A DNA stretch of 64,000 nt from Craspedostauros australis. Lineage: Eukaryota > Bacillariophyta > Bacillariophyceae > Mastogloiales > Achnanthaceae. Positions 1-64,000 of the stretch are shown here, in pieces (position 1 is the stretch's first letter; every line of letters begins with the position of its first letter). Under the pieces are notes generated by a model. That model had not been told where the DNA came from, did no database searches, and saw nothing but the letters and a program-made list of their open reading frames with translations. Where the stretch lies: contig JAMXDE010000007.1 of the NCBI GenBank assembly GCA_026770025.1, forward strand, positions 1,612,001-1,676,000, read 5' to 3'. A program made the position numbers and the translations under genes.

Positions 1-1
1 G

Positions 2-637
2 CATGCTCTCTTTCATATGTTCGCATACCTCAAATCTCACGATCGTTCTCGCCTTGTTTTTGATGATGCATACATTGACAAACCGCCTGTGATGCAACCC
101 AACTGGAACGATTTCTACCCTGACGCTCATGAGCAATTGCCTGCTGACATGCCACCGCCGCGCGGAAAGGAGGTTCAAATGACGTGCTTTGTTGATGCTG
201 ATCATGCAGGTGATCGCGTCACGCGACGCTCACGCACTGGTGTGCTTTTATTCCTGAATACATCACCGATACTATGGTACAGCAAGAAACAGAACAGCAT
301 TGAGACATCCACATTCGGCAGCGAGTTCACGGCACTCAAAGTCGCAACCGAGATCATCATCGGCATGAGATACAAACTCCGCATGATGGGCATTCCACTG
401 GATGGCCCGGCGGACGTACGGGTCGACAATCAGAGTGTAGTATACAACTCCTCACTACCAGAATCACAATTGCGGAAGAAAGCCAATGCCATCGCATATC
501 ACTTCGTCCGAGAAAGCATTGCTGCGGGCATCTTGGTGGTCCAACATGAACCATCGGAAACCAATCTGTCCGACATGCTCACGAAACAACAACCAGGACC
601 GAGACGAAAAGAACAAGCACAACGGGTCCTCTTTTGA
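2..637 (+). CDS. Ty1/copia pol, RNase H end (partial, runs off left edge)
   Basis: The frame is already open at the left edge and ends at 637. It matches the C-terminal RNase H part of a Ty1/copia polyprotein: the FVDADHAGD motif, then SRTGVLLFLN, a WYSKKQ stretch and the VDNQSV stretch, closing with SDMLTK. These are hallmarks of copia RNase H. Protease, integrase and reverse transcriptase would lie to the left of the window. The sequence is clearly different from the copia element at 39.6-45.2 kb, so two lineages are present. It is a fossil or a resident element; its state cannot be judged from the visible third. Confidence 0.9.
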   Translation, partial: HALFHMFAYLKSHDRSRLVFDDAYIDKPPVMQPNWNDFYPDAHEQLPADMPPPRGKEVQMTCFVDADHAGDRVTRRSRTGVLLFLNTSPILWYSKKQNSIETSTFGSEFTALKVATEIIIGMRYKLRMMGIPLDGPADVRVDNQSVVYNSSLPESQLRKKANAIAYHFVRESIAAGILVVQHEPSETNLSDMLTKQQPGPRRKEQAQRVLF

Positions 638-644
638 CCTCGGC

Positions 645-1015
645 GCTGCGCAACAGTACCCAAGGGTGGTCAATCATGGGCTCTGCTCATGGTTGATGGG
701 CTGAGCGCCCTGTGGTGTCCACATGTGGGGCATGCAGCAGGTACATCCCGAATGCAACCAAAATGTGACGATACGACGGCTAGCACAGCCACCGCGCATC
801 GAGGGGACCAAACCGGGATATGTATGAAACCGTTGAAACGACGTTACACGATAGCCGCCATTACCAATCATGGACAACACAGCAATGAGACAACTGCACT
901 GACGTATACGACATCGATAAGACTCATAATCTGCATCTTTACTCTTTTCACTCTAAATCGGTTTCACGTGTGTCGTAACTTGCATTCATTCATTCATTCA
1001 TTCTCAGCACAATCT
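645..1015 (+). repeat. Probable 3' LTR of the left-edge copia element
   Basis: Non-coding stretch directly after the RNase H end. A short purine-rich run (about 660-667) could be the polypurine tract. A (CATT)n run at about 984-1003 followed by CTCAGCACA could be the LTR end. The 5' partner is outside the window, so neither boundary can be confirmed. Confidence 0.35.
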
Positions 1016-3448
1016 CACCTCGCTGATGCTGCGGGTGAAGATGCTGCGTCTGCAGAGAAGAATAGCAACAGCAGCCTGTTGGCCACAACGCCGAGTATCG
1101 CACTTGCACCCTCCGAATCCTCAACTTCCTGCAACCGTCACATCCGATTGCCAAAGACGCCACCGGGAACAGAGGCCAGCAACATGCATGTTGCCAACTG
1201 CTGTGCACGGTGGTTCCGTGGTGTGTCGATTCTCATTTTGAGACGAGGAGTGCGACGATGGAACATAGCAGAAGCCGATCCTCATCGACCTTTCCTGTCG
1301 GAAACGCTTCGAAGGACACCAATGCCAACGTCGCGGTCGCATCGGCCGTCGTTCAAAGTGCTCCAAAGCAACCCGAGCTTTCGCGCACCGATCTTCAGTC
1401 GATGCAAAATCGCGGGCGTTGCGTGGTGTTGCTGCCATTGTCACGGAACCTGTGAGGAAAGCAACGCCACCTTCTTCGGATTGAACACCAAGGGCCCATC
1501 CGGTCGAATCGCTCAGCCAATTGCTGCCGACGCTGATCGAACGCGTCCCGAGCATGTCCTCATCTCTGTATGAGACATGATACTTCATTGATGAACGTTT
1601 GCATTGCGTTCCTTTGCTTTGCATCGACTTGTCATCCGTGCTGGACGATGCTGGACCGGAAAACGTTGCGGCTTGGCGGTTTGGGTTGGCTGGCATTCAG
1701 TCTTGTGACGTTGAATCACGAATATGGAAATCCGTAGACTTAACATAAGACTAGAATAGTCCTTGCTGTGGAACCCAATCCTCAAATCTGCTGCGACGCA
1801 CCCGGTAGCGCTGTTGCAAATGTCCAGATCTCGCCTTCAAGATGCGATCGCATCATGGTTGGTGAGTTCGCTGATGCGATGTCTCCTCTGGAGAGAGAGA
1901 GAGAGAGAGCGAGCAACGTCGCTTCTTCAGCAGCTGTTGATGACATCGGAAGGAGAAAGGATCACACGCAGACATCAATCCGATACCGAGACTGTCGCAA
2001 CTCCCGAGATGGTCATGGATGACCACCAAGGGTAGAAGTGTCGCAAACCTGCGACCATGACAACTGAGGAATTGACCATCGATTTTGGGTTCATCATGTT
2101 CGCCCACCACGTATCCTGTGACATCCTCCCGCAGTGGCGTGTCCGCTCAGAGCTGGTGAGACAAGTGCTACCGGCTGTCGAGGCCCTGTGGAGGCTTGCC
2201 ATCCCATACCATAGTCGTACGCGGAGCGCCGTGGAGGGCATTGCACGATGCCATCCAAACAACCACACCGGTGTTTTCTTTTTCTATCGCCTGGATTACG
2301 ACCTTTGACGATCTGTACGACAAGAGGGCTCGCCACAGAGGCGGCAAAGGCAACAGGATGGCAGCGGTTGTTGTTGGCGTCAATTCGGCTCCCGCTGATC
2401 TGCAAACTCATACCGGGCTCTGACGAAAGTGGTATGATGACGCAAACAAGTTTTCGCTGAGGTGGTGAAAAAGTGGCCACCTCAGAATCTTGTGGGTAGT
2501 GCAACCGATGAGTACATGAAAAAACGGTGCTCGAAACCGCATCAGATCCGTCTCCATCACGCACTGAAGTCACGAACCACGGCGCTGGATGCCTGTTGAG
2601 TCACAGTGGCGGTACAAAGCGAACATTTATGCTTTGACCAGAATTCGACTATTTGATACGGCATTGATGGGCATTTTGTGCTTAAGCTGAGTGTATTGCG
2701 TGTCAAGACACACCAATATCATAAGCCATTCTCATTTATGCTTCCATTGACTTCGTGCATGCAATTTCTACGCTGCACGCAAAGGCTTCATAAGGGCGTT
2801 TCCTACTTAATAGAGCCATTTCGGAACGAACGGTCGAACCTGTGGGCTTCCACAACCCATAATTAGGCCTGACTTCTTGGATCTTCTACGTTCCCGTGTG
2901 ATCTGCCGAGCAGCCCTGATGGGACAAGAAGCCACCTGTGATAAATCGTCGTGTGAGGTGACAGGTTGCGCCCACACTTACCGATTTATGGTGTTTTTAC
3001 GCCAAAGAACACATTCTTGCCGACGTGTGTTTGCAACGAGTGTCGCCAGGTATCTACAACTTCGTGCAGTTGTTCGGATCGACACAAAACGCGACTCTTC
3101 ATGTCCACCAGTTTTCGTTGCGCAATCAGCAACAGTCGCACGTACAAACATCTCTCGTTGTATTCCTTCTTTGACATGACCAAACCGAAGGCGAACGGGC
3201 AACCAGCGTCATCCCTCTCGCTTCGTGTTGGTTTCGGACCCTTGAATTAATCTCGCACAAGTGATTGATTCCGAAAGTCCATCGCTCGAACTGGTGCTGT
3301 TCGCGCTCTGCGATGCGTTCATCCCCTCCGTCATAATTCGACAACAGCAGCAACCCAAACCACACGACTCCACTTTCCTCCACCCCACTCCGCTTCACAT
3401 CACTATCGCGCCACTTGCAACTCGTCTTACTCTGCTCTACTCGACAAG
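1016..3448. other. Intergenic, no gene supported
   Basis: Overlapping open frames occur on both strands (for example about 1,121-1,696 minus and 2,094-2,573 minus), but their composition is irregular and I recognise no domain. A (GA)n microsatellite lies at 1,890-1,910. The last 150 bases before 3,449 are C/T-rich and may be promoter and 5' leader of the next gene. Confidence 0.5.
1890..1910. repeat. (GA)n microsatellite
   Basis: An uninterrupted run of about ten GA dinucleotides, read directly in the sequence. Confidence 0.9.
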
Positions 3449-4276
3449 ATGTCTCCTCTCCACGAATTCATGAGCGGGCTGGCGGTCCAGCACAACAGTC
3501 CTCTCCACATCCAGGATGACAACGCCAGACTGCCGCCATCCTCATTCTGCGACATCATCCGCCACAGCCCGAGATGCACAGCGCAGGCATGCACTGCTGG
3601 CTGCCGCCGCAATCAGTTCCGCCGCAGCCGGGATCACAGCTCGAGCCGCTGGGAGACCTGCGCGGCCACAGCAGCGGCCAAGTCCACCATCAAATGCGTT
3701 ACGACTGCCAGGGATGAGCACAGCGACTTCTTGCCATCGCTGCTGTTCAAGTCGGCGACGCAAACGGACTCTAGGACGAGCTCAAGCACTCAGGAGGCCC
3801 TCCTCTATCCCGAGACACCCACGCCGGCCTGCAGGTGGGGAGAAAACTCATCGCCTTGCGCCGTGTCTCCCACGATGATCGCAAGGTCACCAAGCGATTC
3901 GATGGCCATCCAAGAGGCTTCTGCGCAGAGTTATGACACGACGTCACTGCTATCGCCCGCCACCGCCACGGCAGCCGCCACAGAGGCCGAGGTTGCCGCC
4001 GCGGCTGCAGCAGCAACCTTGTTCCGCAGCTTGCATTCGCCACCCTTGCCAAAACGCAAGGTGTCCGGCGTCGTGGGGGACATTATCAGCGCCAGCGCGA
4101 TCGCTGCCGTGCAGGCATCTAGCCGGCGCAACGGCAGCGACAATAGCCTCGCGAGTCAGAGCAGCGGCGGCAGCACCAGGCAGCTGCAATCCATCAGCAG
4201 AAACCGATACGACCAGCCAAAGTCGTCGTCGATGACGCGGTCCATGCCAGCCACGATCAGGTCGCTGCCATACTAG
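3449..4276 (+). CDS. Hypothetical Ser/Ala-rich protein
   Basis: An intronless frame of 275 residues. The start ATG follows a pyrimidine-rich leader (CTCTACTCGACAAG) and is the first ATG of the frame. The N-terminal third has a cysteine cluster around residues 30-52. The middle has an alanine run (about residues 163-190), and the C-terminal quarter is rich in serine, arginine and glutamine. No conserved domain, signal peptide or membrane segment is visible, and most of the chain looks disordered. Its nearest neighbours are unrelated. The even composition and clean leader favour a real gene, but I do not recognise a family, and a chance open frame in GC-rich DNA cannot be excluded. Confidence 0.45.
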   Translation: MSPLHEFMSGLAVQHNSPLHIQDDNARLPPSSFCDIIRHSPRCTAQACTAGCRRNQFRRSRDHSSSRWETCAATAAAKSTIKCVTTARDEHSDFLPSLLFKSATQTDSRTSSSTQEALLYPETPTPACRWGENSSPCAVSPTMIARSPSDSMAIQEASAQSYDTTSLLSPATATAAATEAEVAAAAAAATLFRSLHSPPLPKRKVSGVVGDIISASAIAAVQASSRRNGSDNSLASQSSGGSTRQLQSISRNRYDQPKSSSMTRSMPATIRSLPY

Positions 4277-5059
4277 AGAGCGGAACAAGGCCCAACCGAT
4301 CCATTTTCAGACATTGTTAACTCATAACGCACCATGCCGCCATTGCACCAAACAATTAGATCAACGACAAGTACTCTCTAAACTACTCTACCTTATCCCA
4401 ACGAGCTACACCATTCCATTTGTGATATACACCACCATGCTCGTACTTGTAGTCGCATGATGTGGTGGTCAGTTCATGTGGCATGTACGAGAATGGCGTC
4501 GGTAGAATGATAGGTAACAAGAGAGTTCGACCCCAGCCAGGGAGGTTGCCGTATAGTTGCGATATTACACAGAATAGCGGACATTATGCGGTATTGTTCG
4601 ATTTCGGATTCACATGATCGTACTTCAGTTAGCAGTAGTGCGCATATCGGACATCGTGTGTTTCGCAGTCATCCAATGTTGGTCCTACATCATGTCCGTT
4701 AGTACGTTCGATGAATATCTGTTTTAGCCCGGATTCCTGGTTTCGAACTGTTGTCCGAAGTGGGATGTGCATCATGGTTTCCACAACAACAACCGCATCC
4801 ACACGATCTCAGGTGTGCATTGATGGAGTTTCTCGTCGTCGCCAACTGTAACAAAAGCAGTTGGAAACAGTCCCTGCCTCTGTGTTGTACTTCCTACACA
4901 ACTCGTTTCATTGATTTGCCAAGCATTCGCTGTACTGACTACAAAGACGGCAATGTATCTTGGTTGGTCTACTTGATTTTTATACTGTTTATGGGTAATG
5001 GTCAATGCAATTCATGTATTGGTCAAGTTTGGTTTGACGTTGATTCATTCCTAATGTTG
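4277..5059. other. Intergenic between two genes (3' to 3')
   Basis: Separates the 3' ends of the Ser/Ala-rich gene (+) and the three-exon gene (-). I see no coding domain, RNA gene or clear repeat. It should hold the two 3' UTRs. Confidence 0.5.
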
Positions 5060-5089
5060 CTGTGGCAGCATGCATTCATGCTGCCACAG
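5060..5089. repeat. Perfect hairpin, 13-bp stem with 4-nt loop
   Basis: CTGTGGCAGCATG at 5,060-5,072 is the exact reverse complement of 5,077-5,089, around a CATT loop. It lies about 32 nt beyond the stop codon of the minus-strand gene that ends at 5,121, so in its 3' UTR. It could be an RNA 3'-end or stability element. Function is inferred only from position. Confidence 0.7.
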
Positions 5090-5120
5090 GGACGACACAG
5101 GTCTCGTCCGTTCCTGCTTG

Positions 5121-7284
5121 TCACTCGTCCTTGTCCTTCTTGTGCTCCTCAATGTTCCGTGTTGCCGCGGCCGCGGCTGCCACTGCCGCCGCGTTCTGCG
5201 CGACGCTTCTAGTGAAGGGCGCACCAAATGCGTTTGCATTGGGTGCGCCCCGCTTCTTCTTATCCTTCAACATGTCCTTCTTAGGCAAAGCAGTGCCGGC
5301 TTCATCCTTGTTGCGGCTGTCCTCTCCCTTGTCTGTTGGCACTCTGGTGGTTGACGGTGCCACTGTGTTCTTGGAGGATGTTTTTTTTTCGACCGTCGCT
5401 TTGGCCTTTGTGTTTGCTGAATTCGTTGGAGGCGGTTTCGCGCATCATTGCCGGATGCTTCATCCCTGGCCTTGGTGAGAGCGCGCCGCTTCTCGCGACG
5501 ACGGCCCTTGCGTCGTCGCTTTGCCTCCTCCTCACCCTCCACCTTGACCCTCACATTGGCGGATGCCACCATGAGTGGCGCGGAGCTCACTGTTGGCGGT
5601 GGACTTGGGGTGTTGGTGTTCGATGCGTTGCTGTTGCTGTCGTCCCCGTCGCCATCAATGACGAAGGCGGTGTCTTCGCCTTTGCCATCTCTGAGGAGCC
5701 TTGGCGGTGCCATCTTCGGCATCCCTGAGTTGTGGGCCACAGTGGTTCGGCCCATGTAACCTGGGATGGTGCCGGATGGATGGCACACGGCACTTGGGGC
5801 ACGGGGGTACGACATGAAGCGCTGGCCATTGTCCTGCGTTGAGGTAGGACATGGCCATGGTGTCGGTGGTTTTGTGTTTTGTGTTTGTGGTTGTGCGGTT
5901 TTTTGTGTTTTGTGTTGGAAGTTGGGAGTTGTGATGGTGAATGCGTTTGTGGCGCGAAGAATTTAAGACGCAGAAACGACTGTGTGAGTTGTGGTTGGCT
6001 CTGTGTGGGCAAACAACGAATTGTCGTGGCGTGCAACTTACAGGCGCCATCGAGTGAAGGTGAAGACGAGGTGACAACGTGGGATGAGGCAAGTGGTGGA
6101 ATGGCAGGGCAGACGTGTCAGCGGATTTGTCAGCGATGGGGAGGTTCTGGTCTGCCATTTCCACGGAAGTGGCTGGGACAGGCATCGGATTCTCAGGGTT
6201 CGACTCCACCATGCGGACAATCAGCATGGGCACATGCGAAAAGGTCCGTTGATTGTTGTGTAAAACGCGAGGGCACAAGAACGTGCAACCAGTGATGACC
6301 CGGTCATTGGTCTCCTTGAAGCCTCCGTCGACATGGAACGGGAGTTTCTCTTTGTGTACACGACTGTATGCCGGATCGGAATGTTCGAACCTTTTCACGG
6401 AGCGCGCGTAGCCCTTTGCGCGAGCCTCTTGGAGCTCGTAGTTGGACAGTTTGTTGGGGTTGCTGGTGTTGTGCAGTTGCAACAAGTGCCGGTCCTGCAC
6501 CACAGTGTGCAGGAAGGACTTGTTCTCCTTCACAGTCACGTACAAGAAGGAGTCACTCCCCACACTGATGATTTTACCCTCAATGTCCTCGGAACACGCG
6601 CCAGCAGGCAAGACAAAGTCAACTTGCAGGACACTTCTTCCGCCGTAGCCTTGATAGTGATGGCGAATGCCAGGGAGGCCGATGTTCGGATTGGTCTCAA
6701 CCCAGTCGGCCACGCGTTGGTGTTTGGTGTTTGCGTGTGTGTGATCCGGAGTCACAGCAGCCACAGTGTTTGCCTTGGGTGCGGGAATGGCACGTGTTGG
6801 AGTGGTGGGTGGTGGGTGGATCACTGGTTTTGGGGTGGTGGCGGTTGTCATTGGTGGTGCGTTGGCCATAACGTCGGATGCTTTTGTCAGAAATGCCTCA
6901 ACGGGCATATATGGTTGTTTTTTGTTTTGCTGCGCCAAAATGTCACCTTGTTCTACCATTTGGTTGAGCGAAGGTGGGTTGAACGGGTTTTGTGAGCCTG
7001 TCAACTCAACAAACAAGTGTGAGAAAGGTTGCGGAAATATCAGTTTGATTATTGCAAGGGAATGAAGAGACATCGCAGTGCATGTACAGGTACTTACGAG
7101 CGTGCTCCGCCATCTTATCCTTCAAGCGCTTGATTGCACGCTTGATCTGCTCCAACTCGTAGATTTCGAACTCCTTGTAGGACCGTTTGACTTCGTCCGG
7201 AGAAATGTTTGGGGAAATTTCGCCGGTGATCATGCGACGGCGAAGGTCTTTTGCAGCCTCCGACTCGGAATTCCAGCGTGGCAT
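5121..7284 (-). CDS. Unknown protein, three exons; possible companion of the nearby Harbinger-like transposase
   Basis: Exons (minus strand) 7,284-7,098, 6,997-6,042 and 5,833-5,121. Both introns (6,998-7,097 and 5,834-6,041) start GTAAGT, end CAG and join in frame. Start: the ATG at 7,284; codons just upstream have no ATG. Exon 1 encodes a module beginning PRWNSESEAAKDLRRR with a later SYKEFEIYE, resembling N-terminal modules I recall in diatom unknown proteins. Exon 2 is P/T-rich, then has a folded-looking part (about residues 120-270: VLPAG, LPFHVDGGF, PMLIVRMVE). Exon 3 is lysine/arginine-rich. The open frame in exon 3 switches between about 5,430 and 5,460, at a GCGCG dinucleotide run with no convincing intron: a sequencing slip or a real frameshift. 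Role inferred from proximity to the divergent transposase at 10.6 kb. Confidence 0.6.
5217..5250. repeat. Imperfect palindrome inside exon 3
   Basis: 15-nt arms 5,217-5,231 and 5,236-5,250 pair at 14 positions around a GTTT loop. They encode the repeated GAP residues in the C-terminal region of the minus-strand gene. Together with the hairpin at 5,060 this makes two strong hairpins within 200 bases. Confidence 0.65.
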
Positions 7285-10200
7285 ACCTGGTGCCACACCG
7301 ACTCCAATTCTGCTCGATTACTGCTGTGATGATGGTTGTTTGTGGGTTGTGTTGAGCTGAGTTGTTGCTGACTATTTCAATTTTATGTGTTAGTTTCAAA
7401 GTTGGGATCGGACAGCAAAGTCCATGCTCGTACAAGGAGTCAAATGCACTTGGTACAACAGCGCTCTACCCAAGCGCACGTTCAATCCATCGCACGACAG
7501 CGTTTCGGAATTGAAGTCACCGTGCCTTGGTTCCATCAGTGCTACGACGTCCACACCCTTTGCGCCACTTGCCATTGCACCGACCAAGAATTCCCGGTGA
7601 GCGGCTGCTTGGCATCTTCCGGGATCAATACTGGTACTACTATTGTTGTCAGAAACAAATAATCGCAAAATTGACATGGTTCACCACCCAATATCCCTGT
7701 GTGTGGTGTTGGAGCAACTGTGCCAGTGAATGCAGGACATTGTAACCATGACTCGAAGTGGGCCAAAGTATGCCCTGTATTCGCCTTTTGACATTTGGCA
7801 CGTACTTGCGACCTCATGTTGGTCACGGGACCCTGAACACAACCTCTTCTCCTGTTCAGCGCGGACTGGACGCCCGATTCTCGGTGGCCGCGCGCAAACA
7901 GACAAACAAACAGAGAGACGAGCGTGACAGAAATGCCCCCTTGCATTTACAAAACACATGGTCGTGCGATGTTGCCGGCGAGAAGATTGGCGAATGCCAA
8001 AAAGGACGCTCTGTCTTTCCCGTTTGGGGGAGCCAATGGTTGGTTGGAAGTGAAGTATGCTCACGACACCGCACAGACCAGCCACATGCGCAATGTTTGG
8101 TTGTGGATTCCTGGCAGCATCGAAGGCGCCACTGACCTGGCACCGTCGCCATCTTTCCCCACACGTGTTTCCCCGGACGCCCGCAACCGCCTCATGCTGG
8201 GCACCACGCCGTCGTGCAGTCGGAGCGTCTATGGCACGAAGTCGGTTATCTCTCCACGGGGTTGGAGTCTCTGTGCTTGCCAAATGCATATATTCTGCTG
8301 TCATACAAACAACGAATAATCGTGGCGGTCACCACACGTTGTTGTGACTGTGATAATAGTGTAGCAATAACATACCCACGAATAGCGTTCGACGCTCATG
8401 CCGGTAGCATGTTCTATGTGCGAAACATAATCTTCTTTCGCCAACAGCAGTTAGTATAGCAACTGCCACCAGTGTCCGTTATCATCAAGCCAGTGGCAAG
8501 TTGATATACAGCGATGTTGGATAGTGGCTGTTTGTTGCTTTGTGCCGATTGGACGTGCGTGTATCGTCGGTGCTGTATGTCTCATGAACGCGCTGCGTGG
8601 GGACCACGATGTCGCTGCAACATCCGATCAAAGTCGTACCTCCGTCGTATCATGTCATCCCAACAACCAACCTACGTCATGTGACGTCCGATCAATGTTT
8701 GACCAATGTTTGACTGAAGTGAAGGTGAAGTATGACATTGCGGTGGCAGGGTTTTCCACGTTTCGAAGGCTCAACTTGCCACCCCCCTCTGCAGTCGCTG
8801 AGTATGATTGGCTTGCAACTAGACACATAGAATGACCAAAGGAGGCCTCCCCTATCACGTAATGGCGCTTTTGTTGCCATTAATATTATAATTGTCTCTA
8901 CAGAGGGTGTCTAAATTTACGTGATTAGCCTTACTCCTAGCAAAAATGTCAATAACGGTTGTAACATGTCAGACATACATCATACTGATGTATGATGTTG
9001 GTCTGCTGATTGCATACTGACGTCGGATGTTGATCAGCTTGCTGTGCATGCTGGTCCGACCAACGTCGTACGATGTCGACCGGACGTTGCAGCGACATGA
9101 CTGTTTGGCACAACAACGCACGTGTGTCTGTCTTGTGCGGAAACATCTCTGCATACACAACTCGACTAAGCAAGGACGTTCATCGTCCACGTGCCAACGA
9201 ACAATGTTGTTCTGATGTGAGAAATGTTTGTTCTAGTGCGCGCCAAATGGGCACAAAAGGTAACCCCTTATACTCTGTCCTGGTTATATATAACAATGAT
9301 AGATATCAGGAAGCCGGTATCGAATGAGAACGTCTGCATGCGGTTCGGTACCACCATGTAGTCCTGGCCAAACCAAAGAAGCACCTTTGCTTCATCTCCA
9401 CGGCAAGGTCAACCCAGTCGATCTATATCAACAGTCATAGGTCGGTCGTGGTGGGCTATCCCAGATGTTTGCGTGTCGTAGATGCGCCAATAGGAGCAGT
9501 TGAATAGGACCTGCGTACCTCTGGTGGCAACGTACTTCGTGTTGTCCCATGGAGCGTCTACATATGGTTTATGCAACGCGCACGAGCAGTGCGACCACGA
9601 CCAACATCTATCCCCATCGACTTACTAGTTCGGTTCTACCACGAACAAGATGTTACACCAAGATTGAACTGTGACCCCATCTCACCAATCCTTAGTGCAT
9701 GATTCATGATGATGCCGCGAAACGACATTCTAGGATGACATGTATCCGTGAAGACACCACGATCAACACCAAGATGCATGCAATGATGCAATGGGGCCTC
9801 CGCAACCTTTCGTACGTCGGAGGTGAAAATGCCTGGTACCGATCCTTAGGTTAGCGAAGGTCGCTACCAACGAATGTCTACATTGCTGCATTCAAATGAT
9901 AAAGCCATGGTAGTTGTGACCATAATCTCAATAGTTCAACTTACACGTGCTATAATCCATTCTGATGCAAGCATTTCACGAATACGGTACTGCTCTGCAG
10001 ATTCATGTCTTTCTGTAGAGGCGCGGGGGTTGCTTCAAAAGCACGATCCGATTGCAGAACGATCCGTATTCCGTTCAGTTTGCATGTTCTCCTATTGGTA
10101 CGGTTCAGTACTACGTGCCTATTCGAACAACGATAATGTGCGCCCCCTCGGAGGTACACGATGACTTGTCGCCACAACATGAAAATGGCGGCAGCACGGG

Positions 10201-10576
10201 CCGTCCAAGCGCAATCTGCTTGTGTCGATCCATCAACAGAAACGGATTATGTCTATGAGCGCGTGCTGCTTTCCGCTTTTCTTGTGTGATGGTGTGACTG
10301 TCGTGTCCTCGCGCATGGGTGTTGCAGATGCATACCATGGTTTGCGGTGTCGGTACCGGCACCGGTAGAACGGGCAAGACGCTGCAGGCAGTGTGTAAGC
10401 AGCGACGGAACAAGTGTACTTCCAATGTGACCAAGGCAGCTGCCTTCCTACAACCCAGCACTGCGGGAAATACACACCTCATAATCTACTTGTTGTGTTG
10501 CACATACCGCTGTTCCTGGTAACTACATCCGACCGCTCTTCCACACACACGATAACGCCCACAACAAGCGCAGGTC
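7285..10576. other. Long spacer between divergent gene and transposase
   Basis: Holds short open frames on both strands (for example about 7,387-7,662 plus and 7,933-8,319 plus) with no recognisable domain. A weak inverted repeat lies near 8,609-8,640 and 9,070-9,100. From about 9,330 to 9,870 I see nothing. If the two flanking genes belong to one transposon, this is its internal promoter region or contains another insertion. Confidence 0.4.
8609..9098. repeat. Weak inverted repeat pair
   Basis: The segment starting ATGTCGCTGCAACATCCGAT near 8,610 recurs, reverse-complemented and with several mismatches, near 9,070-9,100 (read on the minus strand as ATGTCGCTGCAACGTCCGGT). Similarity fades after about 30 bases. 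It may be the remnant of a small inverted-repeat element. Confidence 0.4.
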
Positions 10577-11688
10577 ATGCAGGCATCTCCACACACCGTT
10601 GAGGCCAATCACTTTGCTGTGTTGGGTTTCGGTCTCCTTGGTAGTCATGTGGAGCACAGAAATGTTGCCGATCTCACCGGGTACGCGAATCGCCACTACT
10701 ACTCGGTGTTCGGTACAAGTCACGAGGTGATTCACCTTGTGTGGAATGAGTTGGCGGCTTGCGGCGTCCTCACCAAATACACCAAGCCAAAGCATTTGCT
10801 CTGGGTTTGCGCATTCCTGAAGACCTATGGAACAGAGAGCGCAATGTCGGTCATGCTGCGATGCAGTGACTCCAGCTACCGCAGGTGGGTGTGGGCTATG
10901 CTCAGCATGATATTTCGCATCCGGTCAAAGGTGGTAAGTACAACGCGTGATTCCCCGTGACTGATACATTGATGGAGGAACCACAGTCAATCAAATCTCG
11001 CGTTGCATCGAAATGTCTCTCACCGTCTCACAATTTTTTTCTCCATTCTATCAATGCCCGCTTTCTCACCCACAAGATTTGCTGGGAGAACCGGAAACAA
11101 GGAACAACAGACAACACCCGAGGTTTTGTCACTGTGGACGGCACCGACTTCAGAATCAAGGAGCCAAAACCATTCAATCCCAAATGGTACTCCTTTAAGT
11201 TCAAAAGCGCAAGTGTGCGCTACGAGGTTGCTGTGTCCCTCGCAAAGGGTGACATCGTTTGGGCAAATGGTCCGTATCCTTGTGGTCTGTTCAATGACCT
11301 CCAAATTTATCGCTTCGGTCTCAAACGGGTCATGGAGGAAAACGAATTCGTGGTTGCCGACAGAGGCTACCAAGCGGATGACCAAGTGCTCGGACCAACC
11401 ACTCTGACGGATGGAATTTGTCGAGCGCGTCATGAAACAGTCAACAAACGATTCAAAAATTGGAATTGCATGCGTCAACCGTGGCGACACGATCGCGACA
11501 AACACTTTTTGGCGTTCAACGCTGTGTTGGTGTTGACCCAGGTGGAGCTTCGAACCGGTTTTCCGTTGTTCGACCTGAACGATGCTCTCGCAAACTCCAT
11601 CCAGCGCCGAATCGCTGCGTATGAGACCGGCAGGCACTTCGGATGGCAAATTCTGCACCCACCTCCCAATACCGCCACTAATTATTAG
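10577..11688 (+). CDS. PIF/Harbinger-like DDE transposase (DDE_Tnp_4 type), two exons
   Basis: Exon 1 is 10,577-10,933 and exon 2 is 11,077-11,688. The intron (GTAAGT...CACAAG, 143 nt, with a T/C-rich 3' part) joins in phase 0 and gives a continuous 322-residue protein reading RSKV-ICWENRK across the junction, as expected for this family. Exon 2 carries the three acidic catalytic positions: TVDGTD, VADRGY, then the glutamate of RARHETVNKRFK. Between them, YSFKFKSASVRYEV and DIVWANGPYPCG match the usual DDE_Tnp_4 pattern. Exon 1 is the N-terminal helical part. The length is near the low end for the family. No stop or frameshift is visible, so it may be intact. Terminal inverted repeats and the target duplication were not found. 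Confidence 0.85.
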
Positions 11689-13567
11689 CCAACGTGAAGA
11701 TCCAGTACACATACGAATGCCTTCTCTGTCTACAATCATTGTTAGCATCCTTTGTTGCCAGAGGTTGACGAGCAGAAACATCTATTGACATCACCGACTA
11801 CTCGTGACCTGCCGCCATTGCTGATGCAGCGACATGCACCGGGGAATGTTGATCTTGTCTGTCCAACCTACATGCGGACGGAGTTAATTGAACACACAAT
11901 GACACTGCGACCGTGTACGTATGCATGCGTTCCATACAACGGAATGGCAACAACAGAGGAGGGCGCCGCGCCAGGTTTTCTCCGATAAGTTGTGGAGGCG
12001 ACGTCAGGAAACGATACGGCATGACCACCTCCCCCACACGGCATCAGCCATTTTAGCGGAAACATATGAAGCAAAAGCCCGCGAACCGAAACTGTCTTTC
12101 GCTCACTGCCCCACACTGGCACAGCGATAATAGGATATTGCATTTACGCTCACGTGCACACAACCACCCCTGGAATGACAAGTGCATTGAAAACGAACAT
12201 CGGCGCCCAACTGCGGCGATGTGCCTGTGGTTGCCTTACTTCCCCCAACAAGACGCTCGCGATGTACTAGCAGGGCCAATTCATGATGCTCCAAACACCG
12301 CAAAGACGAATCCCTTCTGTCACAAGAAGACGCCGTGAACCATTATGAGGCTTACGATGATCCCCACCATGCCTCTACCTGTGCTTGACTTTGCCTTCCT
12401 CTTGCAGATTTGGATGTAGAGCAAGGACAAACATGGTCTGCCATAGTGGAACGCAAAGGCGCACCGAGACAGGGGCAAACCAGACCGGCGCGTGCAACCG
12501 TGAAGACTATCTTTGTCGCCAGTCAAGGGACACATTCGTAGGACAGTGAATCATGGAACTTTGCAGTTGAAACCACCTCGAAGGGACGAAATGGCTGTTG
12601 TTGTGATTATGAATATCTGAAGTCGAGCTTGGTTGTCGTAGTGATATGACAGTCGCTTTTGTAACACACACACTGAAGGTAGTGACATGCCGGAACAAAA
12701 GGAGCCTCCTCTGCTGTAACAAACAGGGCCAGTGATATCACCATATTCCAGGACTGACAGATACGGTAGCATGCCATTCGAAGGAACAAGGAGGAACGTC
12801 CCTTGGACAACCCCCTGGCCAAGCAAGAGCCCAATCACATGGGAGAACGTTGGAGCAACGCGTGCCAAGGGGGAAATCCCAAACCATAGGTGTCCCAACA
12901 TAGTGCAACCGAAGTCAACGTAACGGTGACAGTTGTCCGTTGGACGAAGGCTGATCCAACGATACACCCACATTGATGATCCCCGCTTAACAGTATAAGC
13001 ATCACTGCATGCAATTTCATGGTGGAGGAACATGCGATTGAAGTATGCTTTTAACGTGGAACAGTGCAGTCAAGTGCGTGCCTAAGTATGATGTAGACCT
13101 TCGTGCTAATCGAATTCGGGACTGCGTTCTCAGAAGTCTAACTTTGGGTAGACTTCAGGTCGACATTGGTCGTCTGTCGTGCATACGTCAGGTTCTTGAG
13201 CATACCGAAGTTTTTGGTGTGATTTCCAACTATACGGCAACCTCCAGGGGCATTCGCAGATGGGATCGCGAACCGCCATTTCACACACATCGCATCGTTG
13301 GTGTCGTCGTAACTGCGCAGGCAAACGCTTTGAGAATTCGCCAGGGGTTCGCGCAATCAGTCAACATCGCAGGCAGAGAAACTTGTGGAACTCTGTGGGG
13401 AGACAACTACGAGTAGGAGCTAAAATGGATTTATCGGTTGTGCCGGTGTTGCATCGTCTACCATACTGTTTTGGTAGAGCAAGACCTGTGCGACTTTGGA
13501 GGTTCTCGTGCCATCCGAGGAAGGCAGAGGCCACTGGTCTGGACGAGTGCTTGTGCCGAATCACCCA
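11689..13567. other. Intergenic, no gene supported
   Basis: Lies between the transposase stop and the stop of the giant repeat gene. Frames of 120-160 codons exist (about 13,045-13,416 plus, 12,551-13,033 minus), but the opposite strand is equally open and no domain is recognisable. A downstream transposon end may be hidden here. Confidence 0.45.
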
Positions 13568-16500
13568 TTAGCCCAACAAACCCATGTCGTCATCGTTGTC
13601 CCCGTCTAGCTTCATCCCCATGCCCCCGCCACCGTCCGAGTAGCTGCTGCGGTTGCGACTGCCGCCCTTCAACTTGATCTTCCCAAAGAACTTGCGCGTG
13701 TTGCGGCCGATCTTGCTAATATCCGGTTTCATCGATAGGCCAAAGCCCTTCCTCGACGAAGACTTCTTGCCTTCGGCGCCACTCCCAGAGAAGTTGTCCA
13801 TGTCGTCGCTGCTGCTGAGACCAGGTTTGTTGAAGGACGATCCGAGCATTCCGGCCGTGTCTGACGTGTTGTCATTCTCACCGATTGGTGGTAAATCAGA
13901 CGTCCCGAACTTGCTCAGCATCGGCTGCTTGTTGCCTCTCAACGACGTGGACAGTCCAAAGAAGCTCGCCGGCCCGTTGCTGGTGCCACCGTCGTTGTTG
14001 GAATCCGTGTTGTCGCCATTGTCGTCTTCGTCACCCTCCATGATGGTTGGTTCCGCCCCGGCCGCCAAGCCCCCGCCGTCAGCACCGAAGCGCCGGCGTC
14101 CCGACAGCAACCCCAAATCGCTGGCGTTTGTGGCAGTTGTCCGCACGGAGTTCTGCCTGTCGAGCACAAAGTCTCCTCCCTTGTTCTGGACCTTCTCCAA
14201 GGCTTCCGCAGCGGTCATCGGCCTTGGGCCACTGTTCGCGAATGACGCTCCGGGCGCCTGCTCTTGTCCAAACTGGCGCTGGGTCGACTGGAAATTGGTT
14301 TTACCGGATGGGTTCGGAGCGGCAAATGACGTATTTGGCTGCAATGGTTGTTGGTGGAAGTCTTGGAATCCATTCTTCTTGAGATCCTCCATCTCTTTCT
14401 TGAGTTCGAACACGGAGAACAGCTTTTTGGATTTCTGCTTCTTCACTTCGTCATTGTACACCTTTGTCGGATCTGGCATGCCGCGACTGCGGTGGCGTCG
14501 ACGATGGCTACCACTGTTAGGTCTGCGGTAGCTACCATGCTTGCTTGACTTGGTGTTCCGCCGGCGTTCCATCTGCGCGCGTCTCAGATTGGCCTCGAGA
14601 GAATCATCCGAAGCTGAACCATCGGTGTCGCCGGCATTGGCTTGACCGCTCTTGTTCTTCGCCTTGGACTGTTCGACCGCGGCTTTCAGTTTGCCTTCCT
14701 TTTGCATCGAGCGTGCCTTGAGACGGAAAAGCTCGTCGTCAAAGCCATCGCTCACACCAGATAGACCTGAGACGACCGAAAGTGCCGCGGATTCTTCGTC
14801 AGAATTGAGTCCGTCGGAGTTATCATCCTCCGCATCCGAATCCATAATGATCGACCCCCCGTCGCTGCTAAAGTTTGCCTCGTACGCCTCTTCTGGCTCT
14901 TCATCGAAAACATCCTGCATCGCTCTTCGGAACTCCTTGGAAAACTTGCTGTCCAGCTTGCGACGCCTTCGTTTGCTCCTCTTCTTGCGTTTCTTGTCCT
15001 TCTTTTCGCCTTCGAACAGGAACAGGCGGGGGAACTCTTCCGCGCCCGTCTTGGTCATGTTCTTCTGATCGACCTTGGTCCTTTGTCTGTCCTCGCGGCG
15101 CTGGCTGATCTGCGCGGCCACGTGCTTGTCGGCTTCCATCGTCTCCCATTTTTCTTGGAAATCCGCCTCCCAGCCCTTGGTCTTCTCCGCGACCTTGCTT
15201 TCCATGAGTTCGAATTCGACTTCGTCGAATCGCAAAGATTCCATGAAATCCGCTTCAACCTCGCTGTTGCCATCGCTGCTTTCGTCCTCTTCCGGCTCTT
15301 CGTGGATGGTTGCTTCGGCGCCCATCGTCTTTTCTTGGGCTGAGAAGGACTGGTTGAAGTTGAATACAGAACGATCGAAGAAAGAGGGATTCTTCTCGAA
15401 GAAGTCATCTTGGATGTCATCGTCCCGCTCAGATGACTCCTCCGTAATCCCACCTTTGATTCCCAGCTTCGATGCTCGATTCTTGCCAGACGACTCCCAG
15501 GGATGCGCCTTGGGTTTTTCGAGCGTAGCACTGCTTTCCCCGAAGAGGAGAGATGCATTCAGGTTCGGCTTGGGCTTGGGTTTCCTCCTTTTCGTTGCCT
15601 GCTGTTTTCTCGAATCGATGGTACCAAGGCTCATTTCATCCCCATGCCGTGTCAAGCCGACGTCGTCGTCACTGTCATCATCCCCTCTTTTTTGAGCGGC
15701 GAGATGTGCTGATAGATCCATCGTTTTGGGTTTGCGCGGTGACAGGTGCTTTCCACGAACGGTCACAGAGCGTCCGCTAGGATCGGCCGGTTTGTGGGGG
15801 AGTTGCATTGATGATTCCGACGAGGACAGGGCCCCATCTGGCAACGCATTCTTCGGGTCACTACGCTTGTTCCGCGAGGAGGAGGAGGATGACGATTTGC
15901 TCTTGCTGATTGTCTTGCGTTTCGCTCCTTTCAGGCTCTTCGAAGATGATGTTGACCGCGGTGGTTGGCGTCGTTTGTCGTTGGACTTCGACGATGTTCT
16001 CTTGTCCCCTGACTTGCCCTTCCCTCCTCGGCTCTTCTTGGAGGTAGATGAGGCCCTGGATGCATGCGAGGAAATAGACTTTGAGCGGGGTGCTTTCCTG
16101 CCTCCGTTCGATCCATTGGACCTGCGCGACGAACGGTGCTTCTTGCCCTTACTCGCTTTGCTTGACGAAGTCGATGCGCGGTCGATAGCTGATGCTGCCG
16201 TCGACTGTGATCGCACTTCGAGGTCCTCCTTCGACGATACGCTGCCTTCGGCGTCGCTGTCGGAATTGGAGCTGTACCCGCTGGACGATGACAAAGACTC
16301 GTCGGAATCATCGCCTTCCCACTCCGTATCGGTTTCCCACGACGATGAGTCGTTCATCATTTCGTCTTGCAGCTTCTTCTCGATGGTCTCCTGGACGAGC
16401 TCTTCTTGCTTCTTCTGCTCTTCCTCCATCTTCTTGATTTCGTTGTCCATCTCCATCGCCTTCAGCTGCTCCTTGATCAGATCCTCCTGCAGTTTGCGCG

Positions 16501-19500
16501 CCTTTTCCAATTCAATCTCTTTCTTGCTCTTGCCTCTACCAAACCCAAACCAACCACGTTTTGCAGGGTCAGAGTTCCTCACGGACATCGATACGGACAC
16601 CGACGCCGACGGGGCCACAGATTGATTTGACGATCTCACTGGTGGCTCTGTTGTCTCCGAGAGACTTGATGGTAAGTTGGTAAAGACGACCTCATCCTTT
16701 TTCTCGCTGGCGTCGAGTTCTGCCTCACCCGTCGAGCTCACTGGAGGAGGTTTCTTTACTTTGCGCCTCATCTTCTTTGGCTTCTTCTCCTTCCTATCTT
16801 TCTTGTTCTTTTTCTTCTTTCCCCTCTTGTCTTCTCTCTGACTCTGTTGGCTAGATGCGGTTTCGAGGTCCTTTGCGCCCTTGATGTTATCGTCTTCCTC
16901 GATCGTAGCAGCGCGAGTGAGGGCAACATCATCATCAGATGCTTTTTCGTCTGGTGGTTTACTGGACTCGATCTTCGGAGCTTCGCGATCTTCGGTTTCT
17001 GTATGCCCGCCCTGTGAAGTTGCTTTGCTGTTCGTATGTCGTTTGGATGGCTTAGTGCCGGACTTGGCAGCTGACTTCTTCGTCGGCTTGATAGGTGACT
17101 TGCTTTGCGCGGTGTCGTCGTGCGTTTCTTTCGACTTTGGCTGTGACGCAACGCTGTCAATTGGTTGGACAACTGGTTGCTGTGGAGCGTTCTTGCTGAG
17201 CCGTTCGTCCTTGAGGAGCTCGAGGTCTTCTATCTCATCTTCACCGAGCTCTTCACCGCGCTTCCGTCTTTCGAAGCAGTCCAACTCGAACAGCTCGTCG
17301 TCACTCAGTTCGTCTCCAGCACGAGCACGCTCGAAGAGCTCAAGCTCATACAATGCATCAGCATCATACTGCTCTCCACGATCGCGGCACTTGATCAAGT
17401 CCTTGAGGGTTTTTGCGTCAAGAGCGAGTTGGCGACGTTCGTCTCGCAGCAAATCGAGCTCATCCAGTTCATCGTCTTGTAGCTCCTCGCCCAACAGGCG
17501 ACGCTCGAACAGCACAACCTCGTACTCCTCGTCCTCATTCAACTCCTCTCCTGCCCGGCGCTTCTCGAACAGCTCCAGCTCATACAAACGATCTTCATCC
17601 ATACTCTCGCCTGCATCCTGCATCTTGTGCAAGTCCGTGAGCTGATTCTGTGTGAGCACATCGAATTTAGATCTTGTGAAGTGATCGAGTTCATCCAGGT
17701 CTTCGTCAGTGAGTTCGTCTCCGTTGTGCTTCTTGTGGATGATATCGAGGATGATGAGGTCATCTTCGTGCATGTCGTTGCCGTTGTGATCGTCTTCGAG
17801 TAGCTCGAGTTCGAAAAGGTCGGGGAGGTTGATGTTGTGACCTTGTTGCTGTTGCAATCTGAGATCCTTGAGTGTGTTGATCCATGCTGGAGGAGCAGCG
17901 TCAGCGTCAGTATCGTCGTCTGCGGTGTTGATGAGTTCTATATCTGTGGTTGCGTTGGTGGGCGAATCATCTGCACCGGCGACATCGTCGTTGGCATCAA
18001 CACTGGCGGTATCGCCGCCAGTATCATTATCGCCAATTCCATCACCATCACCGTTTCCGACCGGATCGCCACTCTCCTGCTTTTGCATCTGCAACAGCCT
18101 CTCGATCTCCTGCTGAGCCGCAAGCTTCTCTTCACGCTCCATCTGCAGCATCTCCAGATCTTCGATCTCGCTTTCTGACAGCACCTCACCACGTCTGCGC
18201 CTCTTGAAGAGGTCGACTTCGATCAGTTGATCTTCGTCGAGATCGTCACCTCGAAAGTGTTTTTGGATGAGTTCGGCTTCATAGAGCGCTGCGTGGTCGA
18301 TTTCGTATCCGTCATCGAGTTGGTATCTGAGTGTGACGACTTCGGCTTCTACACGTGCCTGTAGCTCGTCGTCGTCCAATGCATCATCGTGGTCGGTGTT
18401 GTCATCATCTTCGGCTGGGTTGGAGCGATGGGGAAGATCTTCTTGTTCAGCACCCTCCCCAGCATTTCTTTGGCTTGGCTGTTCCTGTTGATCAGAAGAA
18501 GCCCCGCTCTCTTTTTTTCGCCAACCAAAGCGGCTGAACCATGGCTTTCCAGTTGTTGGTTGATCGGCTTGTGGTGCATCTTGTGTTGGTGCTTCTGGGG
18601 GATCTTGTGGGCTGTTCGCCTGTACATCTTCTGGGACGTTTTCTGCACTTTCAGCGGGTAGCGGAGGTTGCGGAGATGCCTTTACTTTCGCTTGGTCGGC
18701 GCCATCAGAGGTTGATGCTTTGTGGTGGTGGCCAGGTTGATCTGGTTGGCCTTCGGCTTCCTCCTTGGGCCGGTTGGCTGGCTGTTCTTGCTCTTTTGGT
18801 CGGGGTTTGCTGGCATCGATGTGATCTTCGTTGATATGCTCGTCCTTGCCGTTGCGATCGAGGTTCGTTTCATCATTCTGAGCTTCGACGTGGCCTTGGC
18901 CTTGATCGTCTTTGCCAGAATTCTCATTCTCATTCTCAGCCTCATTGACATCAACATCAGTCTCCTTGCCTTCCAAAGCGACCTCGTGGCGCTCCTCTCT
19001 CAGCATGTCAAGCTCATCCAGTTCATCATCCTGGAGCTCTTCACCTAGCATGCGACGCTCGAACAGCACAACCTCGTACTCCTCATCCTCATTCAGTTCC
19101 TCTCCAGCTCGGCGCTTCTCGAACAGCTCCAGCTCATACAAGCGATCTTCATCGATACTCTCGCCTGCATCCTGCATGTCGTACATGTCCATGAGCTGAT
19201 TCTGTGTGAGCACATCGAATTTAGATCTTGTGAAGTGATCGAGTTCATCCAGGTCTTCGTCGGTGAGGTCGTCTCCGTTGTGCTTCTTGTGGATGATGTC
19301 AAGAACGATGAGGTCGTCTTCGCTGATATCGTTGCCGCTGTGGTCATCCTCGAGTAGTTCGAGTTCGAATAGATCTGGGAGGTTGATGTTGTGACCTTGT
19401 TCCTGTTGCGATCTGAGATCTTTGAGTGTGTTGAGCCATTCTGGAGTATCATTGTTGGTGTTGGTGTCGGTGTCGGTGTTGGAATTGTCATTTGTATTGA

Positions 19501-22500
19501 CATCCGAGGTGACGTCTCCGCCAATGTCTCCACTTCTCGTGGCTTCGTTCTTGTTGGGGATATCCTCCGCACCAGTCGCTTTGCGATCCACATGCTCTTT
19601 TTGGAGCTCTAACAGCTGCTCAGTTGCTCTCTGAGCCGCACGCCTCTCCTCACGCTCCATCCTCAACATCTCAAGCTCCTCCAGATCCTCATCGGCGAGA
19701 TCCTCTCCTTCTCTCCGTCGTTGAAACAGATCAACTTCGTACAGTTCGTCTTCGTCGAGATCTTCGTCTCGGAGGTGCTTCAGGATGAGCTGAGCTTCGT
19801 AGAGTGCATCATGATCGATGTCATGTCCGTCGCTGAGTTGTTGTTTGAGTGTGGTGATCTCCTTGAGGATGTCGCTTTCTTGGTGAGTGTCGGTTGACAG
19901 AAGTGAGTTATCGTCTTCAGGTTGTTGACTGTTGGGCGACATTGGACTGTTCAGTGCGTCTGATGCAGCGCTTGGCGATGCGTTCGTGTTGTGCGATTGG
20001 CGCGACGAGAGGGACACATCATCGTCGAATGGTTGCTCTGAGCTCAGTTGATCTCCCTGGACATTTTTCTGATCTATGGCCTGAGCCTGAGAAGGATCCC
20101 CATGCTCGGAATCTTTGCCATCGATCGTTTTCGTCTGAATCCCGTTCTGAGCACGGGTAGCACTGAGACTGTTGCTGCTGCTACTGCATTCATCACTCGC
20201 TGGTTCTTCGCGAGTGAAACGCGCTTCGCCTTCTTCTTCCTCCTCTATCTCCGATGGGCCACTGGTGTCGCTTGGTCTGTCTGCCTCCGATACTTCCGAT
20301 GGCTGTTCTGATGTGGTCGCTGCATCAACATCGGTTGCAGGCTCAGCAGAACCATCGGGCTTGCTTGCTACGTTCGTGGGTTGATCCTCGCCTGGCTCGG
20401 CCGAAGCATTCGCGTCTTCAGCGTGCTCTGATGGACGATCGTTTCCGTCACGGTCGCTTTTTGCAAATTGGTTACCCTCCTCATTATTCGCATGCGCAAT
20501 CGTGTCCTGGATTTCACTGCTGTCGTTGCTTGGCCCTGATTTCCTGTCGTCGTCGGATATGACGGAATCTGACGGTCGGTCAAAGCCGCCAAATTCACCG
20601 ACGTCATCAAAACCATTTGCACTCATTCCATCTTTTTGCTGGTCGATTTCGTTGGTGTCTACAGAGTTCTGTGGTTGACTTTTCGCGTGTTGGTTCTTTG
20701 TTGTTTCTCGGTTGTGTCCTTCACCATCTCTGCTCAAGGAGTTTGTGGCAGATTCATCATCGTTTCCAGCTTGACTTTCGCTGAACCCGTTGTCGCTGTT
20801 CGAAAGCAACGCTTGTTTCGCGCCAACAACATTTTCCTCAGTGTGCGAATCGCCCCCTTCAGTTCCGCGTCCAGAACTCTCGTTTGGGTATTGCTGCGAC
20901 GCTCGAGCTTCTCGCAACTCATCCAAATCATCGAGGTCATCGTCATCGAGCTCTTCGCCTTGTTGTCTCCTCTCAAAACAGTCCAGTTCGAACATCTCAT
21001 CATCAGTCAGATCTTCCCCGGAATCGGCACGTTCAAAGAGCTCAAGCTCATACAACAGCTCCGCATCGTATGACTCTCCTCGATCACGACGACGTCTGAG
21101 CTCCTCAAGCTCTCCCACCTCTTCCGTATTGATTGCATCTTCACCGCCATTGCTATCCCTGTCTCCCTCTTCATCAGCGTCTTCAACATTGACGCTGTCG
21201 CTGGTATTGACATCGCTGCCTTCGTCAGCTTGCCCATTTCCATCCTCATTCTCATCGACATCAACATCAGTCTCCTCGCGGGTAGAAGCAAGCCCGCGGC
21301 GCTCCTCTCTCAGCATGTCAAGCTCATCCAGCTCATCGTCTTGCAGCTCCTCGCCCAACAGGCGACGCTCGAACAGCACAACCTCGTACTCCTCATCCTC
21401 GTTCAACTCCTCGCCTGCCCGGCGCTTCTCGAACAGCTCCAGCTCGTACAAACGATCTTCATCCATACTCTCGCCTGCATCCTGCATCTTGTGCAAGTCC
21501 GTGAGCTGATTCTGTGTGAGCACATCGAATTTAGATCTTGTGAAGTGATCGAGTTCATCCAGGTCTTCGTCAGTGAGATCGTCTCCGTTGTGCTTCTTGT
21601 GGATGATATCGAGGATGATGAGGTCGTCTTCGTGCATGTCGTTGCCGTTGTGATCGTCTTCGAGTAGCTCGAGTTCGAAAAGATCGGGGAGGTTGATGTT
21701 GTGACCTTGTTGCTGTTGTGATCTGAGATCCTTGAGTGTGTTGATCCATTCTGGAGTAACCGCGCCTGTTTCGGCATGGGCAATGTCATCTGCAGCGTCA
21801 TCTGCATCATCGTTGGTTTCGTCATGACTGTGAGCTTGCGTGGTCGTTGTATCGGGCTTGTCATTGATGTCGATATCATGATCCGTCGTCTCTTCTGCCA
21901 TTTCCTCCTGGATCGATGTTGGAGGAATGGAATCGGATTCGTGCCCGAGAGCATCATCGTTGTTTTCGTCCGTGGCGACATCTCGAACTGCAGTGGGAGC
22001 GAGATCCTCGAAGCAGCCAACGATATCTACATTGGGCATGTCTGATTGCTCGGCATCGCTGTCGTGATGGCTATTTCTATCCATGCTGCTGGCGTTGATG
22101 TTGACGATGTTGTCATTTTCATCAACTTCATCATCTTCATCATCTTCACCATCACCATCAGTGCTGCTGTCTTGATTGCTGGTGCCGTTTTTATCATCGG
22201 CTTCCTCCAGCACTTTCGCAACGGTGCCTTCATGTGAACTATCGCCGGGAACGTTGATGAGATATGTGTTGGATTCTTCGGATTGGGTGGCATCGCCATC
22301 GGTTTTGCCATTTCCGTCGTCGCTGCCGTCGTCGATGAGTTTGCCGCTGATCGCAGAAGGGACGTCCTCAGGTGTAGGATCACCGGCTGAATCCACAGAT
22401 GCGTCTTGGGCAGAATCGAAGCCTCGTTCATTTTTGTTGTCAGCGCTGGCATCCATGGTTTCAAAGCTATGTTCACTTTCACTGCCGACATCGACATCGA

Positions 22501-25500
22501 CAGCGTTCGTGTTCGTTTCTGCTGCGATATTCTCCTCGATGGTATCGTTGCGAAGGTCAGCAGCTCCGTTGCTGGAAAGACTGCGCTGGCTGTCATCCTT
22601 GGTACCGATGATGATATCTCCGCCGACGCTGTCGACTTCGCTACCATTGATGTCGGTGCCAACCTCCAGGGTTTCAGCAGTCGCATCGTGAGATGTGAGA
22701 GTTCTGTCATGCTTTGTGCTCGCCCCGTCGGGCTTGAGACTGTTCCAGGCGTCCTCATCAACACTGCCAATGCTATTGGCTTCACCTTTCGCGGGAGCCA
22801 TGAGCAGATCTGGAGCGAAAGATTGCGAAACTCCTGCATTGTCATCACTTGACGTCGCGCTGCAAGAATCATCTTCCCTCTTGTTCGGAGTATCGATGGC
22901 ATTCGCGGCTGGAATGGGACTGTCCAAGGCTTGTTCTGCACTGCTGTAAGTGCTACCAGAACTGGCAGTGCTATTACCAAGCTCACTGTTGTTGTCGGAA
23001 TCGTGAACATCGTCGCTTCCGTTCGTGACGGCACCAACGGGTGTGTGAGCCGAACGTTCGATGAAGTCGCCGTTGGAGTCGGCAGATTCGTCCTCAGGAT
23101 GATTACTCGTACCAGTGCTGGAATTGCTCTCTACGTCGTTTCCATCATTGCCTTTGTCACTGATCTCATCGTCACCATAGTCATTGCCGTTGATGGGATC
23201 TATCACGATTTTCGATGCGACAGCTTCCGGAACCTCGATGGTTTGATTCACGCAGGCATCAGTTTCGCTGATATTCTCGCCGTCTTTAATGGGATTGTTG
23301 TCGATTTCACGGTCGTCCTGATTAGCAGCACTCTGGACGGAACTGACTTCACCATTGGTAAGATTTGGGTCGCGATCGAACGTGGGAGTGGCAGCGTTTT
23401 CGATGCCTTCCGTACTGATTGCATCAGCTTCTTTATCACTGCAGCTGTTGTTTGAAGTGCTGTCTCCAGGAGCGTTGCCTTCGGCGGTACCGTTCGTCTC
23501 AGGCCTGGCACCGAAGTCCTTGAAGGCTCCGAAGTCTTCTTTCTCTTGATGCGGATGGGATTCGGGGCTGTTGCTGTCTTGAGCCGCGTTCTCGCCATCT
23601 ATGGTGGCATTGGTTGGCTCAGGAGCATCGCCGAAATCTTTGAAAGCCCCGAACGCTTCAACTTCACGTGGATTGGATCCGGTGGTGCTGGTCTTCATAT
23701 CGCTGTCTTCAGGAGAATTGTCATCACAGTGGACGCTTGTCTCAGTTCTGCCACCAAAATCTTGGAACGTCCCGAATGCGCTGAAGGCCTCACTGTCGTC
23801 TGGATTTGAGTTGGTGCTGTCGCGGACGTCCAATGCATCCGCGTCGTCGATCGTTGCAGCTGTTTCTGGAACATCATCGAAATCCTCGAAAGCTTCGGAT
23901 GCTTCACCTTCAGGTTGGCTGGATTCGGCGGTGCTCTTCTCTGTGTTGCTATCTTCTGACCCATGATCGTTGTCCGTGGTACTGGTGTTTGCAACATCAG
24001 CGTCGGCGAAATCTTCGAAGGAACCGAATGCTTCACGTTGAGGTGGATTGGAGCCGATGCTGCTGTGGCTGCTGTTTCCATTTCCTAAGTTGTCTTCAAA
24101 GGTACCGGAGATGGCGTCATCAATCGCAGTGATGGTTTCGGGAACAACATCGAAATCGTCGAATGCTCCCAACGCGCCGAATGTTTCACTGTCGCCCGGA
24201 TCACCCGGATTGGAATCGGTAATGTTGCGGCTGTCAGAGACATCGGCGTTGTCGACGGCAGTGACGTTTGCGACATGAGCGTCACCGAAATTGCCGAAGG
24301 CTCCAATCACTTCACCTTCATGCGGGTTGGAATCCTCGCTGCTGCTAACGTCGCTGTTTGCGATGTTGGCTTCGTGGGTGTCGTCATTGGTGATGTTTGT
24401 TGCAGGAACATGACCGAGGTCTTCGACCGCTTTGGATGTTTCAACTTGACGCTGATCGGGCGTGCTTGTAGCGCTGCTACTGCTGCCGCTTTCGTTTGCA
24501 ACCGTGTCCTCACGAATGACATCAGTGATGATGTCTGTCCCGGGACTTTCATCGAAATCTTCGAAGGCTCCGAATGATTCACCTTCGTATCCTTCACGTT
24601 GTTGGAAGTCGCCGGCATCACTTCTGCTTGCGCCTTCGTCAACAAGAGCATCATTGATGGGAGCTGGAGTTGCCTCAAGAGAATCGCCGAAATCCTCGGA
24701 GGCTCCGGATGCGTCGCCTTCGCGAGAATCTGAGTCAACGCCGCAAATATCATTTCTGTGGTTGTCAAAAGTCTCCTGAGAGGCGTTGGCATCGGTGACG
24801 GATGTGTATGTGTCAGGATCGCGTCCAAAATCATCGAACGCTCCGTCGGCTTCGCTGTCGATTGGATTGGAATTTGTGCTGCTGTTACGTGAATTGTTGT
24901 CTGCAGAGCTGCCGTCATCACTCTCGTTGCGGCCACTGTCGTCGCTGTCTGTGGCTGGGGTAGTGTCAGGATTGTCATCAAATGCAGCAAACGCTCCGGA
25001 TGGTTCGGTTTCATGAGCATCGGCATCGGCGCCGATGTCGCTGGTGCCACTGTCACCATTGATGTTGCGATGGATCTTGGTTCCCGTGATACCAAGACCG
25101 GAATGATTATGGGAATCATCATAAGTCTGGGATGCATTGCTCTCAGAGTCTTCCTCGACGATGCCATCAATTTCATCAACAGGTGCCTCGATTGATCCAC
25201 CATGACTGCTGTCATCTGGGTCGCACTTTCGTCCATCATCCACACCCTCACGCATATCCAAATCCATATCCATATCTATGTCCGCATCCGCATCCACGCC
25301 GCCACTATCCGTCCCTTCGTCAATGCTAACGCCATCTACATGGCTGCTACCATCGAATCCTTCACCATCACTCGAGGCATCATCGATCCCGTCGACCAGA
25401 TCGCGAGCTTCATCTGTTTCCAATGCTTGCTTTGCTGTAGCCTCCAACAGCTGCTCAGTTGCTCTCTGAGCCGCACGCCTCTCCTCACGCTCCATCCTCA

Positions 25501-28500
25501 ACATCTCAAGCTCCTCCAGATCCTCATCGGCGAGATCCTCGCCTTCTCTCCGTCGTTGAAACAGATCAACTTCGTACAGTTCGTCTTCGTCGAGATCGTC
25601 GTCTCGGAGGTGCTTCAGGATGAGCTGAGCTTCGTAGAGCGCATCATGATCGATGTCATGTCCGTCGCTGAGTTGTTGTTTGAGTGTGGTGATCTCCTCG
25701 AGGATGTCGCTTTCGAGGTGCTTGTCGGTTGACAGAAGTGAGTTATCGTCTTCAGGTTGTTGACTGTTGGGCGACATTGGACTGTTCAGTGCGTCTGATG
25801 CAGCGCTTGGCGATGCGTTCGTGTTGTGCGATTGGCGCGACGAGAGGGACCCATCATCGTCAACTATGTGTTCCTGTCCGATATCTTGCTCCATATCTTC
25901 CTTCTTGAGGGCAGCTTCTGCACGCTGACTGGCGCTTTCTTCAAGGCCGTTGCCATCATTTCCTCCCTCTAGTTCGGCGTTTATGGCATTAGCGCTCGTG
26001 TGTCCCACCGCATCTGCCTCGTCCGATTCCAAGTCTTCATTGATGGCATTGGTGGCAATTGGATCAGATTGCGAAAGTTGACCCGACATGCCCATCGCCT
26101 GCAGTGATGCCGTGGTGTCAGAATCATTTGATTCGCTGACTTCACCGATGGGTTCGAGGAATGCGCTTGATTCAAAGGCTGAATCTTCGAATGCCATCGA
26201 CGACTTGTCGTTGTCGTTGTCGTCGTGCTTGTGCTCGTGCTCGTGCTTGTCTGTTTGTTGAGAATCAGTGTGGTGATCACCAATAATGTTGTCATGGAAT
26301 GATGAATCGAAGGCTTCTGGATTATCATCCGCGTGATCGTCGTCAAGAAAAGTGGATCCTTCGTTGTCAGAACTTGTGACACGAAGTGTACTGAAGTCGT
26401 CAACGTCATCGTCTCGGCCATCCTTCTGATTCGTGCCGAACTGACCGAAGTCACCAAACTGCATCGACAGGCTCTTGTCTTTTACGGCCTCCGGCGATGC
26501 CAAGGTTGGCGGAGATTGACTGTCATTCGATGATGCGAATTTATCGTGAAACGCGTCACCATTGGAACCAAAGTGGTGTTCGTTTGGATTCTTCGAGTCT
26601 TCCATGTGTTCGGGGCGAGTCTGCCAAGCTTCTTTGTTGTCATGGTCGATCTGGCATGTTGCGCTGCGGTGGGAATACTCGTGCCGTTTGGCGTCTTGGG
26701 ACTTGGCCTCAACATCCTGAGATGTTTCGAACGAGTCACTGTCGGTACCTGCGAGGCTCTCTTCTTCGATCACATGCAAGCTGCCGTTTTGAGAACACCA
26801 TCTGTCGTCTGGGATGATACTTCGCCCTCCTTCGCCTTCCTCGGAGGGCTCGTCATCACAGAGGATGGAGAATGAATGTTCTTCATCCCTCTCTTCCAAC
26901 ACGGCACCGTTTCCGTCCGTTGGCTGTTCATCGTCGATCTGTTGTAGCGACTGTGACGAGCTGTCATCCCGTTCCATGACTGAAACATGTTGATCCTGAA
27001 AGTCGTCGCCTCCCTCATCGTCTTGACCAGCTTCCCGCTGTTCCCTCATATCGTCGGTTCCATCATCGAACTCGATGTCTGGCATGGGTTTGGTGTCGTT
27101 GCCATTGTTTTGGAGCCAAGCATCAGCATCGTCTGCTGATTTCCTCTTTCGTTTCAGTATTTCCAAATCGTCGAGCTCATCCTCATCAAGCTCTACACCT
27201 TGTCGCCTCCTTGCGAAGCAATCCAGCTCAAACAACTCGTCATCAGTCAGATCTTCGCCTGCATTAGCCCGCTCGAAAAGATGGCGCTCGTATTGCGTGC
27301 TCTCATCAGGAAAGTCTGCGTGATCAAGGCTGATTGCGCGTTGCTTGGCTTGTTGTGATGCATCGTCTTCACCATTTCTTTGACCACCCCCGTCATCACT
27401 GCTGCCTTCGTGATCAAATCCTTGGCTGTTGTCATCATGCCCATTGGTGTCATCGAAAGCACCACGACTTGATGCCTCCGAACGGTGACGATTCAACCGC
27501 AGCATATCGAGCTCATCCAGCTCATCGTCTTGTAGCTCCTCGCCCAACAGGCGACGCTCGAACAGCACAACCTCGTACTCCTCATCCTCATTCAACTCCT
27601 CTCCTGCCCGGCGCTTCTCGAACAGCTCCAGCTCGTACAAGCGATCTTCATCGATACTCTCGCCTGCATCCTGCATCTTGTGCAAGTCCGTGAGCTGATT
27701 CTGTGTGAGCACATCGAATTTAGATCTTGTGAAGTGATCGAGTTCATCCAGGTCTTCGTCAGTGAGGTCGTCTCCGTTGTGCTTCTTGTGGATGATGTCG
27801 AGGATGATGAGGTCGTCTTCGTGCATGTCGTTGCCGTTGTGATCGTCTTCGAGTAGCTCGAGTTCGAAAAGATCGGGGAGGTTGATGTTGTGACCTTGTT
27901 CCTGTTGCAATCTGAGATCCTTGAGTGTGTTGATCCATGCTGGAGGAGCAGCGTCAGCGTTAGTATCGTCGTCTGCGGTGTTGATGGGTTCTATATCTGT
28001 GGTTGCGTTGGTGGGCGAATCATCTGCACCGGCGACATCGTCGTTGGCATCAACACTGGCGGTATCGCCGCCAGTATCATTATCGCCAATTCCATCACCA
28101 TCACCGTTTCCGACCGGATCGCCACTCTCCTGCTTTTGCATCTGCAACAGCCTCTCGATCTCCTGCTGAGCCGCAAGCTTCTCTTCACGCTCCATCTGCA
28201 GCATCTCCAGATCTTCGATCTCGCTTTCTGACAGCACCTCACCACGTCTGCGCCTCTTGAAGAGGTCGACTTCGATCAGTTGATCTTCGTCGAGATCGTC
28301 ACCTCGAAAGTGTTTTTGGATGAGTTCGGCTTCATAGAGCGCTGCGTGGTCGATTTCGTATCCGTCATCGAGTTGGTATCTGAGTGTGACGACTTCGGCT
28401 TCTACACGTGCCTGTAGCTCGTCGTCGTCCAATACATCATCGTGGTCGGTGTTGTCATCATCTTCGGCTGGGTTGGAGTGATCATGATCTCCTTGCCCTT

Positions 28501-31500
28501 CGTGGGATGCGTGGCTGCCTTTCTTCCGCCAGCCAAAGCGGCTGAACCATGGCTTTCCAGTTGTTGGTTGATCTGGTTGTGGTGCATCTTGTGCTAGTGA
28601 ATCTTCTGGAGTATTTGTTGCACTTTCAGCGGGCAGCGCAAGTGGCGGAGGCGCTTCCACTTCCGCTTGGTCGGCGCCATCAGAGATTGATGCATTGCTG
28701 TGGTCGCCAGGTTGATCTGGTTGGTCTGCAGCTTCATTCTTTCGTTGGTCGGTCGGCAGTTCTTGTTTTTCTGCTTGTTCATGGCTGCTTCGCCCAATGC
28801 TGACGTGTTCATCAAGGCTGGATTGATGGTCATGGCTTTCGTCTTGCGCTTGGCTATCTTCACCAGATTCCTCATCTTCATCTTCATCCTCATCTTCATC
28901 AACATCAGTCTCCTCGCGGGTAGAGGCAAGCCCGCGGCGCTCCTCTCTCAGCATGTCAAGCTCATCCAGCTCATCGTCTTGCAGCTCCTCGCCCAACAGG
29001 CGACGCTCGAACAGCACAACCTCGTACTCCTCATCCTCGTTCAACTCCTCGCCTGCTCGGCGCTTCTCGAACAGCTCCAGCTCGTACAAGCGATCTTCAT
29101 CGATACTCTCGCCTGCATCCTGCATCTTGTGCAAGTCCGTGAGCTGATTCTGTGTGAGCACATCGAATTTAGATCTTGTGAAGTGATCGAGTTCATCCAG
29201 GTCTTCGTCAGTGAGATCGTCTCCGTTGTGCTTCTTGTGGATGATATCGAGGATGATGAGGTCATCTTCGTGCATGTCGTTGCCGTTGTGATCGTCTTCG
29301 AGTAGTTCGAGTTCGAATAGATCTGGGAGGTTGATGTTGTGACCTTGTTGCTGTTGTGATCTGAGATCCTTGAGTGTGTTGATCCATTCTGGAGTAACCG
29401 CGCCTGTTTCGGCATGGGCAATGTCATCTGCAGCGTCATCTGCATCATCGTTGGTTTCGTCATGACTGTGAGCTTGCGTGGTCGTTGTATCGGGCTTGTC
29501 GTTGATGGCGATGTCGTGGTGAGGTTCGTCTGCTGCATCCGCAATGCTCGTCGGTATCACTTGATTGTCAGGCATACCTGACTCACTTTCCTCAGCGTTC
29601 GCGACAAGATCGTTGCGGTCTCCATCGTCGTGCCCATCGTCCTGACTGACTTCATCAACAGGTGCCTCGATTGATCCACCATGACTGCTGTCATCTGGGT
29701 CGCACTTTCGTCCATCATCCACACCCTCACGCATATCCAAATCCATATCCATATCTATGTCCGCATCCGCATCCACGCCGCCACTATCCGTCCCTTCGTC
29801 AATGCTAACGCCATCTACATGGCTGCTACCATCGAATCCTTCACCATCACTCGAGGCATCATCGATCCCGTCGACCAGATCGCGAGCTTCATCTGTTTCC
29901 AATGCTTGCTTTGCTGTAGCCTCCAACAGCTGCTCAGTTGCTCTCTGAGCCGCACGCCTCTCCTCACGCTCCATCCTCAACATCTCAAGCTCCTCCAGAT
30001 CCTCATCGGCGAGATCCTCGCCTTCTCTCCGTCGTTGAAACAGATCAACTTCGTACAGTTCGTCTTCGTCGAGATCGTCGTCTCGGAGGTGCTTCAGGAT
30101 GAGCTGAGCTTCGTAGAGCGCATCATGATCGATGTCATGTCCGTCGCTGAGTTGTTGTTTGAGTGTGGTGATCTCCTCGAGGATGTCGTTCTCAAGTTCT
30201 TGCGATGACTTCAGATTCGTCGACGAATCTCCATTCAGTTGCAATGCAACCTGTGTCTTCGGATGTGTATCGATGCTGGCGTCTTGGACTTCCTCTTGGC
30301 GTAGTTCGCCTGGATCGGGCGGCTCTTCCAGCTGTTGTATTATCGGCGGCCCTGAGTCACTGATGTCATGATCGGATGCACCGATTGAAAGTTCTGACTG
30401 ATCATCTCCAAAGTCTTTGGAACTCTGGTCGTTCTGTGTCTCATGATACTCTTCGGATTCTTGCGAATCATATTCCTGGCTCAACACCGACACGTGCGCT
30501 GTGTCTTTCTGCAAATTTTCGCTGTCGTCTCCGTTCTCACCATCGTCAGCCAAACGAAAAGATTGGCTTTGGTCAGATTCATTATTGTTGTCATCGTCAT
30601 CGCTGGCGATGTCCTTCGCGGACATCGTTGAGCCATCGTCGCCGTCGCCGTCGTTTATCCCATCGTCGGGCGCTGACTCCGCCCGGCCTTGCCTCAGAAG
30701 CTCGAGATCGTCGAGATCATCCTCATCAAGATCTTCGCCTTGCCGTCTTCTCTCAAAGCAATCTATCTCAAATAGTTCATCGTCAGTCAGATCCTCACCG
30801 GCATCGGCACGTTCAAATAGCTCAAGCTCATACAGCAGCTCTGTATCGTATGACTCTCCTCGATCACGACGACTTCGGAGCTCCTCAAGCTCTCCCAGCT
30901 CTTCGATGTGGATCGCACCAGCACCATCGTCACTTTTGCTATCCCCCTCCCCCTCTTCGTCTGCACCTTCAGTGTTGACGCCATCTTCGATGCCTGCGTT
31001 GCCATCTTCCTCATCGTCAACGCCATTTTCCTCGTCATCCAAGGCAAGCCGCTGCCGCTCTTCTCTCAGCATGTCAAGCTCATCCAGCTCGTCATCCTGC
31101 AGCTCCTCACCCAGCATGCGACGCTCGAATAGCACCACCTCGTACTCCTCATCCTCATTCAATTCCTCCTCCGCTCGACGCTTCTCGAACAGCTCCAGTT
31201 CGTACAGGCGATCTTCATCGATACTCTCGCCTTCATCCTGCATGTCGTACATGTCCGCGAGCTCATTTTGCGTGAGCACATCAAGCCTGGCTCTTGTGAA
31301 GTGGTCGAGCTCATCCAGGTCTTCGTCGGTGAGTTCGTCTCCCCTGTGCTTCTTGTGGATGATGTCAAGGACGAGGAGGTCATCTTCATGAATTTCATTG
31401 TCGTTGTGGTCATCCTCGAGTAGTTCGAGTTCGAATAGTTCCCTCAGATCGAACGGCTCACCCTCGTCTTGTTTCTGACGTAATACCGCAAGTCTCTCGG

Positions 31501-31516
31501 TCGACGCCGCGTTCAT
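13568..31516 (-). CDS. Giant acidic repeat protein, about 5,982 residues, single exon, unknown family
   Basis: One uninterrupted frame of 17.9 kb. The start chosen is the ATG at 31,516 (MNAASTERLAVL), directly before the first repeat; the frame stays open upstream but has no ATG there. Residues 15-4,770 are very acidic and built on a 20-residue unit close to LYELELFERRRxGEELxDDE, about eighty copies by eye. These form blocks A (8 units) and B, C, D (4 units each), ordered A D B A C A D B, linker, A D B A C A D. Residues about 2,170-2,670 are linker with repeated FGAFxDF motifs. The tail (4,770-5,982) is basic and Ser-rich, with a Lys/Glu coiled coil at about 4,985-5,050 and a basic aromatic GWFGFGRGKSKK. 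No membrane segment, signal peptide or enzyme domain is visible. Units may be helix-turn repeats with acidic loops. Scaffold, adaptor-binding or cation-binding roles are inference. Confidence 0.85.
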   Translation of the reverse strand: MNAASTERLAVLRQKQDEGEPFDLRELFELELLEDDHNDNEIHEDDLLVLDIIHKKHRGDELTDEDLDELDHFTRARLDVLTQNELADMYDMQDEGESIDEDRLYELELFEKRRAEEELNEDEEYEVVLFERRMLGEELQDDELDELDMLREERQRLALDDEENGVDDEEDGNAGIEDGVNTEGADEEGEGDSKSDDGAGAIHIEELGELEELRSRRDRGESYDTELLYELELFERADAGEDLTDDELFEIDCFERRRQGEDLDEDDLDDLELLRQGRAESAPDDGINDGDGDDGSTMSAKDIASDDDDNNNESDQSQSFRLADDGENGDDSENLQKDTAHVSVLSQEYDSQESEEYHETQNDQSSKDFGDDQSELSIGASDHDISDSGPPIIQQLEEPPDPGELRQEEVQDASIDTHPKTQVALQLNGDSSTNLKSSQELENDILEEITTLKQQLSDGHDIDHDALYEAQLILKHLRDDDLDEDELYEVDLFQRRREGEDLADEDLEELEMLRMEREERRAAQRATEQLLEATAKQALETDEARDLVDGIDDASSDGEGFDGSSHVDGVSIDEGTDSGGVDADADIDMDMDLDMREGVDDGRKCDPDDSSHGGSIEAPVDEVSQDDGHDDGDRNDLVANAEESESGMPDNQVIPTSIADAADEPHHDIAINDKPDTTTTQAHSHDETNDDADDAADDIAHAETGAVTPEWINTLKDLRSQQQQGHNINLPDLFELELLEDDHNGNDMHEDDLIILDIIHKKHNGDDLTDEDLDELDHFTRSKFDVLTQNQLTDLHKMQDAGESIDEDRLYELELFEKRRAGEELNEDEEYEVVLFERRLLGEELQDDELDELDMLREERRGLASTREETDVDEDEDEDEDEESGEDSQAQDESHDHQSSLDEHVSIGRSSHEQAEKQELPTDQRKNEAADQPDQPGDHSNASISDGADQAEVEAPPPLALPAESATNTPEDSLAQDAPQPDQPTTGKPWFSRFGWRKKGSHASHEGQGDHDHSNPAEDDDNTDHDDVLDDDELQARVEAEVVTLRYQLDDGYEIDHAALYEAELIQKHFRGDDLDEDQLIEVDLFKRRRRGEVLSESEIEDLEMLQMEREEKLAAQQEIERLLQMQKQESGDPVGNGDGDGIGDNDTGGDTASVDANDDVAGADDSPTNATTDIEPINTADDDTNADAAPPAWINTLKDLRLQQEQGHNINLPDLFELELLEDDHNGNDMHEDDLIILDIIHKKHNGDDLTDEDLDELDHFTRSKFDVLTQNQLTDLHKMQDAGESIDEDRLYELELFEKRRAGEELNEDEEYEVVLFERRLLGEELQDDELDELDMLRLNRHRSEASSRGAFDDTNGHDDNSQGFDHEGSSDDGGGQRNGEDDASQQAKQRAISLDHADFPDESTQYERHLFERANAGEDLTDDELFELDCFARRRQGVELDEDELDDLEILKRKRKSADDADAWLQNNGNDTKPMPDIEFDDGTDDMREQREAGQDDEGGDDFQDQHVSVMERDDSSSQSLQQIDDEQPTDGNGAVLEERDEEHSFSILCDDEPSEEGEGGRSIIPDDRWCSQNGSLHVIEEESLAGTDSDSFETSQDVEAKSQDAKRHEYSHRSATCQIDHDNKEAWQTRPEHMEDSKNPNEHHFGSNGDAFHDKFASSNDSQSPPTLASPEAVKDKSLSMQFGDFGQFGTNQKDGRDDDVDDFSTLRVTSSDNEGSTFLDDDHADDNPEAFDSSFHDNIIGDHHTDSQQTDKHEHEHKHDDNDNDKSSMAFEDSAFESSAFLEPIGEVSESNDSDTTASLQAMGMSGQLSQSDPIATNAINEDLESDEADAVGHTSANAINAELEGGNDGNGLEESASQRAEAALKKEDMEQDIGQEHIVDDDGSLSSRQSHNTNASPSAASDALNSPMSPNSQQPEDDNSLLSTDKHLESDILEEITTLKQQLSDGHDIDHDALYEAQLILKHLRDDDLDEDELYEVDLFQRRREGEDLADEDLEELEMLRMEREERRAAQRATEQLLEATAKQALETDEARDLVDGIDDASSDGEGFDGSSHVDGVSIDEGTDSGGVDADADIDMDMDLDMREGVDDGRKCDPDDSSHGGSIEAPVDEIDGIVEEDSESNASQTYDDSHNHSGLGITGTKIHRNINGDSGTSDIGADADAHETEPSGAFAAFDDNPDTTPATDSDDSGRNESDDGSSADNNSRNSSTNSNPIDSEADGAFDDFGRDPDTYTSVTDANASQETFDNHRNDICGVDSDSREGDASGASEDFGDSLEATPAPINDALVDEGASRSDAGDFQQREGYEGESFGAFEDFDESPGTDIITDVIREDTVANESGSSSSATSTPDQRQVETSKAVEDLGHVPATNITNDDTHEANIANSDVSSSEDSNPHEGEVIGAFGNFGDAHVANVTAVDNADVSDSRNITDSNPGDPGDSETFGALGAFDDFDVVPETITAIDDAISGTFEDNLGNGNSSHSSIGSNPPQREAFGSFEDFADADVANTSTTDNDHGSEDSNTEKSTAESSQPEGEASEAFEDFDDVPETAATIDDADALDVRDSTNSNPDDSEAFSAFGTFQDFGGRTETSVHCDDNSPEDSDMKTSTTGSNPREVEAFGAFKDFGDAPEPTNATIDGENAAQDSNSPESHPHQEKEDFGAFKDFGARPETNGTAEGNAPGDSTSNNSCSDKEADAISTEGIENAATPTFDRDPNLTNGEVSSVQSAANQDDREIDNNPIKDGENISETDACVNQTIEVPEAVASKIVIDPINGNDYGDDEISDKGNDGNDVESNSSTGTSNHPEDESADSNGDFIERSAHTPVGAVTNGSDDVHDSDNNSELGNSTASSGSTYSSAEQALDSPIPAANAIDTPNKREDDSCSATSSDDNAGVSQSFAPDLLMAPAKGEANSIGSVDEDAWNSLKPDGASTKHDRTLTSHDATAETLEVGTDINGSEVDSVGGDIIIGTKDDSQRSLSSNGAADLRNDTIEENIAAETNTNAVDVDVGSESEHSFETMDASADNKNERGFDSAQDASVDSAGDPTPEDVPSAISGKLIDDGSDDGNGKTDGDATQSEESNTYLINVPGDSSHEGTVAKVLEEADDKNGTSNQDSSTDGDGEDDEDDEVDENDNIVNINASSMDRNSHHDSDAEQSDMPNVDIVGCFEDLAPTAVRDVATDENNDDALGHESDSIPPTSIQEEMAEETTDHDIDINDKPDTTTTQAHSHDETNDDADDAADDIAHAETGAVTPEWINTLKDLRSQQQQGHNINLPDLFELELLEDDHNGNDMHEDDLIILDIIHKKHNGDDLTDEDLDELDHFTRSKFDVLTQNQLTDLHKMQDAGESMDEDRLYELELFEKRRAGEELNEDEEYEVVLFERRLLGEELQDDELDELDMLREERRGLASTREETDVDVDENEDGNGQADEGSDVNTSDSVNVEDADEEGDRDSNGGEDAINTEEVGELEELRRRRDRGESYDAELLYELELFERADSGEDLTDDEMFELDCFERRQQGEELDDDDLDDLDELREARASQQYPNESSGRGTEGGDSHTEENVVGAKQALLSNSDNGFSESQAGNDDESATNSLSRDGEGHNRETTKNQHAKSQPQNSVDTNEIDQQKDGMSANGFDDVGEFGGFDRPSDSVISDDDRKSGPSNDSSEIQDTIAHANNEEGNQFAKSDRDGNDRPSEHAEDANASAEPGEDQPTNVASKPDGSAEPATDVDAATTSEQPSEVSEADRPSDTSGPSEIEEEEEGEARFTREEPASDECSSSSNSLSATRAQNGIQTKTIDGKDSEHGDPSQAQAIDQKNVQGDQLSSEQPFDDDVSLSSRQSHNTNASPSAASDALNSPMSPNSQQPEDDNSLLSTDTHQESDILKEITTLKQQLSDGHDIDHDALYEAQLILKHLRDEDLDEDELYEVDLFQRRREGEDLADEDLEELEMLRMEREERRAAQRATEQLLELQKEHVDRKATGAEDIPNKNEATRSGDIGGDVTSDVNTNDNSNTDTDTNTNNDTPEWLNTLKDLRSQQEQGHNINLPDLFELELLEDDHSGNDISEDDLIVLDIIHKKHNGDDLTDEDLDELDHFTRSKFDVLTQNQLMDMYDMQDAGESIDEDRLYELELFEKRRAGEELNEDEEYEVVLFERRMLGEELQDDELDELDMLREERHEVALEGKETDVDVNEAENENENSGKDDQGQGHVEAQNDETNLDRNGKDEHINEDHIDASKPRPKEQEQPANRPKEEAEGQPDQPGHHHKASTSDGADQAKVKASPQPPLPAESAENVPEDVQANSPQDPPEAPTQDAPQADQPTTGKPWFSRFGWRKKESGASSDQQEQPSQRNAGEGAEQEDLPHRSNPAEDDDNTDHDDALDDDELQARVEAEVVTLRYQLDDGYEIDHAALYEAELIQKHFRGDDLDEDQLIEVDLFKRRRRGEVLSESEIEDLEMLQMEREEKLAAQQEIERLLQMQKQESGDPVGNGDGDGIGDNDTGGDTASVDANDDVAGADDSPTNATTDIELINTADDDTDADAAPPAWINTLKDLRLQQQQGHNINLPDLFELELLEDDHNGNDMHEDDLIILDIIHKKHNGDELTDEDLDELDHFTRSKFDVLTQNQLTDLHKMQDAGESMDEDRLYELELFEKRRAGEELNEDEEYEVVLFERRLLGEELQDDELDELDLLRDERRQLALDAKTLKDLIKCRDRGEQYDADALYELELFERARAGDELSDDELFELDCFERRKRGEELGEDEIEDLELLKDERLSKNAPQQPVVQPIDSVASQPKSKETHDDTAQSKSPIKPTKKSAAKSGTKPSKRHTNSKATSQGGHTETEDREAPKIESSKPPDEKASDDDVALTRAATIEEDDNIKGAKDLETASSQQSQREDKRGKKKKNKKDRKEKKPKKMRRKVKKPPPVSSTGEAELDASEKKDEVVFTNLPSSLSETTEPPVRSSNQSVAPSASVSVSMSVRNSDPAKRGWFGFGRGKSKKEIELEKARKLQEDLIKEQLKAMEMDNEIKKMEEEQKKQEELVQETIEKKLQDEMMNDSSSWETDTEWEGDDSDESLSSSSGYSSNSDSDAEGSVSSKEDLEVRSQSTAASAIDRASTSSSKASKGKKHRSSRRSNGSNGGRKAPRSKSISSHASRASSTSKKSRGGKGKSGDKRTSSKSNDKRRQPPRSTSSSKSLKGAKRKTISKSKSSSSSSSRNKRSDPKNALPDGALSSSESSMQLPHKPADPSGRSVTVRGKHLSPRKPKTMDLSAHLAAQKRGDDDSDDDVGLTRHGDEMSLGTIDSRKQQATKRRKPKPKPNLNASLLFGESSATLEKPKAHPWESSGKNRASKLGIKGGITEESSERDDDIQDDFFEKNPSFFDRSVFNFNQSFSAQEKTMGAEATIHEEPEEDESSDGNSEVEADFMESLRFDEVEFELMESKVAEKTKGWEADFQEKWETMEADKHVAAQISQRREDRQRTKVDQKNMTKTGAEEFPRLFLFEGEKKDKKRKKRSKRRRRKLDSKFSKEFRRAMQDVFDEEPEEAYEANFSSDGGSIIMDSDAEDDNSDGLNSDEESAALSVVSGLSGVSDGFDDELFRLKARSMQKEGKLKAAVEQSKAKNKSGQANAGDTDGSASDDSLEANLRRAQMERRRNTKSSKHGSYRRPNSGSHRRRHRSRGMPDPTKVYNDEVKKQKSKKLFSVFELKKEMEDLKKNGFQDFHQQPLQPNTSFAAPNPSGKTNFQSTQRQFGQEQAPGASFANSGPRPMTAAEALEKVQNKGGDFVLDRQNSVRTTATNASDLGLLSGRRRFGADGGGLAAGAEPTIMEGDEDDNGDNTDSNNDGGTSNGPASFFGLSTSLRGNKQPMLSKFGTSDLPPIGENDNTSDTAGMLGSSFNKPGLSSSDDMDNFSGSGAEGKKSSSRKGFGLSMKPDISKIGRNTRKFFGKIKLKGGSRNRSSYSDGGGGMGMKLDGDNDDDMGLLG
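17200..21760 (-). repeat. Second superblock A-D-B-A-C-A-D of the giant gene
   Basis: Read in coding direction: A (21,760-21,300), D (21,115-20,905), B (19,890-19,605), A (19,440-19,000), C (18,360-18,070), A (17,900-17,440), D (17,410-17,200). Each A block opens with LPDLFELELLEDDH and ends ELDMLREER or similar. Block boundaries are by eye. Confidence 0.85.
23500..25000 (-). repeat. FGAFxDF linker repeats inside the giant gene
   Basis: About a dozen copies of a short Phe-Gly acidic motif spaced roughly 35-60 residues apart: FGAFEDFDE, FGAFKDFGD, FGSFEDFAD, AFEDFDDVPET, GAFDDFGRDPDT and others. They sit in Asp/Ser/Asn/Thr-rich, presumably disordered sequence. Only the motifs are conserved between copies. 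Confidence 0.8.
25170..25715 (-). repeat. Near-identical internal duplicate of 29,650-30,195
   Basis: This B block plus the acidic linker after it (ending near SIEAPVDE) matches 29,650-30,195 with almost no difference at nucleotide level, while other B copies differ more. It points to a recent duplication or gene conversion inside the gene. Confidence 0.85.
27140..31470 (-). repeat. First superblock A-D-B-A-C-A-D of the giant gene
   Basis: In coding direction: A (31,470-31,055), D (30,895-30,685), B (30,195-29,925), A (29,400-28,935), C (28,415-28,130), A (27,950-27,500), D (27,300-27,140, missing its first unit). A further B follows at 25,715-25,440. Order is the same as in the second superblock. 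Confidence 0.85.
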
Positions 31517-34256
31517 CGTGGGAAGAAAAGGCGACGAGCGTCGGGGTTGGCGGCGACTGCGCCTCCTCTTTGAATCGGTGCTTCTTTTTTGACACCGAGG
31601 TTGCTCCAGGCTGCAGCTGCTGCCTCCGTGATGGGCGTCACTATCCACTTGGCGACGTTTGGTATGGAAATGGATGGCGGAAAGTGGTGCGACCAAAAGA
31701 AGCAGTCCTCTTGTGGCAATCACGCGCACAGGACGGCTTCAGGAATTGGTGGCTTCCCAGAAATTGGAGAGGGAGCGTGTGTCTGTCCTTTCTCGTTTCC
31801 CGTTGCGCTCTCTGCACCCGCGTCGTGTTGTGCGTTCGCGTGTTTTCGGTGGAAGTTGCTTCGCCGTAGTTTTGTGCGCTACCGCGCAGTGTCTCTTTGC
31901 TTGTTTTCGTGTCGAGTGCGGTTTTTCTCGGATGCAACGGAACTGAGGTGCACAAATTCCATTCTTGTTTGGCGGGATGGATCAATCGAGTCATTCGGTG
32001 ACTTTATCGCCTCCCCCGAAACGTGTCGTCTTCCAAACTCCTTTGGGGACAGTGGTTAAAAGGGGTTTCTGATCCCGAAAAATATAGAATAAAAACGATC
32101 ATCAATTGTCCGTTTACATGTTTGTGGATGTGTCGCGTTTGAATGTCAGTGTGTTTGATCAAGTGTCTGTCTGTTTACTGCAGCAGAAACGACAACAAAC
32201 CTGAAACGAGCGCAAAGAGAGTTCGCGATGTGTCGTCTCTCTCCAGAGTCGCAGCAAACAATGGCGCACGGGCGAATCTGCGACCTGTCCTGACCCATGC
32301 ACTGGTGCGACAGTCTTTGCGACGTTGATGGCGATGAGTGATGCCAGGAGTGGCAGAGTGATCGAGTGCTTGTACATGTTGTATAGTGCCTTGCATAGGA
32401 GCTACTCGTGCGTAATGGACAGCAAAACAGACACCCACAAGGACGAGAGTGACACCTTTGGCGGTGTTCGCTGAATGCCTTATCGAATAGCCATGTCATT
32501 GTCGAATAATCCACTTCATGTCTTTGCGTTGGTACATTGGCACGTTGGCACATTGGCACGTTGGCACATTGGCACGTTGGCACATTGGAACATTGGTGCG
32601 TTGGATCTGCCCTGCGTTACCGCAGCTTCTACAACATCTGCACACAGGTAGAGCAGACGACAGCACAGCAGAGTAGAGCAGAGTACGAGCCAGGGGACAA
32701 TCTGCATATAATACAATGCTTCACATTTGGAGGAGATGTGACTATCGCTAAGTCATTCGGTGCATAGTACGAAGATGATTCATTGGTGTAGTAGACCGCA
32801 TTGTCGCATTGATAACAATGACGACAGTATGGATGTCACCATTTCTTGTGCTCTGGTGCTATTCGACACATGCATCATATGCAGCAATGATGACATCATG
32901 GATTGTGTCCCTGTGGTGTTTCTCTGTGTCATCACCAAGCGGCACTAGTCGGAGGATGACATCATACTGGGCCTTCTTTGCGCTCGGGCGCTGAGGAGGC
33001 TTCACACCACGCGGACATGGAAATAGGCGAATCGCCGACTTCTCGTTTGTTGCTCTCGTCACCAGTATTGTTGACGCGAGAAGTACTCCCGCCAACTTCT
33101 TCAAGAACTCCAGTGCACTACCCTGTTCCACCACCCTTGCATTGAATTACGATGTGCAAGGGGGCAATACTCTGGTGTACAGTTCCATACAACCAGCACC
33201 ACCAATCACGATCACACAGGTGTTTTTGCCTCCCATGGTCGTGCCACGGGGACACCTCGTTTCTGTTCGCGGGTTCATACGAGTTCGTTTGGAGGGCTAG
33301 TGGTATCACATGCTCCATCAGCTTCTCTTGAGCGAGAGCGCACAAAACCACAATCGCTGTAACATAAATAACGTCATGACATCACCGCGTTGTGGCAAGA
33401 CATCCGGTAGTATGAATCCGACCTGCGCATTTTATTCATGTATCAGCTCCACGTTAAGGAGAACTGTCTGGCTCATGTCGCAATCATCACAAGTGATATG
33501 GTGGGAATGCTGTGTGCGCCCAATCACTTCGCATCTGCCAAAGTCGTAAGAAACGCAGAAGACAGGCTTCGGCATTGGGAAACGAATCTCCTGAAGTGAA
33601 GTCCGGGAACGAACACCAACGAACACACGAAGCCCAACAGTGCTTCACATGCTCATTTCTCTGTTCGTGCGACTACCAGGAGGCTTTGCCTTGGGAAAGT
33701 GTGGCCGTTCTTGCGTACAAACGGAGAGAAGGACACTTGATTGCACAAGTTCGAGTAATCTTGGGTTCGTCACCATTTCCGGTGCTCAGTGACGCTTTCT
33801 GGTTACATGTGCGTTGAATAGTATTGTAGTACGCTAAAGAATTGTCGTCCGCACATGAAGTTGACGCAGGAATCTTGGCTTGTAAAGTTTTTCGCGTCAC
33901 GATCCATGGTTTCTTCTCCTTCGATCGTGTCCACGGTCAAGCAACACCGTTTCGTCATTGGGCGTATGACAGAAAACGCCCTTTTGCAGGCGAAACGGGA
34001 TGGTGTGCTGGCGACTTTGGCGCCACTTCGTAAATTCAACATGTCCTCTACACACACTTCCATCATACTCGCTATTCTGTCTCTCATCACAGATGACGCT
34101 CTGGTTGTATCCACGAAACAATCATAAAAACAATACTCTCTCAATTACAGGTACATCACACATCACGCATCTGAAGTCGCATTGCTGACAACGATCACAC
34201 AATTCCAACGCAAACGCAAACGTCAACGCCACAGTAAAAGAAACACGACAATCAAC
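31517..34256. other. Intergenic; promoter side of giant gene
   Basis: The first few hundred bases should hold the 5' UTR and promoter of the giant minus-strand gene. An 8-bp minisatellite lies at 32,527-32,604. An ATG-less open stretch (about 33,004-33,300 plus, encoding segments such as STPANFFKNSS and NTLVYSS) looks protein-like but matches nothing I know. Another short frame at 33,855-34,127 plus is equally uncertain. Confidence 0.45.
32527..32604. repeat. 8-bp minisatellite (CACATTGG/CACGTTGG)
   Basis: Nine to ten consecutive 8-base units alternating CACATTGG and CACGTTGG, so a 16-bp higher-order period, with slightly altered units at both ends. Confidence 0.9.
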
Positions 34257-35153
34257 ATGTCCATCCCACTTTCCCATCACGCTCTCCACCTCAACAACGT
34301 CGGGGCGCACTGCATCCAGAACGGCTTCTACGCCAAGGCTTGCACCGTTCTGACGCAATCATTGCACCTCGTGCGCAAATCGATTGCGAACGACGTAGCA
34401 ATGACGTCAAGCTCGACGTCAACCGTGAGCAACGGCCCTCAGCAAGGACAACGAGAGCTGGAGAGGGACCACGGTGAGGGACACCATGAAATGGCCAGCA
34501 ACAACAACCAGCAAACCCCGTCGCACAGGCATCCCAAGTGCACGGGAGCACTTGCCGGCCCTACCTCGCTTGTGGAGGAAGAGTACTACATGCACGCTTC
34601 TCCATCCATGCTGCCAGACGATGATGGTTACCTCATCTGCGCAGGTCCCACCCAGTTCCTCAACCAGAGCAATGACGACGGATTCCGCTTCAGCATATCC
34701 TCCGTCTCCACCATCGTCGTCTCGAACTTGGCGCTTGCCTGCCATCTCAAGGCAACCTTCAACCCCGACCAAGGTGGCGGATCCATCTCGAAGGCGATCC
34801 GGCTCTACGAGAATGCCCACAGGCTCCATGTGCAGCAGCTGGGTGAGCAGCAGGATATCGCACTCCCAATGCGATTCCTGCAGCGCATCATGTCCATTCT
34901 GAACAACCTCTCCCATCTTCACCAATCGATGGGCAACACGGAGGAAGCGCAGCAGTGCAACGAGCAGCTGTTGCAATCGTACTTTTGGCTGCAGCAAAAC
35001 CAAAAGGAGGACGAGCAGCAGCAGCAGCAGCTACAGCAACAAATGTCGCTTCAACAAGACAGCCAGTTCGGCGACGGCGCGGTCATGGATGGCGTCCTCG
35101 AAAATGTGATCGGTTACGCCATGAAGGGGTCGATATCTGCAGCCGCAGCATGA
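34257..35153 (+). CDS. TPR-like protein with Gln-rich tail
   Basis: 298 residues from the ATG at 34,257, preceded by an A-rich leader (ACGACAATCAAC); the frame is open upstream, but this is where repeat-like sequence begins. The N-terminus (LNNVGAHCIQNGFYAKA, then LTQSLHLVR) has the helix pattern of a tetratricopeptide repeat. A second helical pair near residues 195-255 (AIRLYENAHRLH, then ILNNLSHLHQSMGNTEEA) fits another. Between them lies a Ser/His/Asn-rich disordered stretch. After about residue 262 the chain is glutamine-rich. Such short TPR-like proteins are frequent in diatom genomes as I remember them. A partner-binding role is likely; no specific function can be given. Confidence 0.7.
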   Translation: MSIPLSHHALHLNNVGAHCIQNGFYAKACTVLTQSLHLVRKSIANDVAMTSSSTSTVSNGPQQGQRELERDHGEGHHEMASNNNQQTPSHRHPKCTGALAGPTSLVEEEYYMHASPSMLPDDDGYLICAGPTQFLNQSNDDGFRFSISSVSTIVVSNLALACHLKATFNPDQGGGSISKAIRLYENAHRLHVQQLGEQQDIALPMRFLQRIMSILNNLSHLHQSMGNTEEAQQCNEQLLQSYFWLQQNQKEDEQQQQQLQQQMSLQQDSQFGDGAVMDGVLENVIGYAMKGSISAAAA

Positions 35154-36809
35154 GACCGCCATCCAACAGGGGGAACTGCAGATTCACTCCAGAATATTAC
35201 CACGCCCACGTTTTCCGACTGCTCTGCACACTTTCATTCTAATATAGTATTGTATCATACAGTAACTTTCAGCAACTTTTGGCTCTTACATGTACCTGTC
35301 TATGCGAACATGTGGTAGAGTAGAGGCTGTTGTGCAATGTTTGTCATTTGTGATGGAGCGGTTCCGTTTCGAACCCTCTCTCCGAGGCATCAATGATGAG
35401 TCATCTGTCTCTTCATTCCTCGTTCTCACAGCAAGCACATCACGCAATGCAAGGTATGTACCTACCATAGATCGTATTACGTACGACTCCTCCACCAAAC
35501 ATCAAAGCAGCAATACTCGTACGAAGGAGGAGATGGAAGGGTTGCCATACGACTTAGCGTAGACCACAGCACGTGGTAAGTTAACATGGATGATGCTGAG
35601 ACGGCAAACTCTCCTCCTCACCTCCACACAAGCGAGAGCAAAAAGCAGATCACTTCTGTAGGATTCGTTTCGTTCCCAGAGCGATGACATCAACCTTGAA
35701 TCTCCCTGTGCCAGATGGACAGACGCGGAATCACCCCACGCGACTTTTCGACGGTACCTAATCAGCTGCGGACATCGCAACCATGATCACGTTCAACCAA
35801 CGATTCGCGCACGGCCCGAAACTCATCCACTATTTGAAGTCGTGTTCAAGAGAGGCACATACGCACGCGTCACCAGGGGCAGAAATGAGACAGGAAGGAA
35901 ATTGGCTTCCATGTCCAACTTGATTGGTTGCTTGACTAACCACTTCCGTGACCCACCAGCCTTCCGTGCGCCAATGCCGTTTGGAAAAGAGTCCGCGGAG
36001 AATGGGAAAAACCAATGCTTGCTTGATCATGTACGGATACGGTATGGAGTCAGCACAAGGGAGACAATCTTCGATTGGCTCGTCGAGAGAGACGACGCAA
36101 GTACTCGTATAGCAGGTTGTTGTTGTGTGGTGAATACTTGTGTGTCCTTCTTCGCTGCTTCCGCATTCACACACACATACAAAACCGATCTCTGCATCAC
36201 ATGCACGCGTACGAGTACGCATTGATCCCAAAGTCCAGTTTGTGGATATAGGTGAAGTGCTCCAGTGTGCTCGATTCGCACCGTCTGTCGTAACCTCATT
36301 GCAGATCATGAGTGAAGACGAGATATCATCACAGACACCTATGTAGAGCAACCGTGATGCCACTTGGCTTCAACCCGCCTTCTTCTCGCGGGAGCAGCAA
36401 CGAACCTGCCATGCCACCAAAGCAGAGTGATGGCAGGCTCGTCGTTTGGCAGCGTCAACACATCAATGGATTCGACCGCGATTAGCCCAATTGGGCATAT
36501 CATGATCAAGCCGACTTTCTGCGAACATGATCGTCGATCAACACCAATCACAGGTTCCAACTCACGACTGTTTGTTGTGGTCCCGAATCTTGATACACAT
36601 GATGTTTCCTGTGCCATACCAGGTATACGAAGAATAATAGTACGATACGACGCTCTGCTTCTCGCGATGGGATACATTCGTCTTCTGAACGGGGACACAT
36701 GCGCTCCGTGAACACGTGCGACATTCGCACTTTTCGTGCTACTCGTTTGTCTGCACAACACGATAGATTGTTCGTACAAAGTACACCTTGACATGTCATT
36801 GATCAGATT
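35154..36809. other. Intergenic, no gene supported
   Basis: Both strands are partly open around 35,830-36,363, so neither frame is convincing. No domain, RNA gene or clear repeat is seen apart from a short CA-rich run near 36,168-36,180. Confidence 0.45.
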
Positions 36810-38117
36810 CTAACCGTACAAGATTGCGCTGACCTCAGCTTCCGGATCGTGCAGCTGGCTCCCTGCGTGCGTGCGCTGAAATCGTCGATGTTCATGTTCG
36901 TACTCGGCGTCATCCGTCGGTAGCTCCAAACGACAGTATGGGCACGTGTTGTGATTTTGCAACCAGGCCAAGGCGCACTGCTCGTGGAATAAATGGCCGC
37001 ATCCAGAGATCTGAAGCAATGTCTGCGAACATTGCAGCTCGTCCTGGCATACCACGCACTCACGCGAGGATCGCTGCAGTTTGAGGGAGATTCTGAACGC
37101 CCCTCTCGCATTTGCGGCGGCCATGGCAGCGCCACCTTCCCCAACATCACTGAGACCATGCCCCTGCTGGCAAATTCGCTTCAATGCTTGCGCATCCTTC
37201 TGCTGTATCATGACGACCGGTATTGTCACGCCAGCCGCCTCCTTCTTGGAATCCTTCATAACGTACGGCCACGGACTCCGCATGTTGTTGCCAATCACAA
37301 GTGCCTTCGCGCCTGCGTCTTGTGCCATGCAGGCCTTGCGCGCGAATGTGATTCCATCTCCACGCTCCATGTAAAGCACGGCATCCGCGCCCGAGAAATC
37401 AACGTCGGTGTCCAACGGGTGCTTCCCTGTCAGCGAAGGACTTGCAAGGTACAACTGGAAATTCTCCAGATGCATCTCTTCGGTTGGAGCGTTCACGCCC
37501 TCCCTCTGACCGGTGCTGTCCCTGCCGCCGCCACCACCACCATCGTCACCATCGCCATCATTTATGCGTGTCTTTGCAGCACCGAACTCTCCGCGAATCC
37601 CCTCAAAGACGACGGAATCGTTCCCCGAAGAAGACGATCGCAACGATGACGAAGGCGCCACATGCAATTGAACCGTCGCCTGATGGAAGAGGTGGGAGTT
37701 TTCGTCCAGCACGATCCGTGGCAGCCGCGACAGAGTGGTTTTGGATGTCGGGCGATGGCCTGATCTCTGCTGCGGCACTTCCTGCATGTTTCCGGTCAAT
37801 ACGCCCAATCTCGCCAGTACTTCCTGAGTCAAGGCCTCCACCCGCTGTTGCGACTGCGCTGACATGATCAGCCTTTGAGCGTTGCGCGCACGTTCTATCA
37901 ACAAAGCGACCGTATCAGGACGTGCCGCCGCGTTACCACGCCCGGTGCTCTGCTCAGTCCTCCCATTGCCACCCGCATTCGACCGCACCGAGTCCGATGC
38001 CTGCGTCGATCGCGATGGCGCTGGGCCCAAGGGAGTGCCGCAAACGCTGCAAACCGTCGGGTGATGATGGCATGCCTCGTGGCACGTCGTGCACCAATTC
38101 AGTCTGGGGATCGTCAT
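36810..38117 (-). CDS. PA-domain RING-H2 E3 ubiquitin ligase with N-terminal zinc finger, no membrane segment
   Basis: 435 residues, intronless, start ATG at 38,117. N-terminal cysteine pairs C9-x2-C12 and C23-x2-C26 form a small zinc ribbon like that of RNF126/RNF115-type ligases. A disordered Ser/Gly/Arg-rich region follows. About residues 240-325 form a protease-associated (PA) domain: ADAVLYMERGDGITFARKA, GAKALVIGNN, IPVVMI. A C3H2C3 RING-H2 finger lies at about 354-396 (CVVCQDEL, GCGHLFHEQC, CPYC). RING-H2 fingers recruit ubiquitin-loaded E2 enzymes. PA-RING proteins normally have a signal peptide and one transmembrane helix between PA and RING; neither is visible here, so a cytosolic or nuclear ligase is more likely. 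The start is firm because the zinc ribbon begins right after it. Confidence 0.85.
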   Translation of the reverse strand: MTIPRLNWCTTCHEACHHHPTVCSVCGTPLGPAPSRSTQASDSVRSNAGGNGRTEQSTGRGNAAARPDTVALLIERARNAQRLIMSAQSQQRVEALTQEVLARLGVLTGNMQEVPQQRSGHRPTSKTTLSRLPRIVLDENSHLFHQATVQLHVAPSSSLRSSSSGNDSVVFEGIRGEFGAAKTRINDGDGDDGGGGGGRDSTGQREGVNAPTEEMHLENFQLYLASPSLTGKHPLDTDVDFSGADAVLYMERGDGITFARKACMAQDAGAKALVIGNNMRSPWPYVMKDSKKEAAGVTIPVVMIQQKDAQALKRICQQGHGLSDVGEGGAAMAAANARGAFRISLKLQRSSRECVVCQDELQCSQTLLQISGCGHLFHEQCALAWLQNHNTCPYCRLELPTDDAEYEHEHRRFQRTHAGSQLHDPEAEVSAILYG

Positions 38118-38549
38118 TTTGGAACAAACGCTACGGGATAGCAGCGGCAGCTTGGATCACAATCGTTGATGCCTGCGTGTGTGAGGATGCACGCACGGAT
38201 GTGTAGTCGTTTGGTCGGTGCGTTGGTGCCTTTCCTTGGCTCTGCCAGATCTTTCGTCCACACCATTCTCGGTTGTTGCGCTGTGGTTGCTGCAACTTTC
38301 GTTGCCGTTCTGTCGCATTTGCGTTTGTTCTCACCGACCCTGAATAAATGAGTCGTGTCGTGTATGACACCTTCGATTCATCTATTCTTGTAACGCCCGC
38401 TACAACGGCTTGCGTTTCACCGTATCCACGATTCGCATGTTCCACAATTTCAATTCATCCCAAACACCCAACAACAGGAATCCGTAGCCCACGCCTGGGA
38501 GGTGCGGTCATCCCGTGGTTTCAACGCCCACACCACTGCTCCACTTGTT
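38118..38549. other. Promoter side of the RING gene
   Basis: Upstream of the minus-strand RING gene; no coding sequence seen. The inverted-duplication arm begins within or just after this stretch. Confidence 0.4.
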
Positions 38550-39554
38550 GCGCATTTCTTGACCCACTCGACTACAACACATCTCGTTGGATGTTGTCGA
38601 AACGAAAACTCGTAACGCGTGTGAAGACAGTGTGTGTCACAATGTCTGTCTGGTTGGCCTCCTTCTTCGTCCCCAAAGGCAATCATGACACAACACAGTA
38701 GCGTCGTTGCCACCTTCTGCTGGTTTGGCCTCCATTCCCGTGAAGCATGCCATTGTGACGTCACTCGTGCTCGCTATTGGGCACACTACGGCACCTCGGT
38801 TTGGCTCAGCAGTTTCCTCAGATCGACCAGGATGACTACAAGATCGTTCAAGTGACTGACGCTGGAAGCGCTTTTCTCTCGTTGTTGGTCCTTTCCTTAC
38901 CTGCACGTCTCGGTTTTCTGCAGGTGGGACTGGTGAGGAGAACAGTAACATTTAACCAATACGCTTCCACGTTTGTGGAGCATGTTCTGTTCCTTTTGTT
39001 CCGCCGTTGTGTTTTTCGCCGGGACAAGGAGTGATGCATGCAAAACGGTCAGAACGGGGTCGCAGTGCCAACACTAGCATGGCCCACCGCGATGCACAAC
39101 ACTACCACGACTTCCCAAGCTTGCATGCGTGTGTGGCAATTTGTGCGTACTTCTCTGATCGGCCCTTCAAGTGGTGGTGTGTGTGTGAGGGCCGAAACTG
39201 TACCGATCTGAGTAGTACCCATCTGTGTTTGTGGTGGCAGGATGCATCAGCAGAACGGGCCCACCTCCAACACACCAGCATACTGCTCTCGCAACACAGC
39301 CACTGATTGTTTGCCTATGGACAACTAATCGACAACACTCTACTGTCCTAGACTACCTTGTATTCCAATTCGTCCTACTTAGTTGGCTATTTGTTATTAT
39401 TCGTTGCAGTAAGGTGGCCATGGAGTGGATTACAAGTGATAGTCTAGTAGTCTATGTGCGCCTAGTAGTGACCCATGCGTTCTTGATTGGTCAGGAGTAC
39501 TTTGTTTAGATCGAATGCAGGACAGCCCTTGATCACGACGACTTCATGAAACGC

Positions 39555-39559
39555 AACTT
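39555..39559. repeat. Target site duplication AACTT, left copy
   Basis: AACTT directly precedes the left LTR and is repeated at 45,190-45,194 directly after the right LTR. The uninterrupted arm carries the single-copy site (AAGTT on the plus strand, 48,355-48,359). Confidence 0.95.
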
Positions 39560-39745
39560 TGTGCAGATTTAGTGCCAATTCCCGAATCTGGCCGAATCCG
39601 AACAATGAGTGTCGATGGACAGACGATACCGCACAAACCACGCGTAGGATCCACGTTGAGCAAATGACCGCTCCGCACAGTCATAATTTTCAGAACAGAC
39701 AGGTTTCACCCCCCAACACCTCCGGTCACGTGAAAAACCTGCACA
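39560..39745 (+). repeat. 5' LTR of the copia element (186 bp)
   Basis: Starts TGTGCAGATTTAG and ends AACCTGCACA, with a 7-bp terminal inverted repeat. It appears identical to 45,004-45,189. Confidence 0.95.
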
Positions 39746-39840
39746 CGCTTCCTCTGCGCAACGTGAAACACGCGCTCTGATCGTCTGGTTTGGTCGCACG
39801 CACCAAAACCAACAACAACAACGAAACTCGAAGAGCGACC

Positions 39841-41286
39841 ATGGCGGATCAAGGCAACCAACCCAACGACGCCACAGCCGCAACCGCACCTGCAGGGCAA
39901 GCAGCTGCACAACCACAGGCAGCACAGCAACCGCCACAAGCAGGAGGACAGCCCATCGCTCTGAACATGGCACAGCTCGTCCAAATCATCCAGCAACAAG
40001 TGGCAGCACAAGTTCAAGCAGCAGCGGCTGCACAGCCAGTTGTCCAAGCCAATCCGAATCCGCCAGCCAACCAGCAACCAGCACAGTTTGCTGTAACTCC
40101 ATATGGATCTCTCATCGATCCAACAACAAAGACAGGCGCTGCTCTCATCAAGACAGCACAAGAGAAGCTCAGCGACGACAAGTTTGAAGGTGCTCCAGAG
40201 AACATCAACGTCTTCCTCGCCAACATTCGCACTCGCGCGATGATGATGCAATGCATCGACATCTTCCAAGTCGCCACAACAACAGGCATGTACAACATCC
40301 TCGACAACTATCCACTCACCACCATCGACCATGTGCGCACCAGTGCCACACTGCGTCACATCAATGACAGCGTCGAGAAGCAAGCTGCGCACCTCATAGG
40401 TGTTGCCATCCTCAACTCGCTGAGCCCCAACCTCGTCAATCGCATCCTGCCACAGCGCAGCACATACGAAATCAACGGACTCATGGATGGACCAACGCTC
40501 CTACGCGTCGTCCTCTCTCATGTCAGCATCGACACAGATGACCTCAGCACGAGCATCCGCATGAATCTACATCGGTTGAAGCTCAAAGACTTCGACAACG
40601 ACATCAAGAAGCTGAACGACCACGTTCGCAATCAAGTCTTCACTCTACAGTCCAAAGGCGAAGCAGTCGGCAGCGAAGTGACCTTCGCACTCATCACTGC
40701 ATACAACACAGCAGACAATGAGGAGTTCGTCAACCGCATCCAGCGCTGCAGCGACTCTGGCACTCCAGACTACGTCAGTCTCATGAGCACCGCCGAAACC
40801 AAGTACCAGAGCTTGGTCAACGCCGGCACATGGAACCGCCTTTCCCGCGACAAGCAGCTCCTCGCCCTCCGAGCCGAGACGAAGCAGCTCAAAGCCTCGC
40901 TCACCAAAGCAACCGGCAAGCGAGCAAACAACAAGAAAGACAACAAAGGGACAGCTCGCCACAAGCGCGGCAACCACCCTCTCGCCAATCGCGATCCGCC
41001 AAAGGGCAACGATCCCAAGCACTTCGTCCACCAAGGAACAACCTTCCACTGGTGTGACAACCACAAGGCATGGGGCAAGCACAAGACATCCGACTGTCGC
41101 GCCCGATCCGGCAAGAACGCTGACTCCTCTGGGAAGAAGCGCCAGCACGACAAGAAATCGTCCTCGTCCAAATCCGTCAAGGTCCATGCCAAGTCAGCTC
41201 CTCACGTCCACTTTGACGACAGCGATGGCCACTACGACAGTAGCCAGCATTCCACTCCCAGCGATGGAAACGTCAGCGAGAACTGA
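39841..41286 (+). CDS. copia gag-like protein
   Basis: 481 residues from the ATG at 39,841, which has a good context (ACCATGG). The frame is open a little further upstream without an ATG. The N-terminus is rich in Ala, Gln and Pro; the middle is helical, as in copia capsid proteins. Near the C-terminus a C-x2-H-x5-H-x4-C cluster (WCDNHKAWGKHKTSDC) takes the place of the usual CCHC zinc knuckle, which is how I remember diatom copia gag proteins. The tail is Lys/Ser/His-rich. It would package element RNA into virus-like particles in the cytoplasm. Pol follows 24 nt downstream. Confidence 0.85.
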   Translation: MADQGNQPNDATAATAPAGQAAAQPQAAQQPPQAGGQPIALNMAQLVQIIQQQVAAQVQAAAAAQPVVQANPNPPANQQPAQFAVTPYGSLIDPTTKTGAALIKTAQEKLSDDKFEGAPENINVFLANIRTRAMMMQCIDIFQVATTTGMYNILDNYPLTTIDHVRTSATLRHINDSVEKQAAHLIGVAILNSLSPNLVNRILPQRSTYEINGLMDGPTLLRVVLSHVSIDTDDLSTSIRMNLHRLKLKDFDNDIKKLNDHVRNQVFTLQSKGEAVGSEVTFALITAYNTADNEEFVNRIQRCSDSGTPDYVSLMSTAETKYQSLVNAGTWNRLSRDKQLLALRAETKQLKASLTKATGKRANNKKDNKGTARHKRGNHPLANRDPPKGNDPKHFVHQGTTFHWCDNHKAWGKHKTSDCRARSGKNADSSGKKRQHDKKSSSSKSVKVHAKSAPHVHFDDSDGHYDSSQHSTPSDGNVSEN

Positions 41287-41310
41287 CATGAAGGCACGCC
41301 CATCCAATCA

Positions 41311-44300
41311 ATGTTATCAGTCACAGCACTGCAAGGCATCTCCGCGATGCAGACGACATTGCATCAGATGGGTGATGTGCCAATTGGAATCGACACCTGC
41401 ACGTCGGCCACAGTCTCCGGACAACGTGGTGACTTCAGTAACGATCTTCAGCCAGTCCGCGGCATGGCCATACAAGGAGTTGGAGGGTCCATCCCCATCC
41501 AATCCAAGGGCACACTAACCTGGACAATACTCGACGATGACGGCCAGCCACTGCGGATGAAGATAGCCAACGCTTACTACGCGCCACGGCTTCATATTCG
41601 ATTGTTCTGTCCACAGCAATGGTCAGACCAAGGTCCCCGCGATCATCACGGCAGGCACTTGCGTACCTGCACAACCTACGGCAACCACACAGTCCTGCGC
41701 TCCTCGCGTCACAAGGTCACTGTCTACCATCATCCTGGCACCAACCTGCCTCTGATGTCCGTCATCCACGCCAAGCGACATGCGCCAGCATTCCTCGCTA
41801 CCTCCAGTCCTTCAAGCGATCCTGAACTTCTCAACATCACCGATGTCCCCGACGACATGATAGAGGTTCATGAAGACCCCAAGCTCGCCGAGTTGAGGCC
41901 CGATCCTCTCCAAGACAACAACACACTGGTCCGCGATCAGTCGGCAACACATCCTGTTGGTGCATCCGATGCACAGGGACAGCTACTCCGGTGGCACCAT
42001 CGCTTGGGGCACCTTCCCTTCCGTGTCTTGCGCAACATGGCATCACACGGAATCATACCACGGCACTTGGCCAAGGCCGAGTTCCCTCTCTGCTCTGGGT
42101 GCATCTATGGCAAAGCCGTCCGCCGGCGCAAGCCAAATCGCATCACACGCGTCGTCAAGCGAGCGCGATTCCCAGGGCACATCGTGTCAGTCGATCAGAT
42201 CGTCTCTCGCCAACCTGGGGTGCTTCCGCAGCAAAAGGGCACGCACACCTGGTCGCGATACACATGCGCGACAGTGTTCGTTGATCAATACTCCGGTATT
42301 GACTACGTTCACTTGCAGCTCACCCAGTCTGGTGCCGACACACTGCAAGCCAAGCAGGCTTTTGAGCGCTATGCTCACTCCTTCGGTGTCCGCATACACC
42401 ACTACCACGCCGACAACGGCAGATTCGCTGAGCAGCTGTTCCGCACAGCTGTCGCATCAGCCAATCAAACCATCACATTCTGTGGAGTCAACGCTCATCA
42501 TCAGAATGGCGTCGCCGAGCGACGCATCCGCGACCTCCAAGAGTCCGCTCGCTCAATGCTCTTGCATGCGCAGCACCATTGGCATGATGCCATTCATCCG
42601 TCTCTGTGGCCGTATGCTCTGCGCTACGCCTCCGAGATCCGAAGGAACGCTGCTCGAGAGGGAGGTTTATCGCCACTCCAGCGATTCGCGCAGATCGAGG
42701 TCCGACCCTCAATGCAACACTTTCACACATTTGGATGCCCTGCATACATCCTCAAGGCCGCACTCCAACAGGGATCTCAGGTTCCCAAGTGGAGCAGCCG
42801 CGCCAACATTGCCATCTTCCTTGGCATGTCAGCTGAACATGCGAGCAGCGTGCCTATCGTTCTCAAGATCGACACAGGGTACATATCGCCACAGTTCCAT
42901 CTGAACTTCGACGACAGGTTCCAAACAGTCAAGACCAACCCGCTAATGCGTCCTGGCGCATCACAGTGGCAGCGTCTCACGCACATCGACGAACCAGCCA
43001 AGCCCTCGCAGCAGATGCGCTCCGAACGCATCACACATGCTGTTCAGCACCAGCTTTCCGCAAGCACACGTCCTCCGGGGACCACACACGCTGCACCTGA
43101 CGCCAAGCCATTCCAGCTTGACATGCAGCACAAGTTGCACAGCCTTCCGAGGCCCAGCCTTCCGGGGCCCAGCCTTCCGGGGCACAACCTTCCGAGGCCC
43201 AGCCTTCCGGGGCACAACCTTCCGAGGTCCAGCCTTCCGAGGCAAAGTCTTCCGAGACAGCCAGCAAGCTCACCTCCAGAGGGAGCTACACCTACACACG
43301 CCATCGCCACGCAGAACGCATCGCGATCCGCTCCATCCGCAACAGAACGTGCAGAGACCAACCAGCTTACACTCCAACTCCAATCATACCACACGCACAC
43401 AGCTCGATCCTTCCATGCATCTGACATCCTCAACATGAACTCCGGCGACCTGCACCCCATGTCATTCGCGGCAACACTCGCAGACGATGACACCATGTAC
43501 TGGGGGCAAATGCAGAAGCAGAACGACCGCGACAAGTTCATCGAGGCAATGCACAAGGAGATCGAAGACCACCAGTCCAGACAACATTGGGAGGTCGTGC
43601 AACGCAATCAAGTGCCAAAAGGGCACAAGATCCTGAAAGCTGTCTGGTCATTCAAGCGCAAACGCAGACTCGCAACCGGCAAAATCTACAAGTGGAAAGC
43701 ACGGCTATGCGTGCATGGAGGAGAGCAACAATATGGTGTCAACTACTGGGAAACATTTGCTCCAGTCGTGCAATGGTCCACCATTCGGACATTCCTCACC
43801 ATGGCCGTCCAACGGCGCTGGCACACTCGCCAAATCGACTTCGTTCTGGCGTTCCCGCAAGCGGATGTGGAATGCGACATCTTCATGCAAGTACCTCAGG
43901 GGTGCAACGTGGACGGAGACAGCAGGTCTCACGTTCTCAAGCTCAAGAAGAATCTGTACGGCACCAAGCAAGCCGCTTTGGTATGGCACCGGCATGTGGT
44001 TGACGGCCTGACGCAGCATGGATTCCGACAAAGCCAAGTCGACGAATGCCTTCTCTACAAAGGCAACACATCCATTCTGCTGTACGTCGACGACGCCATC
44101 ATCATTGGCCCACACAAGCACGAGATCGATGACATCATCGAGCGCCTCAAGGCACGGTTTACGCTAACCGACGAAGGCAACATGAGTGAATATCTGGGCG
44201 TTCACATTCAACGCACCAATGACACCATCACACTCACACAACCGCAACTCATAGACAGAATCATACGAGCAACCAAGATCGATCCTAATGCACCAGGACG

Positions 44301-44970
44301 AACCTATTCGACGCCAGCCGTCAAACCGCTCCTACACAAAGACACCGGTGGCCCCGCTGCCACTCGACGATTCGATTATCGATCGGTTGTGGGGATGCTC
44401 AACTTCCTCACACGATCGACGAGACCTGACATCTGCTTCGCAGTCCATCAATGCGCACGCTTCATGGCTCATCCGATGAAGTCACACGAAGACGCCATCG
44501 AACGGATTGTACGATACCTCGCTCACACACGGGATAAGGGACTCCGTATCTCACCTACCAACGACTCCATTCATTGCTACGCTGACGCAGATTTCGCAGG
44601 AGGCTTCGCACAAGCCAACAACGACCCCAACACGGCAAAAAGTCGCACTGGATACGTCGTCCTGTACGCAGGATTCCCCATCATATGGAACTCCAAACTG
44701 CAAACAGAAGTTACGCTCAGCACCACAGAAGCCGAGTATGTAGCTCTCAGCCAAGCTTTACGAGAGGTTATACCCATGATACACCTCATCAACGAAATGA
44801 AGCAGCACATATCGTCATTCGACACTTCGCCACCAACAGTTCACTGCACAGCATTTGAGGACAACTCCGGTGCCCTCGAACTCGCCAACGCACCCAGAAT
44901 GCGTCCTCGTACCAAGCCCTTGGCACGCCCACTATTCGAATCTCTGCGATTGCGATTATTGGGATGGTAA
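41311..44970 (+). CDS. copia pol polyprotein (protease, integrase, RT, RNase H)
   Basis: 1,219 residues. Visible in order: an aspartic-protease-like IGIDTCTS near the start; an HHCC zinc module (WHHRLGHL, then CSGC) at about 41,980-42,110; the integrase core at about 42,180-42,750; a proline-rich linker made of a 15-bp minisatellite; reverse transcriptase at about 43,590-44,350 with the LLYVDDAII active-site motif; and RNase H near 44,570-44,950 (YADADFAGG, STTEAEYVALS). The order integrase before RT defines Ty1/copia. How pol is expressed relative to gag is not evident from the sequence. Confidence 0.92.
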   Translation: MLSVTALQGISAMQTTLHQMGDVPIGIDTCTSATVSGQRGDFSNDLQPVRGMAIQGVGGSIPIQSKGTLTWTILDDDGQPLRMKIANAYYAPRLHIRLFCPQQWSDQGPRDHHGRHLRTCTTYGNHTVLRSSRHKVTVYHHPGTNLPLMSVIHAKRHAPAFLATSSPSSDPELLNITDVPDDMIEVHEDPKLAELRPDPLQDNNTLVRDQSATHPVGASDAQGQLLRWHHRLGHLPFRVLRNMASHGIIPRHLAKAEFPLCSGCIYGKAVRRRKPNRITRVVKRARFPGHIVSVDQIVSRQPGVLPQQKGTHTWSRYTCATVFVDQYSGIDYVHLQLTQSGADTLQAKQAFERYAHSFGVRIHHYHADNGRFAEQLFRTAVASANQTITFCGVNAHHQNGVAERRIRDLQESARSMLLHAQHHWHDAIHPSLWPYALRYASEIRRNAAREGGLSPLQRFAQIEVRPSMQHFHTFGCPAYILKAALQQGSQVPKWSSRANIAIFLGMSAEHASSVPIVLKIDTGYISPQFHLNFDDRFQTVKTNPLMRPGASQWQRLTHIDEPAKPSQQMRSERITHAVQHQLSASTRPPGTTHAAPDAKPFQLDMQHKLHSLPRPSLPGPSLPGHNLPRPSLPGHNLPRSSLPRQSLPRQPASSPPEGATPTHAIATQNASRSAPSATERAETNQLTLQLQSYHTHTARSFHASDILNMNSGDLHPMSFAATLADDDTMYWGQMQKQNDRDKFIEAMHKEIEDHQSRQHWEVVQRNQVPKGHKILKAVWSFKRKRRLATGKIYKWKARLCVHGGEQQYGVNYWETFAPVVQWSTIRTFLTMAVQRRWHTRQIDFVLAFPQADVECDIFMQVPQGCNVDGDSRSHVLKLKKNLYGTKQAALVWHRHVVDGLTQHGFRQSQVDECLLYKGNTSILLYVDDAIIIGPHKHEIDDIIERLKARFTLTDEGNMSEYLGVHIQRTNDTITLTQPQLIDRIIRATKIDPNAPGRTYSTPAVKPLLHKDTGGPAATRRFDYRSVVGMLNFLTRSTRPDICFAVHQCARFMAHPMKSHEDAIERIVRYLAHTRDKGLRISPTNDSIHCYADADFAGGFAQANNDPNTAKSRTGYVVLYAGFPIIWNSKLQTEVTLSTTEAEYVALSQALREVIPMIHLINEMKQHISSFDTSPPTVHCTAFEDNSGALELANAPRMRPRTKPLARPLFESLRLRLLGW
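43143..43262 (+). repeat. 15-bp minisatellite in the copia integrase-RT linker
   Basis: About eight copies of a unit near GGCCCAGCCTTCCGG, each encoding five residues of the form PSLPG or HNLPR. They vary slightly between copies. Confidence 0.85.
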
Positions 44971-45003
44971 GCGCGGTCCGCCCGTGCCACCGACAAGAGG
45001 GAG

Positions 45004-45189
45004 TGTGCAGATTTAGTGCCAATTCCCGAATCTGGCCGAATCCGAACAATGAGTGTCGATGGACAGACGATACCGCACAAACCACGCGTAGGATCCACGT
45101 TGAGCAAATGACCGCTCCGCACAGTCATAATTTTCAGAACAGACAGGTTTCACCCCCCAACACCTCCGGTCACGTGAAAAACCTGCACA
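45004..45189 (+). repeat. 3' LTR of the copia element (186 bp)
   Basis: Preceded by the purine tract ACAAGAGGGAG and followed by the target duplication AACTT (45,190-45,194). No difference from the 5' LTR was noticed. Confidence 0.95.
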
Positions 45190-45194
45190 AACTT
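45190..45194. repeat. Target site duplication AACTT, right copy
   Basis: Matches 39,555-39,559, immediately outside the opposite LTR. Confidence 0.95.
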
Positions 45195-46240
45195 GGTGTT
45201 TGTCGATGCAGCAGTGCCAGTTCTGTCCAACACAACCCTGCAGTTTGAGTCTGCCGTTGGTCGTTTGGTGGCGAGCTCACAAGACACCATCAACGTTGTA
45301 CATGGGAAGAAACACAGATTCATCACCCCCTACGCCCCTTGCCTGGGACAACGAGTTCGCCTGTCAGCTGGAGTCATTGACCAAGTCACACGAGGACGGT
45401 CCATTCACGCAGACGATTTCGCACTCTGTTGAACGGTTTTGATTCGTTGGTGCGGAAGTTGGTCCTGGCCACAGTCACGAACGCAGGAGGGCGCCATGAT
45501 GTGCCTAGAAAACGATTGCTTCCTATGATCTGTTGGACCCCAACGAGTCATGTATCGTGTTCAGTCATGTATGACGTGGACGCGAACAAAGGAAACAACA
45601 GTGGGTTCCGCGTGGGTGAGGTTTCAGTTGGTCCCAGTTGGATCGTACGTGGCTGTTGACAATTGCTGTGCAATCAATCTAGTCGTACCACGTTCAATTT
45701 ACCACGCAATATTATAGAGTGTCCTTACCATATCCCCTGTAGGTCCGCTACCAACTTCGCCACGAACAAGCACATTTGCGAAACGTCTTTTGTGTCGTAT
45801 GCAACAGTCTTGCCACGACTGTCTCTGCGACATGCATTCGCAGACACGCGTCCATCCGCAAGAGATGTTGTTTTCGCATGGGCGGGGAAGGGGCTCGCCT
45901 CGAGCAAGTCGTGCCAGAAGAGGTAACGACACAGGCACTCGCACCAGACGCGGACCAAGACTCCCTCATCAGCGCGCTCGCCACAGGTTTGTTGTCGTAC
46001 TGATCAAGGCAAATCCTTCAGCAGCAAAAGCCCCAGCAGCAACCGCACGAGGGTGAGGTGACGCGTGCATGATTGTTTCGTGAATGCGCAACGTGCGTTT
46101 GCGGGAGAGCTCACTTTGTGTGCCTCGTGTGCCCGCAGCCGCTTTCGCAGGGGAAATTAATTCCTGATCCACATTGGGCGAGGCATGGTAGTACTCAGTG
46201 GAGCAAGGCAGCACAGTAACACAGTAGAGTAGTGCAACAC

Positions 46241-47319
46241 TGAATTGGGTGCACCACTTTCACGTGCACAGCATCCATTTGCCTGTCATTTTGTTCCTAT
46301 TATGCTGCACTTATTTCTGTTGGTGTTTTTGTCGCGCTCATGAACAGCAACCGCAACCTGTGTGCATCTCCTGTTGATGAATGCGATAAAGTCGTTGAAC
46401 GATAAGAGGAGAGTCATGTCGTCGTCTGGTAACTTGTCTAATTTTCCGCCACAAGGCTACGACTGAGAATCGCTTCTGTTCCCAGTGAGGTCGGGGGCAG
46501 AGGGGGAGTTTACGAGGTGGATTGATTTCCACCCAATCCAATTCCCTGCCAATCCAACGGTAATCCCAAACAAACAGCGATGAATCGCTTTCCGTTTGCC
46601 CCGGTGGAAATGGAAACGGGATTATTGTGTTTTTTCTAGCGCTGTACTCATCGTTATCGCGACATTCTGAATCACAGCTGCAGTATACTGGACGAAACGC
46701 TAAGGATTATCTGGGTGGAATTGGAAGTTGTTTCTCTCTCCATTTCCTGTTCCCTCTTTCCACTTCCTCCCCCCTCTTTCCATTCGCTTTCGTCTCTTCC
46801 CATTAACGGTATCTCCGCTCCCCAATCCCCAATCCCCATTCCCGTTTCACGATTCGCATTCTCCTCTTCGTTTCCCCCAACGCAGAAATGTCATTTCCGA
46901 ACTGTCGTTGCGTACAATGCTACGCGCGAAATCGTGAAGAAGTTGGCGCCCGGTTTCTCCGCGAGTATTTCATCGGCGCTTTGCCTCTGGTTGGCGCAAC
47001 ACAGGTCATGTTCGTTGGTGATTTGGAAACGGGCAAGCAACCGCATTGCTCTTGTACCATACTATACGGGATACAGAGCACGTGTCTACAGTGCTCTCCT
47101 CCTGCGACGAGCATGTTCGCAATTCCTCCGTCGACATTCTTCCCAATGGAGTTTGGTGCGAACAAACTCCTCCACTTCGGACACAGAACCGACCTGTTCT
47201 TTGACAAGACTGGTCCAACCCTCGTTCCAGTCGACAACGTCGATTCGAGGAACCAAAGCATCTTTTTGTCCTAGCCTTCTCGCGAAAAATAGACTTGTCA
47301 CCAGACGGCTGGATGACTC
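46241..47319. other. Unique centre of the inverted duplication
   Basis: About 1.1 kb between the two arms, not repeated elsewhere in the window. It contains one plausible short frame (46,888-47,274). The stretch 46,710-46,870 is very C/T-rich and could be a leader or intron-like tract. Confidence 0.5.
46888..47274 (+). CDS. Hypothetical protein in the unique centre of the inverted duplication
   Basis: A 128-residue frame starting MSFPNCRCVQCYARNREEV, with four cysteines near the N-terminus and a more ordinary globular-looking remainder (ALPLVGATQVMFVGDLE, FFPMEFGANKLLHFG). It follows a long pyrimidine-rich tract. Overlapping frames on both strands are also open, so coding status is doubtful. 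I recognise no family. Its interest is positional: it is the only candidate gene between the arms. Confidence 0.25.
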   Translation: MSFPNCRCVQCYARNREEVGARFLREYFIGALPLVGATQVMFVGDLETGKQPHCSCTILYGIQSTCLQCSPPATSMFAIPPSTFFPMEFGANKLLHFGHRTDLFFDKTGPTLVPVDNVDSRNQSIFLS

Positions 47320-49190
47320 TGCACTCCACTCTACTCTACTGGCGCACTGTACTACTATACTGAGTACTGCTCAACTCTGTGTGCGGATTGGGGATTGAGC
47401 ATTTTTCGAGGCGAGAGCTGGCACAAGCCACACGTTGTTGCGCGCACAGAGGCAGCATCATCCATCAGCCCACAGCACGGATTCACGCAACAACCATGTA
47501 CGCGCCTCGCACTCGTTGCTGCTGGGGCTTTTGGTGCGGACGGATTGCCATTCATTGGTGCGTGGGTGTGTGACTGGCGCGATGATGGCAGAGCTTCAGT
47601 CCGCGTTTGGGGCGAGTGCCTGTATCGTGCACCTCTTCTGGCACGACTTGCTCGAGGCGAGCCCTTTCCCCACCATGCGAAAACGACACATCTCTTGCGG
47701 GTGGACGCGTGTCTGCGAATGTGCCTATTGGAGGCAGTCGTGACAAGCATGATGCAAACGACGCAAAAGACGTTTTGCGGCTGGGACCATCGCGAAGTTG
47801 GCGGGAGATGTCACAGGCGATGTCGCCAGAACACTCGACATTTTGCTCTGTTGTGCCACCTGCCGAACGCGCTGCCCTAAATTCACAGCGAACTGCAACG
47901 CGCGATCCAACCTTCACTTTCTGGAACCTCCAACGACGCGTAACGCACGGCTGTTTCCTTTGTTCGCGTCCACGTCATACATGACTGAACACGATACATG
48001 ACTCGTTGGGGTCCAACAGATCATAGGAAGCAATCGTTTTCTAGGCACATCATGGCGCCCTCCTGCGTTCGTGACTGTGGCCAGGACCAACTTCCGCACC
48101 AACGAATCAAAACCGTTCAACAGAGTGCGAAATCGTCTGCGTGAATGGACCGTCCTCGTGTGACTTGGTCAATGACTCCAGCTGACAGGCGAACTCGTTG
48201 TCCCAGGCAAGGGGCGTAGGGGGTGATGAATCTGTGTTTCTTCCCATGTACAACGTTGATGGTGTCTTGTGAGCTCGCCACCAAACGACCAACGGCAGAC
48301 TCAAACTGCAGGGTTGTGTTGGACAGAACTGGCACTGCTGCATCGACAAACACCAAGTTGCGTTTCATGAAGTCGTCGTGATCAAGGGCTGTCCTGCATT
48401 CGATCTAAACAAAGTACTCCTGACCAATCAAGAACGCATGGGTCACTACTAGGCGCACATAGACTACTAGACTATCACTTGTAATCCACTCCATGGCCAC
48501 CTTACTGCAACGAATAATAACAAATAGCCAACTAAGTAGGACGAATTGGAATACAATGTAGTCTAGGACAGTAGAGTGTTGTCGATTAGTTGTCCATAGG
48601 CAAACACTCAGGTGGGTACTCCTCTGATCACATGCATGCAAGCTCGTGAAGTGGTCGTATGGTTGTGTATCGTGGTCGGCCACACTCGTGTTCACATTGA
48701 CCGTTTCGCATGCGACACTCCTTGTTCCGATGAAAAACACAACGGAAGAACAGACAGGACACAAAACGCTCCGCAGACGTGGAAGCGCATCGGCCAAATG
48801 TTCCTATTCTCCTCGCTGGTTCCAGTCGTGGAAAACAGACAAGGAAAAGAACAACAACGAAAGAAAAGCGAAGCGATCACCAGTCACGTGAGGGAGGAAT
48901 AGGTCACGAAGGATTGGACCGACGATCTTGCAATCATACTGGTCGACCAGCGAAAGTTGTGAAGCCAAACAGAGGCACTGCAGCGTGGCCAAAAACGATC
49001 ACTTGTGACGTCATCGTGACATGCTTCATGGAATGGAGGCCAGACCATTCATCGCAACACACAACGTCCGTGCACGTGTGCGTCAACGAACTCCTCCGAG
49101 GTGTACATCTTAGTCGAGTGGGTCAACTTTGCGGAACAAATGGAACAACGGGCGTCAGAGCCCAAACCACGGGATGACCGCACCTCCCTG
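47320..49190 (-). repeat. Right arm of the inverted duplication, with empty copia site
   Basis: Reverse complement of the left arm without the copia element. Position 48,355-48,359 (AAGTT) is the unoccupied target site: sequence on both sides joins exactly what flanks the two LTRs in the left arm. The arm fades into unrelated sequence near 49,190, and on the inner side near 47,320. Confidence 0.8.
48117..48368 (-). CDS. Short conserved frame in the right arm; left-arm copy split by the copia element
   Basis: 83 residues from MKRNLVFVDAAVPV to a stop at 48,117, mostly beta-like alternating residues (LVFVDAAVPVLSN, HRFITPYAPCLGQRVRLSAG). A TTTAG-like acceptor sits just upstream, so it may be a last exon. 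The left arm has the same sequence, but the copia insertion lies just after the start. Because the two copies are almost identical in DNA, they give no evidence of selection on protein. Family unknown. Confidence 0.3.
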   Translation of the reverse strand: MKRNLVFVDAAVPVLSNTTLQFESAVGRLVASSQDTINVVHGKKHRFITPYAPCLGQRVRLSAGVIDQVTRGRSIHADDFALC

Positions 49191-50140
49191 CACAACAACG
49201 ATTGCTGCTCCTCGTGCTTCGTCTTCAACTTCTGCGTCGCTGCTCCCACGTGTGCGAGCAAAAAAAGCGTTTGCCTGGATGATGCGGCTCGAATGCTCCA
49301 ATGTGCAGGATCCTGCTCGATGGATTCGCATTTGTGCGTCGCGAGTCTTTGATCGCGTCCCTGCGTCGCCAGAGTTGCGCAAACAGATCACTTGCGGATA
49401 TCTCTCTACTATCTAGAGAAAGAGGTTGTGCACGACAACTCGCTTGGCGCCTGGCTGGCCGCGCTCTCGCTCGCTATTTCTTGGAGGAGGTATGTGTGGT
49501 ATGAACAAGAGTACAGATAAAACGGAAATTGCGGCGCCTGCTGTTCGCCTCTATTCGAATTGCGCGTTGCACGACGGAGATTGATTGACGTCTTCCTTTT
49601 GATCGCAGCAAAAGGGAAGCTGGCACGGGTGATTGGGTGACGGTGTGCCAGACACCGAATTCTTGACATGAGAATCTGACACTGCGCGAACGAAAAACGG
49701 CGACCCCATCGCCGCACCCAACCAACACAATTTTGCGAAACTAAACAGCGTCCACCACCCACTTCCTCCACAATCACCAAGCATCAAACTCTTCCACGCG
49801 CGCAAAGCATCACTCTACAAGCATTCGTATCTGTTCCAAAGTGAGTGCTTGATGTGCTGTTCTGACGATGAGGCTGCGACAGAAAGTTGTCACGACCAGG
49901 CCGATATTGTGCAGCACGAGCACAGCGTGTCCTGTGCGACCTTGCGGAACGCGGTGCCAAGTCTTCTACGCGCGGCGTGCGTGCGCGTGTGTGTACGGCA
50001 AGTGTTGAGTTGTTGTGTGTGAGACATTGCACTGTGTAGTATTATATGATGAGCAGCCATCACGTCCATGCAAGTGTTGTCCATCTACCTGTTCGTTCAC
50101 TCAGTCTCTGTCTCTTTCCCTTTATTGACACCTGTCCACC
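49191..50140. other. Intergenic, no gene supported
   Basis: Promoter side of the ankyrin gene. Frames around 49,409-49,805 minus are short and irregular. No RNA gene or clear repeat is seen. Confidence 0.45.
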
Positions 50141-51826
50141 ATGCTTTGGTGCACTTCGCTGCATCCAGAGATGCAAGAGGTAATTGACACAATCCATTCT
50201 GTCTGCAACAAGGGTGACCTCGCCAGCATCCAAGATCTCGTTGAGATCTTTGATGGGATAGTGGGTCTAGATCTGTGGGATCTGAATGGAAGAACACCCT
50301 TGCATCTTGCTTGTTGGAAAGGACACATCCATCTGGTTCGGTACTTCGTTGAATGCGATAAAGTCCACTTGAATATCTACGCACTGGATCATGTTGGGAA
50401 CATGCCAATCCATTTCGCTTGTGCAGCCGACAGAGTTGACGTCGTTGACTACATGGTGAAGTCTTGCCAAGCCCACCTTGCCATCAACATTCCGGCCAAT
50501 AACGGCGACACTCCATTCCACGAAGCCTGCCGTCAAGGAAGCATCCGTGTGGTCGAGTTCCTCATCGAATGTGATGAAGCCAATGTTGATTTTTGCGCTC
50601 AGAACCTTCGTGGGGATACGGCATTCCATTTGGCTTGTGCAGCCGACAAAATTGCCGTTGTCGAGTACATGGCTAGATCCCGCCAAGCCTGCGATAGCTT
50701 CAACATGAGGAATAACGATGGCGACACTGCATTGCACTGGGCCTGCCGTCAAGGAAGCATCCGTGTGGTCAAGTTCCTCCTTGAATGTGATGAAGTCGAT
50801 ACGGATATCAATGCCCGGAATCGCTATGGCAGCACGCCATTCCAGTCGGCTTGTGAAAGCAACAAGGTTGCCGTCGTCAAATACTTGGTGGAATCATATC
50901 AAGACCTCATTGACATCAACAGGCCGGATGCATTTGGCGATACCCCATTCCACAAAACGTGCTGTCAAGGCTGTATCGATGTGATCAAGTACCTTGTGGA
51001 GTCGAACCAAGCCAATGTTGGAACCAATGCAAGAAATCACAGTGGTCGCACTCCGTTTCATCGTGTATGCGAGCACGGCTTGCTCTATTCAACGTTGATG
51101 CAATACTTGCTGAAGTCGGACAAAGCCAACATCGATATCAACATCCAAGACCGTCGCGGTCAGACACCATTTTTCGACGTGTGCTCCACCTCTTTCACCA
51201 GTACATTTGATCGCAAGAATCACATGCTCCAGAGCTTGGTGGATTCTCACCATGCCAACGTCGACCCCAGCATCCAAGACTGCAGAGGCAACACGCCGCT
51301 GCATGAAACGTTCAGAAATGATGTTTGTTGGTTTCGTCCCAACAGTCAGATGAAGTTTGGTCACCTTTTCGATCACATCCGAAACGATGTCGTGTCACAG
51401 CGCAACCTCGACAGTATCGGAGGATTCAGTAAAGGGGATGTGATCGACCGTCTCTTCGTGATAGCCCAGCCGCTCATCGACGTTCAGAACAAGGAGGGAG
51501 ACACGCCGTTGCATCTGCTGAGACGAAGGAACTGCATGGCCCTATCGAAGATTCGGGAGGTGATCGAGTTCGAGGGAGCTGATGCCACAATCCAAAACAA
51601 GAATGGAGATACAGCATTGCACACAGCATGTCGTGACAAGCATCTCGGTCTGCTGGAGTTGCTCGTGCAACACAGAGACGTGGCGATTGATTTGAACATC
51701 AAGAACAAGAGTGGAGAGACGGTATTAGATGTTGCGACCAGCAGGCACCGCGACGGCACATGTGATCGCAGTGTTGCATTTCTCAAGGAGAGGTTGCCCA
51801 ACAAACGTATCAAGATCACTCACTGA
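50141..51826 (+). CDS. Ankyrin-repeat protein
   Basis: 561 residues, intronless, from an ATG in good context (CCACCATGC). About eleven ankyrin repeats span residues 44-540. Clear copies have the TPLHLAC pattern: NGRTPLHLACWKGHIHLV, NGDTPFHEACRQGSIRVV, GDTALHWACRQGSIRVVKF, GDTALHTACRDKHLGLLELL. Several come in related pairs, ACRQGSIRVV alternating with ACAADKxxVV, showing growth by duplication of two-repeat units. Repeats near residues 340-450 are degenerate. There is no signal peptide, membrane helix or extra domain. Ankyrin stacks bind proteins, so it is probably a scaffold or inhibitor; the partner is unknown. The 3' end faces that of NPRL3, 342 bp away. Confidence 0.88.
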   Translation: MLWCTSLHPEMQEVIDTIHSVCNKGDLASIQDLVEIFDGIVGLDLWDLNGRTPLHLACWKGHIHLVRYFVECDKVHLNIYALDHVGNMPIHFACAADRVDVVDYMVKSCQAHLAINIPANNGDTPFHEACRQGSIRVVEFLIECDEANVDFCAQNLRGDTAFHLACAADKIAVVEYMARSRQACDSFNMRNNDGDTALHWACRQGSIRVVKFLLECDEVDTDINARNRYGSTPFQSACESNKVAVVKYLVESYQDLIDINRPDAFGDTPFHKTCCQGCIDVIKYLVESNQANVGTNARNHSGRTPFHRVCEHGLLYSTLMQYLLKSDKANIDINIQDRRGQTPFFDVCSTSFTSTFDRKNHMLQSLVDSHHANVDPSIQDCRGNTPLHETFRNDVCWFRPNSQMKFGHLFDHIRNDVVSQRNLDSIGGFSKGDVIDRLFVIAQPLIDVQNKEGDTPLHLLRRRNCMALSKIREVIEFEGADATIQNKNGDTALHTACRDKHLGLLELLVQHRDVAIDLNIKNKSGETVLDVATSRHRDGTCDRSVAFLKERLPNKRIKITH

Positions 51827-52168
51827 GAGAAGTAATCGGCATCAAGTTGGACGGCATTGCGAACAGTCGTTCTTGGGCGCACATGACAAGTAAACTTAAA
51901 GTAAATTCGAGTAATCTTAACAAAAAAAGATGAAGAGGAGACACCATTGATTGAGCCTTTTTCGCATCGTCTCGATGGTGCCGTTGTCCGTTCAACGATT
52001 GTTGCCATCCTTCCATGACGTCGCAGTGCCCTGCATGAACAAGGCTTGCGCTCCATGAAACGAAATCGATAGTCGATAGCGGGCGGCGCTTCCGCTTACT
52101 TGTTGGGTGTTCGGGAATAGTAGCCGATCGTCTCTATCAAAAGAAATCGGTGCCGGATCGCCGGGTCG
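51827..52168. other. Convergent 3' spacer
   Basis: Between the stops of the ankyrin gene (+) and NPRL3 (-). Nothing beyond the two 3' UTRs is seen. Confidence 0.6.
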
Positions 52169-54628
52169 TCACCACTCATCACTCTCGACAGGCACACGAG
52201 TCAACAACCGTATCCGAGAATGCCGCTGCGCCCACAGACGCAGCTGATGCAGATCGAAGGAGCATCGCGACGCAATGGCCGGCACTGGGACCGTACCATC
52301 CAGCACACCGAGCTGGTACAAACTACGAAACACCCTCTCGTCACCAACGGCATGGGTTGGGGATGACAATGATGATTCTGTATCATGTGCATCTTCCAAT
52401 AAAGATGCATCCACAGCGACCAAGTAGTCTTGCATCTGCACTAGCACGCGATGGGACAGCAACCAGATGGCCATGTTCAACAGGATGTCCTCCAGTTCCA
52501 TGCGCAGCTTGTGAGACAACGGTTGCTTGTGCCGGCCGTTGCTGCTACCGCTGCTCGTGGTGATGCTGCTGGTGCCGACAAACTGGAAGATGCTGGCGGG
52601 CATGCGCACGAAGTCATTGAGGTTGCCGCTGCTCTCGGCCAGCGAAACCAGTGGCATCATGCAATCACGCAGCCATTGGGCGTCGTTGGAATCCACGTTC
52701 GTGAGCATCGCGGTAGCATGCCCGAGTGTCGGTGAGTTGGTGAGGAAGCTAACCAGACGGAACAGATTGAGGTCGCAAAAGCGAGATGAGAAGTCCTGGG
52801 AGAGCTGCGGGACGTGATGGATCTGAAAGCATGCCAGTTTGGATGATTTGGACACCACCGGTGAAAGGACGCACACGCCGTGAGCCAAAAGGTACGATGC
52901 CATCTCGAGCGTGGTATGGAGGGGCAGGTTGGCGTCGACGGCGATGTCCTTCAGCGGCTTCCGCGCATTGGCGGTGAGCAAGAACTGCTGCAACCGTCGC
53001 GGAGCGGCAGAGCCTGATGATTGGAACGCCTTGATGAGGTCTGGAGGAGCCGCGTGAGGGAAGAGCAAGGTTGAGTACGGACGGATGATGGGCCTTGACT
53101 TCTTGTGGATGATTCCATCAGAGACGGCTTCGATGGGGACGGCGATGTGACGGTTGACGTACACGATGCCATCCCGTCCGCTGAGCAGCGCCTTGGGTGT
53201 GGGTGGAGCAGTGCGGTCGTTCCGTGACAGGGCATGGAAGACATGAATCAGCTCCCTCATGATGTTGCTGCTGTGTCGCATGAATCTGCGTCCAGCGTTT
53301 TCATCATCATCATCATCATTATCACCATTGTCGTTGCTGGTGCTGTTGGGCGTATCGCCCTGTCCGTCTGCTGTTGGTTTTGGATTGGACAAAAAGAGGT
53401 CGAGAATCTGCTGTTCCAGATCCGATTCATCGGTGTCGGCGGTAGAGTTGAACTTGGACCTGTTTCTGTCGTTGGAGTTGGATTTGCGATCATCACGGTC
53501 GTTGCTCGTGGTCACAAGCGGATTGGTGGCGAATGAGTTGTTGCGCGAGTGTCGGCCGCTGGACATCAACGATCCTGCTTTGCCGGAGAGCGAAGGTGTC
53601 AATGATAAGGATGAGGTGATTTGGCTGGACGCATCGTTTGCGATGCTGAGCTGTGATGTGGAGTTGCTGGATGGTTGCTCTTGCCCCCACTTCTTGGCGT
53701 GCTCTCCGCGCAGTTTGAAGAATCCGTGTGCTTGCAACGATACGTAGTGACAGCGCATCTCTTCCCGGTGCAATACCCGGCACAAGCGTGCCAGGGTGAG
53801 ATGAACGCGGCGGATGGAGAGATATGACATTGATGGTTGTTTTGACTTGGACCTGGACTTGGACTTCACGGTTGGCTGTGTGTTAGTTGCTGTTGCTGTT
53901 GCTGCTGTTGACGGTGGCATTGTAGAATCTATACGGAGTGGCAATTGCTCGGTGTCGCTAGGTTCCTCTCCAGACGAGGTGAATGTGTTGGGTAGAGACA
54001 GGGAGGTGGCTTGTCCCGTCATGGAGAGAGCCACGATGATGCTGAATTGTACGATATCATCGGTCGCGGTCTCATCTGTGTCTTTGTTGTTCGTTTCATT
54101 GCTGTTTGCGTTGCTGATGCTGTTTTCATCACCACTGTTGCTTCCATTGGAGGGTGATGAAGTGAATGAAGCAGGTTCAGCACCTGCCGCATCGGCCGCC
54201 TCGGCCTTCAAGCGAACTGCATGGCAGCAAAAGAACGTCTCATCGATGGTCAAAGTGACTGGTTGCCCACATAGCGGCTTCTTCATGCGAAAGAGCTTGG
54301 CGAATTGATGAGCAGTGAGCGTGAAGAAGACGTGATCGCATGGGTGGTCCTTTTGCTGCTGCTGCTGCTGTGGATTGAATGTTGTGGAAGGTCCCGTGGA
54401 TGGTTGTGCAAATGGAGAAGGGAATTGCATTGGCTTGGCCGGATACCTCGCAACCAAGCGCGGACCGATTCCTCGCTGATCCACCACCATCGCTATGCCC
54501 AGCACACGGAATGGGCTTCGGTTGGCATGGTCAGATGTTGTCAACGTTATAATGGCTGGCGACGATGCGGTTGCGTTCATCGTTGTGCTAACGCCGGTGT
54601 TGCTTCCGACGGATCCATTCTGTGTCAT
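52169..54628 (-). CDS. NPRL3: NPRL3 (Npr3) homologue, GATOR1 complex subunit
   Basis: 819 residues, one exon, start ATG at 54,628. The N-terminus has the NPR3 longin-domain signature: FRVLGIAMVVDQRGIGPRLVARYPA, then HVFFTLTAHQFAKLFRMKKPLCG and FFCCHAVRL. About 200 low-complexity residues (Ser/Asn/Asp) split the longin part. A helical block follows (MRELIHVFHALSRN), then IRPYSTLLF and a winged-helix-like block (LQQFLLTANARKPLKDIA, ASYLLAHGVCVL), as in Nprl3. In yeast and animals Nprl2/Nprl3/Depdc5 form GATOR1, a GTPase-activating complex for Rag GTPases that restrains TORC1 at the lysosome when amino acids are scarce. The protein is longer than animal Nprl3 because of the insertions. It is head-to-head with the roadblock gene. 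Confidence 0.85.
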   Translation of the reverse strand: MTQNGSVGSNTGVSTTMNATASSPAIITLTTSDHANRSPFRVLGIAMVVDQRGIGPRLVARYPAKPMQFPSPFAQPSTGPSTTFNPQQQQQQKDHPCDHVFFTLTAHQFAKLFRMKKPLCGQPVTLTIDETFFCCHAVRLKAEAADAAGAEPASFTSSPSNGSNSGDENSISNANSNETNNKDTDETATDDIVQFSIIVALSMTGQATSLSLPNTFTSSGEEPSDTEQLPLRIDSTMPPSTAATATATNTQPTVKSKSRSKSKQPSMSYLSIRRVHLTLARLCRVLHREEMRCHYVSLQAHGFFKLRGEHAKKWGQEQPSSNSTSQLSIANDASSQITSSLSLTPSLSGKAGSLMSSGRHSRNNSFATNPLVTTSNDRDDRKSNSNDRNRSKFNSTADTDESDLEQQILDLFLSNPKPTADGQGDTPNSTSNDNGDNDDDDDENAGRRFMRHSSNIMRELIHVFHALSRNDRTAPPTPKALLSGRDGIVYVNRHIAVPIEAVSDGIIHKKSRPIIRPYSTLLFPHAAPPDLIKAFQSSGSAAPRRLQQFLLTANARKPLKDIAVDANLPLHTTLEMASYLLAHGVCVLSPVVSKSSKLACFQIHHVPQLSQDFSSRFCDLNLFRLVSFLTNSPTLGHATAMLTNVDSNDAQWLRDCMMPLVSLAESSGNLNDFVRMPASIFQFVGTSSITTSSGSSNGRHKQPLSHKLRMELEDILLNMAIWLLSHRVLVQMQDYLVAVDASLLEDAHDTESSLSSPTHAVGDERVFRSLYQLGVLDGTVPVPAIASRCSFDLHQLRLWAQRHSRIRLLTRVPVESDEW

Positions 54629-54949
54629 CTCTCTTCCATGCTTATTCGTGACGGTGCTGATGATGTTGATGCTGTTGATGTTAATGTGTTGGTGATTCTT
54701 GTGCTACGATGGAACTCTCGTATTCAGAAGATCACGCAGCTGCGAGATTGAGTGCGTCACAGGCCTCTGGGGTGATCTGCGTGCCTTTGTCTTCGAATGA
54801 TGTTGGCGCCGATACCGTTCTCTTTTTGTGAACAATGGAAACACGGAGCCGGATCGCGCGAAAAGGATCGACCATGGCGCTCCACGACAACGAGATTTTC
54901 GTTCCGTTCGTCCTGACGAAGGACAGACGATGGCGAATTTCGTCCCAAG
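54629..54949. promoter_or_regulatory. Putative bidirectional promoter of NPRL3 and roadblock light chain
   Basis: A 321-bp gap between divergent start codons, with no room for separate distant promoters. I see no obvious TATA or known motif; the call rests on geometry alone. Confidence 0.4.
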
Positions 54950-55387
54950 ATGACTCTCGCGCAGACCACCACCAAGCATCCACAATCCCACAAACAGACC
55001 ATGGCGACCGCAACCACCGTCAACAAGGCCATCGCCTTGCAAGAAGTTCAAGAGACGGTCAGCCGGCTGACGTCGCACCAGGGTGTGCGTGCCGTGCTGA
55101 TCCTCAACCCGGAGGGCGACATCATCACGCAGTCCGGCAAGCAGGATGTCATTGGCAACACGCGTCTGCTGAAGCAGATGCTGGACATCGCGGGACGGTA
55201 TTCGGCGTCCGTTGCGGCGACGGCGTCACAGGATGGCGGCGATGCGGCGTCGACGATGGACGGGCATGATGACATATCCTTCATTTCGGTGCGGTTCCGA
55301 CAGGATGAGCTGCTGATCGCGCCCAAGAATGGCTTCGTTCTGGTCGTACTGCAAGATCCAGCCGCTGCGGCGTCGCAGATGGATTGA
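54950..55387 (+). CDS. DYNLRB: Roadblock/LC7 dynein light chain
   Basis: 145 residues from the ATG at 54,950, or 128 from the ATG at 55,001 (ACCATGG, better context, and closer to the usual length of about 96-100). The roadblock fold is evident: EVQETVSRLTSHQGVRAVLI and NPEGDII at the start, and ISFISVRFRQDELLIAPKNG with VLVVLQDP at the end, close to animal DYNLRB1 ([21 protein letters not shown]). It is a non-catalytic subunit of cytoplasmic dynein that dimerises and binds the intermediate chain. A Gly/Asp/Ser insertion sits before the last strands. Roadblock-fold proteins also occur in the Ragulator complex, but the C-terminal signature here is the dynein one. It ends 167 bp from the stop of MUS81. 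Confidence 0.9.
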   Translation: MTLAQTTTKHPQSHKQTMATATTVNKAIALQEVQETVSRLTSHQGVRAVLILNPEGDIITQSGKQDVIGNTRLLKQMLDIAGRYSASVAATASQDGGDAASTMDGHDDISFISVRFRQDELLIAPKNGFVLVVLQDPAAAASQMD

Positions 55388-55554
55388 GATGGCTGACGAC
55401 CATCCTCGTACCTGGAGTACGCATATGTACGTACCTACTCTATCAGTACTTTCGATACTACGAAGACTCTATACTCCACATCACACCATTCCAAAATATC
55501 ATACTACTATATATGTCCAATGAATAATCCAATAGATACCATCATATTGTTCTA

Positions 55555-57573
55555 TCAATCAATTTCTATAACGTCTATGTTGTCGCTCTTTTGCCGTTTG
55601 GGCGGCCTTCCGATATTGAGAAGCTCGTCCAAGCTATTATCATCATCATCGTCGCTCAAGGCGTCCATTCTCGTAGCGGTCGCAGCGGCCTTTGGCTTGG
55701 ATGCGTCATCGCTGTCGTCCAGCACAACGATGGAGATGTCCTTCGTCTTGTTCGGAGGTTCTTCGGATTGGATCGATGATCCTTGGGACAACTGCAACGC
55801 GGATGGCGATGGCGATGTGAATGAGGGGCTGGAGTTGCTGCGCGGTCGTGTCAGCTGCGTGGGCGGGGTCAAAAACATCTGAGTTTCGGCACGAGTGCTG
55901 CGTTCATCACAAACTGGCTTCAATGGAGTATCTTCGGTGAGATCGACGGTGGTGCGGAACGCGACAGGTGAGGGAGACGCAAAGTCGAAGTCCTGCAGCG
56001 GACTCGACGCCTCCGACGGCCTGGAGAGCTGACGCAGTCTGGCAGATGCCACCACCGTGGATTCCGTCGGGGTCAAAGCCGCGCGGGGAGGTGGCTTGCG
56101 TTGGATGGGAGGGGGAGTTGGCGCGGAACGGTAGGGATTGATCTTGGTCGATCGGATGGTGCCATCCGCCTGCATGCAGCATGCGATGTGCAGCTCCTTG
56201 GCGCTCTTGGGCCCGATCTTTTGCTGTCCGCATGGCACCTCTTGCACCATCAATTCCGGATCCTTCGATGCTGCATACGCCTGCAGCAGCAATTTGAAGG
56301 TGGGATAGACCTGCGATATCGCGAAACACTTCTTGTTGGAGAATGTCGCCACCTGCTTCAGCATGGCCAAGGAGATCGCGCCTATAGTTTTGGTGCCAGC
56401 CTCGCGGTCTCGTTCGATTTTGAATTTCAGCTCGGAATACGTCATGAATCGATCCATCCCGAACGGCGGCTTCGGCGGTGTGTCGAAGACCAGCTCCAAC
56501 AGCGATGTTGCGCGGCGCTCATTCTGCCGGCGTCTACGCCTTGCCGCAGGCGAGAAGGCGCCGTACGATGGTAGATTGGCATTATCATTGCTGGCGTTGG
56601 ACGAGTAGACATCCGGGAACGTTCTCTGCACGATGCGTCGGTGCAACCCCTTGAGAAGATTGACCGTGTCTTGGACATGCTTCGTCCTCACCACGTCAAA
56701 TCCCAGCTGTATCCTCGTCTCCATCATGGCCATCTCCAGCGTATCCGCCGGACAGTTCCTGCACGAGCTGAGGTTTCCCTCCACGAGAAACAGGATCTGC
56801 GGCAGGCCGGAGTTGTGCAATCGCAGTCGCTGCTCCAGGTACCGGCTTCCAAACAACGAATGGGCCAGATCGTTGACCTCCTTGCGCTCCATGATGGTGC
56901 CGCACATGACCTCGATCGTCGGCTTGTTGGGTCTGGAACATTGCGCGATCCAGGCCATGTCACCGATGGGAAGATGCCGTTCCTCGCTGGGAATGCCCGA
57001 TTGCTGGCACTTGGCAATCATGTGCTTCGACTTGGGCTCGCGACCATCGATGAGCAGGATAACTCTCCACGGCGCTCTGGGCAGAACCAGCTCGTCCGCC
57101 GCCTTCTTCGCCGTTTCATAGGAGACCTGCCGACGGCTCGTTTCCGTTTGCGCCGGTTGGGTCTTTCGAACGGTCCTGCGACCGATCGTACCAGCACCGC
57201 CCCGCTTGTTTGACGCAACCGTCGACTGCGAATCAGTCGCATTGGATTGCGCATTTGGATTGGCAGCATCCTCCTGCGATAACGGACAAATGACCCTGGC
57301 AAGCCGACGTCCCACATACTTCAACGCCATCGCCTCCTGAAACGTCGTGACAGGCACGGTGCAATCCGCCAGCGACTTCATGGCACGGCGCAAGGCAAAG
57401 CCGTAATTATTGGAGGGATTCTGCTCCTCCATCTTCTTGCGGGCCTCCCACAATCGATCCAATGCATCCTGGTTGCTTGCGCATTTGGCTTTCGATTTGT
57501 TCGTCGTCGCTGTTGTCGTGCTGCTGCTGCTGCCGGAACCCCATCGTCGGTATTGGGCACCGCCTCGATTCAT
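55555..57573 (-). CDS. MUS81: MUS81 structure-specific endonuclease
   Basis: 672 residues, one exon, start ATG at 57,573. Residues about 38-98 match the MUS81 N-terminal helix-hairpin-helix region (LDRLWEARKKMEEQ, YGFALRRAMKSL, YVGRRLARVI). The ERCC4-type nuclease spans about 165-330: LLIDGREP, IGDMAWIAQ and the catalytic ERKEVNDL (family ERKxxxD), then GLPQILFLVEGN. Helix-hairpin-helix-like sequence follows near residues 410-480. MUS81 pairs with EME1 to cut branched DNA (replication forks, nicked Holliday junctions) in the nucleus. A C-terminal tail of about 170 disordered residues is unusual; it carries three SUMO-interacting-like motifs (TVDLTED, SIVVLDDSDD, IDVIEID) and a basic PPKRQK. 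The EME1 partner is not in the window. Confidence 0.87.
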   Translation of the reverse strand: MNRGGAQYRRWGSGSSSSTTTATTNKSKAKCASNQDALDRLWEARKKMEEQNPSNNYGFALRRAMKSLADCTVPVTTFQEAMALKYVGRRLARVICPLSQEDAANPNAQSNATDSQSTVASNKRGGAGTIGRRTVRKTQPAQTETSRRQVSYETAKKAADELVLPRAPWRVILLIDGREPKSKHMIAKCQQSGIPSEERHLPIGDMAWIAQCSRPNKPTIEVMCGTIMERKEVNDLAHSLFGSRYLEQRLRLHNSGLPQILFLVEGNLSSCRNCPADTLEMAMMETRIQLGFDVVRTKHVQDTVNLLKGLHRRIVQRTFPDVYSSNASNDNANLPSYGAFSPAARRRRRQNERRATSLLELVFDTPPKPPFGMDRFMTYSELKFKIERDREAGTKTIGAISLAMLKQVATFSNKKCFAISQVYPTFKLLLQAYAASKDPELMVQEVPCGQQKIGPKSAKELHIACCMQADGTIRSTKINPYRSAPTPPPIQRKPPPRAALTPTESTVVASARLRQLSRPSEASSPLQDFDFASPSPVAFRTTVDLTEDTPLKPVCDERSTRAETQMFLTPPTQLTRPRSNSSPSFTSPSPSALQLSQGSSIQSEEPPNKTKDISIVVLDDSDDASKPKAAATATRMDALSDDDDDNSLDELLNIGRPPKRQKSDNIDVIEID

Positions 57574-58162
57574 CGCGATTCTGGGCGGGTGCTGTGGCGT
57601 ATAATCATTCAGCGCCTTGTCGTTTGGTTGGTGTAATACATGGATTATATAATAGTTCCTAGTCTTTGATCCCCTCCCTCAAGTCATCGACGAGCACAGG
57701 AAGTGTCGGACCCGAGAGATGAATGCGTCGAGAGAGTGAGCGAACGTTGTGGAGAGTGTTGAGGTTTTCGTTGGTGCGTGCGTTCGTTGTGTGTGGCGTC
57801 AATTGTGGTGATTTGAATTCGTTGAGTCGCCTGATTCAAACTAGTCGGGAATCAAACCGTCGGTTAACCGCCCAACTGCCACCAAAACTCATCTCGGAGG
57901 CGACAATGATGAACGGGAAATTGGCGCCTGTTTCTTCTGCCGTTCGCTGTGGCATTGTCGTGTGTTCGGACTGCCTCCAGGTATAATAGTATCTGCTCCA
58001 CCAATTCATTGTGGCAAGAACGACAGAGGCAGGTGTTTGGTATTGTACCAGCACCCACCAGCGATCGCAGCTCCACGTTTCTCAGTGATTCTTTCCGTTA
58101 CTCCCGCATACTGTGCCATCATAGATTGTACAAGTGTTAGTCGATACGCGAAGCACTGAACC
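57574..58162. promoter_or_regulatory. Putative shared promoter region of MUS81 and SEC5
   Basis: A 589-bp gap between divergent start codons with no supported coding sequence. Position only; no motif recognised. Confidence 0.35.
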
Positions 58163-61100
58163 ATGGACGACGACGGCGCCGATAGGTCCACGCAAGAGAT
58201 CAAGGCGTTGCTGCGGCGTCTTGATCCAAAGGATACATCTCACAAGGATCGTATCCGTCGGCTGAACAAGTTCCGCAACTTCGTCACAGGAGAGGGATCG
58301 GTACGTGAAGAATCAGTATCATGAAGGCATTGCTCCGATGCATGCATGCATTCAGTCATTCATTCATTCATTCATTCATGTCCAGCTGGTCTCTCATCAG
58401 CTTGGCTCTTCCTCACTCACACGGTTCTATTCTATTATATTCCACAACGCGATGCTATTCCACGATGACAAACACAATGCCATCCCATGATGACAAACAC
58501 AATCCATTGCAGAAAGATGAGACGCCAGAATTCTACGACGACGACATCCCCATCTTGCTGCTGGGAAGCCAGGCACCCGCCGCGATGCTGGGCGACGACC
58601 CGGACCTCCTGGGCGGTAACTACTACGGCCTCCTGCAGGCCTGCGGCACGCCCAGCGTGGAGCACGACCACATGCTCAAACGCAGCGCGCGTCACGCCAT
58701 GTCGCTGCTGCGGTTCCTCGTCTGCGACTACGTCGAGGACGGTTCGTCGCAGCTCAATCTCTTCGCGCAGGCCTTCTGCAGCCTGCCCGCGACCAAGTAC
58801 CAGTACATGTCCCTCGATCTGCACATGATCGGCGATCAGCGCGGTGGCGCCAAGGAGGATGCCTCGCACGTCATGGTCATGCTGCTGCGATATCACATGG
58901 CCGAGGACGGCGAAACGCCCGTGCCGCTCGACAAGACCGATCTGCTGGCCAATCCCACGGCAAGGCAGGCCTTCGATGTCTGGGTCAGCCAGAATGTCAA
59001 GCGCGATATTCAGGCCGATATGAAGCAGAATTCGCAGCTGCGCAAGGACGAGATCGAGAAGCAGCAGCAGCAGGCCAACAAGCAGATCGGTCGCACGGAT
59101 GACAATCTCGACGACGATGACGAGGAGGCCGTCGAGGATGAGGCCTTTGTGGGAGACGAGGATGGTGCCCTTGCGGGTCTGCGCCGCAGAAAGAAGGCCG
59201 CCAAGAAGGAGGTCTACGAAGCGACGCAGGCTGGCGATCTCGAGGCCATCACGGGACCGGCATTGCGCTGGGAGGACAGTCAGCTGTACCGAGAACAGAG
59301 GGCCCGATTCGCGGCGCATCAGAGGATGCAGGAGGATGGAGAGTTTCACGACACTGTGCGTGACAGTCAGGAGGCCGCGGCGGAGCTGGCGGAACGCGAA
59401 GAAGAGAAGGCCCGCGTTCTGCGCAAGGATCCGCTGGGTCTCAAGGATGACAGCTTCGATCTGCGCACGATCGAAAGCCATCAGGTGGATTTCCTGGAGC
59501 AGTCCCTGCTGGAGTTGCAGGAGGAAATTCGAAAGGCGGAAGCTGGTGGCGAAGATGAAAAGGCCATGCAGGCCAAGAAGGAATCGCTTGAATCCATCCT
59601 CGATGGCATCGTCGGTGTGGAAGGTGCCGAGAAGGGCATCGGTGCCACCGGGCGCAGTACCATTCCGACGGACTCCAATTTCGATCCCTTGCTCTTTCTC
59701 ACCTTGGTCCACAGAAAGGCCAGCTACAAGGAGCTTGTCGGCAGTATGGATCGATTGAGCAGTAAGTCCTGTGTGTTGCACGCTGTATTGCGATGTGATA
59801 TGATGTAATTTCTGAACCTCGGTTGAACTTACACAGCCACACCTCTCCCCCTCATTCCCATCTCTACTTTACTCTTGATGGATTCAATGTCTCGATCACC
59901 CAACGTGCCTCTCTCTGTCTCTCTACGAATGCTGCAGATGACACGGAGAATCAGGTCAAGCAATTGCAGATCATGGTGCGAGAGAATTTTGCGCTGTTCC
60001 TGCGATGTGCAGATGGTATCGATACCTTTAACGAAAAGACGCTGTCGCAATCGGGACCTGGATTGATTGATCGGCTCAATCGTTTGGATGCCCTGGCGGA
60101 GTCTTGCGCACATCAGGCCAAAAAGTCGTTCAAGCCTTTGCTGGATAATGCCAGCGAGGTCCGCAAGGTGCAATCCGCTTTGGCGGTGCTGCAACGTGTC
60201 GCGCCCATGCTCCAGGCCCCGTACCTCATGCGTCAGCACGTGGAGAATGGACGCTTCTCGCAGGCGCTCAAGGCCTACCGTCGCGTTCTGGTGATCGATG
60301 AGCATTGCAACATCGAACTCCTCAACCACGTCAAGTCGCAGGCCGCAGAATGCGCCAGAGAAGCGCAGCGGGAGCTGGAAAGCCGGCTGGCACAGGACAA
60401 GCTGGCCGTCAACAGCCTCATGGATTTCATTCGTGATCTGGGAGAACTGCTCGAACTGGATATCCCGGAGGATCCCAACGAGGAGGAAAAGGCGGCCGAC
60501 TATCGCCACAAGACCAAGGGCGTCAGCGCCTTCTGCATCGGCGACATCACCATCAACGTGCGTGATCACCCTCCGGCGTTGGCGTGCCTCTTGCTGCAGG
60601 CTGCTCATTTCACCTACGAAGTCAACCGCGTCATCGAGGACACCGGCAAGACGACCATGCGCATCTACGACGGAGAATCGCTCTCATCTCAGCTTGAGGC
60701 AGGTGCGGATGGACGCTCGATGCTGGCTGATGACACCAAGGAGCCATCGCTGAAGTCACCAAAAGCCGGGAGCAGCAGCAGCAACCAATGGAAGTATGAC
60801 ATCCTGGAGGCGAGAGGACTGGCCACCGTCAAGGCGGTGCAGATCTGCCACAACTGGCTCCCTCGCTTGCTGCACGTCGCGCAGGCTGCAAAGGAAGACG
60901 AGAAGCGACGTTCCGCCCGCGTTTCGCGCAAAAGGAATTCGTCCGCAGAAACGCACCTCAATCCATTCGAGGTCGTCATCACACACATCGCGCCATCGGT
61001 GACAAAGATCATCGAGCATGCCTGCTTCTGCGGTTTGGGTTCCGCACCTCGCGGATCCGGCATCGAGGTGAAGATGACGTTCGGAAAGAAGGGACCGGAC

Positions 61101-62204
61101 AAGCTGCGTGCGCTGCTGCGTTCTCCGCTTCCTCCATCGCAAAGTGCGCGCGTTGGCAAGGAGCTCGCCGAGATGGTGGAAGTCCTGGTGCAAAGCAGCA
61201 GCCTGGTGGACGAGCTGAGACCATCGATGGATGGCAGCGCACTGTACCAGCTATCGCCGCTTGAAGAATGCCGCAAGGTCGGAGAGCAGGCGGTCATGAC
61301 GATCGAAAAGCGCCGCTGCATCTACGCCTTCGATATCTGCGCCCGAACATCCTCCAGCAAGGCATCTGGATCCGGCAAGTTCGATGCCGACGCTCTGCTG
61401 ACCTGCCTCACGACGCTGTCGGAAGAGCTGACGAGGCCAGAACAATGCGCCAGCGAAGTCGAGAAGGGCTGCGAGCTGGTCGTACGCCGGTGCTGCGACG
61501 GACTTGCTGCGTACGTGCGCGATCGCGGTGATTCGGCACGTTTGAGCGCTGTTGCTGAATGTGCCGACATCCTGCTGGAGCGAATATCCGACGTGGTACG
61601 GGAGGTCGGGTATCTGACCAACAACGCCGAAGCGGTCGAGGAGGTGATGATGGAGGACATCATGGGTCTGGAGGGAGCCATGTTCGACGAGTTCCTCGAG
61701 AACATCCGCCACAGCGTCGTGAGCTCCTGCCGGTTGGGCTTCTTGGACGTTCGCAATGACATCTCCGATGCGATCGAACCTCTGGGTTTCCCATCCTACC
61801 TATCGTCGTGCCTGCTGTCGATCGTGCGATGTCGCGCGCAGGTGGAGGAAGCGCTGGGCACCAAGATGAGACGATCGGAGGGTCTCACGTACCTGCACAT
61901 CTCCATGACGAAGGTCGCGGAAGCCGCGATGGACGGCCTGTGCGCGCAGATCCAGCATCGCAAGGTGTCCATCAAGGTGCGTCAGGCGGATCGGTTGGCG
62001 AACGAGCTCCAGTTCATGGCCAACACGTTGAAGCCGTATCTGGGAGAGACTGCGATGGAGATCATCGACGCCACGCGGCACATGCTCATCACGAAGGCAG
62101 GCCGGGGCGGTGGCGTCGAAGGGGACGGGCCGAATGGTCTGGCAGCGTTGGAGGATTTGGAACGTCTCGGCAGAGTGTATGTTCTGTGTTTGGGCGAGTC
62201 CTAA
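58163..62204 (+). CDS. EXOC2: SEC5/EXOC2, exocyst complex component, three exons
   Basis: Exons 58,163-58,300, 58,513-59,761 and 59,938-62,204. Introns are GTACGT...TTGCAG (212 nt, with a CATT run) and GTAAGT...CTGCAG (176 nt), both joining in frame to give 1,217 residues. The SEC5 core starts near residue 436 (FDPLLFLTLVHRKASYKEL), crosses the second junction (RLS-NDTENQVKQL), and continues VRENFALFLRCADGIDTF and QSALAVLQRVAPML, as in EXOC2. SEC5 is a rod-like subunit of the exocyst, which tethers secretory vesicles to the plasma membrane. The 435-residue N-terminal extension, with acidic and Lys/Arg-rich segments, has no IPT domain like that of animal SEC5. Family length is usually about 900-1,100. 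Confidence 0.85.
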
Positions 62205-62508
62205 CTTTTAATATAGCACACATGATAAGCACTGAAGCGCATGTCCGTGCACGAGTGATTTTGCTACGGATTTGCAGAAAGATGATCGGTAATAGAGTAA
62301 TTGCGCGTACCGAATGCTCCACCCAATTGCGGTTGTCCATCATGATGATTGGGCCGTACCAGTGCGGCTGCACTTGTGGCTGTTGCTGTGAAATTCCCCT
62401 GACTTTTGTCTGTCTAAAGCATTACTCCATGCGAATTAATGGTGGAGCAGGACCATGGCCTCAAACGATCCATCCACACGCCATGTCACGCCACTCTGGA
62501 GAGTCGCA
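62205..62508. other. Convergent 3' spacer
   Basis: 304 bp between the stops of SEC5 (+) and the right-edge ankyrin gene (-). Nothing else is seen. Confidence 0.6.
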
Positions 62509-64000
62509 TCACGCAAAACAGGAGATGAGGACCTTGGGACTGGATCGCAGCAACCCGTAGATGGTGCGTATCGATTGCACATCCTGCGGCGCGTCGTTGG
62601 GTTCCGCCGCCGCGGCCGCCGTCATGAAGGGATACAGGCTGCTCGTCTTGGATTGGATCTTGATGGCCTTGGGAAAGGCGCGGACGAGACGGCGCACACC
62701 GAGATCCCATGTCGTGCCCGTGCGCAGGGCCAATTCCAACGGCGTCTCACCGCGGTTGTTGCGTTTCTTGGCGCCGTCCTGGTACTCCTCGAGCAAGCGC
62801 GCGATGGCTTGCGATTTGCGGTAGGCCACGACGGATTCGGCCTTGTTGCTGCTCGTGCCGACCTCGTCGTTGGGGAAGGTCCAGCCGCAGACGAGATGGA
62901 GCGGGAGGTTCTCGACGCCGTCCTTGCTTTCCAACGTCTGCTGCACCTGTTTGGGGAATGCGTAGAGGGCGATGGTGAGGAGCTGGACGGGACATCCGAC
63001 CTGCCAGGCGGCGGTGTGGACCGCGGCGAATTTGGCGCCCTTGCGCTTTTGCTTGAGGGATCCGTACTTGAGGATCATGACGGCCCACTTCCACACCCAC
63101 CATTTGCTGACCTGCTTGATGACGTCCTGGCGTTTGGAGGGTGTGCTGAGGGCGCTCCACACGCTGCCCTCGTCGTCGCTGTCGTAAATCTCGTCAATGA
63201 CCGTCTTGGAGAAGGCATCGGCGTTGCATTTGTACAGGTACTCGATGGGACCTTCGACGACCGTCTTTGTTTTGATGAGGGATTTGTCGTTGATGGTGCC
63301 ACGTTGGGCGCTCTGTTTCTGATCGTGATCGTTGTCATTGGCATCGTCGTCAGCATTGTCATTGTCATGATCACCATCGGCATCATCGTGATCGTCGTTC
63401 TTGTTCTTGACGACCTTCTGGCGCAAGCGCAAATTGGCATGTTCCGCGCCATGCATGAGCAGGAGCCGCAGAACGGCCGTCGACGTGCGGCCCAATCCAT
63501 CGGCCTCCTCCTTATTCTTGTGATGATGGCTGTAGCTGACGATGTGAATATCGATGGGCGACAGACCTTCCGTCGTGAAGACGGCGAACGCTTCGGGACA
63601 GTACTGATGAAAGAGCTCGATCATCTTGGCGGCCTCGTCGACCTGGTACTTGTCGGAACAGACGAGGCAAGCGTAGACGAGGGGCGTGTAACCATTGAGC
63701 GTGCAGGTTTGCTTGGCCGCGTCTGGATTGAGCTGCAGCAAGGCATCGAGGATGGCCAACGGCGCCGCGTCGAGTTCGTTGTCGGTGGATTTGAATTCCT
63801 GGATGTATCCCGTGCGGCTCATGACGGCCATGTGGAGGGCGGTCGTGCCGTCCTTGGAGGAGACGAACTTGGCGCCGACGGAGGCTTCGCCCTTGGAGTC
63901 GTCGGCGCATAGGTCCAGGACGTCGTCCCATCGGCATTTGCGCGCCCTGCGGTAGAGCTGCGGGGTGATGGTGATGGCGCCGAAGCTGTTCTTGCTGGAG
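62509..64000 (-). CDS. Ankyrin-repeat protein of diatom type (partial, runs off right edge)
   Basis: The frame is open from the right edge (codons begin at 63,999) to a stop at 62,509, giving 496 visible residues; the N-terminus is outside. Ankyrin pieces: DGTTALHMAVMSRTGY, NGYTPLVYACLVCSDKYQV, EGLSPIDIHIVSYSHHH, ENLPLHLVCGWTFPN, RGETPLELALRTGTTWDLG. Between the third and fourth lies an Asp/Asn/His-rich disordered insertion (about 63,290-63,400). The end (SSLYPFMTAAAAAEPND, then IRTIYGLLRSSP) is a C-terminal pattern I associate with large diatom ankyrin families. No membrane helix is visible. Probable protein-binding role; the partner is unknown. Confidence 0.85.
   Translation of the reverse strand, partial: SSKNSFGAITITPQLYRRARKCRWDDVLDLCADDSKGEASVGAKFVSSKDGTTALHMAVMSRTGYIQEFKSTDNELDAAPLAILDALLQLNPDAAKQTCTLNGYTPLVYACLVCSDKYQVDEAAKMIELFHQYCPEAFAVFTTEGLSPIDIHIVSYSHHHKNKEEADGLGRTSTAVLRLLLMHGAEHANLRLRQKVVKNKNDDHDDADGDHDNDNADDDANDNDHDQKQSAQRGTINDKSLIKTKTVVEGPIEYLYKCNADAFSKTVIDEIYDSDDEGSVWSALSTPSKRQDVIKQVSKWWVWKWAVMILKYGSLKQKRKGAKFAAVHTAAWQVGCPVQLLTIALYAFPKQVQQTLESKDGVENLPLHLVCGWTFPNDEVGTSSNKAESVVAYRKSQAIARLLEEYQDGAKKRNNRGETPLELALRTGTTWDLGVRRLVRAFPKAIKIQSKTSSLYPFMTAAAAAEPNDAPQDVQSIRTIYGLLRSSPKVLISCFA

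Follow-up and report, generated by a model that had tools for sequence, protein, structure and literature searches.

A giant diatom open frame carrying twenty-one copies of an apparently undescribed four-helix module: a candidate multivalent scaffold

The window analysed here, a stretch of 64,000 nucleotides from the diatom Craspedostauros australis, carries on its minus strand an open frame of 5,982 codons that runs from an ATG at position 31516 to a stop at 13568-13570 (all positions are those of the window). A single frame of this length was what the initial annotation had claimed, and its coordinates proved exact. When the region was simulated 40 times with a first-order Markov model, the longest stop-free run over the six frames averaged 244 codons and never exceeded 402. 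A short tandem array of TTGGCACA lies about 1 kb upstream of the ATG (32527-32604), and 41311-44967 on the plus strand contain the frame of a copia-type retroelement, in which GAG-pre-integrase, SH3-like and RVT_2 domains were recognised. The neighbours recognised by Pfam are a PA-RING protein (36813-38117), an ankyrin protein (50141-51823), an ERCC4/MUS81-type nuclease (55558-57573) and the exocyst subunit Sec5 (58321-62201).

The genome at large gave observations of its own. Silicon transporters (PF03842) account for 88 matches, 32 of which cover at least 480 of the 513 profile positions; four of these 32 have internal stops. The matches lie on multiple contigs, several of them clustered, and some are fragments that may be exons or decayed copies. 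None of the control genomes gave a PF03842 match over the cut-off. Diatoms usually carry about ten or fewer silicon transporters, and a few other silica-forming protists have them as well; the transporters are thus strong, if not absolute, evidence of a diatom host. Light-harvesting proteins gave 61 genome matches.

Where does translation of the giant frame begin? A further 74 codons upstream of 31516 are free of stops (71 from the first GTG), and this extension includes a hydrophobic stretch. Because the extension contains no ATG, because the sequence from the preceding in-frame stop up to the hydrophobic stretch lacks a YAG splice acceptor, and because the base at -3 of the ATG is an A, 31516 was provisionally taken as the start, although an exon farther upstream may exist, and the protein as probably cytosolic or nuclear. 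The translation, read by eye and with a hydropathy scale, displayed no export signal or membrane segment after this ATG. Indeed, no transmembrane-like segment was found in the whole protein, whose highest 19-residue Kyte-Doolittle mean is 0.97.

The protein had been described as resting on a 20-residue repeat, and this period is real: the autocorrelation of hydrophobicity inside the modules peaks at lag 20 (0.39; 0.26 at lag 40), compared with 0.02 at both lags outside them. The accompanying estimate of about eighty units survives if divergent helices are included, as 21 modules of four give approximately 84 helical units, but only half that number (42) lie close to the consensus LYELELFERRRxGEELxDDE in an iterated position-weight scan; module B2 lacks a recognisable first helix. 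The period notwithstanding, the working unit of the protein is larger. In block alignments, which covered 18 of the 21 modules, the units are grouped in fours, so that the module measures about 70 residues. Block A, present in six copies, is an end-to-end fusion of two modules; B (four copies) and C (five copies) are single modules.

To what extent does the module occur elsewhere in the genome? A C-module query found 21 places in the 74.8 Mb, all of them in this frame. The first half of A recovered the same 21 places, the weakest being B2 (E 0.143, not significant); the B module recovered them again (B2 at E 2.6e-16), together with one chance match elsewhere (E 4.5). None of the three module queries gave a significant match outside the frame, in a search that scores the best first-look candidates only and that very remote relatives could escape. 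Linker and C-terminal queries were likewise significant only here; the gene is single copy.

Table 1. Features of the giant open frame, in window coordinates, with the basis of each assignment
Feature	Position	Strand	Basis and remarks
Giant protein open frame, ATG to stop, 5,982 residues	13568..31516	-	translation; G/C by codon position 0.639/0.379/0.566
Block A1 (two fused four-helix modules), residues 1-156	31049..31516	-	alignment; most divergent A, dS 0.66-1.11 to others
Module B1, residues 206-279	30680..30901	-	alignment; matched by all three module queries
Module C1, residues 443-535	29912..30190	-	alignment; within exact 538-nt repeat common to C3
Block A2, residues 713-860	28937..29380	-	block alignment
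KPWFSRFGWRKK motif, A2-C2 linker, residues 988-999	28520..28555	-	read from translation; second copy 18512-18547
Module C2, residues 1036-1128	28133..28411	-	alignment; within exact 446-nt repeat common to C5
Block A3, residues 1196-1343	27488..27931	-	block alignment
Module B2, residues 1406-1460, first helix not recognisable	27137..27301	-	alignment
Module C3, residues 1936-2028	25433..25711	-	alignment
Linker segment with F-x-D-F array, residues 2170-2690	23447..25009	-	motif count versus shuffles
Block A4, residues 3259-3406	21299..21742	-	block alignment
Module B3, residues 3466-3539	20900..21121	-	alignment
Module C4, residues 3881-3973	19598..19876	-	alignment
Block A5, residues 4029-4176	18989..19432	-	block alignment
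KPWFSRFGWRKK motif, A5-C5 linker, residues 4324-4335	18512..18547	-	read from translation
Module C5, residues 4387-4479	18080..18358	-	alignment
Block A6, residues 4547-4694	17435..17878	-	block alignment; AlphaFold2 model with B4
Module B4, residues 4701-4775, almost directly after A6	17192..17416	-	alignment, AlphaFold2 model
C-terminal region, residues 4776-5982, Lys/Arg- and Ser-rich	13571..17191	-	composition; single copy in genome

Along the protein, the order is A1 B1 C1, A2 W C2, A3 B2 C3, a 1,230-residue linker, A4 B3 C4, A5 W C5, A6 B4 and the tail, where W denotes a linker carrying the KPWFSRFGWRKK motif. The array looks like two copies of the arrangement "ABC AWC AB(C)". The modules fall into 15 blocks, and 13 of the 14 gaps between these are acidic linkers of 51-1,230 residues; the exception is A6-B4, which forms the longest nearly unbroken helical run (12 units).

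Acidic residues abound throughout: Asp makes up 14.6% and Glu 11.6% of the protein. The modules contain 25-33% ILMFVWY and carry a net charge of -13 to -28 per 100 residues; for the 13 linkers, the corresponding values are 8-17% and -15 to -35. Judged by this composition, the linkers are probably flexible or disordered. The tail (1,207 residues) has 219 Lys and Arg versus 199 Asp and Glu, a net charge of +20 (+1.7 per 100), and inspection by eye points to a likely coiled coil near residues 4998-5056. Clusters of Lys and Arg in the protein include residues 4900-4922 and 5505-5520.

Short motifs recur outside the modules. The F.DF motif occurs ten times in non-module sequence, whereas shuffling gave 0.4 on average, and eight of the ten occurrences fall at residues 2225-2670. 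This F-x-D-F array, which like the Lys/Arg-rich C-terminal fifth of the protein goes unmentioned in the initial annotation, constitutes a second, unrelated repeat (23500-24850, minus strand) of eight copies, often like EAFGAFKDFGD and spaced about 35-46 residues apart in the later part of the array; the linker segment around it (23300-25030) has no relatives elsewhere in the genome. The motif KPWFSRFGWRKK, present in both AWC linkers, is aromatic-basic in character, and a similar one, RGWFGFGRGKSKK, precedes the likely coiled coil at residues 4987-4999. Motifs of this type are possibly membrane- or partner-binding peptides. Phosphorylation-type acidic sites of the form [ST]xx[DE] are not enriched in non-module sequence (164, versus 185 in shuffles).

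The frame has undergone heavy internal duplication, as the initial annotation had noted: we found 15 exact repeats that reach 80 nt or more (538 and 446 nt for the two longest), and the displacement is a multiple of three in every case. The same annotation had argued for selection on the protein, and the module copies do keep both frame and protein sequence. Because dN/dS ranges from 0.04 to 0.25 across all 15 pairs of the six A blocks, the protein sequence of the modules looks constrained. The C modules are of two types: C2 and C5, from the AWC groups, share 65-66% DNA identity with the C modules of the ABC groups. On constraint they are uninformative, because pairs differ by 0-5 changes within a type and are saturated (dS >2) between types.

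Selection alone does not account for the low divergence of the modules; some of it is due to recent copying, because copied tracts cross the module limits into the adjoining linker. After C1 and C3, residues 536-622 are identical to 2029-2115; before C3 and C4, linker residues 1889-1931 are identical to 3834-3876. The 538 nt identical between C1 and C3 stand beside a B-to-C linker that is mostly poorly alignable with that of A4-B3-C4 (34-60% per bin). The surroundings of A2 and A5 have 86-95% DNA identity per 40-codon bin, and C2 and C5, in the same duplicate, have 99-100% (446 nt exact). These values fit an older array that was overlaid by repeated gene conversion or by local copying of recent date, two processes whose patterns are alike here.

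The reading phase of the duplicates was also assessed in raw DNA alignments (ten pairs of five segments), in which 11 of 24 gaps were multiples of three. All seven gaps in the alignment of A1-B1 with A4-B3 were of this kind. The 13 other gaps, which count against a naive argument from the frame, all lie in the alignment of A2-A3 with A5-A6, which crosses poorly matching linker. We took them as alignment noise, because a phase-blind search of the W linkers (A2-C2 and A5-C5) placed four of four ungapped stretches in the same phase.

AlphaFold2 was used to model the module from its alignment, yielding helices at positions 3-12, 19-32, 39-52 and 59-72 with a pLDDT of 90.0 and a pTM of 0.75. One helix and one acidic loop per unit had been foreseen from the hydrophobic spacing, and the predictions bear this out, with a helix of about 14 residues and a loop of about six. 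An A block, whose modelling the initial annotation had suggested, was modelled as A6+B4, which comprises eleven predicted helices (pLDDT 81.5), among them a 31-residue helix (H63-93) that joins the two halves of A. The helix positions are trustworthy; the arrangement of the modules against each other is not, because pTM is only 0.50. Both models are close to single-sequence predictions, since the alignments hold only paralogous copies from one gene.

Does the module resemble any known structure or family? Foldseek searches of the PDB returned 12 matches for the single module (best E 5.5) and 19 for A6+B4 (best E 2.2), none of them at E<=0.001; the search of BFVD with A6+B4 gave 98 weak matches (best E 0.42) and again none at E<=0.001. 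A missing fold match is no proof of a new fold. Among sequence families, Pfam gave nothing above cut-off for either half of the protein, and NCBIfam gave no match for either. A PF25663 match in the tail (E 0.017; 15.4 versus a cut-off of 27 bits) was taken as chance. When 18 of the 21 modules were scanned singly against Pfam at E up to 5, four families appeared, none above cut-off (best E 0.043), in a scan whose HMMER filters drop most matches above E ~0.1. Searches of PDB sequences at E up to 1 gave no match with residues 3001-5172 (2,172 of the 5,982) and none with the module profile. The initial annotation knew of no named repeat family with this pattern, and none was found in Pfam and NCBIfam, at their cut-offs, or in PDB sequences.

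Collections beyond these were also searched. In viral contigs, 600 stretches matched the module profile by pattern, 3 matched the A block and 57 the C-terminal region, and none was confirmed; in prokaryote genomes the module profile matched 592 stretches, again with none confirmed; and an A-block query found no relatives in phages and plasmids. Since these collections are non-eukaryote, their negatives say little. A literature search, confined mostly to sources outside subscription journals, found no description of the repeat among the papers listed. Compared with Pfam, NCBIfam, the PDB and the viral, phage, plasmid and prokaryote collections, the four-helix module is apparently undescribed. 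We tentatively propose, at rather less than an even chance, that a four-helix domain of about 70 residues, as yet undescribed and derived from a helix-loop unit of 20 residues, originated inside one diatom gene, multiplied there to 21 copies and has been kept uniform by gene conversion.

As to function, the reading that we favor, though with slightly less than even confidence, is that of a giant multivalent intracellular scaffold: acidic linkers would string together beads that are predicted to be folded, and a tail rich in Lys and Arg would serve as anchor. Each module would form a compact bead of helices and bind either one partner or a fellow module, and the acidic linkers would stay extended and hold the beads apart. 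The tail could anchor the chain to a polyanionic surface (a microtubule, a membrane or nucleic acid), and avidity would result from the repetition of modules. The array would grow and stay homogeneous through unequal exchange and gene conversion between its copies, and selection would maintain the protein sequence of the modules during this turnover. Two points temper such a proposal: the tail is only slightly positive overall, and a structural spacer devoid of binding function would look much like a scaffold.

Other readings rank below this one. The strongest of them, in our estimation unlikely, is a nuclear protein whose acidic modules bind and chaperone histones or RNPs and whose Lys/Arg-Ser-rich tail provides a nuclear signal and contact with nucleic acid. 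The long acidic tracts would suit such a protein, as would Lys/Arg clusters such as the two named above, but clusters of this kind also occur in cytoskeletal proteins, and no Pfam domain above cut-off was found.

We consider an acidic, cation-binding or biosilica-associated matrix protein improbable, despite the abundance of Asp and Glu and the diatom host. The predicted start showed neither an export signal nor a membrane segment, and the hydrophobic stretch before the ATG has neither an ATG of its own nor a YAG acceptor. The [ST]xx[DE] counts fall below those of the shuffles. Further, mere acidity requires neither folding nor sequence constraint, and the modules are predicted to be folded and have a constrained protein sequence. 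The cation-binding scaffold raised by the initial annotation therefore gains no specific support, the acidity being general.

On a par with the matrix protein, and to be doubted equally, is a wrong gene model, in which the frame is spliced or comprises two or more genes. The end of block B4 (residue 4775) would be a natural boundary for such a division. Against it, no stop interrupts the frame anywhere, and phase is kept by all 15 exact duplicates and by the four stretches of the single linker pair examined.

The initial annotation had also entertained a new solenoid. A helix every 20 residues is what one continuous alpha-solenoid would have, and in an A block the final helix of one half does merge with the opening helix of the following half (H63-93). 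Taken over its full length, the protein is nevertheless not a solenoid, because acidic linkers that are poor in ILMFVWY (8-17%) and up to 1,230 residues long fill 13 of the 14 gaps that separate the blocks; even the 12-unit A6+B4 model reached a pTM of only 0.50 and found no Foldseek match in the PDB at E<=0.001. We thus regard a continuous solenoid as very improbable. Least credible of all is that the repeat array is dead or was produced by the assembly: short reads could be misassembled at the exact repeats of 538 and 446 nt, and the 13 off-phase gaps in one duplicate pair, probably alignment noise, would speak for this reading, but an assembly of 74.8 Mb in 90 contigs suggests long reads, and all 15 A-block pairs differ from one another with dN/dS well below 1.

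The proposed new domain, if it is one, would supply the beads of a multivalent scaffold that ranks among the larger ones in algae. Scaffolds built of helical repeats are common; a repeat module that has no detectable relative is less so. As all 21 copies found in the genome reside in one gene, it can be traced within a single frame how a repeat domain is born and maintained, and the giant multivalent protein is a concrete target for localisation and knockout in a diatom. The same family, if present under a locus number in other diatoms, would lower the novelty of the module.

How does the protein compare with known systems? SHOCT is a short helix-turn-helix with a pattern like L..L..L...G.lT..EF, and the turn of the diatom module, R.xGEeLt.dEl, reads similarly. 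The SHOCT domain of Pfam is reported to be bacterial, short and mostly C-terminal (PMC3581485). SHOCT was absent from the four families that matched the 18 singly scanned modules at E up to 5, a scan in which weak matches may be filtered out. Partners of clathrin adaptors carry arrays of Phe motifs, to which the F-x-D-F and F-x-x-F motifs in the probably disordered linker bear a likeness. The gamma-ear (GAE) pattern had no match in non-module sequence, a weak test because only 0.3 matches were expected by chance.

Like HEAT, TPR and PPR proteins, the diatom protein has short repeated helices with tight loops between them. It differs from them in having one 14-residue helix and a 6-residue loop per unit, grouped in fours rather than in pairs, and in giving no Pfam match above cut-off and no Foldseek match in the PDB at E<=0.001. 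PYCO1 is reported to be the pyrenoid linker of a diatom (PMC10288592). The present protein is likewise a diatom repeat protein and a possible multivalent organiser, a likeness drawn at this general level. PYCO1 is a plastid protein with short sticker motifs; in the protein presented here, no plastid signal was seen, and the repeats are predicted to be folded modules.
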